This document shows positions 1-64,000 of a DNA stretch of 64,000 nt, in pieces (position 1 is the stretch's first letter; every line of letters begins with the position of its first letter). The notes beneath the pieces are model-generated. The model saw only the letters and a program-made list of their open reading frames with translations, was not told where the DNA came from and ran no database searches. The DNA is from Plantactinospora mayteni. GTDB taxonomy: Bacteria > Actinomycetota > Actinomycetes > Mycobacteriales > Micromonosporaceae. The translations under genes were made by a program, and so were the position numbers. The stretch spans positions 1 through 64,000 of the forward strand of contig NZ_BONX01000019.1 of the NCBI RefSeq assembly GCF_016862935.1, given 5' to 3'.

Positions 1-255
1 GGCGGGCTGGGCGGTGCCGCTGGCCTCGGCGGGCTGGACCGGTGAGATCGCCTCGGCGGGTGGTGGCTCGTCGGCCGACACGGCCCTGGGTCCGGCCGAC
101 ACGGCCCCGGGCTCAGCCGATGCGGGCGCGGCTCCGGTCGATACGGCCCCGGGTCCGGGCGGTGGCGGCGCGGGTTCGGGCGGTGGCGGCGGATCGGGCT
201 CGGCCTTGGAAGGGCGCGTTTCCGCTGCTTGCTGCCCACCCTCGTGGCCCGTCAC
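1..255 (-). CDS. N-terminal part of a Pro/Ala-rich protein, perhaps a Pmt-type mannosyltransferase (partial)
   Basis: An open minus-strand frame runs off the left edge. From a GTG at 255 it reads 85 codons that start MTGHEGGQQAAETRPSKAEP and continue as low-complexity Pro, Ala, Gly and Glu sequence without a stop. Such disordered Pro/Ala tails are common at the N-termini of actinobacterial membrane enzymes. In mycobacteria a protein O-mannosyltransferase gene lies close to metG, so a Pmt homologue is my synteny-based guess, but no catalytic domain is inside the window. The Shine-Dalgarno match is weak, so the start could also be the TTG at 270. The opposite frame also gives open reading, but of repetitive Gly/Arg type expected from GC-rich shadow coding. 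Confidence 0.45.
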   Translation of the reverse strand, partial: MTGHEGGQQAAETRPSKAEPDPPPPPEPAPPPPGPGAVSTGAAPASAEPGAVSAGPRAVSADEPPPAEAISPVQPAEASGTAQPA

Positions 256-461
256 CCGTCCATTGGACAACGCTGATCCGGCTCGGCCGGGCAGCCCGGC
301 ACGCGTGTCGAAGGAGAAAAAAGTCGGATATCGGTCTGAATATTGGCAGGTTAGGCGATCTTTCCGCTAAACAACCGTCGATGCCCGGTCGCCGGCCCGC
401 CCCGCGCTGCGCCGTCGGCCCGGGGTACGGCGTTGGTTCGCGGTACTCGGACCGTGGTCAC

Positions 462-467
462 TAGGCT
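462..467 (+). promoter_or_regulatory. -10 box for leaderless metG
   Basis: TAGGCT ends eight bases before the metG ATG at 476, and there is no Shine-Dalgarno sequence. This spacing fits transcription starting at or next to the A of the ATG, giving a leaderless mRNA. Confidence 0.45.
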
Positions 468-475
468 TGCTTCTC

Positions 476-2308
476 ATGAGTCACGTTCTCGCGGCGGTTG
501 CCTGGCCGTACGCCAACGGCCCGCGCCACATCGGCCACGTCTCCGGCTTCGGGGTCCCCTCCGACGTGTTCAGCCGGTACATGCGGATGGCCGGCCACGA
601 CGTGCTCATGGTCAGCGGCACCGACGAGCACGGCACGCCGATCCAGGTGCAGGCGGACAAGGAGGGGGTGACCCCGCGCGAGCTGGCCGACCGCTACAAC
701 CGGGTGATCGTCGAGGACCTGCACGGGCTGGGCCTCTCCTACGACCTCTTCACCCGGACCACCACCCGCAACCACTACGCGGTGGTGCAGGAGCTGTTCG
801 AGACGCTGCACCGCAACGGCTACATCGTGCCCAAGGTCACGATGGGGGCGATCTCGCCGTCCACCGGGCGTACCCTGCCGGACCGCTACATCGAGGGCAC
901 CTGCCCGATCTGCGGTTACCAGCACGCCCGGGGCGACCAGTGCGACAACTGCGGCAACCAGCTCGACCCGATCGACCTGATCAACCCCCGCTCGAAGATC
1001 AACGGTGAGACACCGCAGTTCGTCGAGACCGAGCACTTCTTCCTCGACCTGCCGGCCTTCGCCCAGGCGCTGGCGAAGTGGCTGGACAGCCGGGAGGGCT
1101 GGCGGCCGAACGTACTGCGATTCTCCAGGAACCTGCTGGACGACCTCCAGCCCCGGGCGATCACCCGGGACCTGGAGTGGGGCGTGCCGATTCCCCTTGA
1201 GGGCTGGCGCGACCGCGGCGACAAGCGGATCTACGTCTGGTTCGACGCCGTGATCGGCTACCTCTCCGCCTCCATCGAGTGGGCCCGGCGCTCCGGCGAC
1301 CCCGAGGCGTGGCGCCGCTTCTGGACACCAACGGACGCCCAGGGCTCCTCCGGCGGTGCCGACGGGGTCGGCGGAGACGCCCGGGGCTACTACTTCATGG
1401 GCAAGGACAACATCGTCTTCCACTCGGTGATCTGGCCGGCGCTGCTGCTCGGCTACGACGGCGAGGGTGACCGGGGCGGCGAGCCCGGCGACCTGGGCCG
1501 GCTCAACCTGCCGACCGAGGTGGTCTCCAGCGAGTTCCTGACCATGGAGGGCAAGAAGTTCTCCTCGTCCCGGCAGGTCGTGATCTACGTACGCGACTTC
1601 CTGGCCCGGTACGACGCCGACGCGTTGCGCTACTTCATCGCCGTCGCCGGCCCGGAGAGCCAGGACACCGACTTCACCTGGGCGGAGTTCCTGCGCCGCA
1701 ACAACGACGAGCTGGTCGCCGGCTGGGGCAACCTGGTCAACCGCTCGATCTCGATGGCGGCGAAGAACTTCGGCGCGATCCCGCCGATCGACCCGGCCGG
1801 GCTGACCGAGGCTGACGAGGCGCTGCTCACCGCCGCGCGGGCCGGGTTCGGCACCGTCGGCGAGCTGATCGCCAAGCACCGGCAGAAGCAGGCGATCGGC
1901 GAGGCGATGCGGGTGGTCGCCGAGGCCAACAAATACCTCTCCGAGCAGGCCCCCTGGAAGCTGAAGGGCGAGGCCGACAAGCCCCGGATGGGCACCATCC
2001 TGCACGTCGCGCTCCAGGTGGTCAGCGACGCCAACACGCTGCTCACGCCGTTCCTGCCGCACTCGGCGCAGCGGGTGCACGAGCTGCTCGGCGGTACCGG
2101 CGTACACGCGCCGATGCCGTCGATCGTGGAGGTCGACGACCTGGACGGCGGGCCGGCGTACCCGGTGTTGACCGGGGACTACACGGTCGGGGCCAAGTGG
2201 GAGTCGGTACCGGTCGAGGCCGGTCGCGCACTGGCCGCACCCAAGCCGGTCTTCCGCAAGCTCGATCCCTCCATCGTGGACGAGGAACTCGCCCGACTCG
2301 TCGACTGA
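476..2308 (+). CDS. metG: Methionyl-tRNA synthetase
   Basis: This 610-residue cytoplasmic class I synthetase charges tRNA-Met with methionine. The HIGH motif is in [11 protein letters not shown] near residue 13 and the KMSKS-type loop is KFSSSR near residue 360. A four-cysteine zinc knuckle (CPIC...CDNC) lies near residues 143-160, so this is the zinc-bearing E. coli-like form. There is no C-terminal tRNA-binding extension; the protein ends ELARLVD. I take ATG 476 rather than the TTG at 467, because the sequence from [15 protein letters not shown] matches the family start. The gene heads the conserved metG-tatD-rsmA-ispE block. Confidence 0.97.
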
Positions 2309-2381
2309 ACCGGCCGGCCGGTACGATTCGTCTTCTTCTCCCCCCGAGTCAGAGACGGTTGTCGATCGTGGAGCTGGTGTC

Positions 2382-3242
2382 GTGACCGCGCCCAATGACG
2401 GAAGCATGCCCTCGATCCGGCAGGACGTGCCCACGCCGGCCCGGATGTACGACTACTGCCTCGGTGGCAAGGACAACTTCCCGGTCGACCGGGCGGCGGT
2501 GCTGGCGGTGCACAAGCAGTTTCCGGAGGGGGCGACCGAGGCCCGGAACAACCGCCTGTTCCTCTACCGGCTGGTGCGCTTCCTGGCCCGGGACGCCGGG
2601 ATCCGGCAGTTCCTGGACATGGGCAGCGGGCTGCCGACCCAGTCCAACGTGCACCAGGTGGCCCAGCGGTTCCAGCCGGACGCGCACGTGGTCTACGTGG
2701 ACAATGACCCGATCGTGCTGGCGTACGGCCGAGCGCTGCTCGCCGACGATCGCACCACCACGGTGATCGCGGCGGACATGACCGAGTCGCAGCGGATCGT
2801 CGACGACCCCGAGACCCGGAAGCTGATCGACTTCGCCGAGCCGGTGGCCGCGCTGTTCCTGTCGATCGGCCACTCCATCGTCGACGACGCGTCACTGCGG
2901 AACATGTTCGAGACGGTGTGGGCGGCGCTCGCGCCCGGCAGCTATCTCGCGTTCTCCCAGGTGTGTGGGGTGGACCGGGCGGCGGTCGAGGAGGGCAACG
3001 AGATGTCCGAACGTCTCGGCCTGGCCTGGAAGAACCGTACCGTGGTCGACGTCACCGAGCTGCTGCGCGGGCTGGCGCCGGTGGAGACGGTGGAACCAGG
3101 GCTGGTCAAGGTCGTCGACTGGCGACCCGACCCCGACCAGCCGCGACTGGCGCAGGTCGACGAGCCGCTGCGGCCCTACCTGGAGTCGCCCCCGGAGAAC
3201 CCGCGCGCCACCGAGTGCGGCGTGGTGCTCCGCAAACTCTGA
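2382..3242 (+). CDS. SAM-dependent methyltransferase, DUF574 family
   Basis: The 286-residue protein has the hallmarks of the actinomycete DUF574 (S-adenosyl methyltransferase) family: the opening PTPARMYDYCLGGKDNFPVDR, the SAM-site strand FLDMGSGLPT near residue 83, and the acidic strand VVYVDNDPIVL near residue 106. These families are large and paralogous in actinomycetes, and no substrate is assigned here. The start is GTG 2382, 73 bp after metG on the same strand. It ends about 100 bp before a structured intergenic hairpin and converges with the next gene. Confidence 0.85.
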   Translation: MTAPNDGSMPSIRQDVPTPARMYDYCLGGKDNFPVDRAAVLAVHKQFPEGATEARNNRLFLYRLVRFLARDAGIRQFLDMGSGLPTQSNVHQVAQRFQPDAHVVYVDNDPIVLAYGRALLADDRTTTVIAADMTESQRIVDDPETRKLIDFAEPVAALFLSIGHSIVDDASLRNMFETVWAALAPGSYLAFSQVCGVDRAAVEEGNEMSERLGLAWKNRTVVDVTELLRGLAPVETVEPGLVKVVDWRPDPDQPRLAQVDEPLRPYLESPPENPRATECGVVLRKL

Positions 3243-3340
3243 CCTCCCACCGCCCCGCGGATCACGGTGATCGGACGTGGAACCAGACGCAGCCACCTCC
3301 GATACCTCCGCTCCGGCGGTGCCGTTGGCTGACGACCGTC

Positions 3341-3393
3341 ACCTGGACGACAGAGGCGCTACGCGGCCTGGGTAACGCATCTGGCGTCCAGGT
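3341..3393. repeat. 53-bp hairpin repeat, family A copy 1
   Basis: A 53-bp inverted repeat sits between two convergent genes. The outer arms GTCACCTGGACG and CGTCCAGGTGAC (extending to 3338 and 3396) pair perfectly, and pairing continues inwards to a short variable loop. A copy of exactly the same length lies at 16399-16451 and shares 41 of 53 bases. At one stem position this copy has G-C where the other has A-T. It may act as a terminator here, but its presence elsewhere in a different context marks it as a repeat family. Confidence 0.75.
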
Positions 3394-3447
3394 GACCTCA
3401 CCTTCGCGCGCGTCTGGGCCGAGGCGTCGCAGAGCGGGTGAGGCGTC

Positions 3448-4734
3448 TTACAACGTGTACGGCACGTCGAGGAGTTGGTCGTCGGTGACCTCGACCGCCG
3501 GCGCCCACGACTCGTAGACCCCGCGCTCGTAGCACTGCGCACCGAGTGCGGCGACGTTGTCCGGGTCGGGTCGACAGAGCCGTACCCGCAGCCAGCCGCC
3601 CTCCTCGCGGAGTACGAGGCAGCGGCTGTCGCGCCAGATGACGTACCGGGCGCGGCGGGTGAGGGTATCCACCGGATAGCGGGCCGCCCGGGTCATCGCC
3701 AGCACCCGGAACTCGCCGGGCGGGTCGGCGACCGCCTCGTGCTCCTGCCCCCGGTAGCCGCCGATCAGCAGGGTGGACCGGATCGCGTCGCTGGTCGAGA
3801 CGTACTCCTGGTCGGGTGACACCCCGGGCACCACGGCCAGCAGGTGCCGCCAGCGCGGCCCGGCCATCCGCAGCCAGCCGCGCTGCTCCGGCTGGTACGT
3901 GTAGAGCACCACCTCGTCCCCGTCCGGGGTGTGCGCCAGCAGGGCCGCGTTCGCCGGCAGCGGCAGGTCGGCGAGGTCCCGGGTGACGAACTCCGGGATC
4001 AGGTGCCGCCCGCTCGGGGTGAACCCGGTGCCGAGCACCGGTGGCCCGACCCGGTCGTGCGGCGGCATCGTCATCAGACCGTGGTGTTCGGCGGCCAACG
4101 GTGCGACGTAGTCGATCGGGTCGGTCGCCCGCCAGCGCAGCAGGTACGCGACCTCGGGCACCGCCCGCCCCGCCTCCGAGTCGGTACGCAGCAGCATCTG
4201 GTCGGTCGGCGTGCGCAGGTGCGCCACGTCGTACTCGCGGTAGCAGAAGCCGTACGGCAGCCAGCCGCGCAGCAGGAACCCGGCGAACTGCTGGGCGGAG
4301 AGCGCCTTGACCATCTGGCTGCCCCGCTGCACGGTCGCCGACTCGCGTACCGAGACCAGCACCGGGTCCTCGGCCGCCGCGGGGCTCTGGCTGAGGCCGT
4401 GGATGTCGGACCAGCCCCAGACCCGGTGCAGTGGTGCGGTCAGCGGGGTGTCCGGGACACCGAGACCGTTCGCCCGCTCGCCCGGACCGGCACCACCGCC
4501 GGTCACCCGGGCGTCCGGGAGCACCCCGACCTCGCTGGCGTGGGCGTACCGGTGGTAGGGGTAGCGGGCGTCGGGGCGGCGGTCCCGTGCGAAGCCGGGC
4601 ACGGGATCGGTGCTGAACAGCTCGTATGCGGCACCTCGGGCGAGTTCCTCGGCCGGGTGCACGGCTCCGCCGTACCGGACACGGAGTCCGGCCGGCGTCT
4701 CTGGCACCGCACTGGCCGGCGGGGACACGCTCAC
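3448..4734 (-). CDS. Conserved hypothetical protein, 428 aa
   Basis: I do not recognise a named family. The protein is soluble, with no signal peptide or membrane segment. It starts MSVSPPASAVPETPAGLRVRYGG and carries several Trp/Tyr-rich stretches (LLRGWLPYGFCYREYD near residue 130, VLYTYQPEQRGWLRM near 275, RARYVIWRDSRCLVL near 370). It ends with two acidic stretches and LLDVPYTL. The motifs WLRM and WLRVRL recur near residues 290 and 387, hinting at an internally repeated beta-rich module. Start GTG 4734 is favoured, with GTG 4728 as an alternative; neither has a good ribosome-binding site. It diverges from tatD. Confidence 0.7.
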   Translation of the reverse strand: MSVSPPASAVPETPAGLRVRYGGAVHPAEELARGAAYELFSTDPVPGFARDRRPDARYPYHRYAHASEVGVLPDARVTGGGAGPGERANGLGVPDTPLTAPLHRVWGWSDIHGLSQSPAAAEDPVLVSVRESATVQRGSQMVKALSAQQFAGFLLRGWLPYGFCYREYDVAHLRTPTDQMLLRTDSEAGRAVPEVAYLLRWRATDPIDYVAPLAAEHHGLMTMPPHDRVGPPVLGTGFTPSGRHLIPEFVTRDLADLPLPANAALLAHTPDGDEVVLYTYQPEQRGWLRMAGPRWRHLLAVVPGVSPDQEYVSTSDAIRSTLLIGGYRGQEHEAVADPPGEFRVLAMTRAARYPVDTLTRRARYVIWRDSRCLVLREEGGWLRVRLCRPDPDNVAALGAQCYERGVYESWAPAVEVTDDQLLDVPYTL

Positions 4735-4822
4735 CGCGCCGACGCTAAGACTGATCCGTACCGGAGCGGTGAACAGTGGGTTACCGACCGGGGTTGCCCG
4801 GGCGGCGCGGAGCGCTAACTGG

Positions 4823-4877
4823 CGGTTCGGCCGACCGGCGGGACCGGTTCGGCCGCCCCTCCCCGCCGGTTCGGCCG
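4823..4877. promoter_or_regulatory. Three 11-bp direct repeats at 22-bp spacing
   Basis: CGGTTCGGCCG occurs at 4823-4833, 4845-4855 and 4867-4877, exactly 22 bp (about two helical turns) apart, in the 253-bp gap between the divergent 428-aa gene and tatD. The regular phase suggests stacked sites for one DNA-binding protein. No regulator is encoded beside it. Confidence 0.4.
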
Positions 4878-4987
4878 ACGCCCACCACCCCGGCCGCCAA
4901 CCCCCGCGACCGGCATCGGGGCGGGCGACCACCCCATCCGGTACTCCCGAGCCCGCGACGCCGGACCGATATGTGATGCTGGCGGCG

Positions 4988-5878
4988 ATGAGCCAGCCAA
5001 CCGAGAGCCGCCGTGCGCGGGCCGCCCGCCGGGCGGGGGAGTTTCCGCCGGTGCCGGAGCCACTGCCCGGGCCGGTGATGGACAGCCACACCCACCTGGA
5101 CATCACCCTCGCCGAGTCCGGCACCCCGCCGTGGAACGGTCGGCCGGACGATCCGGTGGCGGCGGCCGTCGAGCTGGCCGCCCAGGTCGGAGTGGACCGG
5201 CTGGTGCAGGTCGGCGTCGACGTGGCGTCCTCCCGCTGGGGTGCCGAGCTGGCCCGGCGGCAGCCGGCGGTGGTCGCCACGGTGGCGCTGCACCCGAACG
5301 AGGCGCCCCGACTGGCCGACCTGGACGAGGCGCTGCGGGAGATCGAGGCACTGGCCGCCGAGGACCGGGTACGCGGGATCGGCGAGACCGGGATGGACTT
5401 CTTCCGTACCGGGGACGAGGGCAGGGCGGCCCAGGAGGCGAGTTTCCGGGCACACATCGCGATCGCCAAGCGGTACGCCAAGCCGCTGGTGATCCACGAC
5501 CGGGACGCGCACGCGGACGTGCTGCGGATCCTCGACTCGGAGGGTGCCCCGGAGACGGTGGTGCTGCACTGCTTCTCCGGAGACGCCGAGTTCGCCGCCG
5601 AGTGCGTCCGGCGCGGCTACCTGCTGAGTTTCGCCGGTACGGTCACCTTCGGCAACGCCGCCGAGCTGCGCGAGGCCGCCAGGATCACCCCGCTGGACCA
5701 GATCCTGGTGGAGACCGACGCGCCCTACCTGACGCCGATGCCGCACCGGGGACGGCCGAACGCGTCGTACCTGATCCCGCTGACCGTCCGGTCGCTGGCC
5801 GAAACCACCGGCGCCGACCTGGACGAACTCTGCGCCTCGATCTCGGCCACCGGCGACCGGGCCTTCGGCCCCTGGTGA
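4988..5878 (+). CDS. tatD: TatD-family metal-dependent DNase
   Basis: The 296-residue protein is an amidohydrolase-fold nuclease. The metal-site motifs are present in order: DSHTHLD near residue 31, the glutamate in GIGETGMDFFRT near 132, VIHDRDAH near 166, LHCFSGD near 190 and the terminal ETDAPYLTP near 240. TatD proteins are cytoplasmic 3'-5' DNases linked to DNA repair and DNA turnover. The gene keeps its usual actinobacterial place between metG and rsmA, although a peptide-use cassette now separates it from rsmA. ATG 4988 (MSQPTESRRAR) is preferred; ATG 4976 would add four residues. Confidence 0.93.
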   Translation: MSQPTESRRARAARRAGEFPPVPEPLPGPVMDSHTHLDITLAESGTPPWNGRPDDPVAAAVELAAQVGVDRLVQVGVDVASSRWGAELARRQPAVVATVALHPNEAPRLADLDEALREIEALAAEDRVRGIGETGMDFFRTGDEGRAAQEASFRAHIAIAKRYAKPLVIHDRDAHADVLRILDSEGAPETVVLHCFSGDAEFAAECVRRGYLLSFAGTVTFGNAAELREAARITPLDQILVETDAPYLTPMPHRGRPNASYLIPLTVRSLAETTGADLDELCASISATGDRAFGPW

Positions 5879-5908
5879 CCCCCGCCCGCTCGTGCCGGGC
5901 ACAAGATC

Positions 5909-5972
5909 GCGCTGTTCCGGGAAGTAGTGGCCTCCGTCAGCGTCCGAAGGCACTACTTCCGGGAAGCAGCGC
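5909..5972. repeat. 64-bp palindromic element, family B copy 1
   Basis: An imperfect inverted repeat whose left arm begins GCGCTG (5909) and right arm ends CAGCGC (5972), each carrying a GGAAGTAGTG-type core. It lies between the convergent 3' ends of tatD and the Lrp-type gene. A related element, inverted, is at 59012-59076, also between convergent ends. It may act as a bidirectional terminator. Confidence 0.65.
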
Positions 5973-5977
5973 CACGG

Positions 5978-7075
5978 TCAGGCAGAGGTGCGGCGGGTGC
6001 GGGTGGTCTTGGGGCCGGGGGGTGGGGTGCCGGCGGTTGGCTGGGAGGGGACCAGGTCGGCGGGGATGGGCTCGCCGGCCATGCCTTCGGCGGCGAGTCG
6101 CCGGGCGGCCCAGGGAGTGATCACGAAGCCCCGCTTGACGGTGAGCAGTTGCACCCCGGCGGTCCACGCGTGGATGCCGTCTATCCCGCCGAGGGTCTTG
6201 GTGGTGAACTCGAAGACGTCGGCGTGGGTCGGCAGGATCACCTCGCACATCAGCGACTCCTGCCCGAGCGTCGCGGCGACGTAGCGGACGCCGCGCAGCG
6301 CGGCGAGTTCCCGGGCCACCCCGTCGAGCCGGGACGGCGCCACCGAGAGCCAGAAGAAGATCTCCGCCTCGAAGCCGAGCGCCGTCGCCGGGATCAGCGT
6401 GATCACCTGTACGCAGCCCGCGGTGTACAGCGACTCGAACCGCCGCCGTACGGTGCTCTCGCTGACCGACAGCCCGCCGGCCACCGCCTGGAAGCTGTTC
6501 CGGCCGTCCTCGCGCAGCGCCGCGATGATCCGTTCGTCCAGGTCGTCGAGGTGCGCCGGGGGGCAGTCGTGCACTGGCGGCGGGGCGACGAGCTGGGGTT
6601 CGGTACCGAGCAGGTGCCGGGACCACTCGTGGGTCGACTTGTAGGTGTGCAGGTTCAGGTCGGCGACGCTGCCCTGCACTCCGGGGATCTTCTGCAAGCC
6701 GTTGAGCAGCACGCTGTGCAGGCTGGTCCCCTTCGGCACCAACACCTCGGCCACCAGGTCGTACACCCCGGTGACCAGTGCGACGAAGCGGATCTCCGGC
6801 ATCGCGGCCAGCGCCTGCGCGGCGGCGAGCTGACTCCCCGCCGCGCAGCGGATCCGTACGATCAGCAGGTCGGCCGGCCCGCCGCCGGGCTGCGGCGCGG
6901 CGGCGACCTTGACCAGCCCGTCGGCGAAGAGTTGCTGCGCCCGCCGGGCCACGGTGGTCACCGAGGTACCGGTGAGCTGGGCGATCTCCGTCCAACTCGC
7001 CCGCCCGTTGACCTGGAGCGCGGCGACGATGCGCCGGTCGGTCGGATCGAGGTCGTAGGTCTCGCCCGGGATCAT
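5978..7075 (-). CDS. Tandem Lrp/AsnC-family regulator
   Basis: The 365-residue protein has two Lrp/AsnC units in one chain. The first HTH (LDPTDRRIVAALQVNGRASWTEIAQLTGTS) starts near residue 8 and is followed by a ligand-binding RAM-type domain. The second HTH (LDDLDERIIAALREDGRNSFQAVA) starts near residue 178, again followed by a RAM-like domain and a basic tail. Ordinary Lrp proteins are about 150 residues, so this is a fused double form. ATG 7075 overlaps the hydrolase stop as ATGA, which couples the two. Sitting last in a peptide transporter/peptidase operon, it probably senses an amino acid released by these enzymes; this role is inferred. Confidence 0.85.
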   Translation of the reverse strand: MIPGETYDLDPTDRRIVAALQVNGRASWTEIAQLTGTSVTTVARRAQQLFADGLVKVAAAPQPGGGPADLLIVRIRCAAGSQLAAAQALAAMPEIRFVALVTGVYDLVAEVLVPKGTSLHSVLLNGLQKIPGVQGSVADLNLHTYKSTHEWSRHLLGTEPQLVAPPPVHDCPPAHLDDLDERIIAALREDGRNSFQAVAGGLSVSESTVRRRFESLYTAGCVQVITLIPATALGFEAEIFFWLSVAPSRLDGVARELAALRGVRYVAATLGQESLMCEVILPTHADVFEFTTKTLGGIDGIHAWTAGVQLLTVKRGFVITPWAARRLAAEGMAGEPIPADLVPSQPTAGTPPPGPKTTRTRRTSA

Positions 7076-7968
7076 GCCCGGAGCGCCGGTACGCCGGCCA
7101 GGAACTCCCGGACGACCTGCTGGAACCGCTCGGCCTCCTCCAACTGCGGGGAGTGCCCGGAGTGCTCGAAGACCACCAGTTTCGCGTCCGGGATCAGTCC
7201 GGCGATGGTTTCGCTGCATTCCACCGGCGTGATCCAGTCATGTCGACCCACGGTGACCAGGGTCGGGCAGGAGATCCCCGGGAGCAACGACTTGATGTCG
7301 TAGTTGGGCTGGTTGACGGCGAATGCGAAGTTGTGCGTGGCGTACCGGTACGGGGTGCTTTCGACGCGTTGCCGTACCTTGTCCCAATCTAGGTCGTGGT
7401 CGTAGAGCGGCAGGATCTCCGCCCAGCAGTCCCGCAGGTCGTCGTCGTCCCGGACCGTGCCGGACATGATCCGGTCCAACTTCACCCGGTCGATCTCCAC
7501 CCGTGCCGAGGCGAGCGCGTTGCGCAGCGCCAGCTCCTGGTTGGCGTTGTCGGCGGCGGTGTCCCGGAGTACCAGTGCGGTCACCCGGTCCGGATAGCGG
7601 ATCGCGTACTCCATCGAGACGAAACCGCCGTACGAGCCGCCCGCCATCACGATCCGCTCGGCGCCGATCCACTCCCGCAGCCCGTCCACGTCGGCCGCCC
7701 ACTGCTCGTGGCTGAACGGCCCGTTCCCCTCGCTCGCCCCCGAACCCCGCGCGTCGAAGACCAGCACCCGGTACTCGTCGGTGAAGGCCGCGAAGGACGC
7801 CCTCGGCTCGGCCATCGAACCCAGCCCCGGCGCCCCGTGGTGCACGATCATCACCGGCTTCCCCGGCGCGGCGCCCCTCCCCGGCGCGTCGTCGCCGAGT
7901 ACCAGCACGTTGAGCCGGTTGCCGTTGATCTCCACCATCGTCGGTTCGCTGGTCACGGTCATGCTCAT
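7072..7968 (-). CDS. Alpha/beta hydrolase, proline iminopeptidase-like (S33)
   Basis: A 298-residue alpha/beta hydrolase without a signal peptide. The oxyanion region is HHGAPGLGS near residue 43, the nucleophile elbow is GGSYGG near residue 111, the acid is in VGRHDWITP near 240 and the histidine is in EHSGHSPQ near 270. The best family match is the proline iminopeptidase/tricorn-factor type, which removes N-terminal residues from short peptides. Both ends overlap neighbours by ATGA, so it is translationally coupled to the M24 gene upstream and the Lrp gene downstream. Its substrate is probably a peptide or amide brought in by the oppABCDF system. Confidence 0.82.
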   Translation of the reverse strand: MSMTVTSEPTMVEINGNRLNVLVLGDDAPGRGAAPGKPVMIVHHGAPGLGSMAEPRASFAAFTDEYRVLVFDARGSGASEGNGPFSHEQWAADVDGLREWIGAERIVMAGGSYGGFVSMEYAIRYPDRVTALVLRDTAADNANQELALRNALASARVEIDRVKLDRIMSGTVRDDDDLRDCWAEILPLYDHDLDWDKVRQRVESTPYRYATHNFAFAVNQPNYDIKSLLPGISCPTLVTVGRHDWITPVECSETIAGLIPDAKLVVFEHSGHSPQLEEAERFQQVVREFLAGVPALRA

Positions 7969-9131
7969 GCTCCGATCACGATCTCGTCGAGGTCCCGGGG
8001 ATAGCTGGTGAGCCGGCGCGGCCCGTCGTCGGTCACCAGTACCGTGTCCGAGATCCGGTAGCCGGCGTGGCCGGGCACGTACACCCCGGGTTCGCTGGAG
8101 AGCACCATCCCGGGCGCCAGCACCGTGTCGTCGCCGTCGGCCACCCAGGGCGGCTCGTGGAAGCCGAGCCCGATCCCGTGCCCCTGCCGGTGCCGCAGGT
8201 ATTCGCCGAGCCCGGCCCGGCGGATCACGTCCAGACAGGCCCGGTTGGCGTCCACGCAGCGGGTGCCGGGGCGCAGCGCCTCGGTGCCGACCTGCTGCGC
8301 CTGCCGGACCACCTCGTAGTAGCGGCGCTGCTCGGCGGTCGGCTCGCCGAGCAGGAAGGTCCGTTCGCTCTCCACGAACCGGCCGCCGACCGCACAGCCG
8401 AGGGAGAGCATGAACGGCTCGCCGTGCCGCAGCCGGTCCCCGCCGGGCAGCCGGTGCGGCTGGGCCGAGTTCGGGCCGCCGTAGACCAGGCCGCCGGTGA
8501 GCATCGGCACCACCACGACGTCGTCGTGCTCGGCGTACATCCTGGCGGCGCCGTACCGGGTGACGTGGCCGGCCAGCTCCGTCTCGGTGGGTAGCTCGGC
8601 ACCGCCGGCCACCGCGTCGGCGACCAGCCGGACGCCCTCGGCCAGCATCGAGTCGGCGATCCGGGCCGCCTCGGCGTGCAGGGCGATCTCCTCCGGCGTC
8701 TTGCGCAGCCGCAGCGCCCCGACCAGGTCACTCGGCTCCCAGGCGGTACCGGGGAAGGCCCGGCCGATCCCGCCGACCCGGGCCACCGTGGTGGACGGGG
8801 CATAGCCGGCCCGGACCGGTGGGGTCGGCACCGCGTCCCGGAGCACCGCCCACGGGCTCCGCTCGCCGGGGAACTCCGGATAGACCACCAGCTCGGCGGC
8901 GGCCCGCTGGTCGGCGGCGTACTCCCGCTCCAGGTCCGGGACCAGCAGCAGCACGGCGCCGTCCCGGGCCAGGTAGGCGGCGACCGGGCGCTCGTTGGGG
9001 AAGTGCGAAAAACCCGTCAGGTACGCCACGTCGAGCGGATCGTCCAGCAGCAGCGCGTCCAGCCCGGCCCGGTCCAGTTCGGCTCGGACGGTCTCGTGCA
9101 GGCTGGAGTAGAAGGAAGCAGCCAGTCGCAC
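7965..9131 (-). CDS. M24 (aminopeptidase P/creatinase fold) protein with altered metal site
   Basis: The 388-residue protein has a creatinase-type N-terminal domain (YLTGFSHFPNERP near residue 38) and a C-terminal pita-bread domain. Of the usual five metal ligands only two are clear: the His in GHGIGLGFHEPP and the Glu in SSEPGVYVPG. The DxG aspartate is Ser (FMLSLGCAVGG), the next Asp is Glu (FVESERT), and the last Glu is Ser (YRISDTVLVT). This resembles metal-independent members such as creatinase more than a working Xaa-Pro dipeptidase. Start GTG 9131 follows a GAGGTGACGAG sequence, seven bases after oppC. It may hydrolyse an amide or amidine rather than a peptide bond. Confidence 0.8.
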   Translation of the reverse strand: MRLAASFYSSLHETVRAELDRAGLDALLLDDPLDVAYLTGFSHFPNERPVAAYLARDGAVLLLVPDLEREYAADQRAAAELVVYPEFPGERSPWAVLRDAVPTPPVRAGYAPSTTVARVGGIGRAFPGTAWEPSDLVGALRLRKTPEEIALHAEAARIADSMLAEGVRLVADAVAGGAELPTETELAGHVTRYGAARMYAEHDDVVVVPMLTGGLVYGGPNSAQPHRLPGGDRLRHGEPFMLSLGCAVGGRFVESERTFLLGEPTAEQRRYYEVVRQAQQVGTEALRPGTRCVDANRACLDVIRRAGLGEYLRHRQGHGIGLGFHEPPWVADGDDTVLAPGMVLSSEPGVYVPGHAGYRISDTVLVTDDGPRRLTSYPRDLDEIVIGA

Positions 9132-9138
9132 CGGCTCG

Positions 9139-10059
9139 TCACCTCGTCCTCGGATTGCGGGCGTCGTTGTACGCCACGGCGAGCAGGGTGGTCGCCACCA
9201 CCAGCAGCAGGATGGCCAGCGACGGGAAGAGCGTGGTCCACCAGGCGGTGGCGAGCGAGCCGGAGCGCTGCGCCTGGTGCAGGATCGTCCCCCAGGACCA
9301 ACTGTTCGGGTCGCCGAGCCCGAGGAACGACAGTCCCGCCTCGGAGAGCACCGCCCGGGAGGTGGTCAGTACCACCGAGACCGCGACGACCGGCGCGACG
9401 CCGGGCAGTACGTGTTTGCGGATGATCCACAGGTGCGAGCCGCCGATCACGTGCGCCGCCGAGACGTACGGCATCGGCACCACGGCCAGTCCCTGGGAGC
9501 GGACCACCCGGGCCACCTCGGGCCAACTGAAGACCGCGATCACCACCACCAGGGTCGGCACGCTCGGCCCGGCCAGTGCGGCGACCAGGATCATCAGCGG
9601 CAACACCGGCAGCGACAGCGAGACGTCGACGATCACCCCGAGTACGAGATCGGCCGGCCGGAAGTACGCCGCCGCGACCCCGACCAGTACGCCGATGACG
9701 ATCGCCAGCAGGCTGGCCGCCAGGCCGACCACGATGCTGACCCTGGTCCCCCAGATCACCTGGGCGAAGACGTCCCGCCCCAGGTCGTCGGTGCCGAACC
9801 AGTGCCCGGCACCGGGACCGGCGAGCACCTCCTCGCCGTACCCGCTCGGGTAGTCGGCGATCAGCGGCGCGGCCAGCGCGACCAGGCCGAGCAGGATCAG
9901 CACCCCGGCGCTGACCAGGCCGAGCGGGTTGCGTCGGAACGACTGCCAGGTCTGCCGGGCCACCGACTCGGACGGCGGCAGCCCACCGGCCGCCGGAGTC
10001 GCAGCGGCGGCCGGCGGCGGCGTGTCGCCCCCGGACGGCATCACCAGTTCCGTCGTCAT
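9139..10059 (-). CDS. oppC: Dipeptide/oligopeptide ABC transporter permease, OppC/DppC type
   Basis: A 306-residue inner-membrane permease with about six transmembrane helices. Features include an N-terminal OppC-like helix (NPLGLVSAGVLILLGLVALAAPLIADY), the conserved GTDDLGRDVFAQVIWGTRVS segment that follows it, and the coupling region RSQGLAVVPMPYVSAAHVIGGSHLWIIRKHVLP. It ends in a helix and a basic tail (YNDARNPRTR). The first 35 residues are Pro/Ala-rich and cytosolic. ATG 10059 overlaps the oppB stop as ATGA. It forms the membrane channel together with OppB. Confidence 0.92.
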   Translation of the reverse strand: MTTELVMPSGGDTPPPAAAATPAAGGLPPSESVARQTWQSFRRNPLGLVSAGVLILLGLVALAAPLIADYPSGYGEEVLAGPGAGHWFGTDDLGRDVFAQVIWGTRVSIVVGLAASLLAIVIGVLVGVAAAYFRPADLVLGVIVDVSLSLPVLPLMILVAALAGPSVPTLVVVIAVFSWPEVARVVRSQGLAVVPMPYVSAAHVIGGSHLWIIRKHVLPGVAPVVAVSVVLTTSRAVLSEAGLSFLGLGDPNSWSWGTILHQAQRSGSLATAWWTTLFPSLAILLLVVATTLLAVAYNDARNPRTR

Positions 10060-11021
10060 GAGGTCCTCACCCTCGGGTCGAGCAGTCCGTAGGCGAGGTC
10101 GGTGAGCAGGTTGGCGACGATCACCGCGAAGGCGAGCATCAGGAACGCGCCCTGCAACACCGGGAAGTCGAGCTGGCCGACGGCCTCGAAGATGGCCCGG
10201 CCGACCCCCGGGTACGCGTAGATCGACTCGGTCAGCACCGCCCCGCCGACCAGGAAGCCCAGTTGCAACCCGACCAGCGTGGTCGTCGGCAGCAGCGCGT
10301 TGCGCAGCGCGTGCCGCCAGACCACCTTCCGGTTCGGCAGCCCCTTGGCCCGGGCCAGCGTGCAGTAGTCCTCGCCGAGCGCGTCGATCAGGGTGCTGCG
10401 CAGGGTCAGCACGTACGAGCCGAGCTGCACCAGCACCAGGGAGAGGCAGGGCAGGATCAGGTGCAGCGCGATGCTGCCGTACGCGGCCAGCCCGTAGACG
10501 TCGTCGTCCATCGCGCCGCCGATCGGCAGGATGCCGAAGACCACCCCGAAGACGTAGAGCAGGAAGACTCCGATGCTCGGGATGAAGAGCGACTGGCCGG
10601 TGATGCCGCCGACCTGGATCAGCCGGTCCAGGGTGCCCTTGGCCCGGGTCGCCGCGACCACGCCGAGCGGGATGCCCAGCGCCACGGTCACCACCAGCGC
10701 GGAACCGGCCAGCAGCAGGGTCCAGGGCAGCCGCTCCAGCAGGATGTCCAGCACCGGCTGGTTCTGCCGGAACGACACCCCGAGGTTGCCGTGCAGGAGT
10801 TGGGTCAGGTACTCCCAGTACTGCACCGCCAGTGGCCGGTCCAGGCCGTAGTCGCGGAGCAGCTCGGCCCGCAGTTCGTCGGTCATCGTCGGATCCGCCA
10901 CCGCCAGGGCCGGGTCGCCGGGCAGCAGGCGCAGCAGGAAGAACGTTACGGTCACCGCGAACCACATGGTCAGTACGCCGCGCAGCAGGCGGCGGGTGAC
11001 GAACCGGGCGCCAGCGGGCAT
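10056..11021 (-). CDS. oppB: Dipeptide/oligopeptide ABC transporter permease, OppB/DppB type
   Basis: A 321-residue permease with the OppB signature start (RRLLRGVLTMWFAVTVTFFLLRLLPGDPA), an outer loop with YWEYLTQLLHGNLGVSF, and the EAA-type coupling loop DYCTLARAKGLPNRKVVWRHALRNALLP near residue 220. ATG 11021 follows a strong AAGGAAGGAGAGAG ribosome-binding site. A large hairpin separates it from oppA, so it is probably made in lower amounts than the binding protein. It pairs with OppC. Confidence 0.92.
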   Translation of the reverse strand: MPAGARFVTRRLLRGVLTMWFAVTVTFFLLRLLPGDPALAVADPTMTDELRAELLRDYGLDRPLAVQYWEYLTQLLHGNLGVSFRQNQPVLDILLERLPWTLLLAGSALVVTVALGIPLGVVAATRAKGTLDRLIQVGGITGQSLFIPSIGVFLLYVFGVVFGILPIGGAMDDDVYGLAAYGSIALHLILPCLSLVLVQLGSYVLTLRSTLIDALGEDYCTLARAKGLPNRKVVWRHALRNALLPTTTLVGLQLGFLVGGAVLTESIYAYPGVGRAIFEAVGQLDFPVLQGAFLMLAFAVIVANLLTDLAYGLLDPRVRTS

Positions 11022-11045
11022 GCTCTCTCTCCTTCCTTGGCTTGC

Positions 11046-11088
11046 CGGTCGAGGCGGGCCCTGTGGTGCGGCGGGCCCGCCCCGACCG
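11046..11088 (-). terminator. Hairpin between oppA and oppB
   Basis: CGGTCG-A-GGCGGGCCC (11046-11061) pairs with GGGCCCGCC-C-CGACCG (11073-11088), with one mismatch and an 11-nt loop. It has no U-run. Placed after a binding-protein gene and before its permeases, it probably stabilises the upstream message or partly stops transcription. Confidence 0.55.
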
Positions 11089-11105
11089 TCGTCGAACTGG
11101 TCGCG

Positions 11106-12716
11106 TCAGCCCTTGGTGGCCTGGGCCACCGAGACGGGGTTGACGATGGAGAGCAGCTCACTCGGCTGGACCAGGAAGTTGGACCACTCCGCCGAGTGCG
11201 CGATGGTGAACTCCTCGACGTAGAGCACGTTGTCGTACACCTTGTCGGTGATCATCCTCGCGGCCTGCTGGATCGGGCCCTTCTGACCGGCCTGGTCCAA
11301 CTGCCCCCGGGCCTGGTCGATCAGGGCGTCCAGCTCCGGGTCGCAGGCGTTGGCGTAGTTGATGAAGCCCTTGCACTTGAACGCGAGCGCCAGGTTGGCC
11401 GGCGGGTTCTCCATGATCGCCCACGAGCCGGCGTAGATGTCGTAGTCCCGCGCGGTGTACTTCTCCACGTAGGTGTTCCGCTCCAGACCCTCCAGCTTGA
11501 TCTCGATCCCGGCCGCCTTGCTGGAGTCCCGGACCAGCTGCGCCCACTTGGAGATGTTCGGGTCGGCCTGGTCGTAGATCATCCGCAGGCTGAGCCCGTC
11601 GAAGAGCCCGTCACCGTTGCCGTCCTTGAAGCCCGCCCCGGTGAGCAGCGACTTCGCCTTCGCCGGGTCGTGCGCGTACTCCTTGGCGGACGGGTCCTGC
11701 CACTGCTTCAGGGTCGGGGTCAGCACCGAGGAGTTCGACGAGACCGCCTTGCCCTGCAACGCCACCCGGCGGATCGCCTCGTAGTCGACCGCGGCGGCCA
11801 GCGCCTGGCGTACCTCCAGCTTGTCCAGCGGCTCGCGGGCGGTGTTGTACTGCATGTGCGCCCAGCCCAGCGACGGCACCTTGACCAGCTTGAGCTTGCT
11901 GTCGCCTTCGAGCGTCTTGGCCAGCGGCGGCGGCAGCGCGTTGGCGATCAGGTCGACGTCGCCGTTGCGCAGCGCCAGTGCCTCGGTGTTGACGTCCGGG
12001 AAGACCCGGAAGACCACCTCCTTGGTCTTCGGACCGCCCTCGATCAGCGGGAAGTTCTCCATCCGCTCCAGCACGTACCGCTGGCCCCGCTCCACCGTGG
12101 TCAGCTTGTACGGCCCGGCCGAGACCCAGTCCTTGTCGTTGGCGAACTTCTGCACGCTGCCGACCTTGCTGAACACGTGCTCCGGTACGACCGGCATCCA
12201 GAAGCCGACGTTCTCCAGGAACGTGCCGTCCGGCTGGGAGAGCTGGAACTCGATCTCCGTCGGGGAGATCACGGTGGACTTCTGGTACGACGAGATCAGC
12301 CCGGCGACGACGCCGATCTTCTCCTTGGCGACGGCGTCGATGGTGAACGCCACGTCGTCGGCGGTCACCTTCTCCCCGTCGCTCCAGGTGAAGTCGTCCC
12401 GGAGGGTGAACTTCGCCTTCCGCCCGCCGTCGGTGTACTCCCACTTGCTGGCCAGGTACGGCGACCGCACCCCGTCCATCCCCATGCTCATCATCCGGGG
12501 ATACATCAGGTTGGTCACCCAGGTGTCGGTACGGCTGTTGCCGACCAGCGGGTTGTAGTTGAGCACGTCGGCGGTGGTGCCGATCGTGATCCGGTCCGCC
12601 GAGCCGCTGCCGCCGCCCGCCTGGCTGTCCGGGTTACCGGGTGAGCAGGCGGTCGCCGCCAGCCCTATCGAGAGCGCGCCCGCCGCCACGGCGAGGGCGC
12701 GCCGGAATGTACGCAT
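11106..12716 (-). CDS. oppA: Peptide-binding lipoprotein, SBP family 5 (OppA/DppA-like)
   Basis: The 536-residue exported lipoprotein has a signal peptide with lipobox LAATAC (Cys near residue 24), a Gly/Ser linker and a solute-binding family 5 fold. Family features are the opening strand ITIGTTADVLNYNPLVGNS, WEYTDGGRKAKFTLRDDFTWSDGEKVTADDVAFTI near residue 90, and the late segment VRQALAAAVDYEAIRRVALQGKA. It captures a peptide-like ligand outside the cell and delivers it to OppBC. ATG 12716 overlaps the stop of the dipeptidase gene by one base (TGATG), so the two are coupled. Confidence 0.92.
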   Translation of the reverse strand: MRTFRRALAVAAGALSIGLAATACSPGNPDSQAGGGSGSADRITIGTTADVLNYNPLVGNSRTDTWVTNLMYPRMMSMGMDGVRSPYLASKWEYTDGGRKAKFTLRDDFTWSDGEKVTADDVAFTIDAVAKEKIGVVAGLISSYQKSTVISPTEIEFQLSQPDGTFLENVGFWMPVVPEHVFSKVGSVQKFANDKDWVSAGPYKLTTVERGQRYVLERMENFPLIEGGPKTKEVVFRVFPDVNTEALALRNGDVDLIANALPPPLAKTLEGDSKLKLVKVPSLGWAHMQYNTAREPLDKLEVRQALAAAVDYEAIRRVALQGKAVSSNSSVLTPTLKQWQDPSAKEYAHDPAKAKSLLTGAGFKDGNGDGLFDGLSLRMIYDQADPNISKWAQLVRDSSKAAGIEIKLEGLERNTYVEKYTARDYDIYAGSWAIMENPPANLALAFKCKGFINYANACDPELDALIDQARGQLDQAGQKGPIQQAARMITDKVYDNVLYVEEFTIAHSAEWSNFLVQPSELLSIVNPVSVAQATKG

Positions 12717-13924
12717 CAGTGCCAGACCTCCTCAAGGACGCGCATGATGTTGCCCCCCAGGACCTTGCCGATCTCGTCGTCCGAGTAGTCGTGGCCGACC
12801 AGCCAGGAGACGATGTTCCAGTAGCACTCGGCCGGGTTCTCCAGCCCGTCCACATAGGGCACCCGGGGGTGCTCGACGTGGCCGTGCGCCTCGGCGATGG
12901 ACAGGTGTGCGGCGAAGGTGTCGTGCAGGCCGACATGGTCGCCGAAGAGGGTGTCCGGCCCGAACGCCACGTGGTCGATGCCGACCAGTTCGACGCAGTG
13001 CACAAAGTGGTCCATCACCGACTCGATGCTGTGCTCGGGGTGGGCCGGCGAGAGCGTGGTGTGCGGTGCGGCCTCCAGGCCGAGCACCCCGCCGCGCTCC
13101 GCGCAGGCCCGGATCACCTCGTCCGGCTTCATCCGGTTGGTCGGCCAGACGGTACGCGATCCGGCGTGCGTGATGAAGATCGGCTTGGTGGAGGCGGCGA
13201 TGACGTCGGCCGAGGTACGGTCCCCGGAGTGCGACACGTCGATCGCGATGCCCAGCTTGTTCATCCGGCGTACGGCCTTCTCGCCGAAGTAGGTGAGGCC
13301 GCCGTCGCCCCGCTCCTTGAGCCCGCTGCCCAGGGTGTTCGCCTCGCTGTAGGCGATGCCCATCTGCCGGACGCCGAAGCCGTAGAGCATGTCGATCCGG
13401 TCCAGCTCGTTCTCGATCATCGTGGCCGCCTCGGTGGCCAGCACCAGGCCCATCCGGCCGGTCTCGTGCGCGTGGTGGATGTCGGCCAGCTTCTCCACCC
13501 GGATCAGGTAGTCCTGGTGGGCCAGGTCGGACAGCCGCATCCCGAGGTCGGCGATGACGTCGGTCCACTTCCAGCCCATCTGGCTGGTCACGCAGCAGGT
13601 GCCGTCCATCATGTTGTCGAAGACGGCGGTCATGCCGGAGCGGGCCAGTCCGGCGTACCCGGTGTGGTGCCGCGCGGTCCGGTTGTAGTCGACGGTCTGG
13701 CCGATCTCCTCGGGGAAGACCGACGGGTGGTCGTGCAGCGAGATCACGACGTTGTCGGTGAGCAGCCGGCGGACCCGGTCTCGCTCTCCGTCGGTCAGCG
13801 AGTTGCCCTGGTACGCCGGCACCCGGCCGAGTTCCGGAGCGAGCTTGAACTCCCGGTAGTCGGTACCTGCCTCCAGGTAGCTGTAGGACGTGTATCCGGT
13901 GTAGCGCGGGGCCGGGTCGAGCAC
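12716..13924 (-). CDS. M19 (membrane/renal-type) dipeptidase
   Basis: A 402-residue zinc dipeptidase of peptidase family M19. The first metal motif is VISLHDHPSVF near residue 61, the bridging Glu is in LVLATEAATMIE, the later ligand histidines are in DVSHSGDRTS and FITHAGSR, and the catalytic Asp region is HVAFGPDTLFGDH. There is no signal peptide, so it is probably cytosolic. The start is set by a perfect AAGGAGG eight bases before GTG 13924, not by the longer open frame upstream. It is the first gene of the minus-strand operon running through oppABC to the Lrp regulator, and probably cleaves imported dipeptides. Confidence 0.9.
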   Translation of the reverse strand: MLDPAPRYTGYTSYSYLEAGTDYREFKLAPELGRVPAYQGNSLTDGERDRVRRLLTDNVVISLHDHPSVFPEEIGQTVDYNRTARHHTGYAGLARSGMTAVFDNMMDGTCCVTSQMGWKWTDVIADLGMRLSDLAHQDYLIRVEKLADIHHAHETGRMGLVLATEAATMIENELDRIDMLYGFGVRQMGIAYSEANTLGSGLKERGDGGLTYFGEKAVRRMNKLGIAIDVSHSGDRTSADVIAASTKPIFITHAGSRTVWPTNRMKPDEVIRACAERGGVLGLEAAPHTTLSPAHPEHSIESVMDHFVHCVELVGIDHVAFGPDTLFGDHVGLHDTFAAHLSIAEAHGHVEHPRVPYVDGLENPAECYWNIVSWLVGHDYSDDEIGKVLGGNIMRVLEEVWH

Positions 13925-14139
13925 GCCGCTCCCTCCTTCGGGTCGGTGCCAGGTGCCGGGGCGCGCGGTGGATTTCGGCGCCGCGACCTGATCTAGGTGT
14001 GGATTGTCGGCGATGTGGGAGCAGAGATTGCCAGGATCAGGCACAGCGTGTCAACATGTTGGCCAACTCCGGCGCAGATCAAGGGCTGGGCGACAGAAAT
14101 CGTTACGGCGGGAAACATCACGGAAATTCGGGAGGTGTA
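13925..14139. promoter_or_regulatory. Divergent promoter region of the opp cassette
   Basis: This 215-bp gap lies between the minus-strand dipeptidase operon and plus-strand oppDF, so both promoters must be here. It is more AT-rich than its surroundings and holds a perfect 10-bp palindrome, CAACATGTTG, at 14052-14061. That is a candidate operator, for example for the Lrp-type protein encoded at the end of the operon. The link is inferred. Confidence 0.4.
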
Positions 14140-15174
14140 GTGACTAGCGGGGTAGAAAGCCAGCGACGGTCACCCGATGCCGACCTGCCGGCCGCACTGC
14201 GGGTCCGGAGCCTCGACGTCACCTTCACCGGCCGGCGCGGCACCGTCCCGGCGGTACGCGGCGTCGACCTCGACATCGCCGCCGGCGAAGTACTCGTGCT
14301 GCTCGGCGAGTCCGGCTCCGGCAAGTCGGTCACCGCCCGCGCCGTGATGGGCCTGCTCGACCCCGGCGGCGTGCGGGTCAGCTCCGAGCAGATCCGGGTC
14401 GCCGGCCACGACCTGACCAGCGCCGACCCCGAGCAGGTCCGGAAGCTGCGCGGCCAGACCATGGCGCTGGTCTTCCAGGACGCGCTCTCCGCGCTCAACC
14501 CGGTGCTCTCGATCGGCGACCAGCTCGGCGAGGTGTTCCGGCTCCACCGCGGGCTCTCCCGCCGGGCCGCCCGCACCGAGGCCGCCGAACTGCTCCGGCT
14601 GGTCGGCATCCCGGCCCCGGATCGGCGGGTACGCGACTATCCGCACCAGTTCTCCGGCGGCATGCGGCAACGGATCCTGATCGCCATGGCGGTCGCGCTC
14701 GGCCCCCGGCTGCTGATCGCCGACGAGCCCACCACCGCACTCGACGTGACCGTGCAGGCGCAGATCCTGCAACTCGTCGACCGGCTGCGCCGGGAACTCG
14801 GGATGGGCGTCCTGCTGATCACCCACGACCTCGGAGTCGCCGCCGAGATCGCCGACCGGGTCGCGGTGATGTACGCCGGCCGGATCGTCGAGACCGGCAC
14901 CGTGGCCGAGGTACTCGACGGGCCGGCCCACCCGTACACGGCGGCGCTGCTGCGCTCCGTACCCGATCTGGCCCAGCCCGGCGACCGGCTCCGGCCGATC
15001 CCGGGGAGCCCGCCGAACCTGCTGGCGCTGCCGACCGGCTGTGCCTTCCATCCGCGCTGCGACCGGGTCACCGAGGAGTGCACGGTGACCCGGCCGGAGC
15101 GGCGGCCACTGGCCGTACCCGGTCGGACCGCCGCCTGCCACCACGCCGAGGAGGCCGTCGATGCCCCCGTCTGA
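14140..15174 (+). CDS. oppD: Peptide ABC transporter ATPase, OppD/DppD type
   Basis: A 344-residue ATP-binding protein. Walker A is GESGSGKS near residue 48, the Q-loop is [11 protein letters not shown], the signature is QFSGGMRQR near residue 170, Walker B is [14 protein letters not shown] and the switch His is in LITHDLG. The C-terminal oligopeptide extension has a CxxR-type cysteine cluster ([16 protein letters not shown]). Start GTG 14140 follows GGGAGGTGTA; an upstream in-frame ATG would add an unlikely 47-residue leader. It overlaps oppF by 14 bp and energises OppBC with OppF. Confidence 0.92.
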
Positions 15175-16300
15175 CCACCCGGCCGGGCCCGGCCCAGCCT
15201 CCGCCGACCCGGCCGGGTCCACTCCCGTGGTCGGTACGCCGACCGCGCTCTCCGTCTCCGCCGGCCCGAACACCTCCGGCCCGCTGACCGCCGACTCCCC
15301 GGCCAACGGGGAACCGCTGCTGGTCGCCACCGGGGTCCGCAAGACCTACCGGGCCGGACGCGGTCTCGGCGGCCGTTCCCGGGTGCACGCCGTGGACGGG
15401 GTGGACCTGACCGTCTCGGCCGGCGAGACCCTCGGGGTGGTCGGCGAATCCGGCTGCGGCAAGTCGACCCTGGCCCGGCTGCTGGTCGGGCTGGAACGCC
15501 CCGATTCCGGCCAGGTCCGCTACGCCGGACTCGACGTCGGCACCGCCCGGGGCGTCCGCCGCCGTGAACTGCGCCGGGCCGTGCAGATGGTCTTCCAGGA
15601 CCCGGTCGCCTCGCTGAACCCCCGGATGCCGATCCTGGACGTGGTCGCCGAGCCGCTCGACGTGCACAGACTCGCCCGGGGCGCCACCGCCCGCCGGGAC
15701 CGGGTCGCCGAACTGCTGGAGATGGTCGGGCTTTCCCCGGACATGATGCGGCGGTTCCCGCACGAGTTCTCCGGCGGGCAGCGGCAGCGGATCGGCATCG
15801 CCCGTGCGTTGGCCACCGAACCCCGGGTGGTGGTCTGCGACGAGCCGGTCTCCGCGCTCGACGTCTCGGTACAGGCCCAGGTGGTCAACCTGCTCGCCGA
15901 GTTGCAGCAGCGGCTCGGCATCGCCCTGGTCTTCATCGCGCACGACCTCGGGGTGGTCCGGCACGTCTCGCACCGGGTCGCGGTGATGTACCTCGGCCGG
16001 CTCGCCGAACTCGGCCCGGCCGCCACCGTCTACCAGGACCCGGCGCACCCCTACACCCGGGCGCTGCTCGGCTCGGTGCCGGTACGCCATCCGCGCGAGC
16101 GGGGACGGGAGCGGATCGTGCTGGCCGGCGACCCGCCGAGCCCGGTCGACCCGCCGTCCGGCTGCCGCTTCCACACCCGCTGCCCGATCGCCCAGGACGT
16201 CTGTGGCCGGGACGCACCTGCGCTGCTCGTCCCGGAAAGCGACACCCCGACCGCCGCCGGACAACGGCTCGCCGCCTGCCACTTCGCCGGCACGCCGTAG
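15161..16300 (+). CDS. oppF: Peptide ABC transporter ATPase, OppF/DppF type
   Basis: A 379-residue ATPase with a 50-residue Pro/Ser/Thr-rich N-terminal extension unusual for the family. Walker A is GESGCGKST near residue 97, the Q-loop is [12 protein letters not shown], the signature is FSGGQRQR, Walker B is [14 protein letters not shown] and the switch is IAHDLG. The C-terminal oligopeptide domain has cysteines in [14 protein letters not shown]. It overlaps the oppD 3' end. The downstream gap has 21-bp tandem repeats and a 53-bp hairpin. Confidence 0.92.
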
Positions 16301-16315
16301 CCCCGGCTGCCACGC

Positions 16316-16395
16316 CCCGGCAGTCTGGCTGGCACGCCCGGCAGTCTGGCTGGCACGCCCGGCAGTCCGGCTGGCACGCCCGGGAGTCCGGCCGG
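16316..16395. repeat. 21-bp tandem repeat, 3.8 copies
   Basis: CCCGGCAGTCTGGCTGGCACG occurs at 16316-16336 and 16337-16357, then with one change at 16358-16378, then as a diverged 17-base partial copy to 16395. It starts 15 bp after the oppF stop, in non-coding DNA. Confidence 0.8.
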
Positions 16396-16398
16396 TTG

Positions 16399-16451
16399 AC
16401 CTGGACAACAGGGGCGTTATCCGCGTGGGTTAACGCATCTGTTGTCCAGGT
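16399..16451. repeat. 53-bp hairpin repeat, family A copy 2
   Basis: Arms GACCTGGACAACAG (16398-16411) and CTGTTGTCCAGGTC (16439-16452) pair perfectly. An inner arm GCGTTA/TAACGC extends the hairpin to a loop of about 11 nt. The element has the same length and architecture as 3341-3393. It lies between oppF and rsmA, which run in the same direction, so it need not be a terminator for convergent genes. Confidence 0.78.
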
Positions 16452-16538
16452 CGAGCGCGTGTCGCGCGGCGAGGCGGTGCGCGCGGCAGGTCGTCGGCCG
16501 GGCGTCGGGTATGTGCCGACGACCGTGCCGGTGGGCCG

Positions 16539-16544
16539 TACCCT
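16539..16544 (+). promoter_or_regulatory. -10 box for leaderless rsmA
   Basis: TACCCT ends eight bases before ATG 16553, with no Shine-Dalgarno sequence between; the pattern matches the leaderless arrangement at metG. Confidence 0.4.
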
Positions 16545-16552
16545 CTTGCAGC

Positions 16553-17428
16553 ATGGCCGCAGATCTGCTCGGCCCGGCGGAGATCCGGGAACTCGCCGCC
16601 CGGCTGGGCGTGCAGCCGACCAAGAAGCTCGGCCAGAACTTCGTACACGACCCGAACACGGTGCGCCGGATCGTCGCCGCCGCCGGACTGACCCCGGCTG
16701 ACGTCGTGTTGGAGGTCGGGCCGGGGCTGGGCTCGCTCACCCTCGGCCTGCTGCCGGTGGCCGGGCACGTGCACGCGGTCGAACTCGACCCGACGCTGGC
16801 CGGGGCGCTGCCCGAAACGGTCGCCCGGCACGCCGGCCCGGCCGGTACGGCCCGGCTGACCGTGCACCCTGCCGACGCGCTGCGGATCACCGCCGCCGAG
16901 TTGGCCGAGCCGGCCCCGACCGCGCTGGTGGCGAACCTGCCGTACAACGTCGCCGTGCCGGTGGTGCTGCACCTGCTCGCCGAACTGCCCGGCCTGCGGC
17001 ACGGACTGGTGATGGTGCAGAAGGAGGTCGCCGACCGGCTGGTCGCCGGCCCGGGTTCCCGCACCTACGGCGTGCCGTCCGTCAAACTCGCCTGGTACGC
17101 CGACGCGCGAAGCGCCGGCCGGGTACCGCCGAACGTCTTCTGGCCGGTCCCGAACGTCGACTCCGGGCTGGTCGCCTTCACCCGGCGCGAGCCGCCCCGA
17201 CCCGACGTACCCCGGAAACAGGTCTTCGCGGTGGTCGACGCGGCGTTCGCGCAGCGTCGCAAGACCCTGCGGGCCGCGCTGGCCGGCTGGGCCGGCGGAC
17301 CGGACCGGGCTGCGGCGGCACTGGTCGCCGCCGGGGTGGACCCCGGCGCCCGGGGCGAATCGCTGACCGCCGCGCAGTTCGCCGCGATCGCCGCGTCGGC
17401 CCCGGTGGCCGCCCGGGCCGCCGAGTAG
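16553..17428 (+). CDS. rsmA: 16S rRNA dimethyladenosine transferase KsgA
   Basis: This 291-residue enzyme dimethylates the two adjacent adenines near the 3' end of 16S rRNA using SAM. Motifs are [11 protein letters not shown] near residue 24, the SAM loop [10 protein letters not shown] near 52, the acidic motif VELDPTLA and the catalytic NLPYNVAVP near 127. The C-terminal part includes [13 protein letters not shown]. Length is typical. ATG 16553 ([14 protein letters not shown]) fits the family start. It lies just upstream of ispE, as in other actinobacteria. Confidence 0.95.
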
Positions 17429-17460
17429 GCTGACGCCGTGTCTGGCAGGAGGTGGTCGAC

Positions 17461-17580
17461 GTGACGGCCGAGCCCGTCGATCCCGCGTCCCGGCGGCCGT
17501 GGTCAGCCGACCCGGTCCGGCAGCGGCCCGCGAACCACACCGTCGAGGCCCGGCCGCGGGTCCGGGACATCGCTGCATGA
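17461..17580 (+). CDS. Small ORF (39 aa) translationally coupled to ispE
   Basis: GTG 17461 is preceded by a strong AGGAGGTGG ribosome-binding site. It opens a 39-codon frame (MTAEPVDPASRRPWSADPVR and onwards) that ends with GCATGA, so its TGA overlaps the ispE ATG. Such ATGA overlaps are the rule for coupled genes in this window. The peptide is Pro/Arg-rich without a membrane segment. It may be a real small protein or a leader that only sets ispE translation. Confidence 0.5.
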   Translation: MTAEPVDPASRRPWSADPVRQRPANHTVEARPRVRDIAA

Positions 17581-18533
17581 CCGAGGCATGGCGGCCGGGC
17601 GACGAGGACGAGCGTCTGCGCCGGAGGATGTCCGGCCCGGTCAAGGTCCGGGTACCAGCGAAGGTCAATCTCCATCTCGGGGTCGGGCCGCTGCGCCCGG
17701 ACGGCTACCACGAGCTGAACACCGTCTACCAGGCGATCTCGATCCACGACGAGCTGACCGCCCGGCGCGGTGACACCCTCACCCTGACCATGGAGGGCGA
17801 GGGTGCCGGTGAACTGGCCCTGGACGAGTCCAACCTGGTGATCCGGGCGGCCCGGGCGCTGGCCGCGCACGCCGGGGTGCCGGCGCACGCCCGGCTGCAC
17901 CTGCGCAAGCAGATCCCGCTGGCCGGCGGCCTGGCCGGGGGGAGCGCCGACGGCGCCGCCGCGCTGGTCGCCTGCGACGCGCTCTGGGGCACCGACCTGA
18001 GCCGCGACGAACTCGCCGCGATCGCCGCCGGGCTCGGCTCCGACGTCCCATTCCTGGTGTACGGCGGCACCGCGCTCGGCACCGGCCACGGCGAGACGAT
18101 CAGCCCGATCCTGGCCCGCCCGGTCACCTGGCACTGGGTGGTGGCGATCGCCGAGGGTGGCCTCTCCACCCCGGCCGCCTACCGCGAACTCGACCGGCTG
18201 CGCGCCGAGCAGGCCGCCCCGCCGCCGCTGCGCAACGCCGACGCGCTGCTCGCCGCGCTGCGCGGCCGGGATCCGGCCCGGCTCGGCCGGGCGCTCGGCA
18301 ACGACCTCCAGGCCGCCGCGCTCTCGCTGCGCCCGGCGCTCGCCGAGACGTTGAAGGCCGGCGAGGCGGCCGGTGCGCTCGCCGGCCTCGTCTCCGGCTC
18401 CGGCCCGACCTGCGTCTTCCTGGCCACCGACGGCGGTCACGCCGAGCGGGTCGCCGCCGAGCTGACCGCCTCCGGGCTGTGCCGTACGGTCCGGACGGCG
18501 TACGGGCCGGTCCCCGGCGCCCGGGTCGGCTGA
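17577..18533 (+). CDS. ispE: 4-diphosphocytidyl-2-C-methyl-D-erythritol kinase
   Basis: This 318-residue GHMP kinase phosphorylates CDP-methylerythritol, the fourth step of the MEP isoprenoid pathway. Motifs are VPAKVNLHLGVGPLRPDGYHEL near residue 23, the ATP loop LAGGLAGGSADGAAAL near 116, and the late SGSGPTCVFL near 278. ATG 17577 overlaps the upstream small ORF stop; an internal ATG at 17628 would remove 17 residues. The gene follows rsmA as in most actinobacteria. Confidence 0.94.
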   Translation: MTEAWRPGDEDERLRRRMSGPVKVRVPAKVNLHLGVGPLRPDGYHELNTVYQAISIHDELTARRGDTLTLTMEGEGAGELALDESNLVIRAARALAAHAGVPAHARLHLRKQIPLAGGLAGGSADGAAALVACDALWGTDLSRDELAAIAAGLGSDVPFLVYGGTALGTGHGETISPILARPVTWHWVVAIAEGGLSTPAAYRELDRLRAEQAAPPPLRNADALLAALRGRDPARLGRALGNDLQAAALSLRPALAETLKAGEAAGALAGLVSGSGPTCVFLATDGGHAERVAAELTASGLCRTVRTAYGPVPGARVG

Positions 18534-18542
18534 CCGGCTGAC

Positions 18543-18548
18543 TACCGT
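18543..18548 (+). promoter_or_regulatory. -10 box for leaderless ABC-F gene
   Basis: TACCGT ends eight bases before ATG 18557. There is no ribosome-binding site in the 23-bp gap after ispE, so a separate leaderless start is plausible. Confidence 0.35.
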
Positions 18549-18556
18549 CTGAGTAC

Positions 18557-20380
18557 ATGGCCAACATCGTCAATCTGGACCGGGTCTCCAAGGGGTACGG
18601 CGCGGCGGGGCAGCTCCTCACCGACGTCTCCCTCGGCCTGGACGACTCGGACCGGATCGGCGTCGTCGGGCTGAACGGCGCCGGCAAGTCCACCCTGCTG
18701 CGGTTGCTGACCAAGACCGAGGAGCCGGACAGCGGCCGGGTGACGCACCGCCGCGACCTGCGGGTGGCCTGGCTGCCGCAGACCCTCGTGCTCGACCCCG
18801 AGGCCCGGGTCCGGGACGTGGTGCTCGGCACCGCCTGGCTCGACGAGGGGTTCGGCGCCGAACACGAGTGGGCCGGCGACGCGGGCGTACGCGCGATCCT
18901 GGACGGGCTCGGCATGCCTTACCTGGGGCTGGACCAGCCGGTCGGGCCGATGTCCGGCGGCGAGCGGCGCCGGGTGGCCCTGGCCGCGCTGCTGGTCCGC
19001 ACCGCCGACCTGCTGATCCTCGACGAGCCGACCAACCACCTCGACGTGGCCGGGGTGGACTGGCTGGCCCGGCACCTGGTCGGCAAGCGCGGCGCGCTGG
19101 TGGTGGTCACCCACGACCGGTGGTTCCTGGACGCCGTCTGCACCGACACCTGGGAGGTCGCCGACCGGACGGTACGCGCCTACGAGGGCGGCTACGCCGC
19201 CTGGACGCTGGCCCGGGTCGAACGGGAACGGGTGGCCGCGGCCACCGAGGCGCGCCGGCAGAACCTGCTGCGCAAGGAGATCGCCTGGCTGCGGCGCGGC
19301 CCGCCGGCCCGGACCTCCAAGCCGCGCTTCCGGATCGACGCGGCGAACGCGCTGATCGCGGACGTACCCCCGCCGCGCGACACCGTGTCGCTGCAACGGC
19401 TGGCCACCGCCCGGCTCGGCAAGCAGGTGTACGACCTCACCGACGTCACCCTGACCGCCGGCCCGAAACTGATCCTCGAACACCTGACCTGGCAGGTCGG
19501 TCCCGGCGACCGGATCGCCATCGTCGGCGCCAACGGTGCCGGCAAGACCACCCTGCTCCGGCTGCTCGCCGGGGTACGCGGCCCGGACGCCGGGCAACTG
19601 CGTACCGGTTCCACCGTCCGGCCGGCGTTCCTGTCCCAGGAGCTGGCCGAACTGCCGGGCCACCTGCGGGTACTGGAGGCGGTCGAGGAGGTGGCCCGCC
19701 GGGTCGTACTCGGGGACCGGGAGGTCAACGCGTCCCAGCTCGCCGAGATCTTCGGTTTCGACGACCGGCGGCTCTGGACCCCGGTCTCCGACCTCTCCGG
19801 CGGTGAGCGGCGCCGGCTGCAACTGCTGCGGCTGCTCGCCGCCGAGCCGAACGTGCTGCTCTTCGACGAGCCCACCAACGACCTGGACACCGACACCCTG
19901 GCCGCGCTGGAGGACCTGCTCGACTCCTGGCCCGGCACCCTGATCGTGGCCAGTCACGACCGTTACCTGGTCGAACGGGTCACCGACGTGGTGTACGGGA
20001 TGTTCGGCGACGGCCGGCTGGTGCACCTGCCCGGCGGCATCGACGAATACCTGGCCCGCGCCGGCACGCCCGGCACGCCCGGCACGCCCGGAACGCCGCC
20101 TCCCGACGGGCGGAGCAACGGCGCGGCGCCGGCCGAGCGGGCCGAGGGTGCCCGCTCCGGCGGGGAGCTGCGGGCGGCCCGCAAGGAGTTGAGTCGGCTG
20201 GAGCGGCAGATCGGCAAGCTGGAGCAGCGCGAGGCGGCGCTGCACGGCCAGATGGCCGAGCACGCCACCGACTACGCCCGGATCGCCGAGCTGGACGACC
20301 AACTCCGGGCGGTACGGACCGAACGGGAGCAGACCGAGGAAGCCTGGCTGGCCCTGGCCGAGCAGGTACCGGAGGGCTGA
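18557..20380 (+). CDS. ABC-F family ATPase
   Basis: The 607-residue soluble protein has two ABC domains and no membrane segment. Walker A motifs are GLNGAGKST (near residue 37) and GANGAGKTT (near 321). Signatures are MSGGERRR and LSGGERRR, and Walker B motifs are LLILDEPTNHLD and LLFDEPTNDLD. The inter-domain linker (EIAWLRRGPPARTSKPRF) is short. A disordered Gly-Thr-Pro repeat is followed by a C-terminal coiled coil (AARKELSRLERQIGKLEQRE), as in Uup-type proteins. ABC-F proteins act on the ribosome in translation or antibiotic protection. The synteny with ispE favours a housekeeping role. Confidence 0.9.
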   Translation: MANIVNLDRVSKGYGAAGQLLTDVSLGLDDSDRIGVVGLNGAGKSTLLRLLTKTEEPDSGRVTHRRDLRVAWLPQTLVLDPEARVRDVVLGTAWLDEGFGAEHEWAGDAGVRAILDGLGMPYLGLDQPVGPMSGGERRRVALAALLVRTADLLILDEPTNHLDVAGVDWLARHLVGKRGALVVVTHDRWFLDAVCTDTWEVADRTVRAYEGGYAAWTLARVERERVAAATEARRQNLLRKEIAWLRRGPPARTSKPRFRIDAANALIADVPPPRDTVSLQRLATARLGKQVYDLTDVTLTAGPKLILEHLTWQVGPGDRIAIVGANGAGKTTLLRLLAGVRGPDAGQLRTGSTVRPAFLSQELAELPGHLRVLEAVEEVARRVVLGDREVNASQLAEIFGFDDRRLWTPVSDLSGGERRRLQLLRLLAAEPNVLLFDEPTNDLDTDTLAALEDLLDSWPGTLIVASHDRYLVERVTDVVYGMFGDGRLVHLPGGIDEYLARAGTPGTPGTPGTPPPDGRSNGAAPAERAEGARSGGELRAARKELSRLERQIGKLEQREAALHGQMAEHATDYARIAELDDQLRAVRTEREQTEEAWLALAEQVPEG

Positions 20381-20645
20381 CCACCGAAAGCGCCACGACG
20401 GCGGCACCTGCCCGGCCAGCCGTACCCGGCGGCGGTCGGTGTTCCCCGGCGGTCGGCGTCTCCTGGCGGGCGGCGGCGGTCGGTGTCTTGCGGCGGGCGG
20501 TGCGCGATAGCGGGTCGGCGTCCCTCGGCGGGCGGTGCGCGGAGGTCGGCCGGCGTGCCCAGCGGGGGTGTGCGGCGTCACCCGGATGCCATGCGGAAGA
20601 ATCTAGCCCCGACCCCACTGGCACCGGCGTTGGAGATTGCTGATC
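20381..20645. other. Non-coding, low-complexity gap
   Basis: This 265-bp gap is filled with repeated GGCGGTCGGTGT- and CGGGCGGTGCGCG-like strings and has no convincing frame. A short AT-richer patch (GAAGAATCTAGC, near 20592) 50 bp before the next ATG could hold its promoter. Confidence 0.4.
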
Positions 20646-21101
20646 ATGGCCCACAACCCCGTCAACCATCCCGCGCGGCCGGTCTACCGGGCGATCGCCG
20701 GGCTGATCGGCCTCTACCTGGTGGCCTTCGGTGCCCTCGGCTTCGTCGAGGCCGGCGGCGGCGAGTTCTTCGCCCAGGACGACACCCTCGTGCTGGGCCA
20801 GGGAACCAACCTCGGCAACTCGGCGATCTCGGCCGTGCTCGGTCTGGTCATCCTGCTCGCCACCCTGGTCGGCCGGAACATCGACGCGGCGGTCGACAAG
20901 TTCCTCGGGTACGGCCTGATGGCGCTCGGCCTCGCCGAACTCGCGGTGCTGCGTACCGACGCCAACTATCTCAACTCCACCGTCGCCACCACCATCGTGA
21001 CCATGACCCTCGGTCTGGTCCTGGTGATGTGCGGCATGTACGGCAAGGTCGGCTCCGAGGAGGAGGCCAGGGCCTGGCAGGACGCCCGCCTGGTGCTCTG
21101 A
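20646..21101 (+). CDS. DUF4383-family membrane protein (first of a pair)
   Basis: A 151-residue integral membrane protein with about four transmembrane helices (residues ~15-35, 55-75, 85-103 and 110-130). The start MAHNPVNHPARPVYRAIAGLIGLYLVAFG is almost the same as that of the next gene. It is typical of the actinobacterial DUF4383 family, whose function is unknown. The two genes are tandem paralogues about 100 bp apart. A TTG nine bases upstream is possible, but ATG 20646 aligns with the paralogue start. Confidence 0.8.
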   Translation: MAHNPVNHPARPVYRAIAGLIGLYLVAFGALGFVEAGGGEFFAQDDTLVLGQGTNLGNSAISAVLGLVILLATLVGRNIDAAVDKFLGYGLMALGLAELAVLRTDANYLNSTVATTIVTMTLGLVLVMCGMYGKVGSEEEARAWQDARLVL

Positions 21102-21204
21102 CCCGACGGCCCACCCTGCGCTGATCCGGCGTTCGCCGGGTAATCCCCTCCTGCCCGGGTGACAATCCGGTAGGAAGTCGCCCATCGGGAGCGAGGAGGG
21201 GGTC

Positions 21205-21678
21205 ATGGCGCATATCCCGATCAACCATCCGGCCCGGCCGGTCTACCGGGTACTCGCCGGGCTGATCGGCCTCTACATCGTGGTCTTCGGCGTCTTCGGG
21301 CTGGTGGAGACCTCCGGGGACGACTTCTTCAGCCGGGGCAGCCACTGGGTGCTCGGACTGCGGACCAACCTGGCGTTCGCGCTGGTCTCGGTCATCTTCG
21401 GCCTGGTGGTGCTCTTCGGCGCGGTGCACCGGGGCAACCTCGGGCACCTGCTGAACCTGACCGCCGGAGTGGTCTTCCTGGTCGTCGGGCTGGCGATGCT
21501 GACCGTCCTGCAAACCGACGCCAACATCCTCAACTTCTCGGTCTCCACGGTCATCGTGTCGATGCTGTTCGGCCTGGTCCTGCTCGCCACCGGCCTCTAC
21601 GACAAGGTCGGTCCGCCGGAGCACGCCGAGGCGGAACGCGAGATGCGCGGCAGTTCCAGCGCCCGCCCCGGCCGCTGA
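21205..21678 (+). CDS. DUF4383-family membrane protein (second of a pair)
   Basis: The 157-residue paralogue of the preceding gene starts MAHIPINHPARPVYRVLAGLIG and has four predicted membrane helices and a short polar tail. A strong GAGGAGGGGG ribosome-binding site precedes ATG 21205. Both copies keep an acidic first outer loop (GGGEFFAQDD and GDDFFSRG) and the TDAN(Y/I)LN motif before the last helix. Function is unknown. Confidence 0.8.
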   Translation: MAHIPINHPARPVYRVLAGLIGLYIVVFGVFGLVETSGDDFFSRGSHWVLGLRTNLAFALVSVIFGLVVLFGAVHRGNLGHLLNLTAGVVFLVVGLAMLTVLQTDANILNFSVSTVIVSMLFGLVLLATGLYDKVGPPEHAEAEREMRGSSSARPGR

Positions 21679-21726
21679 ACCCGGCCGGCACCGCTCGGCG
21701 ACCGGGACGTCGAAGAAGCCGGCCGC

Positions 21727-22509
21727 TCAGCGGGTCCGGCGGGTGAGCAGGCTCGGCTTCGCCTCCAGGTGGGACAGGCCGTTCCAGGCCAGGTTCACCA
21801 GGTGCGCCGCCACCGTCTCCTTGCGCGGTTTGCGTACCTCCAGCCACCATCGGCCGCTCAGCGCCACCATGCCGACCAGGGACTGCGAGTAGAGCTCGGC
21901 GAGCTTCGGGTCGTAGCCCCGGCTCTTGAACTCGGCGCCCAGGATGTGCTCCACCTGGTGCGCCACGTCGTTCATCACGCTGCTGAAGTTGCCGGTCGCG
22001 GAGAGCAGCGGAGACTCCCGGACCAGTACCCGGAAGCCGTCCGTCTCCTCCTCGATGTAGTCGAGCAGGGCCAGCGCCGCCTGCTCCAGCAACTCCCGCG
22101 GATGCCCGGCGGTCAGCGCCGTGGTGACCCGGTCGAGCAGGGCGCGTACCTCCCGGTCGACGACGACCGCGTAGAGGCCCTCCTTGCCGCCGAAGTGCTC
22201 GTAGACCACCGGCTTGGAAACCTTGGCCCGGGCGGCGACCTCCTCGATCGAGGTGGCGTCGAAACCGCGCTCGGCAAACGCCTGCCGGCCGATGGCGATG
22301 AGTTGCTCTCGGCGCTGGGCCGCGGACATGCGTACCCGGGAACCGGGCTTGGCGGGCGGCGGCGGTGGCGTCGGGGCCGGGACCTGCCTGCGCCCGACGA
22401 CCCGTTTGGTACGCGGGGGGCCGTCGGTCACCTCGTCATCCCGCTGCCGTCCCGCGATGCCGCGCCGGCTCGTGTCGTCCCTGGTGGCGCCCTCGTTGCG
22501 CTCGGTCAC
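21727..22509 (-). CDS. TetR-family regulator
   Basis: The 260-residue repressor-type protein has an unusually long basic, Pro-rich N-terminal arm (residues 1-60) before the TetR HTH (RREQLIAIGRQAFAERGFDATSIEEVAARAKVSKPVVYEHFGGKEGLY). The C-terminal domain includes FRVLVRESPLLSATGNFSSV and WWLEVRKPRKETVAAHL. It is the second gene of an operon with the desaturase, 54 bp upstream. That gene's promoter has two inverted repeats, so it probably controls fatty-acid desaturation and itself. GTG 22509 is the chosen start, with weak support. Confidence 0.85.
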   Translation of the reverse strand: MTERNEGATRDDTSRRGIAGRQRDDEVTDGPPRTKRVVGRRQVPAPTPPPPPAKPGSRVRMSAAQRREQLIAIGRQAFAERGFDATSIEEVAARAKVSKPVVYEHFGGKEGLYAVVVDREVRALLDRVTTALTAGHPRELLEQAALALLDYIEEETDGFRVLVRESPLLSATGNFSSVMNDVAHQVEHILGAEFKSRGYDPKLAELYSQSLVGMVALSGRWWLEVRKPRKETVAAHLVNLAWNGLSHLEAKPSLLTRRTR

Positions 22510-22563
22510 CTGGCCATCCTGCCAGGCAGACGCTCGTGGCCGGGTGCCCGGGCGCATCGCAGG

Positions 22564-23535
22564 TCACTGCGACGGTGTTGATTTGAGTAGTTTTGCGGCA
22601 ACCCGCTCGGGCTTCGGCCACCGCACGTCGTACGCGGCACCGACCTTCTCGAAGATCCAGATCGTCCGGGCCGTGATGTCGACCTGACCACGCAGTACGC
22701 CGTGCCGGGCGCAGGTCGGGTCGGCGTGGTGCAGGTTGTGCCAGCTCTCCCCGAAGGACAGGACGGCCAGCGGCCAGAAGTTCGTCGCCCGGTCGCCCGG
22801 CCGCACCTCGAAGGGCCGCTCGCCGTAGACGTGGCAGACCGAGTTGATCGACCAGGTGATGTGGTGCAGCAGGGAGATCCGGACCAGGCCGGCCCAGAAG
22901 AACGCGGTCAGCGCGCCCTGCCAGGACCAGGTGACCAGCCCGCCGAGTAGCGCCGGGGTGAGCAGTGAAAGGCTCACCAGCAGCGGGAACAGCCGGTCGA
23001 CCCGGTCGATGTCCTTGTCGGCGATCAGGTCGGGGGCGAACCGCTCGCGGTTGGAGAGTTCCCGGTTGAACAGCCAGCCGACGTGCGCGTGGAACAGCCC
23101 CTTGGTCAGCCCCCACACGCTGGCGCCGAACCGCCACGGCGAGTGCGGGTCGCCCTCGACGTCCGAGAAGGCGTGGTGCCGGCGGTGGTCGGCGACCCAC
23201 TGGGTGATGTTGCCCTGGACGGCGAACGAGCCCGCCACCGCCAGGGTGACCCGCAGCCAGCGCTTGGCCTTGAACGAGCCGTGCGTGAAGTACCGGTGGA
23301 AGCCCACCGTGATGCCGAGCCCCGCCACCACGTACCACACTCCGGCGATGGCGACGTCGGTCCAGCTCAGCCACCCGCCCCAGGCCACCGGCACGGCCGC
23401 GAGCAGGGCGAGGAAGGGAATGGTGACGAAGGACCAGAGGGCGACGAGAATGCCCTTCGACTGGACCCCGTCGGTGAGCGGCTTGGGACCCTTCGTGGCA
23501 CCGGAGGCCGGTGGTTCGAGCAGGACGGAGGACAT
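22564..23535 (-). CDS. Membrane fatty acyl-CoA delta-9-type desaturase
   Basis: A 323-residue integral membrane di-iron desaturase. The three histidine boxes are present: HRYFTH near residue 81, HRRHH near 117 and HNLHH near 261, plus HH in LLHHITWSINSVCH near 230. Four transmembrane helices flank them. It introduces a double bond into saturated acyl chains and so tunes membrane fluidity. The basic C-terminus (WPKPERVAAKLLKSTPSQ) is cytosolic. It is co-transcribed with the TetR gene downstream. Confidence 0.92.
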   Translation of the reverse strand: MSSVLLEPPASGATKGPKPLTDGVQSKGILVALWSFVTIPFLALLAAVPVAWGGWLSWTDVAIAGVWYVVAGLGITVGFHRYFTHGSFKAKRWLRVTLAVAGSFAVQGNITQWVADHRRHHAFSDVEGDPHSPWRFGASVWGLTKGLFHAHVGWLFNRELSNRERFAPDLIADKDIDRVDRLFPLLVSLSLLTPALLGGLVTWSWQGALTAFFWAGLVRISLLHHITWSINSVCHVYGERPFEVRPGDRATNFWPLAVLSFGESWHNLHHADPTCARHGVLRGQVDITARTIWIFEKVGAAYDVRWPKPERVAAKLLKSTPSQ

Positions 23536-23577
23536 GGCACCTCACTGAGCGTAGGGGGAAGATCGGTAACTTACGCC

Positions 23578-23605
23578 TACGTCACCGTAACCTACGCTGC
23601 CGTAG
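23578..23605. promoter_or_regulatory. Two inverted repeats upstream of the desaturase-TetR operon
   Basis: TACG-TCAC-CGTA (23578-23589) and CTACG-CTGC-CGTAG (23592-23605) lie side by side about 45-70 bp upstream of the desaturase start, with a further TTACG at 23571-23575. They look like tandem operators for a dimeric repressor, most simply the TetR protein of the same operon. Confidence 0.5.
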
Positions 23606-23671
23606 ACTGCCATGGACGTGAACCTGAAAATCCGTTGTCAGCCATCGACCAATCTTGTCGTACGCCCGTCC

Positions 23672-23677
23672 TAACCT
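23672..23677 (+). promoter_or_regulatory. -10 box for leaderless 23685 gene
   Basis: TAACCT ends seven bases before ATG 23685 and there is no Shine-Dalgarno sequence, suggesting leaderless initiation. Confidence 0.4.
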
Positions 23678-23684
23678 GCTGGTC

Positions 23685-24551
23685 ATGGTCGATCCACTCG
23701 CCGCCGAGGCGCGTCGCCTGCGTACCGTCGAGCTGCTGTCCGCGCGGGAGATCCGGCGACGCCTGGGCATCGGCAAGGACCGGTTGTCGGCGTTGCTGCG
23801 AGATGTTCCCCCGCCGGAGTGGACCAAACGGCCCAACGCCAAGGACGAGTTGCGGACCCGGGCCGTCGAGCTGCGCGAGGCGGGCCGGTCGGTGCCGGGG
23901 ATCGCCGTCGAGCTGGGCGTGGCGAAGTCGACCGCCTACCGCTGGGTCCGGCACCTGCCACTCGACCCCGACCCGGAAGCCGAGGCGCGGCGTCGGGAAC
24001 ACACACACCAGATGTCGGAGGCGCGCTGGGCGCGGCATCGCGCCGCCAGGGACACCGCCGAGGCGGACGCGCACGCCCGGGCGGCCGAGGAGGTCGGGCC
24101 GGTGAGCAGCCGCGATCTACTGATCGTCGGCGCCACGCTCTACTGGTGCGAGGGCACCAAGTCGAAGCCGTGGCGTCGCGACGACCGGGTGGTCGTGGTC
24201 AACAGCGACGTCCGGCTGCTCGACATCTTCCTGCGTTTCCTGGCGAGCTGCGGGATCGACCGGAGCGCCCCCAGCTATCGGCTGAGCATCCACGAGTCGG
24301 CGGACGTCGAAGCGGCGGCCCGGTGGTGGCAGGCGGCGCTGGGATTGCCGGCCGACCGGTTCCGGCGACCCACGCTCAAGCGTCACCGACCGAAGACGGT
24401 CCGCTACAACACCGGCGAGGGCTATCACGGGTGCCTGATCATCGACGTCCCGGGCAGCCGGGAGCTCTACTGGCGGATTGAGGGCGTGGTGGCCGCGCTC
24501 GGCGGCGGCGCCGAGGGGGTGGGGTCAGCCGAGGGCGAGGCGCTAGGCTAA
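23685..24551 (+). CDS. HTH protein with LAGLIDADG-like C-terminal domain
   Basis: The 288-residue protein has two N-terminal HTH-like segments (ELLSAREIRRRLGIGKDRLSALL near residue 11 and AGRSVPGIAVELGVAKSTAYRWV near 65). A basic helical linker follows, then a domain starting LLIVGATLYWCEGTKSK near 147. That segment, with VVVVNSDVRLLDIFLRFL and YHGCLIIDVPGSRELYWRIEGVVAAL, resembles the LAGLIDADG-like fold of homing endonuclease-derived regulators. I infer the family from these patterns only. It ends 13 bp before a tRNA-Gln gene, a common place for mobile-derived genes. It could be a domesticated nuclease used as a DNA-binding protein. Confidence 0.6.
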   Translation: MVDPLAAEARRLRTVELLSAREIRRRLGIGKDRLSALLRDVPPPEWTKRPNAKDELRTRAVELREAGRSVPGIAVELGVAKSTAYRWVRHLPLDPDPEAEARRREHTHQMSEARWARHRAARDTAEADAHARAAEEVGPVSSRDLLIVGATLYWCEGTKSKPWRRDDRVVVVNSDVRLLDIFLRFLASCGIDRSAPSYRLSIHESADVEAAARWWQAALGLPADRFRRPTLKRHRPKTVRYNTGEGYHGCLIIDVPGSRELYWRIEGVVAALGGGAEGVGSAEGEALG

Positions 24552-24564
24552 GGCCGCTACACCT

Positions 24565-24636
24565 TCGGCCGTGGTGTAATTGGCAACACCCAAGATTTTG
24601 GTTCTTGTGTTTCAGGTTCGAGTCCTGGCGGCCGAG
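24565..24636 (+). tRNA. tRNA-Gln (anticodon UUG)
   Basis: A 72-nt cloverleaf: acceptor TCGGCCG/CGGCCGA with discriminator G, D arm GTGTAATTGGCAACAC, anticodon stem CAAGA/TCTTG with loop TTTTGGT (anticodon TTG), and T arm CAGG-TTCGAGT-CCTG. CCA is not encoded. Its place upstream of glmU is conserved in actinobacteria. Confidence 0.95.
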
Positions 24637-24749
24637 CTCCTACTTCAGCCCCTCTGGGCGGTTTGTCGGGCCGGGAACGCCCGAACCGCTCCGCGGAGTG
24701 CGGCTAGCATGAGGCCGCAAACTGCCAGTCGTACGACGGGAGCATTCTC

Positions 24750-26264
24750 GTGTCCCAGCCCCGCCTCCGCACCGTTGTCGTCCTCGCCGCCGGTGAGGGC
24801 AAGCGGATGAAGTCGGCGCTACCCAAGGTGCTCCATCCGATCCTCGGCCGTACCCTGCTCGGGCACGTACTGTCGGCGGCCCTCCCGGTGTCGGCGGACC
24901 GTACCCTGGTGGTGGTCGGCCACGGCGCCGACCAGGTCACCGCGCACCTGAACGAGGTCGCCCCGTACGCCGAGCCGGTGCTCCAGGCCGAGCAGCACGG
25001 CACCGGGCACGCCGTCCGGATCGCCCTGGAGAGCGCGCCGGACGCCGGCGGCACCGTGGTGGTACTCAACGGGGACGTGCCGTTGCTGCGACCGGAGACC
25101 GTCACCGAGCTGGTCGCCGCGCACGAGGCCGCTTCGGCGGCGGCGACCGTACTTGCCGCCGAGGTTGCCGACCCGACCGGTCTGGGCCGGATCGTCCGGG
25201 GCGCCGACGGCGGGCTGGAGCAGATCGTCGAGGAGCGCGACGCCAGCCCGGCCCAGCGGGCGATCCGGGAGATCAACGCCGGGATCTACGCCTTCGACGC
25301 CGTACTGCTGCGGGATGCGCTGGGCAAACTCTCCACCGACAACGACCAGGGCGAGGAATACCTGACCGACGTGTTCGGCCAGTTCGCGGCGACCGGCGAG
25401 ACGGTGGCGGTACACGTGGCGGCGGATGCGACCGAGACGCTGGGCTGCAACGACCGGGTCGAGTTGGCGGCGCTGCGCCGGCTGCTGCGGGACCGGGTCA
25501 ACGAGGGCTGGATGCGCGGCGGAGTGACCCTGCTGGACCCGGCGAGCACCTGGATCGACGTCACGGTCACCCTCGGGCGGGACGCGGTGGTCGACCAGAA
25601 CACGCAGCTCTGTGGGGCCACCACGATCGGCCCGGACGCCGCCGTCGGCCCGGACACGACGCTGATCGACACCACCGTCGGTGCCGGGGCCACTGTGCTG
25701 CGCGCGCACGCGGTCGGCGCGGTGGTCGGCCCGGGCGCGAGCGTGGGGCCGTACGCGTACCTGCGGCCGGAGGCGACGCTGCGGGAGAAGGCGAAGGTCG
25801 GCACCTTCGTCGAGGTGAAGAAGTCGGAGATCGGCGAGGGGGCGAAGGTGCCCCATCTCAGCTACGTCGGCGACGCCACCATCGGGCCGCGGGCCAACAT
25901 CGGCGCGGGGACGCTCTTCGTGAACTACGACGGGGTCAACAAGAACCACACCGTGGTCGGTGAGGCGGCGTTCGTCGGCTGTGACACGAGTCTGGTCGCG
26001 CCGGTCGAGGTGGGCGCCGGGGCGTACGTGGCGGCGGGTAGCGCGGTGACCGTGGACGTACCACCCGGGGCGCTCGCGGTCACCCGGGCCCAGCAGCGCA
26101 ACGTCGACGGCTGGGTGCTGCGCCGTCGCCCCGGCACGAAGTCGGCGGCGGCGGCGGAGCGTGCCGGACAGGGGGCGCCCGGCGCAAGCGAAGGTGAGCC
26201 AATGCACGGGGGCTCCGTAGCGGGTGAAGGTCGTCCGGCCTCGGGAGATACTGCAACCGAATAG
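24750..26264 (+). CDS. glmU: Bifunctional GlcNAc-1-P uridyltransferase / GlcN-1-P acetyltransferase
   Basis: The 504-residue enzyme makes UDP-GlcNAc for cell-wall synthesis. The N-terminal uridyltransferase has LAAGEGKRMKSALPKVLH near residue 12, GTGHAVR near 85 and NGDVPLL near 107. The C-terminal part is a left-handed beta helix of hexapeptide repeats with KVGTFVEVKKSEIGEGAKVPHLSYVGDA and the acetyltransferase histidine in VPHLSY. A 40-residue Ala/Gly-rich tail of unknown role follows. GTG 24750 has a GGGAG ribosome-binding site; a TAGCAT -10-like box at 24703-24708 may drive it. Confidence 0.96.
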   Translation: MSQPRLRTVVVLAAGEGKRMKSALPKVLHPILGRTLLGHVLSAALPVSADRTLVVVGHGADQVTAHLNEVAPYAEPVLQAEQHGTGHAVRIALESAPDAGGTVVVLNGDVPLLRPETVTELVAAHEAASAAATVLAAEVADPTGLGRIVRGADGGLEQIVEERDASPAQRAIREINAGIYAFDAVLLRDALGKLSTDNDQGEEYLTDVFGQFAATGETVAVHVAADATETLGCNDRVELAALRRLLRDRVNEGWMRGGVTLLDPASTWIDVTVTLGRDAVVDQNTQLCGATTIGPDAAVGPDTTLIDTTVGAGATVLRAHAVGAVVGPGASVGPYAYLRPEATLREKAKVGTFVEVKKSEIGEGAKVPHLSYVGDATIGPRANIGAGTLFVNYDGVNKNHTVVGEAAFVGCDTSLVAPVEVGAGAYVAAGSAVTVDVPPGALAVTRAQQRNVDGWVLRRRPGTKSAAAAERAGQGAPGASEGEPMHGGSVAGEGRPASGDTATE

Positions 26265-26315
26265 TCTCTGGCCCAACGCTGGGTGACCCACCGACAAACG
26301 GGAGCAGACGAGCCG

Positions 26316-27296
26316 ATGGGCAGCATCGTCGCCGAAAATCGCAAGAGTCTGATGCTCTTCTCCGGGAGGGGATTTCCGGAGCTGGCAACGGAAATCGGTG
26401 AGGTGCTCGGGGTGGCGCCGACACCGTCCGACGCCTACGAGTTCGCCAACGGTGAGATCTTCGTACGGTTCAAGGAGTCGGTGCGTGGTTCGGACGCCTT
26501 CGTGGTGCAGTCCGTCACGCACGGTGTGAACAAGTGGGTCATGGAGACCCTGATCATGATCGACGCGTTGAAGCGCGGCTCGGCCAAGCGGATCACCGTC
26601 GTGTTGCCGTTCTATCCGTACTCCCGGCAGGACAAGAAGCACCGCGGCCGGGAGCCGATCTCGGCCCGGCTGGTCGCGGACCTGCTCCGGACGGCCGGCG
26701 CCAACCGGATCCTCACGGTCGACCTGCACACCGCGCAGATCCAGGGCTTCTTCGACGGGCCGGTGGACCACCTCTTCGCGATGGACATCCTGGCCGAGTA
26801 CGTCCAGCGCAAGTACGCCGGCCGCCCGATGACGGTGGTGGCCCCGGACTCGGGCCGGGTACGCGTGGCCGAGCGCTGGACCGACCGGCTCGGCGGCTGC
26901 CCGCTGGCGTTCATCCACAAGACCCGGGACCCCTCCAAGCCGAACCAGGTGGTGGCGAACCGGGTCGTCGGGGACGTCGAGGGTCGGGTCTGCCTGATCG
27001 TCGACGACATGATCGACACGGGTGGCACCATCTGCAAGGCGGCCGAGATCCTGCACGAGGCGAGGGCGGCGGACGTGCTGGTGGCGTCCACCCACGCCCT
27101 GCTCTCCGACCCGGCGACCGAGCGGTTGAAGAACAGCCGGATCAGCGAGGTGGTGGTGACCAACACCCTGCCGCTGCCGCCGGAGAAGCAGCTCGACAAG
27201 CTCACCGTGCTCTCCATCGCGCCGCTGCTGGCCCGGGCGATCCGCGAGGTCTTCGACGACGGCTCGGTGACCACCCTCTTCGGCGGGCTGAGCTGA
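26316..27296 (+). CDS. prs: Ribose-phosphate pyrophosphokinase (PRPP synthetase)
   Basis: The 326-residue enzyme converts ribose-5-phosphate and ATP to PRPP for nucleotide, His and Trp synthesis and for cell-wall arabinan precursors. Motifs are FANGEIFVRF near residue 44, the flexible-loop region YSRQDKKHRGREPISARL near 106, the metal motif VDLHTAQIQGFF near 137 and the PRPP loop VDDMIDTGGTICKAAEIL near 229. ATG 26316 gives the family N-terminus; GTG 26283 would add 11 residues. It follows glmU by 51 bp. Confidence 0.96.
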   Translation: MGSIVAENRKSLMLFSGRGFPELATEIGEVLGVAPTPSDAYEFANGEIFVRFKESVRGSDAFVVQSVTHGVNKWVMETLIMIDALKRGSAKRITVVLPFYPYSRQDKKHRGREPISARLVADLLRTAGANRILTVDLHTAQIQGFFDGPVDHLFAMDILAEYVQRKYAGRPMTVVAPDSGRVRVAERWTDRLGGCPLAFIHKTRDPSKPNQVVANRVVGDVEGRVCLIVDDMIDTGGTICKAAEILHEARAADVLVASTHALLSDPATERLKNSRISEVVVTNTLPLPPEKQLDKLTVLSIAPLLARAIREVFDDGSVTTLFGGLS

Positions 27297-27599
27297 CGAT
27301 CGCCCGAGCGGGGTGATCCCGGGCGGCGTGTCCAGAGGTGGAATTGGCGGATCGCGAATGGCGCCAAACTGCCTGGGCGGGGACCGCCGCGAACCCGCAT
27401 CGGGACTCGGGTAGACTGGTGCGGTTGCCACGGCGAGGGTGCCCTGCGGGCCGCTGAAGCAAGCGCCGCACGGATGCACCGTCATCGACGCGGTGCTCCG
27501 GGCAGTGGCCACACACGCAAGCCCCCAGCGAGCCCCTCGCCCTAGCACCGCAAACGCCAGCCGACGTAGCGCCGCAGTGACCGTATCAGGAGTCTTCCC
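27297..27599 (+). promoter_or_regulatory. 303-bp gap with long rplY leader
   Basis: The region between prs and rplY has no convincing gene. A -10-like TAGACT at 27413-27418 would give a leader of about 175 nt before the rplY GTG. The leader can fold: GTTGCCAC (27423-27430) can pair with the GTGGCCAC at 27507-27514, enclosing GGGTGCCC and GCCGCAC/GTGCTCC segments. L25 binds 5S rRNA, so feedback control by this leader is possible but unproven. Confidence 0.35.
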
Positions 27600-28289
27600 G
27601 TGTCCGAGGTAAAGATCAGCGCCGAGCCCCGCACCGAGTTCGGCAAGGGTGGTGCCCGTCGTACCCGCCGGGCCGGTAAGGTGCCCGCCGTGCTGTACGG
27701 CCACGGCGAAAAGCCCAAGCACATCGCGCTGCCCGCGCGTGAGTTCGCCGCCGCCATCCGGCACGGTGGCGCCAACCAGTTGTTCGCGATCGAGATCAGT
27801 GACGGCACCCAGGCGCTCGCGCTGCCGAAGGCCATCCAGCGTGATCCGATCAAGGACACTCTCGAGCACATCGACCTGATCCTGGTCCGCCGGGGCGAGA
27901 AGGTCACCGTCGACGTGCCGGTGCACCTGGCCGGCGAGGCGGCCAGGAACACCCTGGTCGTGCACGAGCAGAACACGCTGTCGGTGAGCGCCGACGCGAC
28001 GCGGCTGCCGGAGAGCTTCGAGGTGTCCATCGAGGGGCTCGAGGTCGGTTCGCAGGTGACCGCGGCGGACGTACGGCTGCCGGAGGGTGTGGAGCTGGCC
28101 GCCGACCCGGAGCAGATCCTCGCGCTCGTCACCCAGGCGCCGACCGCCGAGCAGATGGCCGCCGAGGCCGGCGAGGAGCCGACCGAGGAGGCCGAGGAGG
28201 AGGCCGGAGCCGAGGGCCCCGGTGCCGAGGCCGCCGAGGCCGAGGGCGACAACCAGGGCGCGCCCGCGCAGGCTGCCGCCCAGGGCTGA
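27600..28289 (+). CDS. rplY: 50S ribosomal protein L25/general stress protein Ctc
   Basis: The 229-residue long (TL5/Ctc) form of L25 binds 5S rRNA in the large subunit. The N-terminal L25 domain has TEFGKGGARRTRRAGKVPAVLYGHG near residue 10 and HIDLILVRRGEKVTVDVPVHL near 88. The C-terminal TL5 domain includes EVSIEGLEVGSQVTAADVRLPEGVEL, and the tail is a Glu/Ala-rich acidic run. GTG 27600 has a CAGGAG ribosome-binding site. A strong terminator follows. Confidence 0.95.
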   Translation: MSEVKISAEPRTEFGKGGARRTRRAGKVPAVLYGHGEKPKHIALPAREFAAAIRHGGANQLFAIEISDGTQALALPKAIQRDPIKDTLEHIDLILVRRGEKVTVDVPVHLAGEAARNTLVVHEQNTLSVSADATRLPESFEVSIEGLEVGSQVTAADVRLPEGVELAADPEQILALVTQAPTAEQMAAEAGEEPTEEAEEEAGAEGPGAEAAEAEGDNQGAPAQAAAQG

Positions 28290-28305
28290 GCGACAACCGA
28301 CCTGA

Positions 28306-28338
28306 CAGGCGCCCCCGGACGTACGGGGGCGCCTGTTT
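28306..28338 (+). terminator. Intrinsic terminator after rplY
   Basis: CAGGCGCCCCCG (28306-28317) pairs perfectly with CGGGGGCGCCTG (28324-28335) across a six-base loop and is followed by TTT. It ends the rplY unit before pth. Confidence 0.85.
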
Positions 28339-28407
28339 CCGTACTGTGACGCCCACCGGGACTGTGGCGCCCACCGGGCCGGGAAGCAGAACTGGGGGAA
28401 GAGCGGC

Positions 28408-28998
28408 GTGACGGAGGAGCTTCGTCCGTGGTTGCTGGTCGGTCTCGGCAACCCCGGCAAGGAGTACGCGCGGCACCGGCACAACGTCGGCTTCCTGGTC
28501 GCCGACCTGCTCGCCGAGCGGATCGGCGCCAAGTTCGGCCGGCACCGCCGGGCGGTCGCCGAGGTCGCCGAGGGGCGGCTCGGGTTCGGTGGGCCGAAGC
28601 TGGTGCTGGCGAAGCCGATGACCTACATGAACCTCTCGGGCGGCCCGGTGGCGGCGCTGGCGCAGTTCTACAAGGTGCCGGTCGACCAGGTGGTCGCCGT
28701 ACACGACGAGCTGGACATCCCGTACGGGCAGATCCGGCTGAAGCAGGGCGGCGGCGAGGGCGGGCACAACGGGCTGCGGTCGATGTCCAAGTCGCTGGGG
28801 ACGAAGGACTATCTGCGGGTGCGGTTCGGGATCGGGCGGCCACCGGGGCGGCAGGACCCGGCCGACTTCGTACTCTCCGATTTCTCCTCGGTGGAGCGCA
28901 AGGAGTTGGAGTTCCTGGTGGACCGGGCGGCCGACACGGCGGAGGCGATCGTGACCCGTGGCCTGGAGTGGGCGCAGAACGCGTACCACGGGACCTGA
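28408..28998 (+). CDS. pth: Peptidyl-tRNA hydrolase
   Basis: The 196-residue enzyme releases peptides from stalled peptidyl-tRNA. Motifs are [19 protein letters not shown] near residue 11 (catalytic His in RHNVG), [11 protein letters not shown] near 69, [10 protein letters not shown] near 98 and [13 protein letters not shown] near 113. Length is typical. GTG 28408 follows a GGGGGAAGAG-type site. It closes the glmU-prs-rplY-pth block. Confidence 0.95.
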
Positions 28999-29096
28999 CC
29001 GGCGATCGACGGATCGTGACCGGTGTGGCGGGCCGGCGGTGCACCCGTCGCCGGCACCGCGACCGGTAGTCTTCGCCGCGGGTGAGGAGGCTGACA

Positions 29097-29150
29097 ATGA
29101 TGATTCCGTGTCAGGCGGCCGGCGACGCCGGCTCCGTGGAGGTGCGCTGA
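29097..29150 (+). CDS. Mini-ORF (17 aa) overlapping the cysQ start
   Basis: A GAGGAGG site precedes ATG 29097. It opens a 17-codon frame (MMIPCQAAGDAGSVEVR) whose TGA overlaps the cysQ ATG as TGATG. Its last codons contain the GGAGGTG that can serve cysQ. It has one Cys codon near the start and leads a sulfate-assimilation cluster, so a regulatory leader is conceivable. Confidence 0.4.
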   Translation: MMIPCQAAGDAGSVEVR

Positions 29151-30013
29151 TGGCCGCGCCGCCCGTGATCGACGGTGAGTTCGCCCGCTGGCTGGCCGGT
29201 CGGGCTGGCCAGGCGCTGCTGGAACTCCGGGCCGAACTGGGCTTTTCCGACCCGGGGGCGCTGAAGGCGGCCGGCGACAAGGTCTCGCACGACCTCCTCC
29301 GCACCGAGTTGGCCCGGTGGCGACCCTCCGACGCGGTGCTGTCGGAGGAGGACGAGGGCGCCCGGCTGGCCTGGGCCGCCGAGGTCGAGCCGGAGGTGGC
29401 GCCCCGGCTGGGCGCCGACCGGGTCTGGATCATCGATCCCCTGGACGGTACCCGGGAGTTCGCCGAGGAGGGTCGGACGGACTGGGCGGTGCACGTGGCG
29501 CTCTGGGCCCGCCGGGCCGGCACCGGGCACGGGCTGGTCGGCGCCGCGGTCGGGCTGCCCGCCCAGCACCGGGTGCTCGGCACCGACCAACCGCCGGCGT
29601 ACCCGCCGATGACGCTGGCGGCGGCGACCGGGCACACCGGATCAGGCGGCCCGGACGGCATCGGCCGGCGGGTCCGGCTGGCGGCGAGCCGGAGCCGACC
29701 GCCGGTCTTCCTCACCGACCTGGCCGCCGAACTCGGCGCCGAGCTGGTGCCGATGGGCTCGGCCGGCGCGAAGATCGCCGCCGTGATCAGTGGTGAGGTC
29801 GACGGGTACGTGCACGCCGGCGGCCAGTACGAGTGGGATTCGGCGGCTCCGGTCGCTGTGGCGACGGCCACCGGGCTTTTCGCTTCCCGAATCGACGGAT
29901 CCGCGCTGAAATACAACCAGGCCGATCCCCGCCTGCCGGATCTGGTGGTGTGCCGAAAGGATCTCGCTCCTCGGCTGCTCGCAGCGTTGCAGCGCCACCT
30001 CCGGGTACCCTAA
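29150..30013 (+). CDS. cysQ: 3'(2'),5'-bisphosphate nucleotidase, CysQ-like
   Basis: A 287-residue member of the inositol-monophosphatase superfamily that probably converts PAP to AMP in sulfate assimilation. Metal-site motifs are LSEEDEGAR near residue 65, IIDPLDGTREF near 95 and the late WDSAAPVAVATATGL near 228. The context with cysD and cysN supports the CysQ role over a generic inositol phosphatase. ATG 29150 has a GGAGGTG site and overlaps a mini-ORF stop. Confidence 0.88.
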   Translation: MAAPPVIDGEFARWLAGRAGQALLELRAELGFSDPGALKAAGDKVSHDLLRTELARWRPSDAVLSEEDEGARLAWAAEVEPEVAPRLGADRVWIIDPLDGTREFAEEGRTDWAVHVALWARRAGTGHGLVGAAVGLPAQHRVLGTDQPPAYPPMTLAAATGHTGSGGPDGIGRRVRLAASRSRPPVFLTDLAAELGAELVPMGSAGAKIAAVISGEVDGYVHAGGQYEWDSAAPVAVATATGLFASRIDGSALKYNQADPRLPDLVVCRKDLAPRLLAALQRHLRVP

Positions 30014-30058
30014 GCCGGGGCATGGCGACTTAACCGACCGGGAGGGTCCGGAAATCCC

Positions 30059-30210
30059 ATGGGCGAGCAGCACGAACGAGTGCCGGCATGAGCGACGCGA
30101 GCGAGTCAGTCAGTTCAGTGCGGAGTGCCGGCATGGGTAGCCACGGCGAGCGGATCGGCCAGCTCGGCGCCGGGGCGCCGGAGCCCGTCCGCCCGCGGCG
30201 AGGTGACGGG
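30059..30210 (+). repeat. Start-associated repeat with chained mini-ORFs before cysD
   Basis: Two copies of GTGCCGGCATG (30080-30090 and 30125-30135) frame a segment that matches the 80-bp repeat at 60753-60920 in reverse orientation. Shared pieces include GAGTGCCGGCATGAGCGA and CAGTTCAGTGCGGA. A mini-ORF from ATG 30059 (MGEQHERVPA) stops as ATGA at the next ATG, 30088. From there the frame is open into cysD, so the repeat may also give CysD an N-terminal extension. Confidence 0.65.
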
Positions 30211-31122
30211 ATGACCTCGCCGGCGGCCTACCGGGTCTCCCATCTCGACGCGCTGGAAGCCGAGAGCGTCTTCGTCTTCCGCGAGGTGGTGGCCGAGTTG
30301 GAGCGGCCGGTGCTGCTCTTCTCCGGCGGCAAGGACTCGATCGTCATGCTCCGGCTGGCCGAGAAGGCGTTCGCGCCGGCCCGGATCCCGTTCCCGGTGA
30401 TGCACGTCGACACCGGGCAGAACTTCCCCGAGGTGCTGGACTACCGCGACCGGCGGGTGACCGAGCTGGGGCTGCACCTGGTGGTGGCCAGCGTGCCGGA
30501 GGCGCTGGAGTCCGGGCTGGTGCAGGAGCCGGCCGACGGCGTACGCAACCGGATCCAGACGCCGGTGCTGCTGGAGGCGGTGGAGAAGTACCGCTTCGAC
30601 GCGCTCTTCGGCGGCGCCCGGCGGGACGAGGAGAAGGCCCGGGCCAAGGAGCGGGTGTTCAGCTTCCGCGACGACTTCGGCCAGTGGGATCCGAAGAACC
30701 AGCGCCCCGAGCTGTGGTCGCTCTACAACGGCCGGCACCATCCGGGCGAGTCGATCCGGATCTTCCCGCTCTCCAACTGGACCGAGCTGGACGTCTGGCA
30801 CTACATCGCCCGGGAGAAGATCGCGCTGCCGTCGATCTACTACGCCCACCAGCGGGAGGTCGTCGAGCGGGACGGCATGCTCTACGCGGTCAACGAGTTC
30901 ATCTCGCCCCGGGCCGGGGAGAAGCCCTTCGTCGAGCAGGTGCGCTACCGCACCGTCGGCGACGCCTCCTGCACCGCCGCCGTCCGGTCGGCGGCGGACA
31001 CCGTCGAGCTGGTGATCGAGGAGGTGGCCGCGACCCGGATCACCGAACGCGGCGCCACGCGGGGCGACGACCGGGTCAGCGAGGCGGCGATGGAAGACCG
31101 CAAGCGGGAAGGGTACTTCTGA
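30211..31122 (+). CDS. cysD: Sulfate adenylyltransferase subunit 2
   Basis: The 303-residue subunit makes adenosine-5'-phosphosulfate together with the GTPase CysN. It has the PP-loop LLFSGGKDSIVMLRLAEKAF near residue 36, MHVDTGQNFPEVL near 63 and FPLSNWTELDVWHYI near 186. ATG 30211 follows GAGGTGACGGG and gives the family N-terminus (YRVSHLDALEAES). In-frame ATGs at 30088 and 30133 lie in a repeat and would add up to 41 odd residues. It overlaps cysN by one base (TGATG). Confidence 0.94.
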   Translation: MTSPAAYRVSHLDALEAESVFVFREVVAELERPVLLFSGGKDSIVMLRLAEKAFAPARIPFPVMHVDTGQNFPEVLDYRDRRVTELGLHLVVASVPEALESGLVQEPADGVRNRIQTPVLLEAVEKYRFDALFGGARRDEEKARAKERVFSFRDDFGQWDPKNQRPELWSLYNGRHHPGESIRIFPLSNWTELDVWHYIAREKIALPSIYYAHQREVVERDGMLYAVNEFISPRAGEKPFVEQVRYRTVGDASCTAAVRSAADTVELVIEEVAATRITERGATRGDDRVSEAAMEDRKREGYF

Positions 31123-32411
31123 TGGCCACGACCGTGGTGCCGACCGAGACGCGTGCGATGGACCTGCTCCGGTTCGCCACCGCCGGCAGCGTCGACGACG
31201 GCAAGTCCACCCTGATCGGCCGGCTGCTCTACGACACCAAGTCGCTCTTCACCGACCAGTTGGAGGCGGTCGAGGCGGTCAGCGCGGCCCGGGGCGACGA
31301 GTACACCAACCTGGCGCTGCTCACCGACGGGCTGCGGGCCGAGCGCGAGCAGGGCATCACCATCGACGTGGCGTACCGGTACTTCGCCACCCCCCGGCGG
31401 AAGTTCATCATCGCCGACACCCCCGGGCACATCCAGTACACCCGGAACATGGTGACCGGGGCGTCGACGGCCGACCTGGCGTTGATCCTGGTGGACGCGC
31501 GTAAGGGGCTGGTGGAGCAGTCGCGCCGGCACGCCTTCCTGTGTTCGTTGCTGCGGGTGCCGCACCTGGTGTTGTGTGTGAACAAGATGGACCTGGTCGA
31601 CTGGTCGCAGGAGGTGTTCGAGCGGATCGCCGACGAGTTCACCGCGTTCGCGGCGAAGCTGGAGGCGCCGGACCTGACCGTGGTGCCGATCTCGGCGCTG
31701 CACGGCGACAACATCGTCACCCGCTCCGAGAACACCCCGTGGTATGAAGGCCCGTCCCTGCTGCACCACCTCGAACACGTGCACATCGCCAGCGACCGCA
31801 ACCTGGTCGACGTACGGTTCCCGGTGCAGTACGTGATCCGTCCGCAGTCGACGACCGTGACCGACTACCGGGGGTACGCCGGGCAGGTCGCCTCGGGCGT
31901 GTTGAAGCCGGGCGACGAGGTGATGGTGCTGCCGTCCGGGTTCACCAGCCGGATCGCCGCGATCGAGACCGCCGACGGTCCGGTCGAGCAGGCGTTCCCG
32001 CCGATGTCGGTGACGGTGCGACTGACCGACGAGATCGACATCTCCCGGGGCGACCTGATCTGCCGGCCGACCAATGCTCCGGCGGTGGCCCAGGACATCG
32101 AGGCGATGATCTGCTGGATGGACGAGACGAAGCCGCTGCGGGTCGGCGGCAAGTACGCCATCAAGCACACCACCCGGTCCGCGCGGGCGGTGATCCGCAC
32201 CCTGCGGTACCGGCTCGACGTGAACTCGCTGCACCGGGACGAGTCCGCCACCGAGCTGGGGCTCAACGAGATCGGCCGGGTACGGCTGCGTACCACGGTG
32301 CCGCTGCTCGCCGACGAATACCGGCGCAACCGTACGACGGGTGGCTTCATCGTGATCGACGAGTCGACGAACCGTACGGTCGGGGCCGGCATGATCGTCG
32401 AGGCCGACTGA
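31122..32411 (+). CDS. cysN: Sulfate adenylyltransferase subunit 1 (GTPase)
   Basis: The 429-residue EF-Tu-like GTPase drives APS formation with CysD. G motifs are GSVDDGKSTL near residue 22, the G3 motif DTPGH near 101 and NKMD near 156. It ends at residue 429, so there is no fused CysC (APS kinase) domain. Its final 31 codons are matched by a diverged copy 2.36 kb downstream. ATG 31122 overlaps the cysD stop. Confidence 0.95.
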   Translation: MATTVVPTETRAMDLLRFATAGSVDDGKSTLIGRLLYDTKSLFTDQLEAVEAVSAARGDEYTNLALLTDGLRAEREQGITIDVAYRYFATPRRKFIIADTPGHIQYTRNMVTGASTADLALILVDARKGLVEQSRRHAFLCSLLRVPHLVLCVNKMDLVDWSQEVFERIADEFTAFAAKLEAPDLTVVPISALHGDNIVTRSENTPWYEGPSLLHHLEHVHIASDRNLVDVRFPVQYVIRPQSTTVTDYRGYAGQVASGVLKPGDEVMVLPSGFTSRIAAIETADGPVEQAFPPMSVTVRLTDEIDISRGDLICRPTNAPAVAQDIEAMICWMDETKPLRVGGKYAIKHTTRSARAVIRTLRYRLDVNSLHRDESATELGLNEIGRVRLRTTVPLLADEYRRNRTTGGFIVIDESTNRTVGAGMIVEAD

Positions 32412-32482
32412 CGGCTCGGCCCCGCCCGTGCCGGCGGCGGGACGGGTGAGGGGAGCGGCGGTCAGCGACAACCGTTGATCAC

Positions 32483-32488
32483 TAGGAT
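32483..32488 (+). promoter_or_regulatory. -10 box for leaderless vWA gene
   Basis: TAGGAT ends six bases before GTG 32495, with no Shine-Dalgarno sequence, in the 83-bp gap after cysN. Confidence 0.45.
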
Positions 32489-32494
32489 GTCCCG

Positions 32495-33784
32495 GTGATC
32501 AACGGACCACGATCCTTCTTTGTCCTCATAGGACTATCCACTGTCCTCTGTCCCCTTGCGACAGCGCCAGCTTTGGCCGCCGAGCCCGAGCCCGCCGCCG
32601 AACCGTTCCGCGTCGAGCTGGTGCTCGACGTCAGCGGGTCGATGCGGGCCGCTGACATCGGCGGCCGGAGCCGGATCTCCGTCGCCCAGCAGGCGTTCAA
32701 CGACGTGGTCGACGCACTGCCGGACGGCACGCAGCTCGGCATCCGGGTCCTCGGCGCGACGTACAAGGGCGACAACAAGACCGTGGCCTGCCGGGACACC
32801 CAGCAGCTCGTACCGGTGGGGCCGGTGGACCGCGCCGCCGCCAAGGAGGCGATCGCCACGCTGCGGCCCACCGGGCACACGCCGATCGGTCTCGCGCTGC
32901 GCGGGGCGGCCCAGGATCTCGGCACCGACGGTGGCAACCGGCGGATCGTGCTGATCACCGATGGCGAGGACACCTGCGCCCCACCGGACCCCTGCGACGT
33001 GGCCCGGGAACTGGCAGCCCAGGGCACCAAACTGGTGGTCGACACCCTCGGCCTCGCACCCGACGAGAAGGTACGCCGGCAGTTGCTGTGCATCGCCGGC
33101 GCGACCGGCGGAACCTACGCGGCGGCGCAGAGTTCCGAGCAACTCACCGACCGGATCAAACAACTGGTGCGGCGGGCCGAAGACACCAACACCCCCGCCC
33201 CGGCGCCGGTCGCCGGTGGCCGTGAATGCGCCGGTGCGCCGCTGCTCGGGCCGGGCGTCTACACCGACCGGGAGAAGTTCGCCGAGCACCGGTGGTACCG
33301 GGTGCCGGTGGCCGAGGGGCAGGAACTGCGGGCGGCGGTCAGCGTCACGCCGGACCGCCCGGTCCACCGCGACTACGGGGTGCTGCTGCGGGCCACCGCC
33401 GCCGACGGGCGGGAACTCGTCCGGGGTACGGACGCGGGCAGCGGGCGTACCGACGTGCTCTCCACCGGGCTGCGCTGGTCGGCGAGCGAACCAGAGGAGA
33501 CGAGCGCCGAGCCGGACGCCGATGCCGACGACGAAGGGGTTCGGACCATCGAGGTCTGCCTGGTGATCAGTAACTCGTTCGCACCGGTGGACCGGGCGGA
33601 CGGCCAGCCCGGGATGCCGTTCGAGCTGGTCGTGGACGTGGTGGCCGACTCGCGTACGCCCGACGCGCCGGGGCTCGGCCGAGGCTGGTTGCTGCTGCTC
33701 GTGCTGACCGTGGCCGGCCTGGTCAGTGGCGTACTGGTGGGCTGGTTGACCCGGTGGTGGATCGCGACCTGGAGGACGAACTGA
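32495..33784 (+). CDS. Exported, membrane-anchored von Willebrand factor A protein
   Basis: The 429-residue protein has a Sec signal peptide (residues 1-28), then a vWA domain with an intact MIDAS (DVSGSM near residue 45, TGHTPIGLAL near 126, LITDGEDTC near 151). A second beta-rich domain starts GPGVYTDREKFAEHRWYRVPVAEGQ near 252. It ends with an acidic linker, one transmembrane helix (WLLLLVLTVAGLVSGVLVGWL) and a short basic tail. It therefore faces outwards from the membrane. It overlaps the next gene by TGATG. A role in cell-surface adhesion or metal-dependent assembly is inferred. Confidence 0.85.
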   Translation: MINGPRSFFVLIGLSTVLCPLATAPALAAEPEPAAEPFRVELVLDVSGSMRAADIGGRSRISVAQQAFNDVVDALPDGTQLGIRVLGATYKGDNKTVACRDTQQLVPVGPVDRAAAKEAIATLRPTGHTPIGLALRGAAQDLGTDGGNRRIVLITDGEDTCAPPDPCDVARELAAQGTKLVVDTLGLAPDEKVRRQLLCIAGATGGTYAAAQSSEQLTDRIKQLVRRAEDTNTPAPAPVAGGRECAGAPLLGPGVYTDREKFAEHRWYRVPVAEGQELRAAVSVTPDRPVHRDYGVLLRATAADGRELVRGTDAGSGRTDVLSTGLRWSASEPEETSAEPDADADDEGVRTIEVCLVISNSFAPVDRADGQPGMPFELVVDVVADSRTPDAPGLGRGWLLLLVLTVAGLVSGVLVGWLTRWWIATWRTN

Positions 33785-34584
33785 TGCGTACCCGGATTCG
33801 ACCCGCCGCCGTCGCGGCAGCCCTGGCGGTACCGGCCATCCTGGCCGGAGTGCTGTACCCGGCCGCCGCACTTGCCGAGCCCACCCCGTCACCCGGAGCG
33901 ACTCCGCTGGATCGGGCCGGCACGTCCTTCCTCAGCGCCGCACCGGTCACCGCCGGCCAACCGGTACGCCTCGACGCCTCGACCGGCGACTACCTGTACT
34001 GGTCGTTCCCCGGGGAGGCCGGCGACGTGACGGAGATCGCGGCGACACTCCGCTTTCCCGGGGACGCGAAGCGGTCCGGCCCGTCGACGTGGAGCATCGA
34101 GGTGTTCGACGGGCTGCGCCGCAGGCAGGCGTGCACGGCAGGCACGCAGACGCCGACGGCCGCCAAGGACGCCACCGAGGTACGCCTCGGCTGCGTACTG
34201 CGCCGGGTACGGTCCTGGGCCGAGCCGTGGTCCGGCGACCCGCTGCCCGGGACGTACTACGCCAAGCTGTCGGTCGTCGAGCTGCCGGAGGCGGACCTCG
34301 GTCTGCCGGTCGAGGTCGACCTGCTGCTCGGAACCACGGACGCTGGGTCCAGCGCCGACGACGGCGAGCTGCGGGCGCCGCTGGCTCCGCCGGCCCGGCC
34401 CGGCGCGGTGCTGACCTCGGCGGACGGGTCCGGTGCGTCACCCAGCCCGGCGGCGGTCGCCGACGGCGGCACCTTCGACTGGGTACCGGCGTTCTCGACC
34501 CGTTGGATCTGGACCACGATCGGTGGGGTACTGGCGGCGGTGGCCGGAGTGTTCGGCTTCTCGCTGACCTGGCGCCGCCGCTGA
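33784..34584 (+). CDS. Exported membrane-anchored protein paired with the vWA protein
   Basis: The 266-residue protein has a signal peptide (AAVAAALAVPAILAGVLYPAAALA), a single extracytoplasmic domain with paired cysteines (QACTAG and LGCVLR), a Pro/Ser-rich linker, and a C-terminal helix (TIGGVLAAVAGVFGFSLTW) ending RRR. The core (TAGQPVRLDASTGDYLYWSFPG) resembles the second domain of its vWA neighbour, so the two may share a fold. I know no named family. ATG 33784 overlaps the vWA stop, so the pair is translated together. Confidence 0.75.
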   Translation: MRTRIRPAAVAAALAVPAILAGVLYPAAALAEPTPSPGATPLDRAGTSFLSAAPVTAGQPVRLDASTGDYLYWSFPGEAGDVTEIAATLRFPGDAKRSGPSTWSIEVFDGLRRRQACTAGTQTPTAAKDATEVRLGCVLRRVRSWAEPWSGDPLPGTYYAKLSVVELPEADLGLPVEVDLLLGTTDAGSSADDGELRAPLAPPARPGAVLTSADGSGASPSPAAVADGGTFDWVPAFSTRWIWTTIGGVLAAVAGVFGFSLTWRRR

Positions 34585-34944
34585 GCAGTCCGCAGCCCGG
34601 GGCCCTCCCCGACCCGGGAAGGCCCCCGGCACGGACGGCGACCGCTGCCCGTCGGGCGATGCCGCCGGCATCACCCGACATACCGGCGCAACCGTCCGGC
34701 CGGCGGCTTCATCGTGATCGACAAGGCCACCAACCGTACGGTCGGGGCCGGAATGATCGTCGAGGCCGGCTGACCGGTTGTAGCACGGGGCCGAGTCCCA
34801 AGGGCCGCCGGACGAGCCAGCTACCGAGCGCCACACGCCGGTGACCCGGGCGCGCGGATGGACACGCAGACTACGCTGGGATGCCTGCCGCTGCCCCGCC
34901 CGGGCCAGGAACAGCGGCATGGACCTGACAGGGGGCGTGCACCG
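34585..34944. other. 360-bp gap holding the cysN scar
   Basis: Apart from the cysN-like fragment at 34681-34773 there is no convincing gene. Plus-strand reading before the pglW-like start (from ATG 34858) is open, but its codons look non-coding. Confidence 0.5.
34681..34773 (+). pseudogene. Remnant of a cysN 3' end
   Basis: The reading YRRNRPAGGFIVIDKATNRT and onwards, ending EAG-stop, matches the last 31 codons of the intact cysN (32319-32411), with five residue differences. There is no start codon or ribosome-binding site. The vWA gene pair lies exactly between the two cysN ends. This is what an insertion, or a recombination with a diverged cysN allele, would leave behind. Confidence 0.8.
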
Positions 34945-37900
34945 ATGCAGGACGGCCGGTGGACGACGATAACGCCGTCGCAGTTCGACCACGAACGGGC
35001 GGCGTTGGAGTACATCCGCCGGCATCTGCCCGACGCCGAGCCATACCGGGCCTGGTCGAACTTCACCTTCACCGCCGATACCGGTCATGTCTACGAGATC
35101 GACCTGCTGGTGGCAGCCCGGAGCGGCCTCTACCTCATCGAGATCAAGAGCCTGCACGGCCGGCTGACCAACAGCGGTCCGAACTGGATAGCGGACAACC
35201 AGAAGTCCGTCCGGACCTTCGACAACCCGCTGCACCTGGCCGACCTCAAGGCCAAGCGGCTCCGCTCGCTGCTCGACCGGCAGGCCGCGAAGCAGAAGCT
35301 CAAGGTGAGGCTTCCGTTCATCCAGGGCGCGGTGTTCCTCTCCGCACCCGATCTCCAGGTCCAGCTCGACGAGCATCAGCTGCACTGGGTGTACGGCCCA
35401 GAGCCGAATCCAGGACAGCCGGCCGGGCCACTGCCGGGGATCTGGACCGGGCTGCTCGGCGCGTTACCCCGCGACGAGCGCCGCCAGGTGACGCCGGACC
35501 TGTCGAAGGCGCTGCCCAAGCTCCTCAAGGAGGTGGGCATCGCGCGAAGCCGCCGGTACGAGCAGGTCGGCTCGTGGCAGCTCGAGGCCAAGCCGTTCGA
35601 TGTCGGCCCGACCTGGCAGGATCATCTGGCGGAGCACGCCCAGTTCGCGCACGAGCACCGCCGGATCCGGATCTACCTGTTGGAACGCAACTCCGCCAAG
35701 GCGGAACGGGCCAGCATCGAGCGAGCCGCCCGGCGGGAGATGATCGCCCTGCACGGGATCAGCCATCCCGGCATCGTGCAGGTCGACACGATGGAGCCGC
35801 ACGAGGGCGGCCCGGCACTCATCTTTCGGCACGATCCCCGCGCGGTCCGGCTCGACCACTTCATGGTGCAGCACGGCGAGCGCCTCGACGTGGGTACCCG
35901 GATCGGGATGGTCCGGCAACTGGTGGAGGCCATCGGTTACGCCCACGGCCGGCGTCTCCACCACCGGAGCCTCTCCGCCCGCGGAGTGCTGGTCATGCCG
36001 GGCCAGCGGCAGCGAGGAGAGCCGGAAGAGGCTGCGTGGCTGCGCCCACACCTCCAGATCAGCGACTGGCAGGCGGCCACCCGTGGACCGGACTCGGTCG
36101 GCGGGAGCGCGGACGCGCTGCGCATCTCCCAGTCGTCGCGGCTCGGGCCGCACCTGGAACGTTCCGCAGAGGCGTACCTGGCGCCGGAGTTGAGCGCACC
36201 GTTGCCGGACCCGGTGGCGCTGGACGTCTTCGGTTTGGGCACCCTCGCCTATCTCCTGCTGTCTGGTCAGCCGCCGGCAGCCAGCCGGGCCGAACTGCTG
36301 GCCCGGCTGGCGAAGGAGGACGGTCTACGCCCGTCGTCGATGGTCGACTCGGTCTCGGAGTTCATGGACGAGCTGGTGCAGGCGGCCACCACTCCGATAC
36401 CGGCTCGCCGGCTCTCCTCGGTGGCCGAGCTGCTGGAGATGCTCCAACTGGTCGAGGAGGAGTTCACCGCACCTCCGTCCGTCGCCGAGGAAGAGATCGA
36501 CGTCCTCGAGGCGAAGATCGGAGACACGGTAGCCGACTGGCAGATCAAGAAAAAGCTCGGCACCGGTTCGACCTCCCGGGCCTTCCTGGCGCAGAACACC
36601 CGTACCGGCGCCCTGGAGGTGCTGAAGGTCGCGCTCTCCGACGAGAAAGCGAACCGGCTGGTGCACGAGGCCCGGGTGCTGCGAGGGCTGCACAAGGACT
36701 CCCGGGTGATCCGGCTGGCCCGGGAGGATCCGATCCCTGTGCCGCCACGCACGATGATCGTGCTGGAGCACGCTGGCGAGGTGACACTGGCTCGGAAGCT
36801 TCGTGAGGACGGCCGGCTCACCGTCGATGAGTTGGAGACGTACTCCGACTATCTGTTCGGGGCGGTCGACCACCTTCAGGGCGAGGGGATCTTCCACCGG
36901 GACATCAAACCGGACAACATCGCGATCAGGATCCGGCCGAACCGTACCCGGCAACTCGTCCTCTTCGACTTCTCGCTCGCCGCACTGCCGGTCGACGAGA
37001 TCGAGGCGGGCACGCCCCGGTATATCGACCCTTTCCTCGGCACCACCACGCGGCCGGTCTACGACGAGCAGGCCGAGCGGTACGCGGTCGCGGTCACCCT
37101 GCACGAGATGGCCTCTGGCGAGATTCCGGTCTGGGGCGACGACCACACCAACCCGCTACACACCGAGGGGCCGCCGGTACTCGCGGTCGAGGCGTTCGAC
37201 CCGGCGATCCGCAACGCACTGGTCGGCTTCTTCCACCGGGCACTGCATCGGGACGCCACGCGGCGGCACGCGTCGCTGAAGGAGATGCGGGACGCCTGGC
37301 AGCAGGCGTTCCGGCAGTCCGACCACACCGCCCCGGTCGGCTCGGACCACCCGGACGCCGAAGTCGAGACGACGGTCGCGGACCGCGACGAGGCGGCAGC
37401 CAAGGCTACCCGGGCAACCGTACTCGAAGCCTCCGGCCTCACCCCTCGGGCGGTGTCGGCGGCGCACCGGCTCGACGCGACCACCGTCGGCGACCTGCTC
37501 GGGCTGGGTTCGAAGCAGTTGTTCACCTTGCCGGGTCTCGGCGCCAAGACCCGGGGTGAGTTGCAGCAACGGCTGCGGGACTGGCGCGCCCGACTAGGCG
37601 AGCCGGATTCCACGGCGTTGCCGTCGCGGAACCGCACGGAGGCAAAGGCTGAGATCGCCGCCGAGACGATACGGGGGGAGGCAGAGCCGGGCCACGACGG
37701 CAGGTCGTCAGCGGACCTCGCCCGGGTCGGGCTCGACGCGGTCACTGCCTTCCTGGTACCGCAGCATCCGAACCAGAAGCAGGTAGAGGCGGTACGACTG
37801 CTGCTCGGCCTGCCCGACGAGTCGGGTCACCTGTCGGACCTGCCACCGTGGCCGTTGCAGGCCCAGGTGGCGAAGCGGATCGAGGTGACCGCGGGCCGGG

Positions 37901-39351
37901 TGGCGCAGTACCTGATGGCCGAGCGCAAGCGCTGGTACGCCGATCCGGTGCTGGCCAGCGTTCGCGCCGAGTTGATCACCCTGCTCGCCGAGAGCGGCCG
38001 GGTGATGAAGGCGACCGAGCTGGCCACCGCATTGTTGATGCGGCGAGGTTCGGCAGAACAGGCGGAGCCGGTACGCCGGGCGGTCGCGCTGGCGGTGGTC
38101 CGGGCGGCGGTCGAGATCGACCCGCTGTCGGCGGAGCCGAGGTTTGCCGCACGACGGCACGGCGATCCGGCGCCGGATAGTCGGAATCGGAACCGTCTCC
38201 TGATCGCCCTGGAGGTGGCGACCGACGAATCGCCGGACACGCCGTCCGCACCCGCCCTGCTCGACCTCGCCGACGCGCTCGGGAAGGCGGCGGACCGGCT
38301 CGCCGAGCTGGAAGTGTTGCCGAGCCCGGCGACGGTGCTGCGTGAGCTGGCCGCCGTCACCGGAAACGTCGGCGACGGCGGCTTCCGGCTCGACGACCGG
38401 CGGATGGTGCAGTTAGCTGCGGTGGCTTCGGCGCGGGCGGCGGCCTCACCCCGGCTGGAGATCTATCCCCGCGACCTCGACCCGGTACGGGCGCTGCGGC
38501 TGACCCAGGCCGGCCTGGTGCCGCCGTCGGTCGGTAACCGGCCCGCCGAGCTGCGCGAGAAGGACATCCAGGAGCGGGTCCGGGCACGGTTTCCCGAGAT
38601 GCCGTCGTTGCCGAGTCATCCCCGGTTGGATCATCTCCTTGCCGAGGCCGGGTTCCCGCTGATCTACCGGAACAGGGCCTATCACGCCCGACCGGGGACC
38701 GGCTCGTCGACCAGGATGTCGTCGCACCGACGGCGGTCGACCGACACCAGGATGACGGTATGGAACGCGGCCTCCCCGGAGCTGGCCGCCGCGCTTCGGG
38801 CCGAGCAGCAACTCGTCCGTACCGGCGAGGAGGGCGGGTTCAGGGCGTTGACGGTGCGCACCGACCGGTATCCGGACGCCCAGCAGGAACTGGTCAACCG
38901 GCTGAACGCCCGCGCGTGCAATGTGGCGGGCCGGTTCCTGGCGCAGTTGCGTACCCTGGTCGAGGCCCGACCGAAGCCGACCTGGGAGACGGTGCTCGCC
39001 GCCGACGCGGCCGACCCGAACTCCCGGGACGCGTTGAAGCTCGCCGAGTTCGCGGCCCGGACCTGGCAGCAGCTCCGGCCGGAACTGCTGGCCCTGCCGG
39101 ACCGCCGGCTGCCGCTGCTGCTCTTCGACGCCGCGCCGCTGGCCCGGTACGGCGCGATGGAGTTGCTGGAGGAGTTGGCGGACCTGGCCCGGGGCGGGGC
39201 GGGCGCGGTGTGGCTGCTCTGCCCGGTGGAGGATCCGGGCCAGCTTCCTCGGCTCGACGCTGCCGTGGTGCCGGTGGCCCAGGACGAGTGGGTCACGCTG
39301 CCGGACGCCTGGGTGGCGAACGAACACCGGAACGGCCGACCGCCCCGGTGA
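34945..39351 (+). CDS. pglW: PglW-like NERD/serine-threonine kinase protein (type 2 BREX)
   Basis: This 1468-residue protein has the layout of BREX PglW. It begins with a NERD nuclease-like domain (residues 10-140; D53 and the E66-I-K68 motif intact). A kinase-like domain follows (~205-500) in which the catalytic loop is HHRSLSARG and DFG is SDW, so it is a pseudokinase. The second kinase looks complete (~530-790: GTGSTSRAF, Lys in EVLKVAL, HRDIKPDN at 651, FDFS for DFG). Next comes a helix-hairpin-helix segment (~853, LPGLGAKTRGELQQRL) and a long C-terminal region. ATG 34945 has a GGGGGC site; ATG 34858 would add 29 poor-looking residues. Its usual partners pglX, pglY and pglZ are absent. 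Confidence 0.82.
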   Translation: MQDGRWTTITPSQFDHERAALEYIRRHLPDAEPYRAWSNFTFTADTGHVYEIDLLVAARSGLYLIEIKSLHGRLTNSGPNWIADNQKSVRTFDNPLHLADLKAKRLRSLLDRQAAKQKLKVRLPFIQGAVFLSAPDLQVQLDEHQLHWVYGPEPNPGQPAGPLPGIWTGLLGALPRDERRQVTPDLSKALPKLLKEVGIARSRRYEQVGSWQLEAKPFDVGPTWQDHLAEHAQFAHEHRRIRIYLLERNSAKAERASIERAARREMIALHGISHPGIVQVDTMEPHEGGPALIFRHDPRAVRLDHFMVQHGERLDVGTRIGMVRQLVEAIGYAHGRRLHHRSLSARGVLVMPGQRQRGEPEEAAWLRPHLQISDWQAATRGPDSVGGSADALRISQSSRLGPHLERSAEAYLAPELSAPLPDPVALDVFGLGTLAYLLLSGQPPAASRAELLARLAKEDGLRPSSMVDSVSEFMDELVQAATTPIPARRLSSVAELLEMLQLVEEEFTAPPSVAEEEIDVLEAKIGDTVADWQIKKKLGTGSTSRAFLAQNTRTGALEVLKVALSDEKANRLVHEARVLRGLHKDSRVIRLAREDPIPVPPRTMIVLEHAGEVTLARKLREDGRLTVDELETYSDYLFGAVDHLQGEGIFHRDIKPDNIAIRIRPNRTRQLVLFDFSLAALPVDEIEAGTPRYIDPFLGTTTRPVYDEQAERYAVAVTLHEMASGEIPVWGDDHTNPLHTEGPPVLAVEAFDPAIRNALVGFFHRALHRDATRRHASLKEMRDAWQQAFRQSDHTAPVGSDHPDAEVETTVADRDEAAAKATRATVLEASGLTPRAVSAAHRLDATTVGDLLGLGSKQLFTLPGLGAKTRGELQQRLRDWRARLGEPDSTALPSRNRTEAKAEIAAETIRGEAEPGHDGRSSADLARVGLDAVTAFLVPQHPNQKQVEAVRLLLGLPDESGHLSDLPPWPLQAQVAKRIEVTAGRVAQYLMAERKRWYADPVLASVRAELITLLAESGRVMKATELATALLMRRGSAEQAEPVRRAVALAVVRAAVEIDPLSAEPRFAARRHGDPAPDSRNRNRLLIALEVATDESPDTPSAPALLDLADALGKAADRLAELEVLPSPATVLRELAAVTGNVGDGGFRLDDRRMVQLAAVASARAAASPRLEIYPRDLDPVRALRLTQAGLVPPSVGNRPAELREKDIQERVRARFPEMPSLPSHPRLDHLLAEAGFPLIYRNRAYHARPGTGSSTRMSSHRRRSTDTRMTVWNAASPELAAALRAEQQLVRTGEEGGFRALTVRTDRYPDAQQELVNRLNARACNVAGRFLAQLRTLVEARPKPTWETVLAADAADPNSRDALKLAEFAARTWQQLRPELLALPDRRLPLLLFDAAPLARYGAMELLEELADLARGGAGAVWLLCPVEDPGQLPRLDAAVVPVAQDEWVTLPDAWVANEHRNGRPPR

Positions 39352-39371
39352 CCGAGCCGGCCCCTGACGAT

Positions 39372-39758
39372 TCAGTGGACGGCCAGGGCGTCTACTTGCA
39401 CTCGGAAACTGGGACCGACGAGCCCGGCGACGAACAGGATGCTCAGGGTCGGTTTGTGGCGGACGAGCCAGCGGGCGAGCTCTGCTCGCAGCCGATCCAT
39501 GTCGATGTCGCCGACAAGGTAGATGGTCAGCTTTACGACATCCTTGACCTGCAGGCCAGCGGCGAACAGGTTCCAACGGACGTTGTCGAGCGCGATCACC
39601 AGTTGTTCGATCGAGTCGTCCGGCACATGTCCGCCAGGTCGGATCCCGAGCTGGCCGGAGAGCACCAACCAGCGCGGTGAGCCAACCTCGGCCTGGTGGT
39701 GGAAACCGGCGATCGGCGGGTGCACCCGGTTGGGCGAGGGGTTGTAGAACCTTGTCAT
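39372..39758 (-). CDS. Rid-family (YjgF/YER057c/UK114) protein
   Basis: The 128-residue protein has the chorismate-mutase-like Rid fold: VLSGQLGIRPGG near residue 33, the helix IEQLVIALDNVRWNLFAAGLQVKDVVKLTIYLVGD, and the last strand FRVQVDALAVH. Rid proteins form trimers and deaminate reactive enamines or imines, but a subset are non-catalytic. Here the usual catalytic Arg region reads PTLSILFVAGLVGPSFRVQ, so the activity is uncertain. It is last in the minus-strand block inserted between pglW and brxD. GTG 39761 is an equal start option. Confidence 0.75.
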   Translation of the reverse strand: MTRFYNPSPNRVHPPIAGFHHQAEVGSPRWLVLSGQLGIRPGGHVPDDSIEQLVIALDNVRWNLFAAGLQVKDVVKLTIYLVGDIDMDRLRAELARWLVRHKPTLSILFVAGLVGPSFRVQVDALAVH

Positions 39759-39764
39759 CACGAA

Positions 39765-40499
39765 TCAGTTCGGTCCGGTCCGGGAGAGGTGGGACACCGC
39801 CTCCTTGGTGATGGCTTCCGCGAACTCACGAAGGAAGGCGAGAACCTGCTCGATCTGCGGGGTAGGTGCCCGAGCATGCAGATCCGTGTTGACGAGAAGG
39901 TTTCCATGCCGGAGTTCGTAGATCACCTCTACGGCAGCAGCGTCGAGGTTCTCAATGCTCGGGTACTCTTTCGGATCCATCGGGAGCATCAACTGGACGT
40001 AGACCCCTTCGTCCCACCAGCCACTGATCTGCTGGGATGACGCATTGAACTGGCCGGCTCGTTCGTGAGTCTTCAGCGAGAACACCTTCGACTCGTGGTC
40101 GCGTTCGGCATCCTCGTGAGTCGGGTGGGTCCGCAGACTGACGGTACCCCTCGGTTCAAACTTCCCGATCTCGGTGCGGAAGCGATCACTCTCGTCATAG
40201 GCACTGACGCCGCAGTTCAGGTAGACGTCGCTACCACGCGTGTCGAACGTTACTGTCGGATCGTCGGAGGATCTGAGTTTCAGGCCGGACTCCGCCGCGA
40301 CCTCTGCCATCTTCATGCCCTCGCACATGTCTGCGGCTGGCTGCCCATACGTTACGCGTGGCTCTTGGGTCTTGGTCGGCTCCGGGCCGGAATCGCATCC
40401 GCTCATCACGAGGGCGGCCACGGCGGCCAGTGCTGTCCAGCGTCGAGCGATGGGATAGCGGGTTCGACGGCGCACGTGCATGCCGACAACTCCGTTCAT
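39765..40499 (-). CDS. DUF3558-like lipoprotein
   Basis: The 244-residue exported lipoprotein has a basic N-terminus, a hydrophobic stretch and lipobox VMSGC (Cys near residue 35), then a Pro/Thr linker. The single globular domain contains ADMCEGMKMAEVAAESGL and NCGVSAYDESDRF, with two Cys that could pair. This pattern fits the actinobacterial DUF3558 lipoproteins common around ESX clusters. ATG 40499 overlaps the upstream ESX-like gene stop as ATGA; the alternative ATG 40481 would shorten the signal peptide. Confidence 0.7.
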   Translation of the reverse strand: MNGVVGMHVRRRTRYPIARRWTALAAVAALVMSGCDSGPEPTKTQEPRVTYGQPAADMCEGMKMAEVAAESGLKLRSSDDPTVTFDTRGSDVYLNCGVSAYDESDRFRTEIGKFEPRGTVSLRTHPTHEDAERDHESKVFSLKTHERAGQFNASSQQISGWWDEGVYVQLMLPMDPKEYPSIENLDAAAVEVIYELRHGNLLVNTDLHARAPTPQIEQVLAFLREFAEAITKEAVSHLSRTGPN

Positions 40500-41608
40500 T
40501 GGGCCTGCGGTAGATAGAAGTCACTGCTGTTGGTGCCGTCGAGCAGCCGGGGCTGTGGGGGCACCAGACGTCCGTCCTTGCCGTCCGGGACATCCCGGAT
40601 CACGTCCATCCGGAAGAGGACGGTCTGCACGTCGTCGTTGAGGGCGTAGTACTGCCTCTCCGAGTTCTCATCGATCAGCGTGATGGCATCGGTCAAGGCG
40701 TGGAGTAGTTCTTCGGCGGTGCCTCCGGTCAGGGCATGCTCATCCATGGGGTTTGGTGCTGCGGCGCTCGTCACTGCGGAGGCGCTGGCGCTGGCCATGT
40801 CGAGGCTGTTGGCCCAGAGATCCCGGCCTTTTGCCATGGGTACGAACGCGCTGACGATGATCATGACGTGCTTGGTGGACTGCTCCTGCTGCTGCGCTGC
40901 CGCCTGCTGGGGGCGTCGGTGCAACTGTTCCAGGAGCGCCTCGCGGGTGGCGTGCAGCACGTTCATCAGGCTCTGCTGGGTGAGGCCGACGGTGGTGTGC
41001 GCGGCCTCCAGGCCGGCGACGAGCGAGGCGAGCATCCGTTGATGGCTTGCCAGGGTGTGCTCGAACGGGTCGTAGAAGTTGCTGGCAAAATCTTCGGCCG
41101 CCTCACCGGACCAGTTGCCTAGGCTAAACCGCAGCTTGCCGAAATCGTGGGGCACGAAGTCCTCCAACCGTGCCAGTGCGTCCCGCACCGGTTGTATGAT
41201 CTCGTTGAGATAGACGGATCCGGTGGGATGAGCCAGGGGTTTGACCATCGTTCTGATCGAGTCCATGTTGTCCGAAGCCCATCCTGCGGCCTTCGTCTGG
41301 TACTCCTCGACCTGCTTCTGGATCTCCTCCTCTATCGAATCCTGCCAGATCAGGCGTGGCGGGAACGGCGGCGGCACGCGCCACATACGGCTGAAGGAGA
41401 CCGTCCCGGTGAACTCCACATTGATCCAGGAACCGGGCGCGCTCCCGAGAGCGGCTACCTCGGCGAAGATGTCGAACGAACTGGACTCGATCTCTTGCAT
41501 GTACGCGAACACCTGGTCGATGTAGTGCAACTCGGCCAGGTAGGTGCCGATCTCGTTCAGGTATTGGTGCATCTGGCGATAGTCGAAGGGGATCGAGTTG
41601 TCGACCAT
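40496..41608 (-). CDS. ESX/WXG100-related secreted-type protein, 370 aa
   Basis: The protein is mostly helical and lacks a signal peptide. A WxG-like hairpin is seen in KLRFSLGNWSGEAAEDFASNFYDPFEH near residue 175. The helical segments resemble long ESX substrates, and a hydrophilic C-terminal tail follows. A Gln-rich run (RRPQQAAAQQQEQSTK, near 245) precedes a hydrophobic-to-Ala/Ser stretch. It lies 21 bp after the 165-aa gene and is coupled to the lipoprotein by ATGA. It may be a type VII secretion substrate; no toxin domain is recognisable. Confidence 0.65.
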   Translation of the reverse strand: MVDNSIPFDYRQMHQYLNEIGTYLAELHYIDQVFAYMQEIESSSFDIFAEVAALGSAPGSWINVEFTGTVSFSRMWRVPPPFPPRLIWQDSIEEEIQKQVEEYQTKAAGWASDNMDSIRTMVKPLAHPTGSVYLNEIIQPVRDALARLEDFVPHDFGKLRFSLGNWSGEAAEDFASNFYDPFEHTLASHQRMLASLVAGLEAAHTTVGLTQQSLMNVLHATREALLEQLHRRPQQAAAQQQEQSTKHVMIIVSAFVPMAKGRDLWANSLDMASASASAVTSAAAPNPMDEHALTGGTAEELLHALTDAITLIDENSERQYYALNDDVQTVLFRMDVIRDVPDGKDGRLVPPQPRLLDGTNSSDFYLPQAQ

Positions 41609-41629
41609 GGCGTCTCCCGTCTGGCCAGG

Positions 41630-42127
41630 TCAGTCAACGACGTTGCGGGGAATGCGGGGATCTGCCAGGGGTGGATCCCCGGGGGCCGGGGGATCGGGCG
41701 GGGCGAGGGCGGGACGCTCGTAGTCCGACGCGTTGTTGCCCAGGAGCCGGCTGAACTCCTTGGCAGCCCCCTCGTCCGTGGCGGCGTACCGGTCGGCGAT
41801 CGTGACCAGCGCGGCGCCGACCTCCGACATCCGCAGCGAGGTCAGCCGCAGCACGTCCTGCACCTCGGCGCGCAACTCCAGCAGACGCTGCTGGGCCGGG
41901 CCGATGCCCCGCTCGGGCAGGTCGAACTGTCCTTCCATCGCCCCGGCCGTCCGATGCACCATCACGGCCACGTCGGCGTAGGTCTTGGCGATCTGGGGTA
42001 GCTCGTTGCGGCCGGACCGGTAGAGGTAGTAGAGGTGGGCGCCGAGTTCCCTACCCGAGCCGACATCGCCGACGCTGCCGTCCGCGCCGCGATACTCCGG
42101 CCGCCATCCCGGCTCGGTTGTCTCCAT
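41630..42127 (-). CDS. ESX-like helical partner protein, 165 aa
   Basis: A helical protein (LPQIAKTYADVAVMVHRTAGAM; QQRLLELRAEVQDVLRLTSLRMSEVGAALVTIADRYAATDEGAAKEF) with the spacing of ESX/WXG100 hairpins. It has a Pro-rich tail and no signal peptide. It probably pairs with the 370-aa protein downstream. It is first after a promoter-like site at 42168-42197. Function is inferred from shape and neighbours only. Confidence 0.6.
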   Translation of the reverse strand: METTEPGWRPEYRGADGSVGDVGSGRELGAHLYYLYRSGRNELPQIAKTYADVAVMVHRTAGAMEGQFDLPERGIGPAQQRLLELRAEVQDVLRLTSLRMSEVGAALVTIADRYAATDEGAAKEFSRLLGNNASDYERPALAPPDPPAPGDPPLADPRIPRNVVD

Positions 42128-42167
42128 GATCCCGTTACCCCCGATTACAGGTGAAATTGCCTCGGAG

Positions 42168-42197
42168 GTTATAGCACGATGCGCGACTGTCTCGTCA
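42168..42197 (-). promoter_or_regulatory. Promoter candidate for the left ESX operon
   Basis: On the minus strand, TGACGA (42197-42192) and TATAAC (42173-42168) are 18 bp apart, with the first ESX gene starting 41 bp downstream. The region is unusually AT-rich for this window. Confidence 0.45.
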
Positions 42198-42253
42198 CCC
42201 TACAGTCGGGAACCTGTGGATAACCTCGATGCTCGTACCACCCGGCCCTCCGA

Positions 42254-43861
42254 TCAGGATCCGTCTTCCGGGGTGGTGTCCCAGGTGAGATCCTCGCCGC
42301 CAATTTCTTGGATAAAGCCCTGCTCCAGGCCGACCAGGGCGGCGGTGCGCTCCCGGATGAAGCCGTCGCGGTGATCGGCGAGCAGTTGAGCCAACGCTGC
42401 CGGCGGGATGCCGTGGCTGACCGTCACCGGCCGCAGCAGTTTCAACGGAAGGTTGCGCAGGGCGTCGCGTACTGAGGCGCCGGGTGGGGTGGGCAGGACG
42501 ATTCGGTTGGCGATGTTGGCGGCGTCCCGTGTCCCGGTGACGATCCGGCGGTAGGCGGCGGGTCCGGAGCGGGCCAGCAGGTCGACCAGTTCGATCGGTT
42601 CACCGTCGAGCCCATAGCGCTGACCGAAGTGGTTCAGCTCCCAGAGCAGGAAGGCGCGTACCCGGCCGTCTTCGGTGTCGAACCGATCCGGCAGTGGCTG
42701 GGCGTACTGGCCCTGGAGGCTCAGCTCCGCCTTGCCGTTGGCGAAGGCCCGCATCTGGTGCAGGGCGCGGCGGAGCTGGAAGGCGTTGCCGCCGACGAAG
42801 ACCGTCGACCACGAGGTGCTCCAGAACCAGCGGACCAGGGCCCGGCCCTGCGCGCCGTCCGGGTCGGGCCGGTGGTGGAAGAAGAGCCCGAGCAGAACGA
42901 GCTGCTGCGGGTACGGCACCAGCCAGGCCACCGGCACCCCCGCCTCGTACCTGAGGAACCGTACCGCCCGGTGCAGGGCGACCTCTGCCTGCGCGACGAC
43001 ACCGTCGAGGGTCTTCCCGACCCGGTCGGCGAGGGCGGTCCAGCGGGCGCCCTGGACGTCGTCCTCGCCGGTGATCGCCACGATGGTCTGGAAGACCGGT
43101 TCCGCGGCGACGTCTCCGAATCCGCTGTCGGCGATGCTCTCCCGGATCGACGCGATGCGGTCGGTGAGAGTTTCGTCGTGCTCGGCCTGGTAGGTCAGCG
43201 CGGAGACCATCTGGTCCGGGCTGATCTGCCGGCCGCTGCTGTTGACCCGGGAGAACGCCTCGACCGCGTGTTCCAGGTCGCCGCCGAAGAGCCGGATCAC
43301 CGGAATCTTGTACGCCTTGATCCGCTGCGCGACCTGCTCGGCCTCGTCGACGAGGGCGTCGGAGTTGCCGGCAGTGGTCGGGTCGCGGGCGAGGCGGCGG
43401 GCGTGGGCCAGGAAGTCCACGGTGCGCAGTACCGCCTGCATGGGGAGCAGGTCGGCGGGCGGGGCGTGCTTGCCCCAGTGCTGGAACAGCAGGTCGCGCT
43501 GGTCCGGGGCGCCGAGGGTCCGATAGATCCACCATTGTCGGTCCCGGCCGGTGCCGGCCGGCTCGGGGCGGTGCACGAGGGTGCCGAAGAGGGTGGAGAG
43601 CCGCTGGTGCCCGTCGAGCAGGTACGCGACCGGACCGTCCGGGGCGGGCGGGACCTCGATGCCGGCGACCCGGTCGAGGGTGGGCAGTGACCGGCTGGTC
43701 TCCCAGACCAGGATGCTGCCGATCGGGTACCCGCGCTCGATGCTGTCGTAGAGGTCGAGCATCTGGTGGGGGTGCCACACGTAGGGGCGCTGGAAGCGGG
43801 GGACCCGGAGCCGGCCGGCGCGGACCTCGTCGAGGAGCTGTTCCAGCAGTAGCACCTCCAC
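42254..43861 (-). CDS. DUF262 (GmrSD/ParB-nuclease-like) protein
   Basis: The 535-residue protein has both DUF262 motifs: VPRFQRPYVW at residues 20-29 and DGHQRLSTL at 83-91. These form the nucleotide-binding ParB-like fold of GmrS-type restriction proteins. The C-terminal half (residues ~300-535) contains NIANRIVLP and VSHGIPP...FIRERTAAL, reminiscent of the DUF1524 partner domain but without a clear HNH set. DUF262 proteins act in type IV restriction, including BREX-associated BrxU. Start GTG 43861 lies six bases from the pglZ-like remnant on the other strand, so its promoter must be inside that remnant. Confidence 0.8.
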   Translation of the reverse strand: MEVLLLEQLLDEVRAGRLRVPRFQRPYVWHPHQMLDLYDSIERGYPIGSILVWETSRSLPTLDRVAGIEVPPAPDGPVAYLLDGHQRLSTLFGTLVHRPEPAGTGRDRQWWIYRTLGAPDQRDLLFQHWGKHAPPADLLPMQAVLRTVDFLAHARRLARDPTTAGNSDALVDEAEQVAQRIKAYKIPVIRLFGGDLEHAVEAFSRVNSSGRQISPDQMVSALTYQAEHDETLTDRIASIRESIADSGFGDVAAEPVFQTIVAITGEDDVQGARWTALADRVGKTLDGVVAQAEVALHRAVRFLRYEAGVPVAWLVPYPQQLVLLGLFFHHRPDPDGAQGRALVRWFWSTSWSTVFVGGNAFQLRRALHQMRAFANGKAELSLQGQYAQPLPDRFDTEDGRVRAFLLWELNHFGQRYGLDGEPIELVDLLARSGPAAYRRIVTGTRDAANIANRIVLPTPPGASVRDALRNLPLKLLRPVTVSHGIPPAALAQLLADHRDGFIRERTAALVGLEQGFIQEIGGEDLTWDTTPEDGS

Positions 43862-43866
43862 CCTGA

Positions 43867-43971
43867 TGTTTCCCTGTGCTGTCCCTGGTCGACGACGGAC
43901 GTACCGTCCGGCTCGACCTGGCGTTGTTGCGGGAGCAGTTCCAACTGCCGGGGCCGGGGAGGCGGTCATGA
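43867..43971 (+). pseudogene. Possible C-terminal remnant of pglZ
   Basis: Directly after a TGA, an in-frame segment of 34 codons reads FPVLSLVDDGRTVRLDLALL and onwards and ends with TGA overlapping the brxD ATG (ATGA). A coupled upstream neighbour is what brxD has in type 2 BREX loci, where pglZ precedes it. The composition looks like real protein (beta strand then amphipathic helix). Assignment to PglZ rests on gene order and needs a search. Confidence 0.5.
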
Positions 43972-45287
43972 GTACCCGGGTGAGCAGCGCACGGCGTCGC
44001 CAGGTGCTGGATGCGCTGCGGCGCGGTGCCGTACCCGAATCCGGCCTGGACCTGCTCGCGGTCGGCCTGGACCGGTTCTCCGCCGCGGTGGCCGAGGAGA
44101 TCGACACGGTCCGTACCGGTGGCGCGGTGTTCAAGGCCATCCGGGGCGAGTACGGCTCCGGCAAGACTTTCTTCGCCCGCTGGCTCGGCGAACAGGCCAA
44201 GCGGGCCAACCTCGCCACCGCCGAGGTGCAGATCTCGGAGAACGAGACTCCGTTGCACCGGTTGGAGACGGTTTACCGCCGTCTCACCGAGCGGCTGACC
44301 ACCGCGACGTTCCCGCCCAGCGCGCTGCGGGCCGTCGTCGACGCCTGGTTCTACGCGCTGGAGGACGACATCCTCGGCGGCGGGACGGTTGACCCGGGTG
44401 ACCAGGCGGCGGTCGACTGGGCCGTCGAGGAACTGCTCGGTCAGCGGCTCGGTGTCGTGGGTCGGACCGCGCCGACGTTCGCCAACGCGCTCCGTGGATA
44501 CCGGGCCGCCGTCGCCGCCGGTGACGCGGCCGGTGCGGACGCCGTGCTTGCCTGGCTGGGCGGGCAGCCGCACGTCTCGGCGGCGGCCCGTCGACACGCC
44601 GGGATCCGTGGCGATCTCGACCATTTCGGCGCGTTGGGCTTCCTGCAAGGGCTGCTCGTGGTGCTCCGCGACTGCGGATATCCGGGCCTGCTGCTGGTCC
44701 TGGACGAGGTGGAAACCCTGCAACGGGTCCGTTCGGACGCTCGGGACAAGGCGCTGAACGCGCTCCGGCAACTCGTGGACGAGGTGCACTCCGGCCGCTT
44801 CCCCGGCCTGTATCTCGTGATCACCGGTACCCCGGCCTTCTACGACGGGCCGCAGGGAGTGGCCCGGCTGGCGCCGCTCGCCGGTCGGCTGGCCACCGAC
44901 TTTCCCGCCGACCCCCGCTTCGACAACCCCCGAGCCGTGCAGTTGCGCCTGCCCGGGTTCACCGTTGACGCGCTCGTCGAACTCGGCGCTCGGGTGCGCG
45001 ACCTCTTCGCCGACGGCAGTTCGGCCCGGGACCGGTTGGTCCGGCTCGCCGACGACGCCTACCTGGCCGACCTCGCCACCGCGCTGGCCGGTCGGCTCGG
45101 CGGCAAGGTCGGGATCGCTCCCCGGCTGTTCCTGAAGAAGCTCGTGGCCGGGGTACTGGATCCGATCGAGTTGCACCCGGACTTCGATCCGCGCCGGGAC
45201 TTCGCACTCACGGTGGCCGACGCGGAGCTGACCGAGGTGGAACGTAACGCTACCCGGGCCGACGAAATCGCCCTGGACCTGCCGTGA
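43968..45287 (+). CDS. brxD: BREX ATPase BrxD (DUF2791-type P-loop protein)
   Basis: The 439-residue cytosolic ATPase has the BrxD N-terminus (RRRQVLDALRRGAVPESGLDLLAVG), Walker A GEYGSGKT at residues 60-67 and Walker B LLLVLDEVETLQR near 245. VITGTPAFYDGPQGV lies near 285 and the winged C-terminal part includes PRLFLKKLVAGVLD. ATG 43968 has a GGGGAGG site. It overlaps brxHI by GTGA, so the two are made together. BrxD and BrxHI are the right-hand pair of type 2 BREX and occur only with it or with related defence systems. Confidence 0.88.
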   Translation: MSTRVSSARRRQVLDALRRGAVPESGLDLLAVGLDRFSAAVAEEIDTVRTGGAVFKAIRGEYGSGKTFFARWLGEQAKRANLATAEVQISENETPLHRLETVYRRLTERLTTATFPPSALRAVVDAWFYALEDDILGGGTVDPGDQAAVDWAVEELLGQRLGVVGRTAPTFANALRGYRAAVAAGDAAGADAVLAWLGGQPHVSAAARRHAGIRGDLDHFGALGFLQGLLVVLRDCGYPGLLLVLDEVETLQRVRSDARDKALNALRQLVDEVHSGRFPGLYLVITGTPAFYDGPQGVARLAPLAGRLATDFPADPRFDNPRAVQLRLPGFTVDALVELGARVRDLFADGSSARDRLVRLADDAYLADLATALAGRLGGKVGIAPRLFLKKLVAGVLDPIELHPDFDPRRDFALTVADAELTEVERNATRADEIALDLP

Positions 45288-47491
45288 CCGCGACTGCCGG
45301 CCATCCGGCGGACGACGGATCCGGCGAGGACGGTCCGGGCGAGGACGGCAGTCCGGCAGCCGAGCGTCTCCATCCGGTGCTGTTGCACCACATCGTCAAC
45401 ACGCTCGGCTGGCGGCAACTTCGCGAGTTGCAGGAGGCCGCGCTGGTTCCGCTGCTCGCTGGTGACGACGCGGTGCTGCTCGCCGCGACCGCCAGCGGCA
45501 AGACCGAAGCAGCCGTCTTCCCGATGCTGTCCAGGATGGCGGACGAGCAGTGGACCGGCCTCTCGGTGCTGTACGTCTGCCCGCTCAAGGCGCTGCTGAA
45601 CAACCTCGAACCGCGGTTGACCACCTACAGTTCGTGGCTCGGTCGCCGCGTCGCGGTGTGGCACGGTGACGTGGCGGCCTCGGCCCGTCAGGCCATCCTG
45701 CGCGACCGGCCGGATCTCCTGTTGACCACGCCGGAGTCGATCGAGGCGATGCTGGTGAGCGTCAACGTCGATCACGCACGGCTCTTCGCGGACCTGCGGG
45801 CGGTCGTCGTCGACGAGGTCCATGCATTCGCCGGCGACGACCGGGGCTGGCATCTGCTCGCCGTACTCGAACGACTCAGTCACGCGATCGGCCGGCCGGT
45901 GCAGCGGATCGGGCTCTCCGCGACCGTCGGCAATCCACCGGAACTGCTCGGTTGGCTACAGGGCGCGGGGTCGGGGCGTAGACCGGGGCGGGTCGTGGCG
46001 CCCCACCTCGACTCGGCGTCCCCTCACTCAGCAGTGACGGCGTCCGCTAAACCTGTCGCCACAGTTCCCACTGGCCAGATCGAGCTGGACTACGTGGGGT
46101 CCCTCCAGAACGCCGCGACCGTGATCGCGGCCCTGCACCGCGGCGAGAAGCGGCTGGTCTTCTGCGAGTCCCGCCAGGAGGTGGAGCAACTCGGGCAGCT
46201 TCTCCGGATGAAGGGCGTCACCACGTTCCTCTCGCACGCTTCCCTCGCGCTGGACGAGCGGCGACGTTCGGAACAGGCATTCTCCGAGGCCCGGGACTGT
46301 GTCATCGTCTCCACCAGCACTCTGGAGCTTGGTGTCGATGTCGGTGACCTCGACCGCGTCATCCAGTTGGGCGCACCGCGATCCGTCGCATCGTTCCTGC
46401 AACGCCTCGGCCGTACCGGTCGGCGAGCTGGCACGACCCGCAACTGCCTCTTCCTGGCGCCCGACCGGCCAAGCCTGCTCCGAGCGGCCGGCCTGCTGCT
46501 GCTCTGGGGGCGGGGTTGGGTGGAGCCGGTCGTCGCGCCGCCCGAACCACGGCACATCGTCGCACAGCAGATCCTGGCGCTGTGTCTCCAGGAGCGCCAG
46601 GTCGGCGGACAGGTGTGGCACGACTGGTGGAACGGGCTCGAGCCCTTCACCAGGACCGCCGACGTGATCATGAGGTACCTCGTCGAACAGGGGTACCTGC
46701 AACGTGACGGAGACATGCTCTTCATCGGCCCTGAGGCCGAGCTGCGATTCGGACACCGTCACTTCATGGCCATGACCGCGGTCTTCACCGCACCACCCGA
46801 ATTCACGGTGCTCGCCGGACGTACCGAGCTTGGCTGGATCGACCCAAGCCTGCTGACCGAGCAGGTACATGGGCCACGTCGGCTTCTCCTCGCCGGCCGT
46901 AGCTGGCAGGTCACCTACATCGACTGGAAGCGCCGCCGGTGCTTCGTCGAGCCTGTCGACAGTGGCGGGAAGGCCCGATGGACCGGCTCGGGAGTGGCCG
47001 GGCTCTCGTTCGAGCTGGGCCGCGCGATGCGCGAGGTGGTGCTCGGTGCGGACCCACCCGTGGCGCTCACCCGACGAGCCACCGATCAGCTTGCGGAGCT
47101 TCGGGAGCTGCACCTGCCGGCCGTGCATCCGGGCGGTACGGTGATCACCCGTCTCGCCTCCGGTGACGTGCACTGGTGGACCTGGGCGGGCTTCCGCACC
47201 AACGCCACCCTGACCAGCACCCTGGCCGGTCTTACCGATCCGGTGCAGGAGCACAACGATCTCTACCTTCGGCTTCGCCGGGATCTCACCCCGGCGCAGT
47301 GGCGTGGTGGAGTCGTCGACGCTGTGGACCGGCTGTGCCTGCCGGAGGTCGATGAGAAGGCACTTACCGGGCTCAAGTTCAACACCGCCCTACCACAGCG
47401 GCTGGCGCTTGCCACCCTTGCCACCCGGCTGGCCGATCTGCCCGCCGCGCTCGACGTGCTGCGTGAGCCCAGCCGATTCGTGATCTCGTGA
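45284..47491 (+). CDS. brxHI: Lhr-like DEAD/DEAH helicase BrxHI
   Basis: The 735-residue superfamily 2 helicase has the Q-like region WRQLRELQEAAL, Walker A ATASGKTEAA near residue 68, motif Ia CPLKALLNN, TTPESIEAML, DEVH in VVVDEVHAFAGDDRG near 176 and SATVGNP near 212. The second RecA domain has LVFCESRQEVEQL, STSTLELGVDVGDLD and QRLGRTGRRAG. The C-terminal part is the Lhr-type extension without extra nuclease motifs. It is coupled to brxD through GTGA. In BREX this helicase is proposed to remodel DNA with BrxD. Confidence 0.88.
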   Translation: MTATAGHPADDGSGEDGPGEDGSPAAERLHPVLLHHIVNTLGWRQLRELQEAALVPLLAGDDAVLLAATASGKTEAAVFPMLSRMADEQWTGLSVLYVCPLKALLNNLEPRLTTYSSWLGRRVAVWHGDVAASARQAILRDRPDLLLTTPESIEAMLVSVNVDHARLFADLRAVVVDEVHAFAGDDRGWHLLAVLERLSHAIGRPVQRIGLSATVGNPPELLGWLQGAGSGRRPGRVVAPHLDSASPHSAVTASAKPVATVPTGQIELDYVGSLQNAATVIAALHRGEKRLVFCESRQEVEQLGQLLRMKGVTTFLSHASLALDERRRSEQAFSEARDCVIVSTSTLELGVDVGDLDRVIQLGAPRSVASFLQRLGRTGRRAGTTRNCLFLAPDRPSLLRAAGLLLLWGRGWVEPVVAPPEPRHIVAQQILALCLQERQVGGQVWHDWWNGLEPFTRTADVIMRYLVEQGYLQRDGDMLFIGPEAELRFGHRHFMAMTAVFTAPPEFTVLAGRTELGWIDPSLLTEQVHGPRRLLLAGRSWQVTYIDWKRRRCFVEPVDSGGKARWTGSGVAGLSFELGRAMREVVLGADPPVALTRRATDQLAELRELHLPAVHPGGTVITRLASGDVHWWTWAGFRTNATLTSTLAGLTDPVQEHNDLYLRLRRDLTPAQWRGGVVDAVDRLCLPEVDEKALTGLKFNTALPQRLALATLATRLADLPAALDVLREPSRFVIS

Positions 47492-47508
47492 CCTGAGCGG
47501 GCCTCAGG
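47492..47508. terminator. Short hairpin at brxHI end
   Basis: CCTGAG-CGGGC-CTCAGG begins one base after the brxHI stop. It lacks a U-run but sits between convergent genes, so it may be a weak terminator. Confidence 0.35.
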
Positions 47509-47586
47509 CGTCCGGCGCGTCGAGCAGCGAGGCGTCCAGGTTGTGGTGTGGTCAGCGCCGGTATGGCCCTCGGGCCGCGCCGGCGG

Positions 47587-48138
47587 TCAACCGGGTGGGT
47601 GGACGACGGTCCGTCCGGCCGCCAGTCCGGCGAGCGCGACAAGAATCTGCCGGGCGTCATGGTCGGACATCAGCGTGGTGACCACGAGTCGGGTGCCCGG
47701 CGGCAGGCCGGGATAGCGGCTGTCGGCTTCGATCCAGATCAGCTTCTCCGGACCCTGTTGTCTGGGATACACGGCGCGGACCGCCTCCCACGGCAGCCAC
47801 TGTGGACGCGACAGGAAGCCGACGTTGCGCACCCAGAGGCCGGTACGGTCGGCGGCCAGCAGCGGACCACGCCCGACGAACCGGTGGTGTCCTACCAGCA
47901 CCGGAACTGTCAGCAGCAGGCCCAGGGCGAGCAGCGGGATCGCGACCAGTGCCACGGTGACCCCGGGGGACGTGCCGAGGTCGCGGGCACCGAGGTAGAG
48001 CACCGAGCCGACGACGCAGCACAGCAGCAGATAGCCGGCGAGGGTGATGCCGCCGAACCAGAGCGCGAACTTCCGGCGGTCGGTTCGGACGACGAACGGC
48101 ACGTCCTCCGGGATGCGTTCGGGTCGGGCCGATGTCAC
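47587..48138 (-). CDS. Two-helix membrane protein with PH-like C-terminus
   Basis: The 183-residue protein has two transmembrane helices (residues ~28-52 and ~62-85) followed by a cytosolic domain. That domain contains LLAADRTGLWVRNVGFLSRPQWLPWEAVRAVYP, typical of the PH-like domain of many actinobacterial membrane proteins. GTG 48138 has an AGGAG site. It diverges from the right-hand ESX genes and converges with brxHI. No specific function is known. Confidence 0.7.
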   Translation of the reverse strand: MTSARPERIPEDVPFVVRTDRRKFALWFGGITLAGYLLLCCVVGSVLYLGARDLGTSPGVTVALVAIPLLALGLLLTVPVLVGHHRFVGRGPLLAADRTGLWVRNVGFLSRPQWLPWEAVRAVYPRQQGPEKLIWIEADSRYPGLPPGTRLVVTTLMSDHDARQILVALAGLAAGRTVVHPPG

Positions 48139-48207
48139 AGCTACTCCTGTCGGGTTCCATCGACATTGACTGTGAGGAATACTCGTACTTGATGGTGAGG
48201 GGGGTCA

Positions 48208-48543
48208 ATGGCAGATAGCGGCTTTGTGACCGACACTGACGCACTCCGATGGTACGGCGTCAGGTGTTCCGCCGTCGCCGACGATCTCGATGATCTCAAT
48301 CGGCGGATCTTTCTCGGAGATGCCGTGCTCGAAGATCGGGTCTGGGGCGGCAAGATGATGTATCTGGTCGCGCTTGGTTGGCATCTGGAGAGACTCAGTC
48401 AGGTCTACGATGCGGCCCGCCAGGCCACAGCAGTCCGGAACAACAAGATCGTTCAGCAGTTGCGGATCACCGACATCAACCTGCACGAGGTCGCGCGATC
48501 TTACGATTGGGCTGACCGCAGCGCCCGCAGGCGGTTCATCTGA
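48208..48543 (+). CDS. ESX-like small helical protein, 111 aa
   Basis: This protein of about ESX size has helices ALRWYGVRCSAVADDLDDLNRRIF and LGWHLERLSQVYDAARQATAV flanking a WGG motif (DRVWGGKMM), close to the WxG hairpin. It has no signal peptide. ATG 48208 has a strong GGTGAGGGGG site. Its stop overlaps the next gene as TGATG, as for ESX gene pairs. Confidence 0.6.
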   Translation: MADSGFVTDTDALRWYGVRCSAVADDLDDLNRRIFLGDAVLEDRVWGGKMMYLVALGWHLERLSQVYDAARQATAVRNNKIVQQLRITDINLHEVARSYDWADRSARRRFI

Positions 48544-49247
48544 TGGCTCTGGTCATTCCCGCCGAGGTCCGTGAACTGTCGTCGATCGCGCGAGCGGTGG
48601 GATGTGACGATCCGCTCCGATATCTCGAAGACTTGTCCTGGGTCGATACTGATCGGCTCAAGGCGGCAGGCGAGAACGTGTGGGGAGCCGGCGGGGAGAA
48701 GGTCGCCGCCCAGGTGATGCTCGAAGAGCATGCGGAGCGTTTGACGGAGATGCTGCTGTCATCCGTGCAGGATCGCTGGACGGGCGAGGCGTACGAGCAG
48801 TTTGTCAACTACATGGCGACGATCGAGCGGGCGATCGACGACGAGGCTGCCGCGCTACAGGTCGTCGGGTCGGCGTTGGTCGATGTTGCCGAGAGTTTCG
48901 AAGTCCGCTGGTACGAGATCGTCGGATACATCCTGGGAGTCATCGGATTGATCCTGGGAATCGTCGGCGCCGTGATCGCCGTGTACACCGGCATCACCGG
49001 AGTCGGAGCGGTGGTCGGCCTGATCGTCGGGATCGTCGGCGTCATAATCGGCGCGGTCGCTCTGATCATCGCGGGTTTCGCGTCGATACTGCCGCGACTG
49101 GAGGCGATGACCGAGGCGATGCAGAACATCGGTCCCCGCATCCATGCCGCGACCGCGGTCGACGAACTTGGCGGCGACGACATCCCGGGCGCCTTCCCGG
49201 GTGACCATACTGCCTGGGAACCCAGGACCGAAGATCCGTATAGCTGA
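48543..49247 (+). CDS. WXG100-like protein with glycine-zipper membrane region
   Basis: The 234-residue protein has a helical N-terminal half with a WxG motif (SVQDRWTGEAYEQFVNYM near residue 79). Two adjoining hydrophobic segments follow (residues ~130-185), built of repeated G-x-x-x-G/V-G-I units (ILGIVGAVIAV; LIVGIVGVIIGAVALIIAG). The acidic tail is polar. Such a glycine-zipper hairpin can form membrane pores or dense helix packing. Together with its coupled 111-aa partner it resembles a type VII substrate pair. Function is unknown. Confidence 0.65.
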   Translation: MALVIPAEVRELSSIARAVGCDDPLRYLEDLSWVDTDRLKAAGENVWGAGGEKVAAQVMLEEHAERLTEMLLSSVQDRWTGEAYEQFVNYMATIERAIDDEAAALQVVGSALVDVAESFEVRWYEIVGYILGVIGLILGIVGAVIAVYTGITGVGAVVGLIVGIVGVIIGAVALIIAGFASILPRLEAMTEAMQNIGPRIHAATAVDELGGDDIPGAFPGDHTAWEPRTEDPYS

Positions 49248-49258
49248 GCGGGGGACGG

Positions 49259-49657
49259 ATGTCTCGAGGCGAGTACGGCCATCGACTCGAAGAGATGCTC
49301 GAACGGTTCCACGACGTGCGAAACCAGCTTGGCGAGATCCAGGCCGAGGTGGCGGCGGCGGACGCCTCGGCGGAGACTGTCGACGGCCTGGTGCGGGTCA
49401 CGGTGGCCGGCGGAAAGATCTCCAGGTTGTGGCTCGACCCGGCCGTCTACCGGAGGTACGACCCGCAAACTCTGGCACGCCTCATCGTGGAAACCATCGA
49501 GCGGGCGCAGGGGGCGTTTAACGACCGGGTGAACGCGCGCTACCGCGAGGTGCTCGGTCCGGGCTTCGACATCAGGGACATCGCCACGACGCCGGGCAGC
49601 GAGGAGGCCGAGGAACGCATCCGGCAGACCTCCCGCCATCTGTTCGGCAGCGGCTGA
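49259..49657 (+). CDS. YbaB/EbfC-family DNA-binding-like protein
   Basis: The 132-residue protein starts with a long helix (HRLEEMLERFHDVRNQLGEIQAEVAAADA) followed by the YbaB beta segment (VDGLVRVTVAGGKISRLWLDP) and a C-terminal helix. The family includes nucleoid-associated EbfC and actinobacterial members linked to ESX genes. It lies 11 bp after the WXG gene in the same direction. It converges with galK. Confidence 0.75.
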   Translation: MSRGEYGHRLEEMLERFHDVRNQLGEIQAEVAAADASAETVDGLVRVTVAGGKISRLWLDPAVYRRYDPQTLARLIVETIERAQGAFNDRVNARYREVLGPGFDIRDIATTPGSEEAEERIRQTSRHLFGSG

Positions 49658-49680
49658 CCGAGCACGACCGGTTCGGGTTG

Positions 49681-50894
<1,214 letters not shown>

Positions 50895-50898
<4 letters not shown>

Positions 50899-51902
50899 GA
50901 CGCCGCTCCGCCGAGGATCTGCTCCTGGTAGAACGTCCAGGCGTCGGCGACGATCTCCGGCAGGGTCGGCTTGGCCGGGATCCAGCCCAGGTCGGTCCGG
51001 GCCCGTTCGGCGGAGGCGACCAGCGCGGCCGGGTCACCGGAGCGGCGCGGGGCCGTCTCGACCGGCACCGGGTGCCCGGTCACCTCGCGGACCGCCTGCA
51101 CCACCTGCCGGTTGGAGAAGCCGCAACCGTTGCCGAGGTTGAAGACCTGGTGCGCGCCGGGCTTCGCCGCTTCCAGGGCGAGCAGGTGGGCCCGGGCCAG
51201 GTCCTCGACGTGGATGTAGTCCCGGACGCAGGTGCCGTCCTCGGTCGGGTAGTCGTCCCCGAAGAGTTGCAGCTTGTCCCGGCGGCCGGCGGCGACCTGG
51301 AGGGCGATCGGGATCAGGTGCGTCTCCGGCTCGTGCCGCTCGCCGAGCGCCACCCCGGGGCGGTCCCCGGCGGGTGCCCGCAGGTAGGCCCCGGCGACGT
51401 TGAAGTAGCGCAGCGAGACCGCCGCCAGCCCGTGCGCGGTGGCCATCGAGGTGAGCGCCAGGTCGACGGCGAGCTTGGTGGCGCCGTACGTGCTGGTCGG
51501 CAGCGGGGTGCTGGTCTCCTTGATCGGCGACTCGGTCGGGTTGCCGTAGACGGCGGCGGTGGAGGAGAAGACGATCCGGGGTACCCCGGCGAGCCGGGCG
51601 GCGTCCAGCAGCGCCAGCGAGCCGACGGTGTTCACCTTCCAGTAGAGCTCCGGCTTGACCATCGACTCGCCGGCCGCGATCAGCGCGGCGAAGTGCAGTA
51701 CGCCGTCGAAACCGGAATCCGGGGTGAGCACCCCGGCGACGTCGGCGATGTCCGCCCGGACGAAGGTGACCTCCGGGGCGAGCGCCTCGGCGTGCCCGGT
51801 ACGCAGGTCGTCCAGGACCACCACGTCGTGTCCGGCGTCGAGCAGCAGCCGGGTGACGACGCTGCCGACGTAACCGGCGCCTCCGGTGACGAGCAGTTTC
51901 AC
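50895..51902 (-). CDS. galE: UDP-glucose 4-epimerase
   Basis: The 335-residue extended short-chain dehydrogenase interconverts UDP-galactose and UDP-glucose. It has the NAD motif VTGGAGYVGS near residue 5, the active Ser region FSSTAAVYGNP near 120 and YGATK near 147. GTG 51902 follows AAAGGG. It is first of a two-gene unit with galK. Confidence 0.93.
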
Positions 51903-52102
51903 GCCTGTGCCCTTTCTGGTTCGATACGACGGCTGGATGGCTCACGACCGCCGTGCTGACGCCGTCGGCGATGCCGTGCGGTCTTCGTGTTCGGTGCCGA
52001 GTCCCAGCATTCCACCATGTTCTGTCAATTCTGCACAGAGTCGAACACGGACCGCTGGGATGACGCGGTCCGGACGTGCCCACATCGGGCACCTCCGGTG
52101 TC

Positions 52103-52108
52103 TACCAT
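52103..52108 (+). promoter_or_regulatory. -10 box for leaderless CBS gene
   Basis: TACCAT ends seven bases before ATG 52116 without a Shine-Dalgarno sequence. Confidence 0.4.
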
Positions 52109-52115
52109 CCTTGGC

Positions 52116-53207
52116 ATGCGGGACGGCGGCAGTACCGGGCCCCGGCGACGATCGCCGGGGCGTCCTCGACGGGAACCGGGCCCACTCGCGCGGGCTCTGG
52201 CCCGGATCATCGTACGGGCGGCGGACGGCTCGACCCGGTTGGTCACCGCTCTGCTCGGGGCCAGCCCGACGGCGGGTCGGGAGCAGATCAGCGAGGCGGA
52301 ACTCCGGGACCTGGTCGCCGCGAACACCCGGCTCGACCCGGTCGAACGGCGGATCATCGACGAGGTACTCGTGGCCGGCGCCAGCCTGGTCCGGGAGGTG
52401 ATGATGCCCCGGACCGAGGTGGTCTTCCTGGCCGCCGGACTGCCCCTGAAGGAGGCGGCCCAACTCGTCCGGGTCGAGACCCACACCCGGTATCCGGTGG
52501 TCGACGGCACCTCCGACGACGTGGTCGGCTTCGTGCACCTGCGCGACGTACTGCTCCGCCCGGACGACGACGCCTGCACCACGATCGGGGACCTGACCCG
52601 GGAGGTGAAGAAGATCCCGGGCAGCAAGCGGGTACTCGCCGCCCTCTCCGAGATGCGCCGCGAGCGGCACCACCTCGCGGTCGTGATCGACGAGTACGGC
52701 GGCACGGCCGGGATCGTCACCCTGGAGGACCTGATCGAGGAGCTGGTCGGCGAGATCCACGACGAGTACGACAACGCCCCCGACCCGGTGCCGACCGGCG
52801 GGCCGACCGAGGTGGACGGCCGGCTCAACCTCGCCGACTTCGCCGAACGGGTCGGCTTCGCCCTGCCACCCGGCCCCTACGAGACGGTCGGCGGGTTCGT
52901 GATGGCCGCCCTGGGCCGGCTGCCGGTCCGCGGTGACGAGGTGCCGGTGTCGAGCGCGGAAGAGCCGGCCGGGGTCGGCAACGGTGCCGGTCCGGGCCGC
53001 TCGGCTGGCGGGTTCCGCAACGGCGCTGACCCGGAGGACGGTACCGACGAGGAGGGCTGGCTGCTGCGGGTGCTGGCGGTGGAGGGCCGCCGGGTGGCCC
53101 GGGTCGGCATCTCGGTGGCCCGCCTGCCGGAGCAGCAGCGCGCCAGCGTGCCGGCCGCACGCACCGACGGGGAGCCCGACGAGGCGCCCGAGCCCTCGCT
53201 CGGCTGA
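52116..53207 (+). CDS. CorC/HlyC-like CBS-domain protein
   Basis: The 363-residue protein has a paired CBS domain (VREVMMPRTEVVFL near residue 88; HLAVVIDEYGGTAGIVTLEDLIEELVGEI near 185) followed by the CorC_HlyC transporter-associated domain (VGFALPPGPYETVGGFVMAALGRLP). It lacks the N-terminal DUF21 membrane domain that most actinobacterial relatives carry, so it resembles cytosolic CorC of enteric bacteria. A disordered Gly/Asn-rich insert (residues ~290-310) splits the last domain. A role in divalent-cation efflux control is inferred. Confidence 0.85.
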   Translation: MRDGGSTGPRRRSPGRPRREPGPLARALARIIVRAADGSTRLVTALLGASPTAGREQISEAELRDLVAANTRLDPVERRIIDEVLVAGASLVREVMMPRTEVVFLAAGLPLKEAAQLVRVETHTRYPVVDGTSDDVVGFVHLRDVLLRPDDDACTTIGDLTREVKKIPGSKRVLAALSEMRRERHHLAVVIDEYGGTAGIVTLEDLIEELVGEIHDEYDNAPDPVPTGGPTEVDGRLNLADFAERVGFALPPGPYETVGGFVMAALGRLPVRGDEVPVSSAEEPAGVGNGAGPGRSAGGFRNGADPEDGTDEEGWLLRVLAVEGRRVARVGISVARLPEQQRASVPAARTDGEPDEAPEPSLG

Positions 53208-53231
53208 GCCGACCTCGGCGCCTCGGGCAAT

Positions 53232-53293
53232 GTCGCCGACGGGACGGGTGGGGTGGTGCGGGTCAGCAACACGCACTCGACCCCGTCGGCGAC
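53232..53293. terminator. Nested hairpin between convergent genes
   Basis: GTCGCCGACGGG (53232-53243) and CCCGTCGGCGAC (53282-53293) pair perfectly and enclose a second hairpin, GTGCG/CGCAC (53256-53276). Its position between convergent 3' ends suggests a bidirectional terminator. Confidence 0.5.
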
Positions 53294-53335
53294 CTGGAAC
53301 GGCGAGGGAGGCGGATCGCCGGGGACCGGGACCCG

Positions 53336-54604
53336 TCAGATGATCTGGAGCTTGCGCCAGGTGGCGCCGTCGGCCGAGTAGGCCGCCCAGCCGGAACCGA
53401 AGAGGTCGTAGGCGACGTAGCCGGCGACGGTGCGCTCCAGTCGGGCGAGCGGAGGCAGGCTCCCGCCGGCCTGCCGGAAGGTCGCCCCGTCGTCGGCGCT
53501 CAGGTAGAGCTGCCGGTCGGTGCCGGTCACCAACAGCCGCCCGTCCAGCAGCGGCACCAGCGCACCGGAGAGCCCCGCCGGCAGCGCCGACCCGCCGGAC
53601 CGGCTCCGGGTGAAGGTCTGACCACCGTCGGCGGAGTGGAAGATGGCCAGCAGGGTCCGGTCGGTGCCGAGTACTGCCGCGTACGCCTGGCTGCCCAGGC
53701 TGGCCACCTCGACCGTACCGGCCGGGGTGCCGATGTCCGGCAGTTCCACCGTCCGCCAGTGTGCTCCCCGGTCCCGGGTCACCGCGACCGAGGCGCTGCC
53801 GTTGCGGAAGCCGCCGACCCACCACGCCCCGTCGGCCCCGGCCGCCGGGGCCACCCAGCAGACGTCAAGGTCGGGTGGGGTCTCCGGAGCACCGGCCCGG
53901 GCCCGCTCCGGCCGCCAGACCTCCACGTCCAGGCCGCACCGCCCGCCGCCCGGCCCGGCCCGGAGCAGGTCGCCCCGGACCGCCGGAACCTGGCCGGTAC
54001 CGTCTCCGGCGCCGACCTCCCGCCAGCTCCGTCCCTCGTCCGTGGAGGCGTACGTCCCGCCGGGGTGGCTGACCAGCAGCCGTCCGCCGGGAAAGGCCGC
54101 CAGGTCCAGGTCCCGCTGCCCGGCGCTGCTGGCGGGCAGTTCGCTGTATTGCCAGCTCGCGCCGCCGTCTGCGGTACGGGCCAGGTTTGCCGGGCAGGGC
54201 TCGGCGGCGTCGCACCGGGCCAGCAGGTAGCCGTGGTCGGGGTCGACGAACTCGACGTCGCTGATCGCCCCCGGTACGTGCGCGACGGCGGACGCGGTGA
54301 GCCCGTTGATCGTGATCCCGGCCCCGGTGTAGACCGGTCCGCCGGGGGGTGCGTCGGCGGCCGGCGGTGGTGTCGGGTCGGTGCCGTCGGCCGTCCACGG
54401 CTGGAGCGCCACGGTCGCCACGACCGCCAGGCCGAGCAGGGTCGCACCCCCGGCTGCGCCGGCCGCGTGCCGCCGACGACGCCGGGTCGCCGAACGGGCC
54501 CGGATCCGCGCCAGTGGCGGCTGGTCGATGCCGTCCAGCAGGGCCGCCCGGCCACGTGCCAGGTGTACGTCGAGGTCCGGGCCGGACAGGTCGCGGTCAG
54601 GCAT
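53336..54604 (-). CDS. Membrane-anchored BNR-repeat (sialidase-like propeller) protein
   Basis: The 422-residue protein has a ~55-residue basic cytosolic arm, one transmembrane helix (GGATLLGLAVVATVALQPW) and a large outer domain of BNR/sortilin-type propeller repeats (ARTADGGASWQYSELP, ASTDEGRSWREV, AVTRDRGAHWRTVELP, HSADGGQTFTRS, LSADDGATFRQAG, YSADGATWRKL). ATG 54604 overlaps the sigma-factor stop by eight bases. The arm-helix-sensor layout and coupling suggest it regulates that sigma factor, although no known anti-sigma domain is visible in the arm. Confidence 0.78.
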   Translation of the reverse strand: MPDRDLSGPDLDVHLARGRAALLDGIDQPPLARIRARSATRRRRRHAAGAAGGATLLGLAVVATVALQPWTADGTDPTPPPAADAPPGGPVYTGAGITINGLTASAVAHVPGAISDVEFVDPDHGYLLARCDAAEPCPANLARTADGGASWQYSELPASSAGQRDLDLAAFPGGRLLVSHPGGTYASTDEGRSWREVGAGDGTGQVPAVRGDLLRAGPGGGRCGLDVEVWRPERARAGAPETPPDLDVCWVAPAAGADGAWWVGGFRNGSASVAVTRDRGAHWRTVELPDIGTPAGTVEVASLGSQAYAAVLGTDRTLLAIFHSADGGQTFTRSRSGGSALPAGLSGALVPLLDGRLLVTGTDRQLYLSADDGATFRQAGGSLPPLARLERTVAGYVAYDLFGSGWAAYSADGATWRKLQII

Positions 54605-55412
54605 CTCGCACCCCGGGGCGAACCGCCGGCCGTACCCGGCCCGGTGGTCCCGTCCTGGCCGCCATCGGATCCGACCGCCGCCCGGCAGGCCGATCCGCGC
54701 TGTCGGCCGGCCGGTCCGCGCTGTCAGCCGATGGTTTCGTCCGGTCAGCCGCTGTTCCCGTCCGGTCAACCACTGCTTCCGTCCGGTCAACCACTGCTTC
54801 CGTCCTGTCAACCACTGCTTCCGTCCGGTCGAGCGCTGCTCCCGGCCAGCCGGCCGGCTTCGGCGCCGGGGCGGGCTCGCCGGTGCCCTGGTAGTCACCG
54901 AGTCGGGCGGCGAGCGCCGTACGCCCCCGGGACAGCCGGGACTTCACCGTGCCGGTCGGTACCCCGAGCACGGTGGCGATCTCCTCGACCGGCAGGTCGG
55001 CGAAGTAGTGCAGCACGATCACCTCCCGATAGCTGACCGGCAGGCCGGCCAGGGCCTCCCGCAGGTCGGTCCGCTCGGGTCCGGGAGCGGCCTCGACCAG
55101 TCGGGTCACCGGACGGTCCCGCAGCAGGATGGTGTCCAGCAGTTGGCGTCGCCGCCAGCGTCGCCGTACGACGTTGACCGCGACCGTACGCAGCCACGCC
55201 TCGGGGTTGTCGACGTCGGCCAGTCCCTGTGGCCTGGCGATCGCCCGGGCGAACGCCTCCTGCACCACGTCCTGCGCCTCGGTCAGGTCCGTGGTGAACG
55301 CGTAGACCTGTGCGACCAGTCGCCGATAGCAGGCGTGGTACAGCTCGCCCATCGCCTCGTCCACCGCGCCCTGCCCGCCGCCGGACCCGCGTCCGCCCCG
55401 ATCCCGTGCCAA
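54597..55412 (-). CDS. ECF-type sigma factor with repetitive C-terminal tail
   Basis: The 271-residue protein has sigma region 2 (YHACYRRLVAQVYAFTTDLTEAQDVVQEAFARAI...WLRTVAVNVVRRRWRR) and region 4 (LAGLPVSYREVIVLHYFADLPVEEIATVLGVPTGTVKSRLSRGRTAL). A ~100-residue low-complexity tail follows, with heptad repeats DRTEAVV. The tail is not part of the ECF core. The TTG start at 55412 has a GGGAGG site at good spacing; GTG or ATG codons closer to region 2 (for example ATG 55352) are possible. It is coupled to the BNR membrane protein. Confidence 0.82.
   Translation of the reverse strand: MARDRGGRGSGGGQGAVDEAMGELYHACYRRLVAQVYAFTTDLTEAQDVVQEAFARAIARPQGLADVDNPEAWLRTVAVNVVRRRWRRRQLLDTILLRDRPVTRLVEAAPGPERTDLREALAGLPVSYREVIVLHYFADLPVEEIATVLGVPTGTVKSRLSRGRTALAARLGDYQGTGEPAPAPKPAGWPGAALDRTEAVVDRTEAVVDRTEAVVDRTGTAADRTKPSADSADRPADSADRPAGRRSDPMAARTGPPGRVRPAVRPGVRDA
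54738..54842 (-). repeat. 21-bp tandem repeats in the sigma-factor tail
   Basis: Five 21-bp units based on CGTCCGGTCAACCACTGCTTC run in register at 54738, 54759, 54780, 54801 and 54822. The middle ones differ by zero or one base. They encode heptads of the type TEAVVDR, so copy-number changes keep the frame. Confidence 0.85.
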
Positions 55413-55555
55413 GCGCTGTCCCTCCCGGCCGGGCGGCATGCCGCACCCGGGTACACCGGAGTCGCCGACCGACTCCGGTTTCAGGGTACGAGCCGCCACC
55501 GTTCCGGCCGGTTCCCCGGTTTTCCGCTCGACCGCGATCCGGCCGGACGGTGTGA

Positions 55556-56644
<1,089 letters not shown>

Positions 56645-56729
56645 GCCCGCCGGATGTCCCGGGCGGGGCTCAGGTCCGCCGGGCATCGGGAACTGGTCGC
56701 CGGGCGGCGCGCTGCCGGCCGGCGGGTGA

Positions 56730-57296
56730 GTGGAGCGGAGTGTGGTTGTCACGGACGGATCGCAGGATCCCGGAACCCCGGTGACCCGGGTCGGGATCGC
56801 CGTGGACGTCCCGGAGCCGTGGTGCGGGTTCCTCACCCGCCGGCGGGCGGAGGCCGGTGACCCGCAGGCCGCGTACGTGCCGGCACACCTGACGTTGCTC
56901 GGGCCGACCGACGTACCCCTGGCGAGCCTGCCGGCCGTGGAGCGGCACCTGGCCGAGGTGGCCGCCGCGCACCGGCCCTACCTGCTGCACCTGCGCGGTA
57001 CCGGCACCTTCCGGCCGATCACCGAGGTGGTCTTCGTGGTGGTGGCGGCCGGGATCAGTGAGTGCGAGCTGCTCGCCGCGGCGATCGGGCAGGCACCCGA
57101 GCTGCGCCGGGAGAGCCGCTTTCCCTACCACCCGCACGTCACCGTCGCCCAGGACGTCGCACCGGAGGCGCTGGACCGGGTATACGAGGACCTCGCCGAC
57201 TTCTCCGCACTCTTCAAGGTCGAGAAGTTCACCCTCTTCTCGCACAACGGCGACGCCCGCTGGCAACCCCGCCGCGACTTCCCCCTCGGCGGCTGA
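56730..57296 (+). CDS. 2H phosphoesterase (2'-5' RNA ligase-like)
   Basis: The 188-residue protein carries the two HxT motifs of the 2H superfamily: HLTLLGPT near residue 51 and HPHVTVAQ near 132. The spacing fits LigT-like cyclic phosphodiesterases acting on RNA or nucleotide 2',3'-cyclic ends. There is no signal peptide. GTG 56730 and GTG 56742 are both possible starts; the second sits closer to a GGAGCGGAG site. The substrate is unknown. Confidence 0.82.
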   Translation: MERSVVVTDGSQDPGTPVTRVGIAVDVPEPWCGFLTRRRAEAGDPQAAYVPAHLTLLGPTDVPLASLPAVERHLAEVAAAHRPYLLHLRGTGTFRPITEVVFVVVAAGISECELLAAAIGQAPELRRESRFPYHPHVTVAQDVAPEALDRVYEDLADFSALFKVEKFTLFSHNGDARWQPRRDFPLGG

Positions 57297-57298
57297 GC

Positions 57299-57381
57299 CA
57301 GCAGCCGGGCGGCGGGCGGGGGTCTTCAGCAGGGTTGACCCAGCAGCCTGGGCAGCGGGCAGGGTCTTCAGCACGAAGGTG
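57299..57381. repeat. Imperfect 41-bp duplication
   Basis: CAGCAGCCGGGCGGCGGGCG (57299 on) and CAGCAGCCTGGGCAGCGGGC (57341 on), each followed by GGGTCTTCAGCA, form a tandem imperfect duplication just after the 2H gene. Confidence 0.5.
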
Positions 57382-57503
57382 AAGGTCCGGCCCGGCGGTC
57401 GGGAGCCGCTCACGGCCGGTCGGCGGGTAGCACGGCCGGGGGAGCCGCCGACGGTACGGTCGATCCGGCGTGGCGGGTCGAGCGGGCCCCACGCCGGGCG
57501 GCG

Positions 57504-58430
57504 ATGGGCAAGGATGACGGCGTGAACGCGTTCGAGCGGGTGGTGCTGCGCATCGACGCCCGGCTGACGGCGTACCGCCGACAGTCGCCGTGGTTCGACC
57601 ACCTCGCCCGGGCCGTGGGCCGCTACACGGACGTGCTCGGCGCCCGGCTGGCGGCGGCGATCGCCTACTACGGCTTCTTCGCGGTCTTCGCCCTCGGCCT
57701 GGTGGCGTACGCGGTGCTGGGCGCGCTGCTCGGGGACAGCGCGGAGAGCGGCCAGGTGATCGTCGGGTTCCTCAAGCGGAACCTGCCGTTCGTCAACCCC
57801 GAGCAGATCCGGCAGAGCAGCAGCCGCCCCGGGATCATCGGCCTGATCCTGCTGGCGATCACCGGCATCGGCTGGGTCGAGTCGATCCGCTCCTCGCAGC
57901 GGTTGATCCACGGGCTGGACCAGCACCCGGGCTACGTCGTGCTGCGCCAACTCGTCGACCTGGCCGTACTGCTGGTGATCTTCGTGTTGCTCGGGCTCTC
58001 GGTCGGCGCCGTGGACGCGGTGGAGTCGCTGCTGAGCTGGCTGTTCGGCGCGCGGTCGATCGTGCTCACGATCTGTAGCTGGCTTCTGGCGTTCCTGATC
58101 AACATGGTGTTGGCCTCGGCGCTGCTGCTCGCCGTACCGCGACTGCGGATGAGTTTCCGGCGGTGGCTGCCGGCGGTGCTGCTGGTCGCGGTGGGCGTGA
58201 CGCTGCTGAACTCGGTCGGCCGGTACTACGTGGTGCGCTGGGAGCGGAATCCGGCGTACACGGTGGTGGCCGGCGCGGTCGGCCTGCTGATCTATCTCTA
58301 TCTGCTCAACCAGTTGCTGCTGTTCGGCGCGGCGCTCGCGGCAACCAGCCATCGGGGCAGGGTCCGGGACCTGACCGGGGCGCCGGAGGTGCCCGACCCG
58401 GCCCGCCCGCACCCACCGTCGACCCAGTGA
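57504..58430 (+). CDS. YihY/BrkB-family membrane protein
   Basis: The 308-residue protein has six predicted transmembrane helices and the family features AAAIAYYGFFAVFALGL near residue 48, RLIHGLDQHPGYVVLRQLVDLAVLL near 135 and TVVAGAVGLLIYLYLLNQLLLFGAAL near 260. This family (formerly mis-called ribonuclease BN) is of uncertain function. ATG 57504 is used; GTG 57522 after AAGGATGACGGC is an equal choice. The Pro-rich tail is cytosolic. Confidence 0.85.
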   Translation: MGKDDGVNAFERVVLRIDARLTAYRRQSPWFDHLARAVGRYTDVLGARLAAAIAYYGFFAVFALGLVAYAVLGALLGDSAESGQVIVGFLKRNLPFVNPEQIRQSSSRPGIIGLILLAITGIGWVESIRSSQRLIHGLDQHPGYVVLRQLVDLAVLLVIFVLLGLSVGAVDAVESLLSWLFGARSIVLTICSWLLAFLINMVLASALLLAVPRLRMSFRRWLPAVLLVAVGVTLLNSVGRYYVVRWERNPAYTVVAGAVGLLIYLYLLNQLLLFGAALAATSHRGRVRDLTGAPEVPDPARPHPPSTQ

Positions 58431-58538
58431 GCGCCGCACCCGGCCGCGGGCGGCAGCCGGACATGGTCCGCCCCGGGGAACGAGACCAGAACTACGATTC
58501 GGGCAAAAGCCACTAACGGTACGTGGATCGCCGCGATG

Positions 58539-58988
58539 ATGAGTCGCGTGGGCGCACTAGTGACGTTGGAACTGCCGGACGACTCGCCGATCCTCGCGCT
58601 GCCCTGGATCATCACCTTCGGCCCGCTCGACGACGACGAGGAGTGGGAGCCGGTGGTCTGCGGCCCGTACGAGCGGCCCCACGCGCTGGCCCTGGCCGAG
58701 TCGGTCGTCGCCGACGAGGAGCTGATGGCGGTGGTCGAGCCACTGCTGCCCCGGGTCTCCGCCGAGGAGATCCGGGCCGAGATCGCCGCCGCGCAGATCG
58801 CGGTCGAGGCCGAGGACGAGGCGGCGGACCTCGACGACACCAGCATCTACGGCGACTACGAGGACCTGGGCGAGGAAGAGGTGATCGGCGAGAGCCCTCG
58901 CCAGCCCGCCCACCCCCGACAACCCCCCGACCCCACCGAGGTACGCGCCGGCATCGCCCGCATCGCCGCGATGCTCGCTCGGAGGTGA
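58539..58988 (+). CDS. Small acidic hypothetical protein
   Basis: The 149-residue protein is highly acidic in its middle (residues ~90-120, GYEDL-type), with a Pro-rich linker and a short basic C-terminal helix (VRAGIARIAAMLARR). The N-terminal part LVTLELPDDSPILALPWIITFGPLDDDEEWEPVVCGPY is well ordered by composition. I know no family. ATG 58536 and GTG 58548 are other possible starts. A palindromic element follows its stop. Confidence 0.65.
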   Translation: MSRVGALVTLELPDDSPILALPWIITFGPLDDDEEWEPVVCGPYERPHALALAESVVADEELMAVVEPLLPRVSAEEIRAEIAAAQIAVEAEDEAADLDDTSIYGDYEDLGEEEVIGESPRQPAHPRQPPDPTEVRAGIARIAAMLARR

Positions 58989-59011
58989 GCGCGCCACGTC
59001 GTCAGGCGTGA

Positions 59012-59076
59012 GCGCTACTTCTCGGAAAGAGTCCCCTCCGCCTCCGGCCGGGGCCACTACTTCCCCGAATCAGCGC
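59012..59076. repeat. 65-bp palindromic element, family B copy 2
   Basis: Read on the minus strand it starts GCGCTGATTCGGGGAAGTAG, matching the element at 5909-5972 (GCGCTGTTCCGGGAAGTAGTG on plus), and is flanked by the same GATC. The arms GCGCT.../...CAGCGC are less regular here. It also lies between convergent 3' ends. Confidence 0.6.
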
Positions 59077-59108
59077 GATCTTCGGGGGCGTTCGCGGGGT
59101 GAGATCGG

Positions 59109-60758
59109 TTACCCCGTTGCCGGGCGGGTGAACCATGCTGCGCTGTCGGTCGGGAGGGTTGTCGGGGTGTCGGGCCCTGCGGGCTGGCTGTGCAGGAGAG
59201 GGGTGCCGTAGTTGCCGACGGCCACGGGCTCGGCGCCGAGGTTGACCACGCAGACCAGCTCCGTCGAGCCGGCTGCCGCCGGTCGGCCGAAGCCGAAGGC
59301 GAGTACTCCCGGCTCGCTCTCCAGCCAGGTGACCTGGCCCGGTTCGGTCGAGCCGGCCGGCGCGGTGTGTTCGCGCCGTAGCCGCAGCGCCGCCCGGTAG
59401 AGCTCCAGGGTCGAGTCCGGGTTGCCGGTCTGGGCGGCGACCGAGAGGGCTCGCCAGGTGGGCGGGGCCGGCAGCCAGGCCGGGCCACCACCGGCCGGAC
59501 CGAAGCCGTACGGCGGGACGTCGCCGCTCCACGGCAGCGGTACCCGGCAGCCGTCCCGGCTCTCGCCGGTGCGCCGGAACGCGGGATCCTGGCGCAGCTC
59601 GTCCGGCAGGTCGAGTACCTCCGGTAGGCCGAGTTCCTCGCCCTGGTAGAGGTAGACGCTGCCGGGCAGCGCGAGCATCAGTAGGGCGGCGGCGCGGGCC
59701 CGACGCAGCCCGAGTGCGCCGTCGCCGTACCGGGTGACGTGCCGCTGCTTGTCGTGGTTGGACAGTACCCAGGTGGTCGGGGCGCCGACGATCGCCGACT
59801 CGGCCAGCGCGGTGTCGACGACCTTGCGGAACGAGTCGGCCGACCAGGTGGCGTCGAGGAAGTCGAAGTTGAACGCCTGGTGCAGCTCGTCCGGCCCGAC
59901 GTAGCGGGCCAGCCGCTGCGGGGTCTCGGCCCACGCCTCGGCGACCGCCATCCGGCCGCCGGGATAGCTGTCCAGGATGGGCCGCCAGGCCCGGTAGATC
60001 TCGTGCACCTCGTCCTGGTCGAAGTAGGGCAGCCGGGCCCGGCCGAGCAGTTCGACCTGGCGCTGGCCGGCCGGCACGCTGTCGCCGACGTCCGGCAGCC
60101 CGTTCGCCTTGATCATCCCGTGTGCGACGTCGATCCGGAACCCGTCCACCCCACGGTCGAGCCAGAACCGCAGTACGTCCTCGAACTCGGCGCGTACCTC
60201 GGGGTGCCGCCAGTTCAGGTCGGGCTGGGCCGGGTCGAAGAGGTGCAGGTACCACTGGCCGTCCGGTACCCGGGTCCAGGCCGGGCCGCCGAAGATCGAC
60301 TCCCAGTCGTTCGGCGGGAGTTCGCCGTCCGCGCCCCGGCCGTCCCGGAACAGGTAGCGGTCCCGTTCGGCCGAGCCGGGCGAGCTGGTCAGGGCGGCGC
60401 CGAACCACGGGTGCGCGTCCGAGGTGTGGTTCGGCACGATGTCGACGATGATCCGCAGCCCGAGCGCGTGCGCGTCGGTGATCATGGCGTCGAAGTCGGT
60501 CAGCGTGCCGAAGGTCGGATCGACGTCCCGGTAGTCGGCGACGTCGTAGCCGCCGTCCACCATCGGCGAGCGGTAGAACGGGGTCAGCCAGAGCGCGTCC
60601 ACACCGAGGTCGCGCAGGTACGGCAGTCGACTCCGTACCCCGGCCAGGTCACCGATGCCGTCACCGTCGTCGTCGGCGAAGCTGCGGACGTACACCTGGT
60701 AGACCACCGCGGACTTCCACCAGTCCTCGGGCCGGCTCGGTGCGGAGGAGAAGCTCAT
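59109..60758 (-). CDS. GH13 alpha-glucosidase
   Basis: The 549-residue glycoside hydrolase has all GH13 regions: DIVPNHTS near residue 105, GFRIDVAHG near 201 (nucleophile Asp), VAEAWAET near 274 (acid/base Glu) and SNHDKQRH near 333. The start DWWKSAVVYQVYVRSFADDDGDGIGDL is typical of oligo-1,6-glucosidase/alpha-glucosidase members. There is no signal peptide, so it acts on imported malto- or isomalto-oligosaccharides. Its ATG 60758 is the last ATG of an 80-bp tandem repeat that supplies the GCGGAG ribosome-binding site. Confidence 0.92.
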   Translation of the reverse strand: MSFSSAPSRPEDWWKSAVVYQVYVRSFADDDGDGIGDLAGVRSRLPYLRDLGVDALWLTPFYRSPMVDGGYDVADYRDVDPTFGTLTDFDAMITDAHALGLRIIVDIVPNHTSDAHPWFGAALTSSPGSAERDRYLFRDGRGADGELPPNDWESIFGGPAWTRVPDGQWYLHLFDPAQPDLNWRHPEVRAEFEDVLRFWLDRGVDGFRIDVAHGMIKANGLPDVGDSVPAGQRQVELLGRARLPYFDQDEVHEIYRAWRPILDSYPGGRMAVAEAWAETPQRLARYVGPDELHQAFNFDFLDATWSADSFRKVVDTALAESAIVGAPTTWVLSNHDKQRHVTRYGDGALGLRRARAAALLMLALPGSVYLYQGEELGLPEVLDLPDELRQDPAFRRTGESRDGCRVPLPWSGDVPPYGFGPAGGGPAWLPAPPTWRALSVAAQTGNPDSTLELYRAALRLRREHTAPAGSTEPGQVTWLESEPGVLAFGFGRPAAAGSTELVCVVNLGAEPVAVGNYGTPLLHSQPAGPDTPTTLPTDSAAWFTRPATG

Positions 60759-60920
60759 GCCGGCACTCCGCTTCGCTGCGTGCCGTCACGAGGCACATCC
60801 GCACTGAACTGGCTGATTCGCTCGCTGTGCTCGCTCATGCCGGCACTCCGCTTCGCTGCGTGCCGTCATGAGGCACATCCGCACTGAACTGGCTGATTCG
60901 CTCGCTGTGCTCGCTCATGC
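60753..60920 (-). repeat. 80-bp tandem start-associated repeat with chained mini-ORFs
   Basis: Two copies of an 80-bp unit differ by one base, followed by the first bases of a third. Read on the minus strand, each copy starts ATGAGC and encodes 27 codons (MSEHSERISQFSADVP and onwards), stopping as ATGA at the next copy's ATG. The starts are 60918, 60838 and finally 60758, the glucosidase ATG. Each unit carries a GCGGAG site eight bases before the next start. A shorter version lies upstream of cysD. Confidence 0.8.
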
Positions 60921-61032
60921 GGGGGTGTCCGTTCGTCGGGCGGGTCAGAGCAGGATGCCGGGCAGCGTCTGCAAGAGTCAAGCAGTTCTTGCGCAAGATG
61001 ACCTGGCGCTGCCCTGCCAGGGCGGGCCGGAT

Positions 61033-62106
61033 TCAGACCGGCAGTGCCAGGTCGGCCGGTGGCCGGGGCTCGCCCACCGGCCTCTCCACTACCCCCGGTA
61101 CGACCGCCGTCGAGCCGCGCACCACCAGCTCGGGCCGGAAGGTGTACTCCGAGTGCGGCGCGGCGTGCCCGTGGATCTCGTCGACCAGCGCGCGTACCGC
61201 CGCGACCGCCATCGCGGTGACCGGCTGCCGCATCGTGGTCAGCGGCGGATCGGTGAACGCCATCAGCGGCGAGTCGTCGTAGCCGACCACGGAGAGGTCG
61301 GCCGGTACCGACAGGCCGCGTTGCCGGGCCGCCCGGATCGCGCCCAGCGCCATCAGGTCGGAGCCGCAGACCAGCCCGGTCACGCCCCGGTCGAGCAGCC
61401 GGGCGGCGGCCACCTCGCCACCCTCCACACCGAACAGCGACAGCTCGGCCAGCTCGTCCAACTCGGCGTCGGAGAGCCCGACCAGGCGCTTCATCGCGGC
61501 CTTGAAGCCGGCCACCTTGCGCTGCACCGGCACGAACCGGCCGGGCCCGGTGATCAGGCCGATCCGGCGGTGCCCGAGCGCGACCAGGTGGGCCACGGCC
61601 AGCTCGCCGGCCTCCCGGTCGTCACAGGAGACGAAGGGCGCCGGCAACCCGGGCTGGTAGCCGTTGACCAGCACGATCGGCATCGGCCGGGCGATCAGCG
61701 TGCGGTAGCGCGCGGGATCGGCGGCGGTGTCGGCGTGCAGACCGGAGACGAAGACGATCCCGGAGACCTGCCGGTCCAGCAGCATCTCCACGTACTCGTC
61801 CTCGGTGACCCCGCCCGGGGTCTGGGTGCAGAGCACCGAGGTGTAGCCGGCCTGCGCCAGCCCCGACTCGACGACCTGGGCGAAGGCCGGGAAGATCGGA
61901 TTCTCCAGCTCCGGCACCACCAGCCCGACCAGCCCGGCACTGCGTTTGCGCAGCCGGGCAGGCCGTTCGTAGCCGAGTACGTCGAGCGCGGTGAGTACGG
62001 CCTGCCGGGTCTCCGGCGCCACCCCGGGGCGGTCGTTGAGCACCCGCGACACCGTGGCCTCGCTCACCTCGGCCTGCTGGGCGATGTCGGCCAGTCGTGC
62101 ACGCAT
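61033..62106 (-). CDS. LacI-family regulator of the alpha-glucoside locus
   Basis: The 357-residue repressor has the LacI HTH at its very start (MRARLADIAQQAEVSEATVSRVLNDRPGVAPETRQAVLTALDVLGYERP). The periplasmic-binding-type sensor domain includes GLVVPELENPIFPAFAQVVE and CDDREAGELAVAHLVALGHRRIGLITGP. ATG 62106 follows a TACAGT -10-like box (62118-62113) by six bases, so it may be leaderless. It sits between the glucosidase and the divergent sugar transporter, and is likely the malto-oligosaccharide-responsive repressor of both. Confidence 0.9.
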   Translation of the reverse strand: MRARLADIAQQAEVSEATVSRVLNDRPGVAPETRQAVLTALDVLGYERPARLRKRSAGLVGLVVPELENPIFPAFAQVVESGLAQAGYTSVLCTQTPGGVTEDEYVEMLLDRQVSGIVFVSGLHADTAADPARYRTLIARPMPIVLVNGYQPGLPAPFVSCDDREAGELAVAHLVALGHRRIGLITGPGRFVPVQRKVAGFKAAMKRLVGLSDAELDELAELSLFGVEGGEVAAARLLDRGVTGLVCGSDLMALGAIRAARQRGLSVPADLSVVGYDDSPLMAFTDPPLTTMRQPVTAMAVAAVRALVDEIHGHAAPHSEYTFRPELVVRGSTAVVPGVVERPVGEPRPPADLALPV

Positions 62107-62148
62107 GGCGGAACTGTAGCCCACGAGTCGTTTCTTGCGTAGCCCACG

Positions 62149-62160
62149 GCAAGTACTTGC
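62149..62160. promoter_or_regulatory. LacI-type operator near its own gene
   Basis: GCAAGTACTTGC is a perfect 12-bp palindrome 43 bp upstream of the lacI-type ATG, with a further GCAAG on the minus strand at 62138-62134. It suits autoregulation. Confidence 0.5.
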
Positions 62161-62247
62161 AGAGCCGCCCGGCGTGCGGCTGGCCCGATGGTTAGCCAAC
62201 TTCACGGGCCGAATCGACCCGTCCAGATGACGGTTGGGCGGCGGTTG

Positions 62248-62298
62248 TTGCAAGGAGGTTTGCAAGGGGTTTCGTAATCGGCAACTCCTTGCTACTGT
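62248..62298 (+). promoter_or_regulatory. Promoter and operator half-sites of the binding-protein gene
   Basis: TTGCAAGG occurs at 62248-62255 and 62260-62267, with inverted CCTTGC at 62287-62292. They overlap a promoter candidate with -35 TTTCGT (62270-62275) and -10 TACTGT (62293-62298), spaced 17 bp. The half-sites share the GCAAG core of the palindrome near the repressor gene. Confidence 0.5.
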
Positions 62299-62334
62299 CC
62301 CGCCGATACCCGGCCGGCAGACTAGGAGCGCTAG

Positions 62335-63639
62335 ATGCGTCGCACAGCCAGAGGGATCGTCGTACTCGCCTGCACGACCCTTGCTCTGACGCTCGCCGCC
62401 TGTGGCGGCGAGGACGACAAGTCGGGGGAGTCGGGGAGCAAGACCGATCCCGCAGCCCTGAAGGCGGACCTGACCTGGTGGGACACCTCGGACCCGAAGA
62501 ACGAGGGTCCGGCCTTCCAGGAACTCGTCGCGAAGTTCAACCAGACCTACCCGAACGTCAAAATCAACTATCAGTCGGTGCCGTTCGGCGAGGCACAGAA
62601 CAAGTTCAAGACCGCGGCCCAGGCCAAGACCGGTGCCCCGGACATCCTGCGGGCCGAGGTGGCCTGGGTGCCGGAGTTCGCCTCCCTCGGCTACCTCTAC
62701 GCCCTCGACGGCTCGGAGCTGACCAGCGACGAGTCCGACTTCCTCGCCACGCCGCTCTCGGCCGACAAGTACGACGGCAAGACGTACGGCGTGCCGCAGG
62801 TGACCGACTCGCTGGCCCTGCTCTACAACAAGGAACTGCTGACCAAGGCCGGTATCGGCACCGCACCGGCGACCTGGGCCGACCTGAAGACCGCCGCGCT
62901 GGCGGTCAAGCAGAAGACCGGTGTGGACGGCGTCTACGTCAACCCGGCCGGCTACTTCATGCTGCCCTTCATGTATGGCGAGGGCGGTGACCTGGTCGAC
63001 TCCCAGGCCAAGAAGATCGTCGTCAACTCCGCGCAGAACGTCGCGGGGCTGAACGTCGCCAAGGACCTCATCGCCAGCGGTGCCGCGCCGAAGCCGGCCG
63101 CCAACGACGCGTACGGCACGATGATGACCCTCTTCAAGGAGAAGAAGGTCGCGATGATCGTCAACGGGCCGTGGGAGGTCAACAACATCAAGAACGCGCC
63201 GACCTTCGGCGGCCTGGAGAACCTCGGCATCGCACCGGTCCCGGCCGGCTCGGCCAAGGCCGGTGCGCCGGTCGGCGGGCACAACTACGTGGTCTGGTCC
63301 GGCATGCCGCAGGAGAAGGTCGAGGCGGCGATCGCGTTCGTCAAGTTCATGAGTTCGGCGGAGTCGCAGGGCTTCCTCGCCGACAAGCTCGGCCTGCTGC
63401 CGACCCGCAAGTCGGCGTACGACCTCGACACGGTGAAGAACAACCCGGTCATCTCGGCGTTCCGGCCGGTGGTCGAGTCGGCGGTGCCGCGGCCGTGGAT
63501 CCCCGAGGGCGGCCAGTTCTTCGGCCCGCTCGACCAGTTGGCCACCCAGGTCCTGGTGCAGAACAAGGACCCGAAGGCGGCGCTGGACGAGGTCGCCGGC
63601 AAGTACAAGTCCGAGGTCGTACCGTCGTACGGCATGTGA
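62335..63639 (+). CDS. malE: Sugar-binding lipoprotein, MalE/SBP family 1
   Basis: The 434-residue exported lipoprotein has lipobox LTLAAC (Cys near residue 23), an acidic/Ser linker and a family 1 solute-binding fold. Motifs include LTWWDTSDPKNEGPAFQELVAKFNQTYPNVKINYQSVPF near residue 48, APDILRAEVAWVPEFASLGYLYAL and AMIVNGPWEVNNIK. Aromatic residues in these motifs fit maltodextrin binding. ATG 62335 has an AGGAGCG site. The neighbouring glucosidase and LacI point to alpha-glucosides as ligand. Confidence 0.9.
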   Translation: MRRTARGIVVLACTTLALTLAACGGEDDKSGESGSKTDPAALKADLTWWDTSDPKNEGPAFQELVAKFNQTYPNVKINYQSVPFGEAQNKFKTAAQAKTGAPDILRAEVAWVPEFASLGYLYALDGSELTSDESDFLATPLSADKYDGKTYGVPQVTDSLALLYNKELLTKAGIGTAPATWADLKTAALAVKQKTGVDGVYVNPAGYFMLPFMYGEGGDLVDSQAKKIVVNSAQNVAGLNVAKDLIASGAAPKPAANDAYGTMMTLFKEKKVAMIVNGPWEVNNIKNAPTFGGLENLGIAPVPAGSAKAGAPVGGHNYVVWSGMPQEKVEAAIAFVKFMSSAESQGFLADKLGLLPTRKSAYDLDTVKNNPVISAFRPVVESAVPRPWIPEGGQFFGPLDQLATQVLVQNKDPKAALDEVAGKYKSEVVPSYGM

Positions 63640-63651
63640 TCCGTTCATCGG

Positions 63652-63669
63652 CGCCGGCCCCGGCCGGCG
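63652..63669 (+). terminator. Hairpin between malE-like and permease genes
   Basis: CGCCGGCC-CC-GGCCGGCG is a perfect 8-bp hairpin 13 bp after the binding-protein stop and before the permease gene. It has no U-run and probably lowers permease expression relative to the binding protein. Confidence 0.5.
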
Positions 63670-63745
63670 TTCCCGTCCGGCACCTGGCGGGGCCGACCGG
63701 CGCTGGCCGGCGGCCCTGCCGGGCTCCCTTCCTGGAGCGCTGCTG

Positions 63746-64000
63746 ATGACCACCGTGACCGCCGGCCCGGCGCCGGCGCCCGCGCCGCCCGGACGCCGGC
63801 CCGCCGGTCCGTCCCGGTTGCGCCGAAGCTGGGACCGGCACTGGTACGCCTGGGCGATGGTGCTGCCCGTGGTGCTGGTGCTGGCGGTACTGATCTTCTA
63901 TCCGCTGGTCCGGGGCATCTGGCTCTCGCTGACCGACCTGACCGAGGCCAACCAGCTCGCCGAGGTCTGCACCAGGTCGATCACCGGTGGGGAGATCTGC
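63746..64000 (+). CDS. malF: Sugar ABC transporter permease, MalF type (partial)
   Basis: The first 85 codons are present before the window ends. After a Pro/Ala-rich cytosolic arm comes the first transmembrane helix (WAMVLPVVLVLAVLIFYPLVRGIWLSLTDL), the classic first helix of MalF/UgpA-like permeases. An outer loop starting TEANQLAEVC follows. ATG 63746 has a GGAGCG site. It continues to the right. Confidence 0.85.
   Translation, partial: MTTVTAGPAPAPAPPGRRPAGPSRLRRSWDRHWYAWAMVLPVVLVLAVLIFYPLVRGIWLSLTDLTEANQLAEVCTRSITGGEIC

Follow-up and report, generated by a model that had tools for sequence, protein, structure and literature searches.

Background

Type 2 BREX, or the Pgl system, comprises pglW, pglX, pglY, pglZ, brxD and brxHI, with PglX acting as the methyltransferase. 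In S. coelicolor, according to the published Pgl genetics, phage resistance requires pglW, pglX, pglY and pglZ, the methyltransferase motif of PglX, the kinase activity of PglW and the ATPase activity of PglY are each needed, and PglX is toxic in the absence of PglZ (PMC4365076). Auxiliary effectors, OLD-type ATPase modules included, occur across BREX types according to a 2026 survey (PMC12839542), and type 1 BREX is also described with DUF262-type accessory restriction genes, namely the BrxU/GmrSD type IV enzymes (PMC12839542; PMC8565348). PADLOC additionally holds a candidate defence module, PDC-M55, composed of an ATPase (A), a protein without assigned function (B) and a DUF262 protein (C), in which the A protein displays matches to NsnB and Pfam AAA_15 and weak ones to AriA and GajA-type proteins. 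Our literature search, whose scope left most subscription journals aside, found no paper on PDC-M55 or on a BREX order in which pglW is followed by a DUF262 gene.

Here, we analysed the window, i.e., the whole 64,000-nucleotide stretch covering positions 1 to 64,000 of NZ_BONX01000019.1, from the Plantactinospora mayteni genome GCF_016862935.1 (hereafter G000), a draft assembly of 123 contigs and 9.84 Mb with an estimated completeness of 99.97%. Compared to type 2 BREX, the window carries full-length PglW, BrxD and BrxHI at their customary outer places, with the pglZ tail still overlapping the brxD start, whereas pglX, pglY and ~97% of pglZ are deleted. Compared to PDC-M55, its DUF262 gene corresponds to the C gene of the module, but the A and B genes are missing and C has lost its start.

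Genomes and searches

The genus set included seven genomes, four of which carry BrxD (G000 and three others). In a first set of 151 genomes, a BrxD match at E 1e-30 was obtained in 30, and 28 passed the family cut-off; in an order-wide set, BrxD was present in 50 of 397 genomes, and the union of both sets amounted to 70 BrxD genomes. BrxD matches below the cut-off were left out of the counts; these concern G048, G062 and an additional match in G056. PglW was detected in 27 of the 28 BrxD genomes of the first set (26 above the cut-off). DUF262 loci were identified by scanning the genome-contig collection with an alignment of six PDC-M55C-type proteins, which provided 71 loci, including three (L094-L096) with no PDC-M55C match by tblastn at 1e-12.

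Results

The original prediction had placed a NERD/kinase gene of PglW architecture at the left of the locus and brxD-brxHI at the right, both on the plus strand (Table 1). Family-profile searches bear this out, with matches over nearly the whole lengths of the three proteins, those of PglW and BrxD being above the curated cut-offs. PglW reaches 1625 bits against NCBIfam NF033442 (cut-off 990) over residues 33-1490, its kinase motif HRDIKPDN is identical in two congeneric genomes (G003 and G005), and the NERD core stretch is nearly identical there. BrxD scores 636 bits against NF033438 (cut-off 350), while the best match of BrxHI is PADLOC BrxHI (1052 bits, residues 26-732), with the DEVH, SAT and VI motifs present. 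Note that the Walker A pattern used for BrxHI matched none of the three species compared, the pattern itself being at fault. BrxD and BrxHI additionally match SngB (120 bits) and SngC (380 bits), respectively, of another defence system, which we take to be Shango.

Table 1. Coordinates of the features in the window
Feature	Position	Strand	Description
pglW	34858..39351	+	1497 aa; NERD nuclease domain, pseudokinase, kinase; full length, without internal stop
Rid family protein (accessory cargo)	39372..39761	-	PF01042, 52 bits
predicted lipoprotein (accessory cargo)	39765..40499	-	read from sequence only
370-aa protein	40496..41608	-	no family match; also in G003
165-aa protein	41630..42127	-	no family match; also in G003
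PDC-M55C (DUF262/GmrSD_N) gene, 5' truncated	42254..43861 (about)	-	PF03235, 79 bits; PADLOC PDC-M55C (model PDLC04709), 712 bits
deletion junction	43868..43869		base 43869 assignable to neither side
pglZ remnant	43870..43971	+	last 33 codons and stop; TGA overlaps brxD ATG
brxD	43968..45287 (ORF 43866-45287; likely start ATG 43968)	+	ATPase, full length, Walker A/B present
brxHI	45284..47491	+	DEAD/DEAH-type helicase, full length

The minus-strand block between these ends had been read as DUF262, ESX-like, lipoprotein and Rid genes. Profiles confirmed the DUF262 and Rid assignments and the lipoprotein is still a reading of its sequence; the ESX-like label, given to the 370-aa and 165-aa proteins, is neither shown nor excluded, with no Pfam match for either protein up to E 0.1. 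For the Rid gene, the G003 stretch offers no more than a 134-base match, located on the opposite strand, and the lipoprotein gene is present in G003, with none matched in the G005 stretch. The DUF262 protein of the window is 90% identical to PDC-M55 C of G003. Like BrxU/GmrSD, this DUF262-type gene accompanies BREX; unlike them, its protein has no DUF1524/HNH match corresponding to the C-terminal part of GmrSD/BrxU (PF03235 at E 0.001 being the sole match), and the gene is part of a three-gene module. The A and B proteins had no match among the neighbouring window genes scanned, and no B was found in the G000 genome search, in which no control rang either.

Intactness by motif, as claimed for the three retained proteins, holds for PglW, BrxD and BrxHI. 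The DUF262 gene is not intact, and its first 26 bases relative to G003 (i.e., the start codon and the first eight codons) are lost, with the next in-frame start being the GTG at 43861. By blastn, window positions 42054-43868 align to G003 offset 9688-11500 at 90%, and positions 43869-47492 to offset 39809-43398 at 86%. Against G005, the alignments end at 43859 and restart at 43872, thus a break within about 10 bases of the G003 break. To the left, the break falls inside codon 9 of DUF262 and, to the right, at the 34th codon from the end of the G003 PglZ. Since the right flank of the window is collinear with G003, the deletion occurred in place. As computed from the alignments, the missing stretch represents 28,308 bases compared to G003 and about 23 kb compared to G005, and the lost content includes the DUF262 start, PDC-M55 A and B, pglX, pglY and almost all of pglZ. 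No shared sequence was found between both sides of the junction. The statement that nothing resembling PglX, PglY or PglZ lies between the ends therefore stands for the first two and has to be amended for pglZ, of which the terminal piece remains (Table 1).

In G003 and G005, all six type 2 genes are found in one locus, with the order pglW, lipoprotein, 370/165-aa genes, PDC-M55 C-B-A (minus strand), pglX, pglY, pglZ, brxD, brxHI in the former and pglW, PDC-M55 C-B-A (inverted), pglX, pglY, pglZ, brxD, brxHI in the latter, the genes being identified as PDC-M55 A, B and C, PglX, PglY and PglZ_2. This order aligns with the window on both sides of the junction, showing the descent of the window locus from a complete type 2 BREX. 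PglY (NF047891) scores 1642 bits in G003 and 1636 bits in G005, both below the curated 1700. The pglX gene of G003 is split by an IS66 transposase gene, and PglX of G005 is 100% identical to the PglX encoded on NZ_RJWA01000003.1 of Micromonospora sp. HM5-17. The DUF262 frame of G005 is open over 538 aa, and the TAG counted inside its match seems to be located at the very end.

The original prediction had also considered a complete BREX at another place in the genome. However, the search of all G000 contigs revealed no PglX, PglY or type-2 PglZ gene, with zero matches for type-2 PglZ (NF033446) and type-2 PglX (NF033451, E 1e-20) and a single 23-bit match over 32 residues for PglY (NF047891); the tripartite core of type 2 BREX (PglX methyltransferase, PglY/BrxC ATPase and PglZ) was hence not found in G000. 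The genome-wide NF047891 search covered G000. As controls, NF033446 and NF033451 were detected in 27 and 26 of the 28 genomes of the first BrxD set, respectively, G000 and G040 being the genomes without a PglX match. PF08665 was rejected as a PglZ test for being too weak: it was silent in 8 of these 28 genomes, in 7 of which (all but G000) NF033446 finds PglZ, and some of its matches lie away from brxD (e.g., G060:C36 and G068:C1:387082). The absence of a PF08665 match in G000 was given no weight.

An order shared by relatives, which the original prediction had proposed to look for, was found in none of the six other genus genomes (three with BrxD), and the junction, searched with 2 kb around it in the seven genus genomes, is spanned in G000 only. 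A type-2 PglZ match was obtained in 69 of the 70 BrxD genomes (68 above the cut-off), with G000 as the sole exception. In addition, of 71 BrxD genes above the cut-off, 67 are preceded by pglZ on the same strand at a distance of under 500 bp (the G040 contig-end piece included), the four exceptions being G000, two cases with 1.4 and 3.2 kb between both genes, and a second copy in G469. On this sample (70 BrxD genomes, seven genomes of the genus), the arrangement is private to G000. Two other candidates were discarded. G040 appeared as a second coreless case, but its 35-residue PglZ match stops 2 bases short of a contig end (C51, 15,614 bases) and was counted as interrupted by the assembly. The pglW gene of G040 is on another contig (C65), where the 4 kb following it revealed no pglX. 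The second BrxD of G469 (533 bits), on a contig without PglZ, is located beside a helicase matched in two pieces, with no PglW match in the 32 kb taken, and was treated as another kind of locus.

The DUF262 gene had been proposed to replace methylation-based discrimination. Among the 71 DUF262 loci, PDC-M55 is inserted into or adjacent to type 2 BREX in 10: in six it sits between pglW and pglX on the same strand, in two it occupies this place on the opposite strand, and in two it directly follows brxHI. DUF262 stands alongside pglX, as in G003 and G005, in all eight BREX-linked loci with pglX in view, and this coexistence points to an added layer and not to a substitute for methylation. Moreover, both A and B are present in all 34 DUF262 loci whose identity reaches 40% and whose upstream DNA spans 2.5 kb or more, and a detectable A is missing in 4 of the 60 loci with at least 2.5 kb of upstream DNA when all identities are considered. 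On these comparisons, the DUF262 gene of the window, left without its start and without A and B, is the shortened terminal gene of a separate accessory module and no replacement for the methyltransferase.

Relaxed selection on the G000 branch was tested in the four surviving genes and not seen. Indeed, pN/pS values on this branch (PglW 0.106, DUF262 0.085, BrxD 0.055 and BrxHI 0.084) are all lower than those on the G003 branch (0.140, 0.158, 0.067 and 0.157, respectively). The lack of an excess of amino-acid changes would fit a recent deletion as well as a retained residual role, and the low pN/pS of the remaining genes neither proves nor excludes a present function. In the pglZ remnant, 28 of the 33 codons were aligned, the variable tail being left out, and they show 10 differences from G003, all silent. 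Of these, 4 are on the G000 branch, and the neutral chance that these 4 are all silent is 0.01. The figure for the 10 differences (1.1e-5) was set aside for dating because pglZ is still a gene in G003. The remnant weakly suggests that the deletion is young relative to the split from G003.

Discussion

We consider, with a probability of about 0.93, that the locus is a degraded type 2 BREX island whose ends were joined by a large deletion, and not a new kind of defence. The alternative of a decayed locus, already raised in the original prediction, is upheld by the parent order in two congeners, the sharp DUF262/pglZ junction and the failure to find core genes elsewhere in G000. The ancestor would have carried pglW, a cargo block, an inverted PDC-M55 (C-B-A), pglX, more cargo and then pglY-pglZ-brxD-brxHI, and a deletion, presumably in a single event, would have fused codon 9 of DUF262 to the 34th codon from the pglZ end. 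The lack of shared sequence at the break, together with one stray base (43869), would fit end joining as the deletion route. The remnant (PglW, BrxD-BrxHI and an orphan truncated DUF262) should no longer give BREX protection, since it lacks the methyltransferase, the PglY ATPase and PglZ; by analogy with the S. coelicolor Pgl genetics, the function of the locus should thus be lost. By the same analogy, the joint loss of PglX and PglZ avoids the toxicity of PglX, which may be a reason why the deletion was tolerated. The locus was probably broken recently.

It is very unlikely that the locus is a working minimal defence, in which infection would be sensed by PglW, whose NERD nuclease and kinase would act without methylation together with BrxD-BrxHI and DUF262. 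The full length of the three BREX proteins, the purifying selection seen over the entire branch and the matches of BrxD and BrxHI to SngB and SngC speak for such a role. However, DUF262 has neither its start nor the A and B partners kept in all 34 close relatives with enough DNA, brxD is stripped of the preceding pglY-pglZ whose last stop it overlaps, the junction is seen in one of seven genus genomes while no other of the 70 BrxD genomes is without a PglZ match, and S. coelicolor needs each of the PglX methyltransferase motif, the PglW kinase and the PglY ATPase (PMC4365076). It is likewise very unlikely that the leftover PglW and BrxD-BrxHI still form a defence module that needs no methylation and may be abortive, with the shortened DUF262 as a possible further member; if true, this residual defence would explain four open and conserved frames. 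An assembly artefact, in which the contig wrongly joins two distant regions of a strain whose locus is in fact whole, is hardly credible despite a draft of 123 contigs, since the junction lies inside a contig with a right flank collinear with G003, its sides have no common sequence that could provoke misassembly, and a genome estimated 99.97% complete yielded no PglX, PglY or type-2 PglZ gene on any contig.

Conclusions

Reading the locus as a degraded type 2 BREX island removes a false lead, as the seemingly new BREX gene order corresponds to the deletion of one strain. Two breakage modes are met within the genus, i.e., the 28 kb deletion in G000 and the IS66 transposase gene inside pglX in G003. 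Altogether, PDC-M55 and type 2 BREX form a recurrent pairing, with three arrangements, for which we found no paper and in which a second defence would be carried within the first.

Silent changes on the G000 branch

On the branch leading to the genome of the window (G000), the silent changes in pglW, brxD and brxHI (window 34858-47491) lean strongly from G/C to A/T compared with the branch of its congener G003: the ratios of G/C to A/T changes against the reverse were 70:10, 33:1 and 49:6, respectively, on the former and 33:13, 13:6 and 23:5 on the latter. The DUF262 gene did not display this contrast between branches (11:0 for G000 and 11:1 for G003).

BREX genes in the congener and in the wider order

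In G003 an IS66-family transposase gene splits pglX, so that the genus has a second broken BREX locus, damaged by a route other than that of the window. The G003 island part that is absent from the window holds a gene whose matches are of the WXG100-like, RTX-repeat and Peptidase_M91 'effector' kinds, and a stretch of ~176 bases immediately downstream of the DUF262 gene, single in the window, occurs twice in G003. This genome also carries another pglW, PDC-M55C, pglX and pglZ set, but the BrxD search of G003 returned a single brxD, at the other locus. Among the order-level genomes, G469 encodes a second, diverged BrxD (35% identical to that of the congener G005) adjoining a helicase that resembles BrxHI and whose match falls into two parts; neither PglZ nor PglW was matched within the 32 kb taken.

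Coordinates of the features in the loci retrieved
Feature	Location	Remark
PDC-M55 with type 2 BREX	L026, L027, L041, L044, L051, L052, L054, L055, L056, L075	
PDC-M55 with type 2 BREX, also G003	L006, L011	
pglX split by transposase gene, G003	L097:325-5425	
'Effector' gene, G003	L006:13923-16106	
~176-base stretch, window	42054-42229	
~176-base stretch, G003	offsets 8476-8651 and 9688-9863	either side of ~1 kb
Second pglW, PDC-M55C, pglX, pglZ set, G003	C1:5498393-5529680	part in L011
Second BrxD, G469	C162	L100/L101

Placement of PDC-M55

In 10 of the 71 DUF262 loci retrieved, the candidate defence module PDC-M55 (A-B-C) lies within or next to type 2 BREX, and it does so in three arrangements, namely in the pglW-pglX interval on either strand or after brxHI. 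It looks as if one defence module (PDC-M55) has been repeatedly recruited by another (type 2 BREX).
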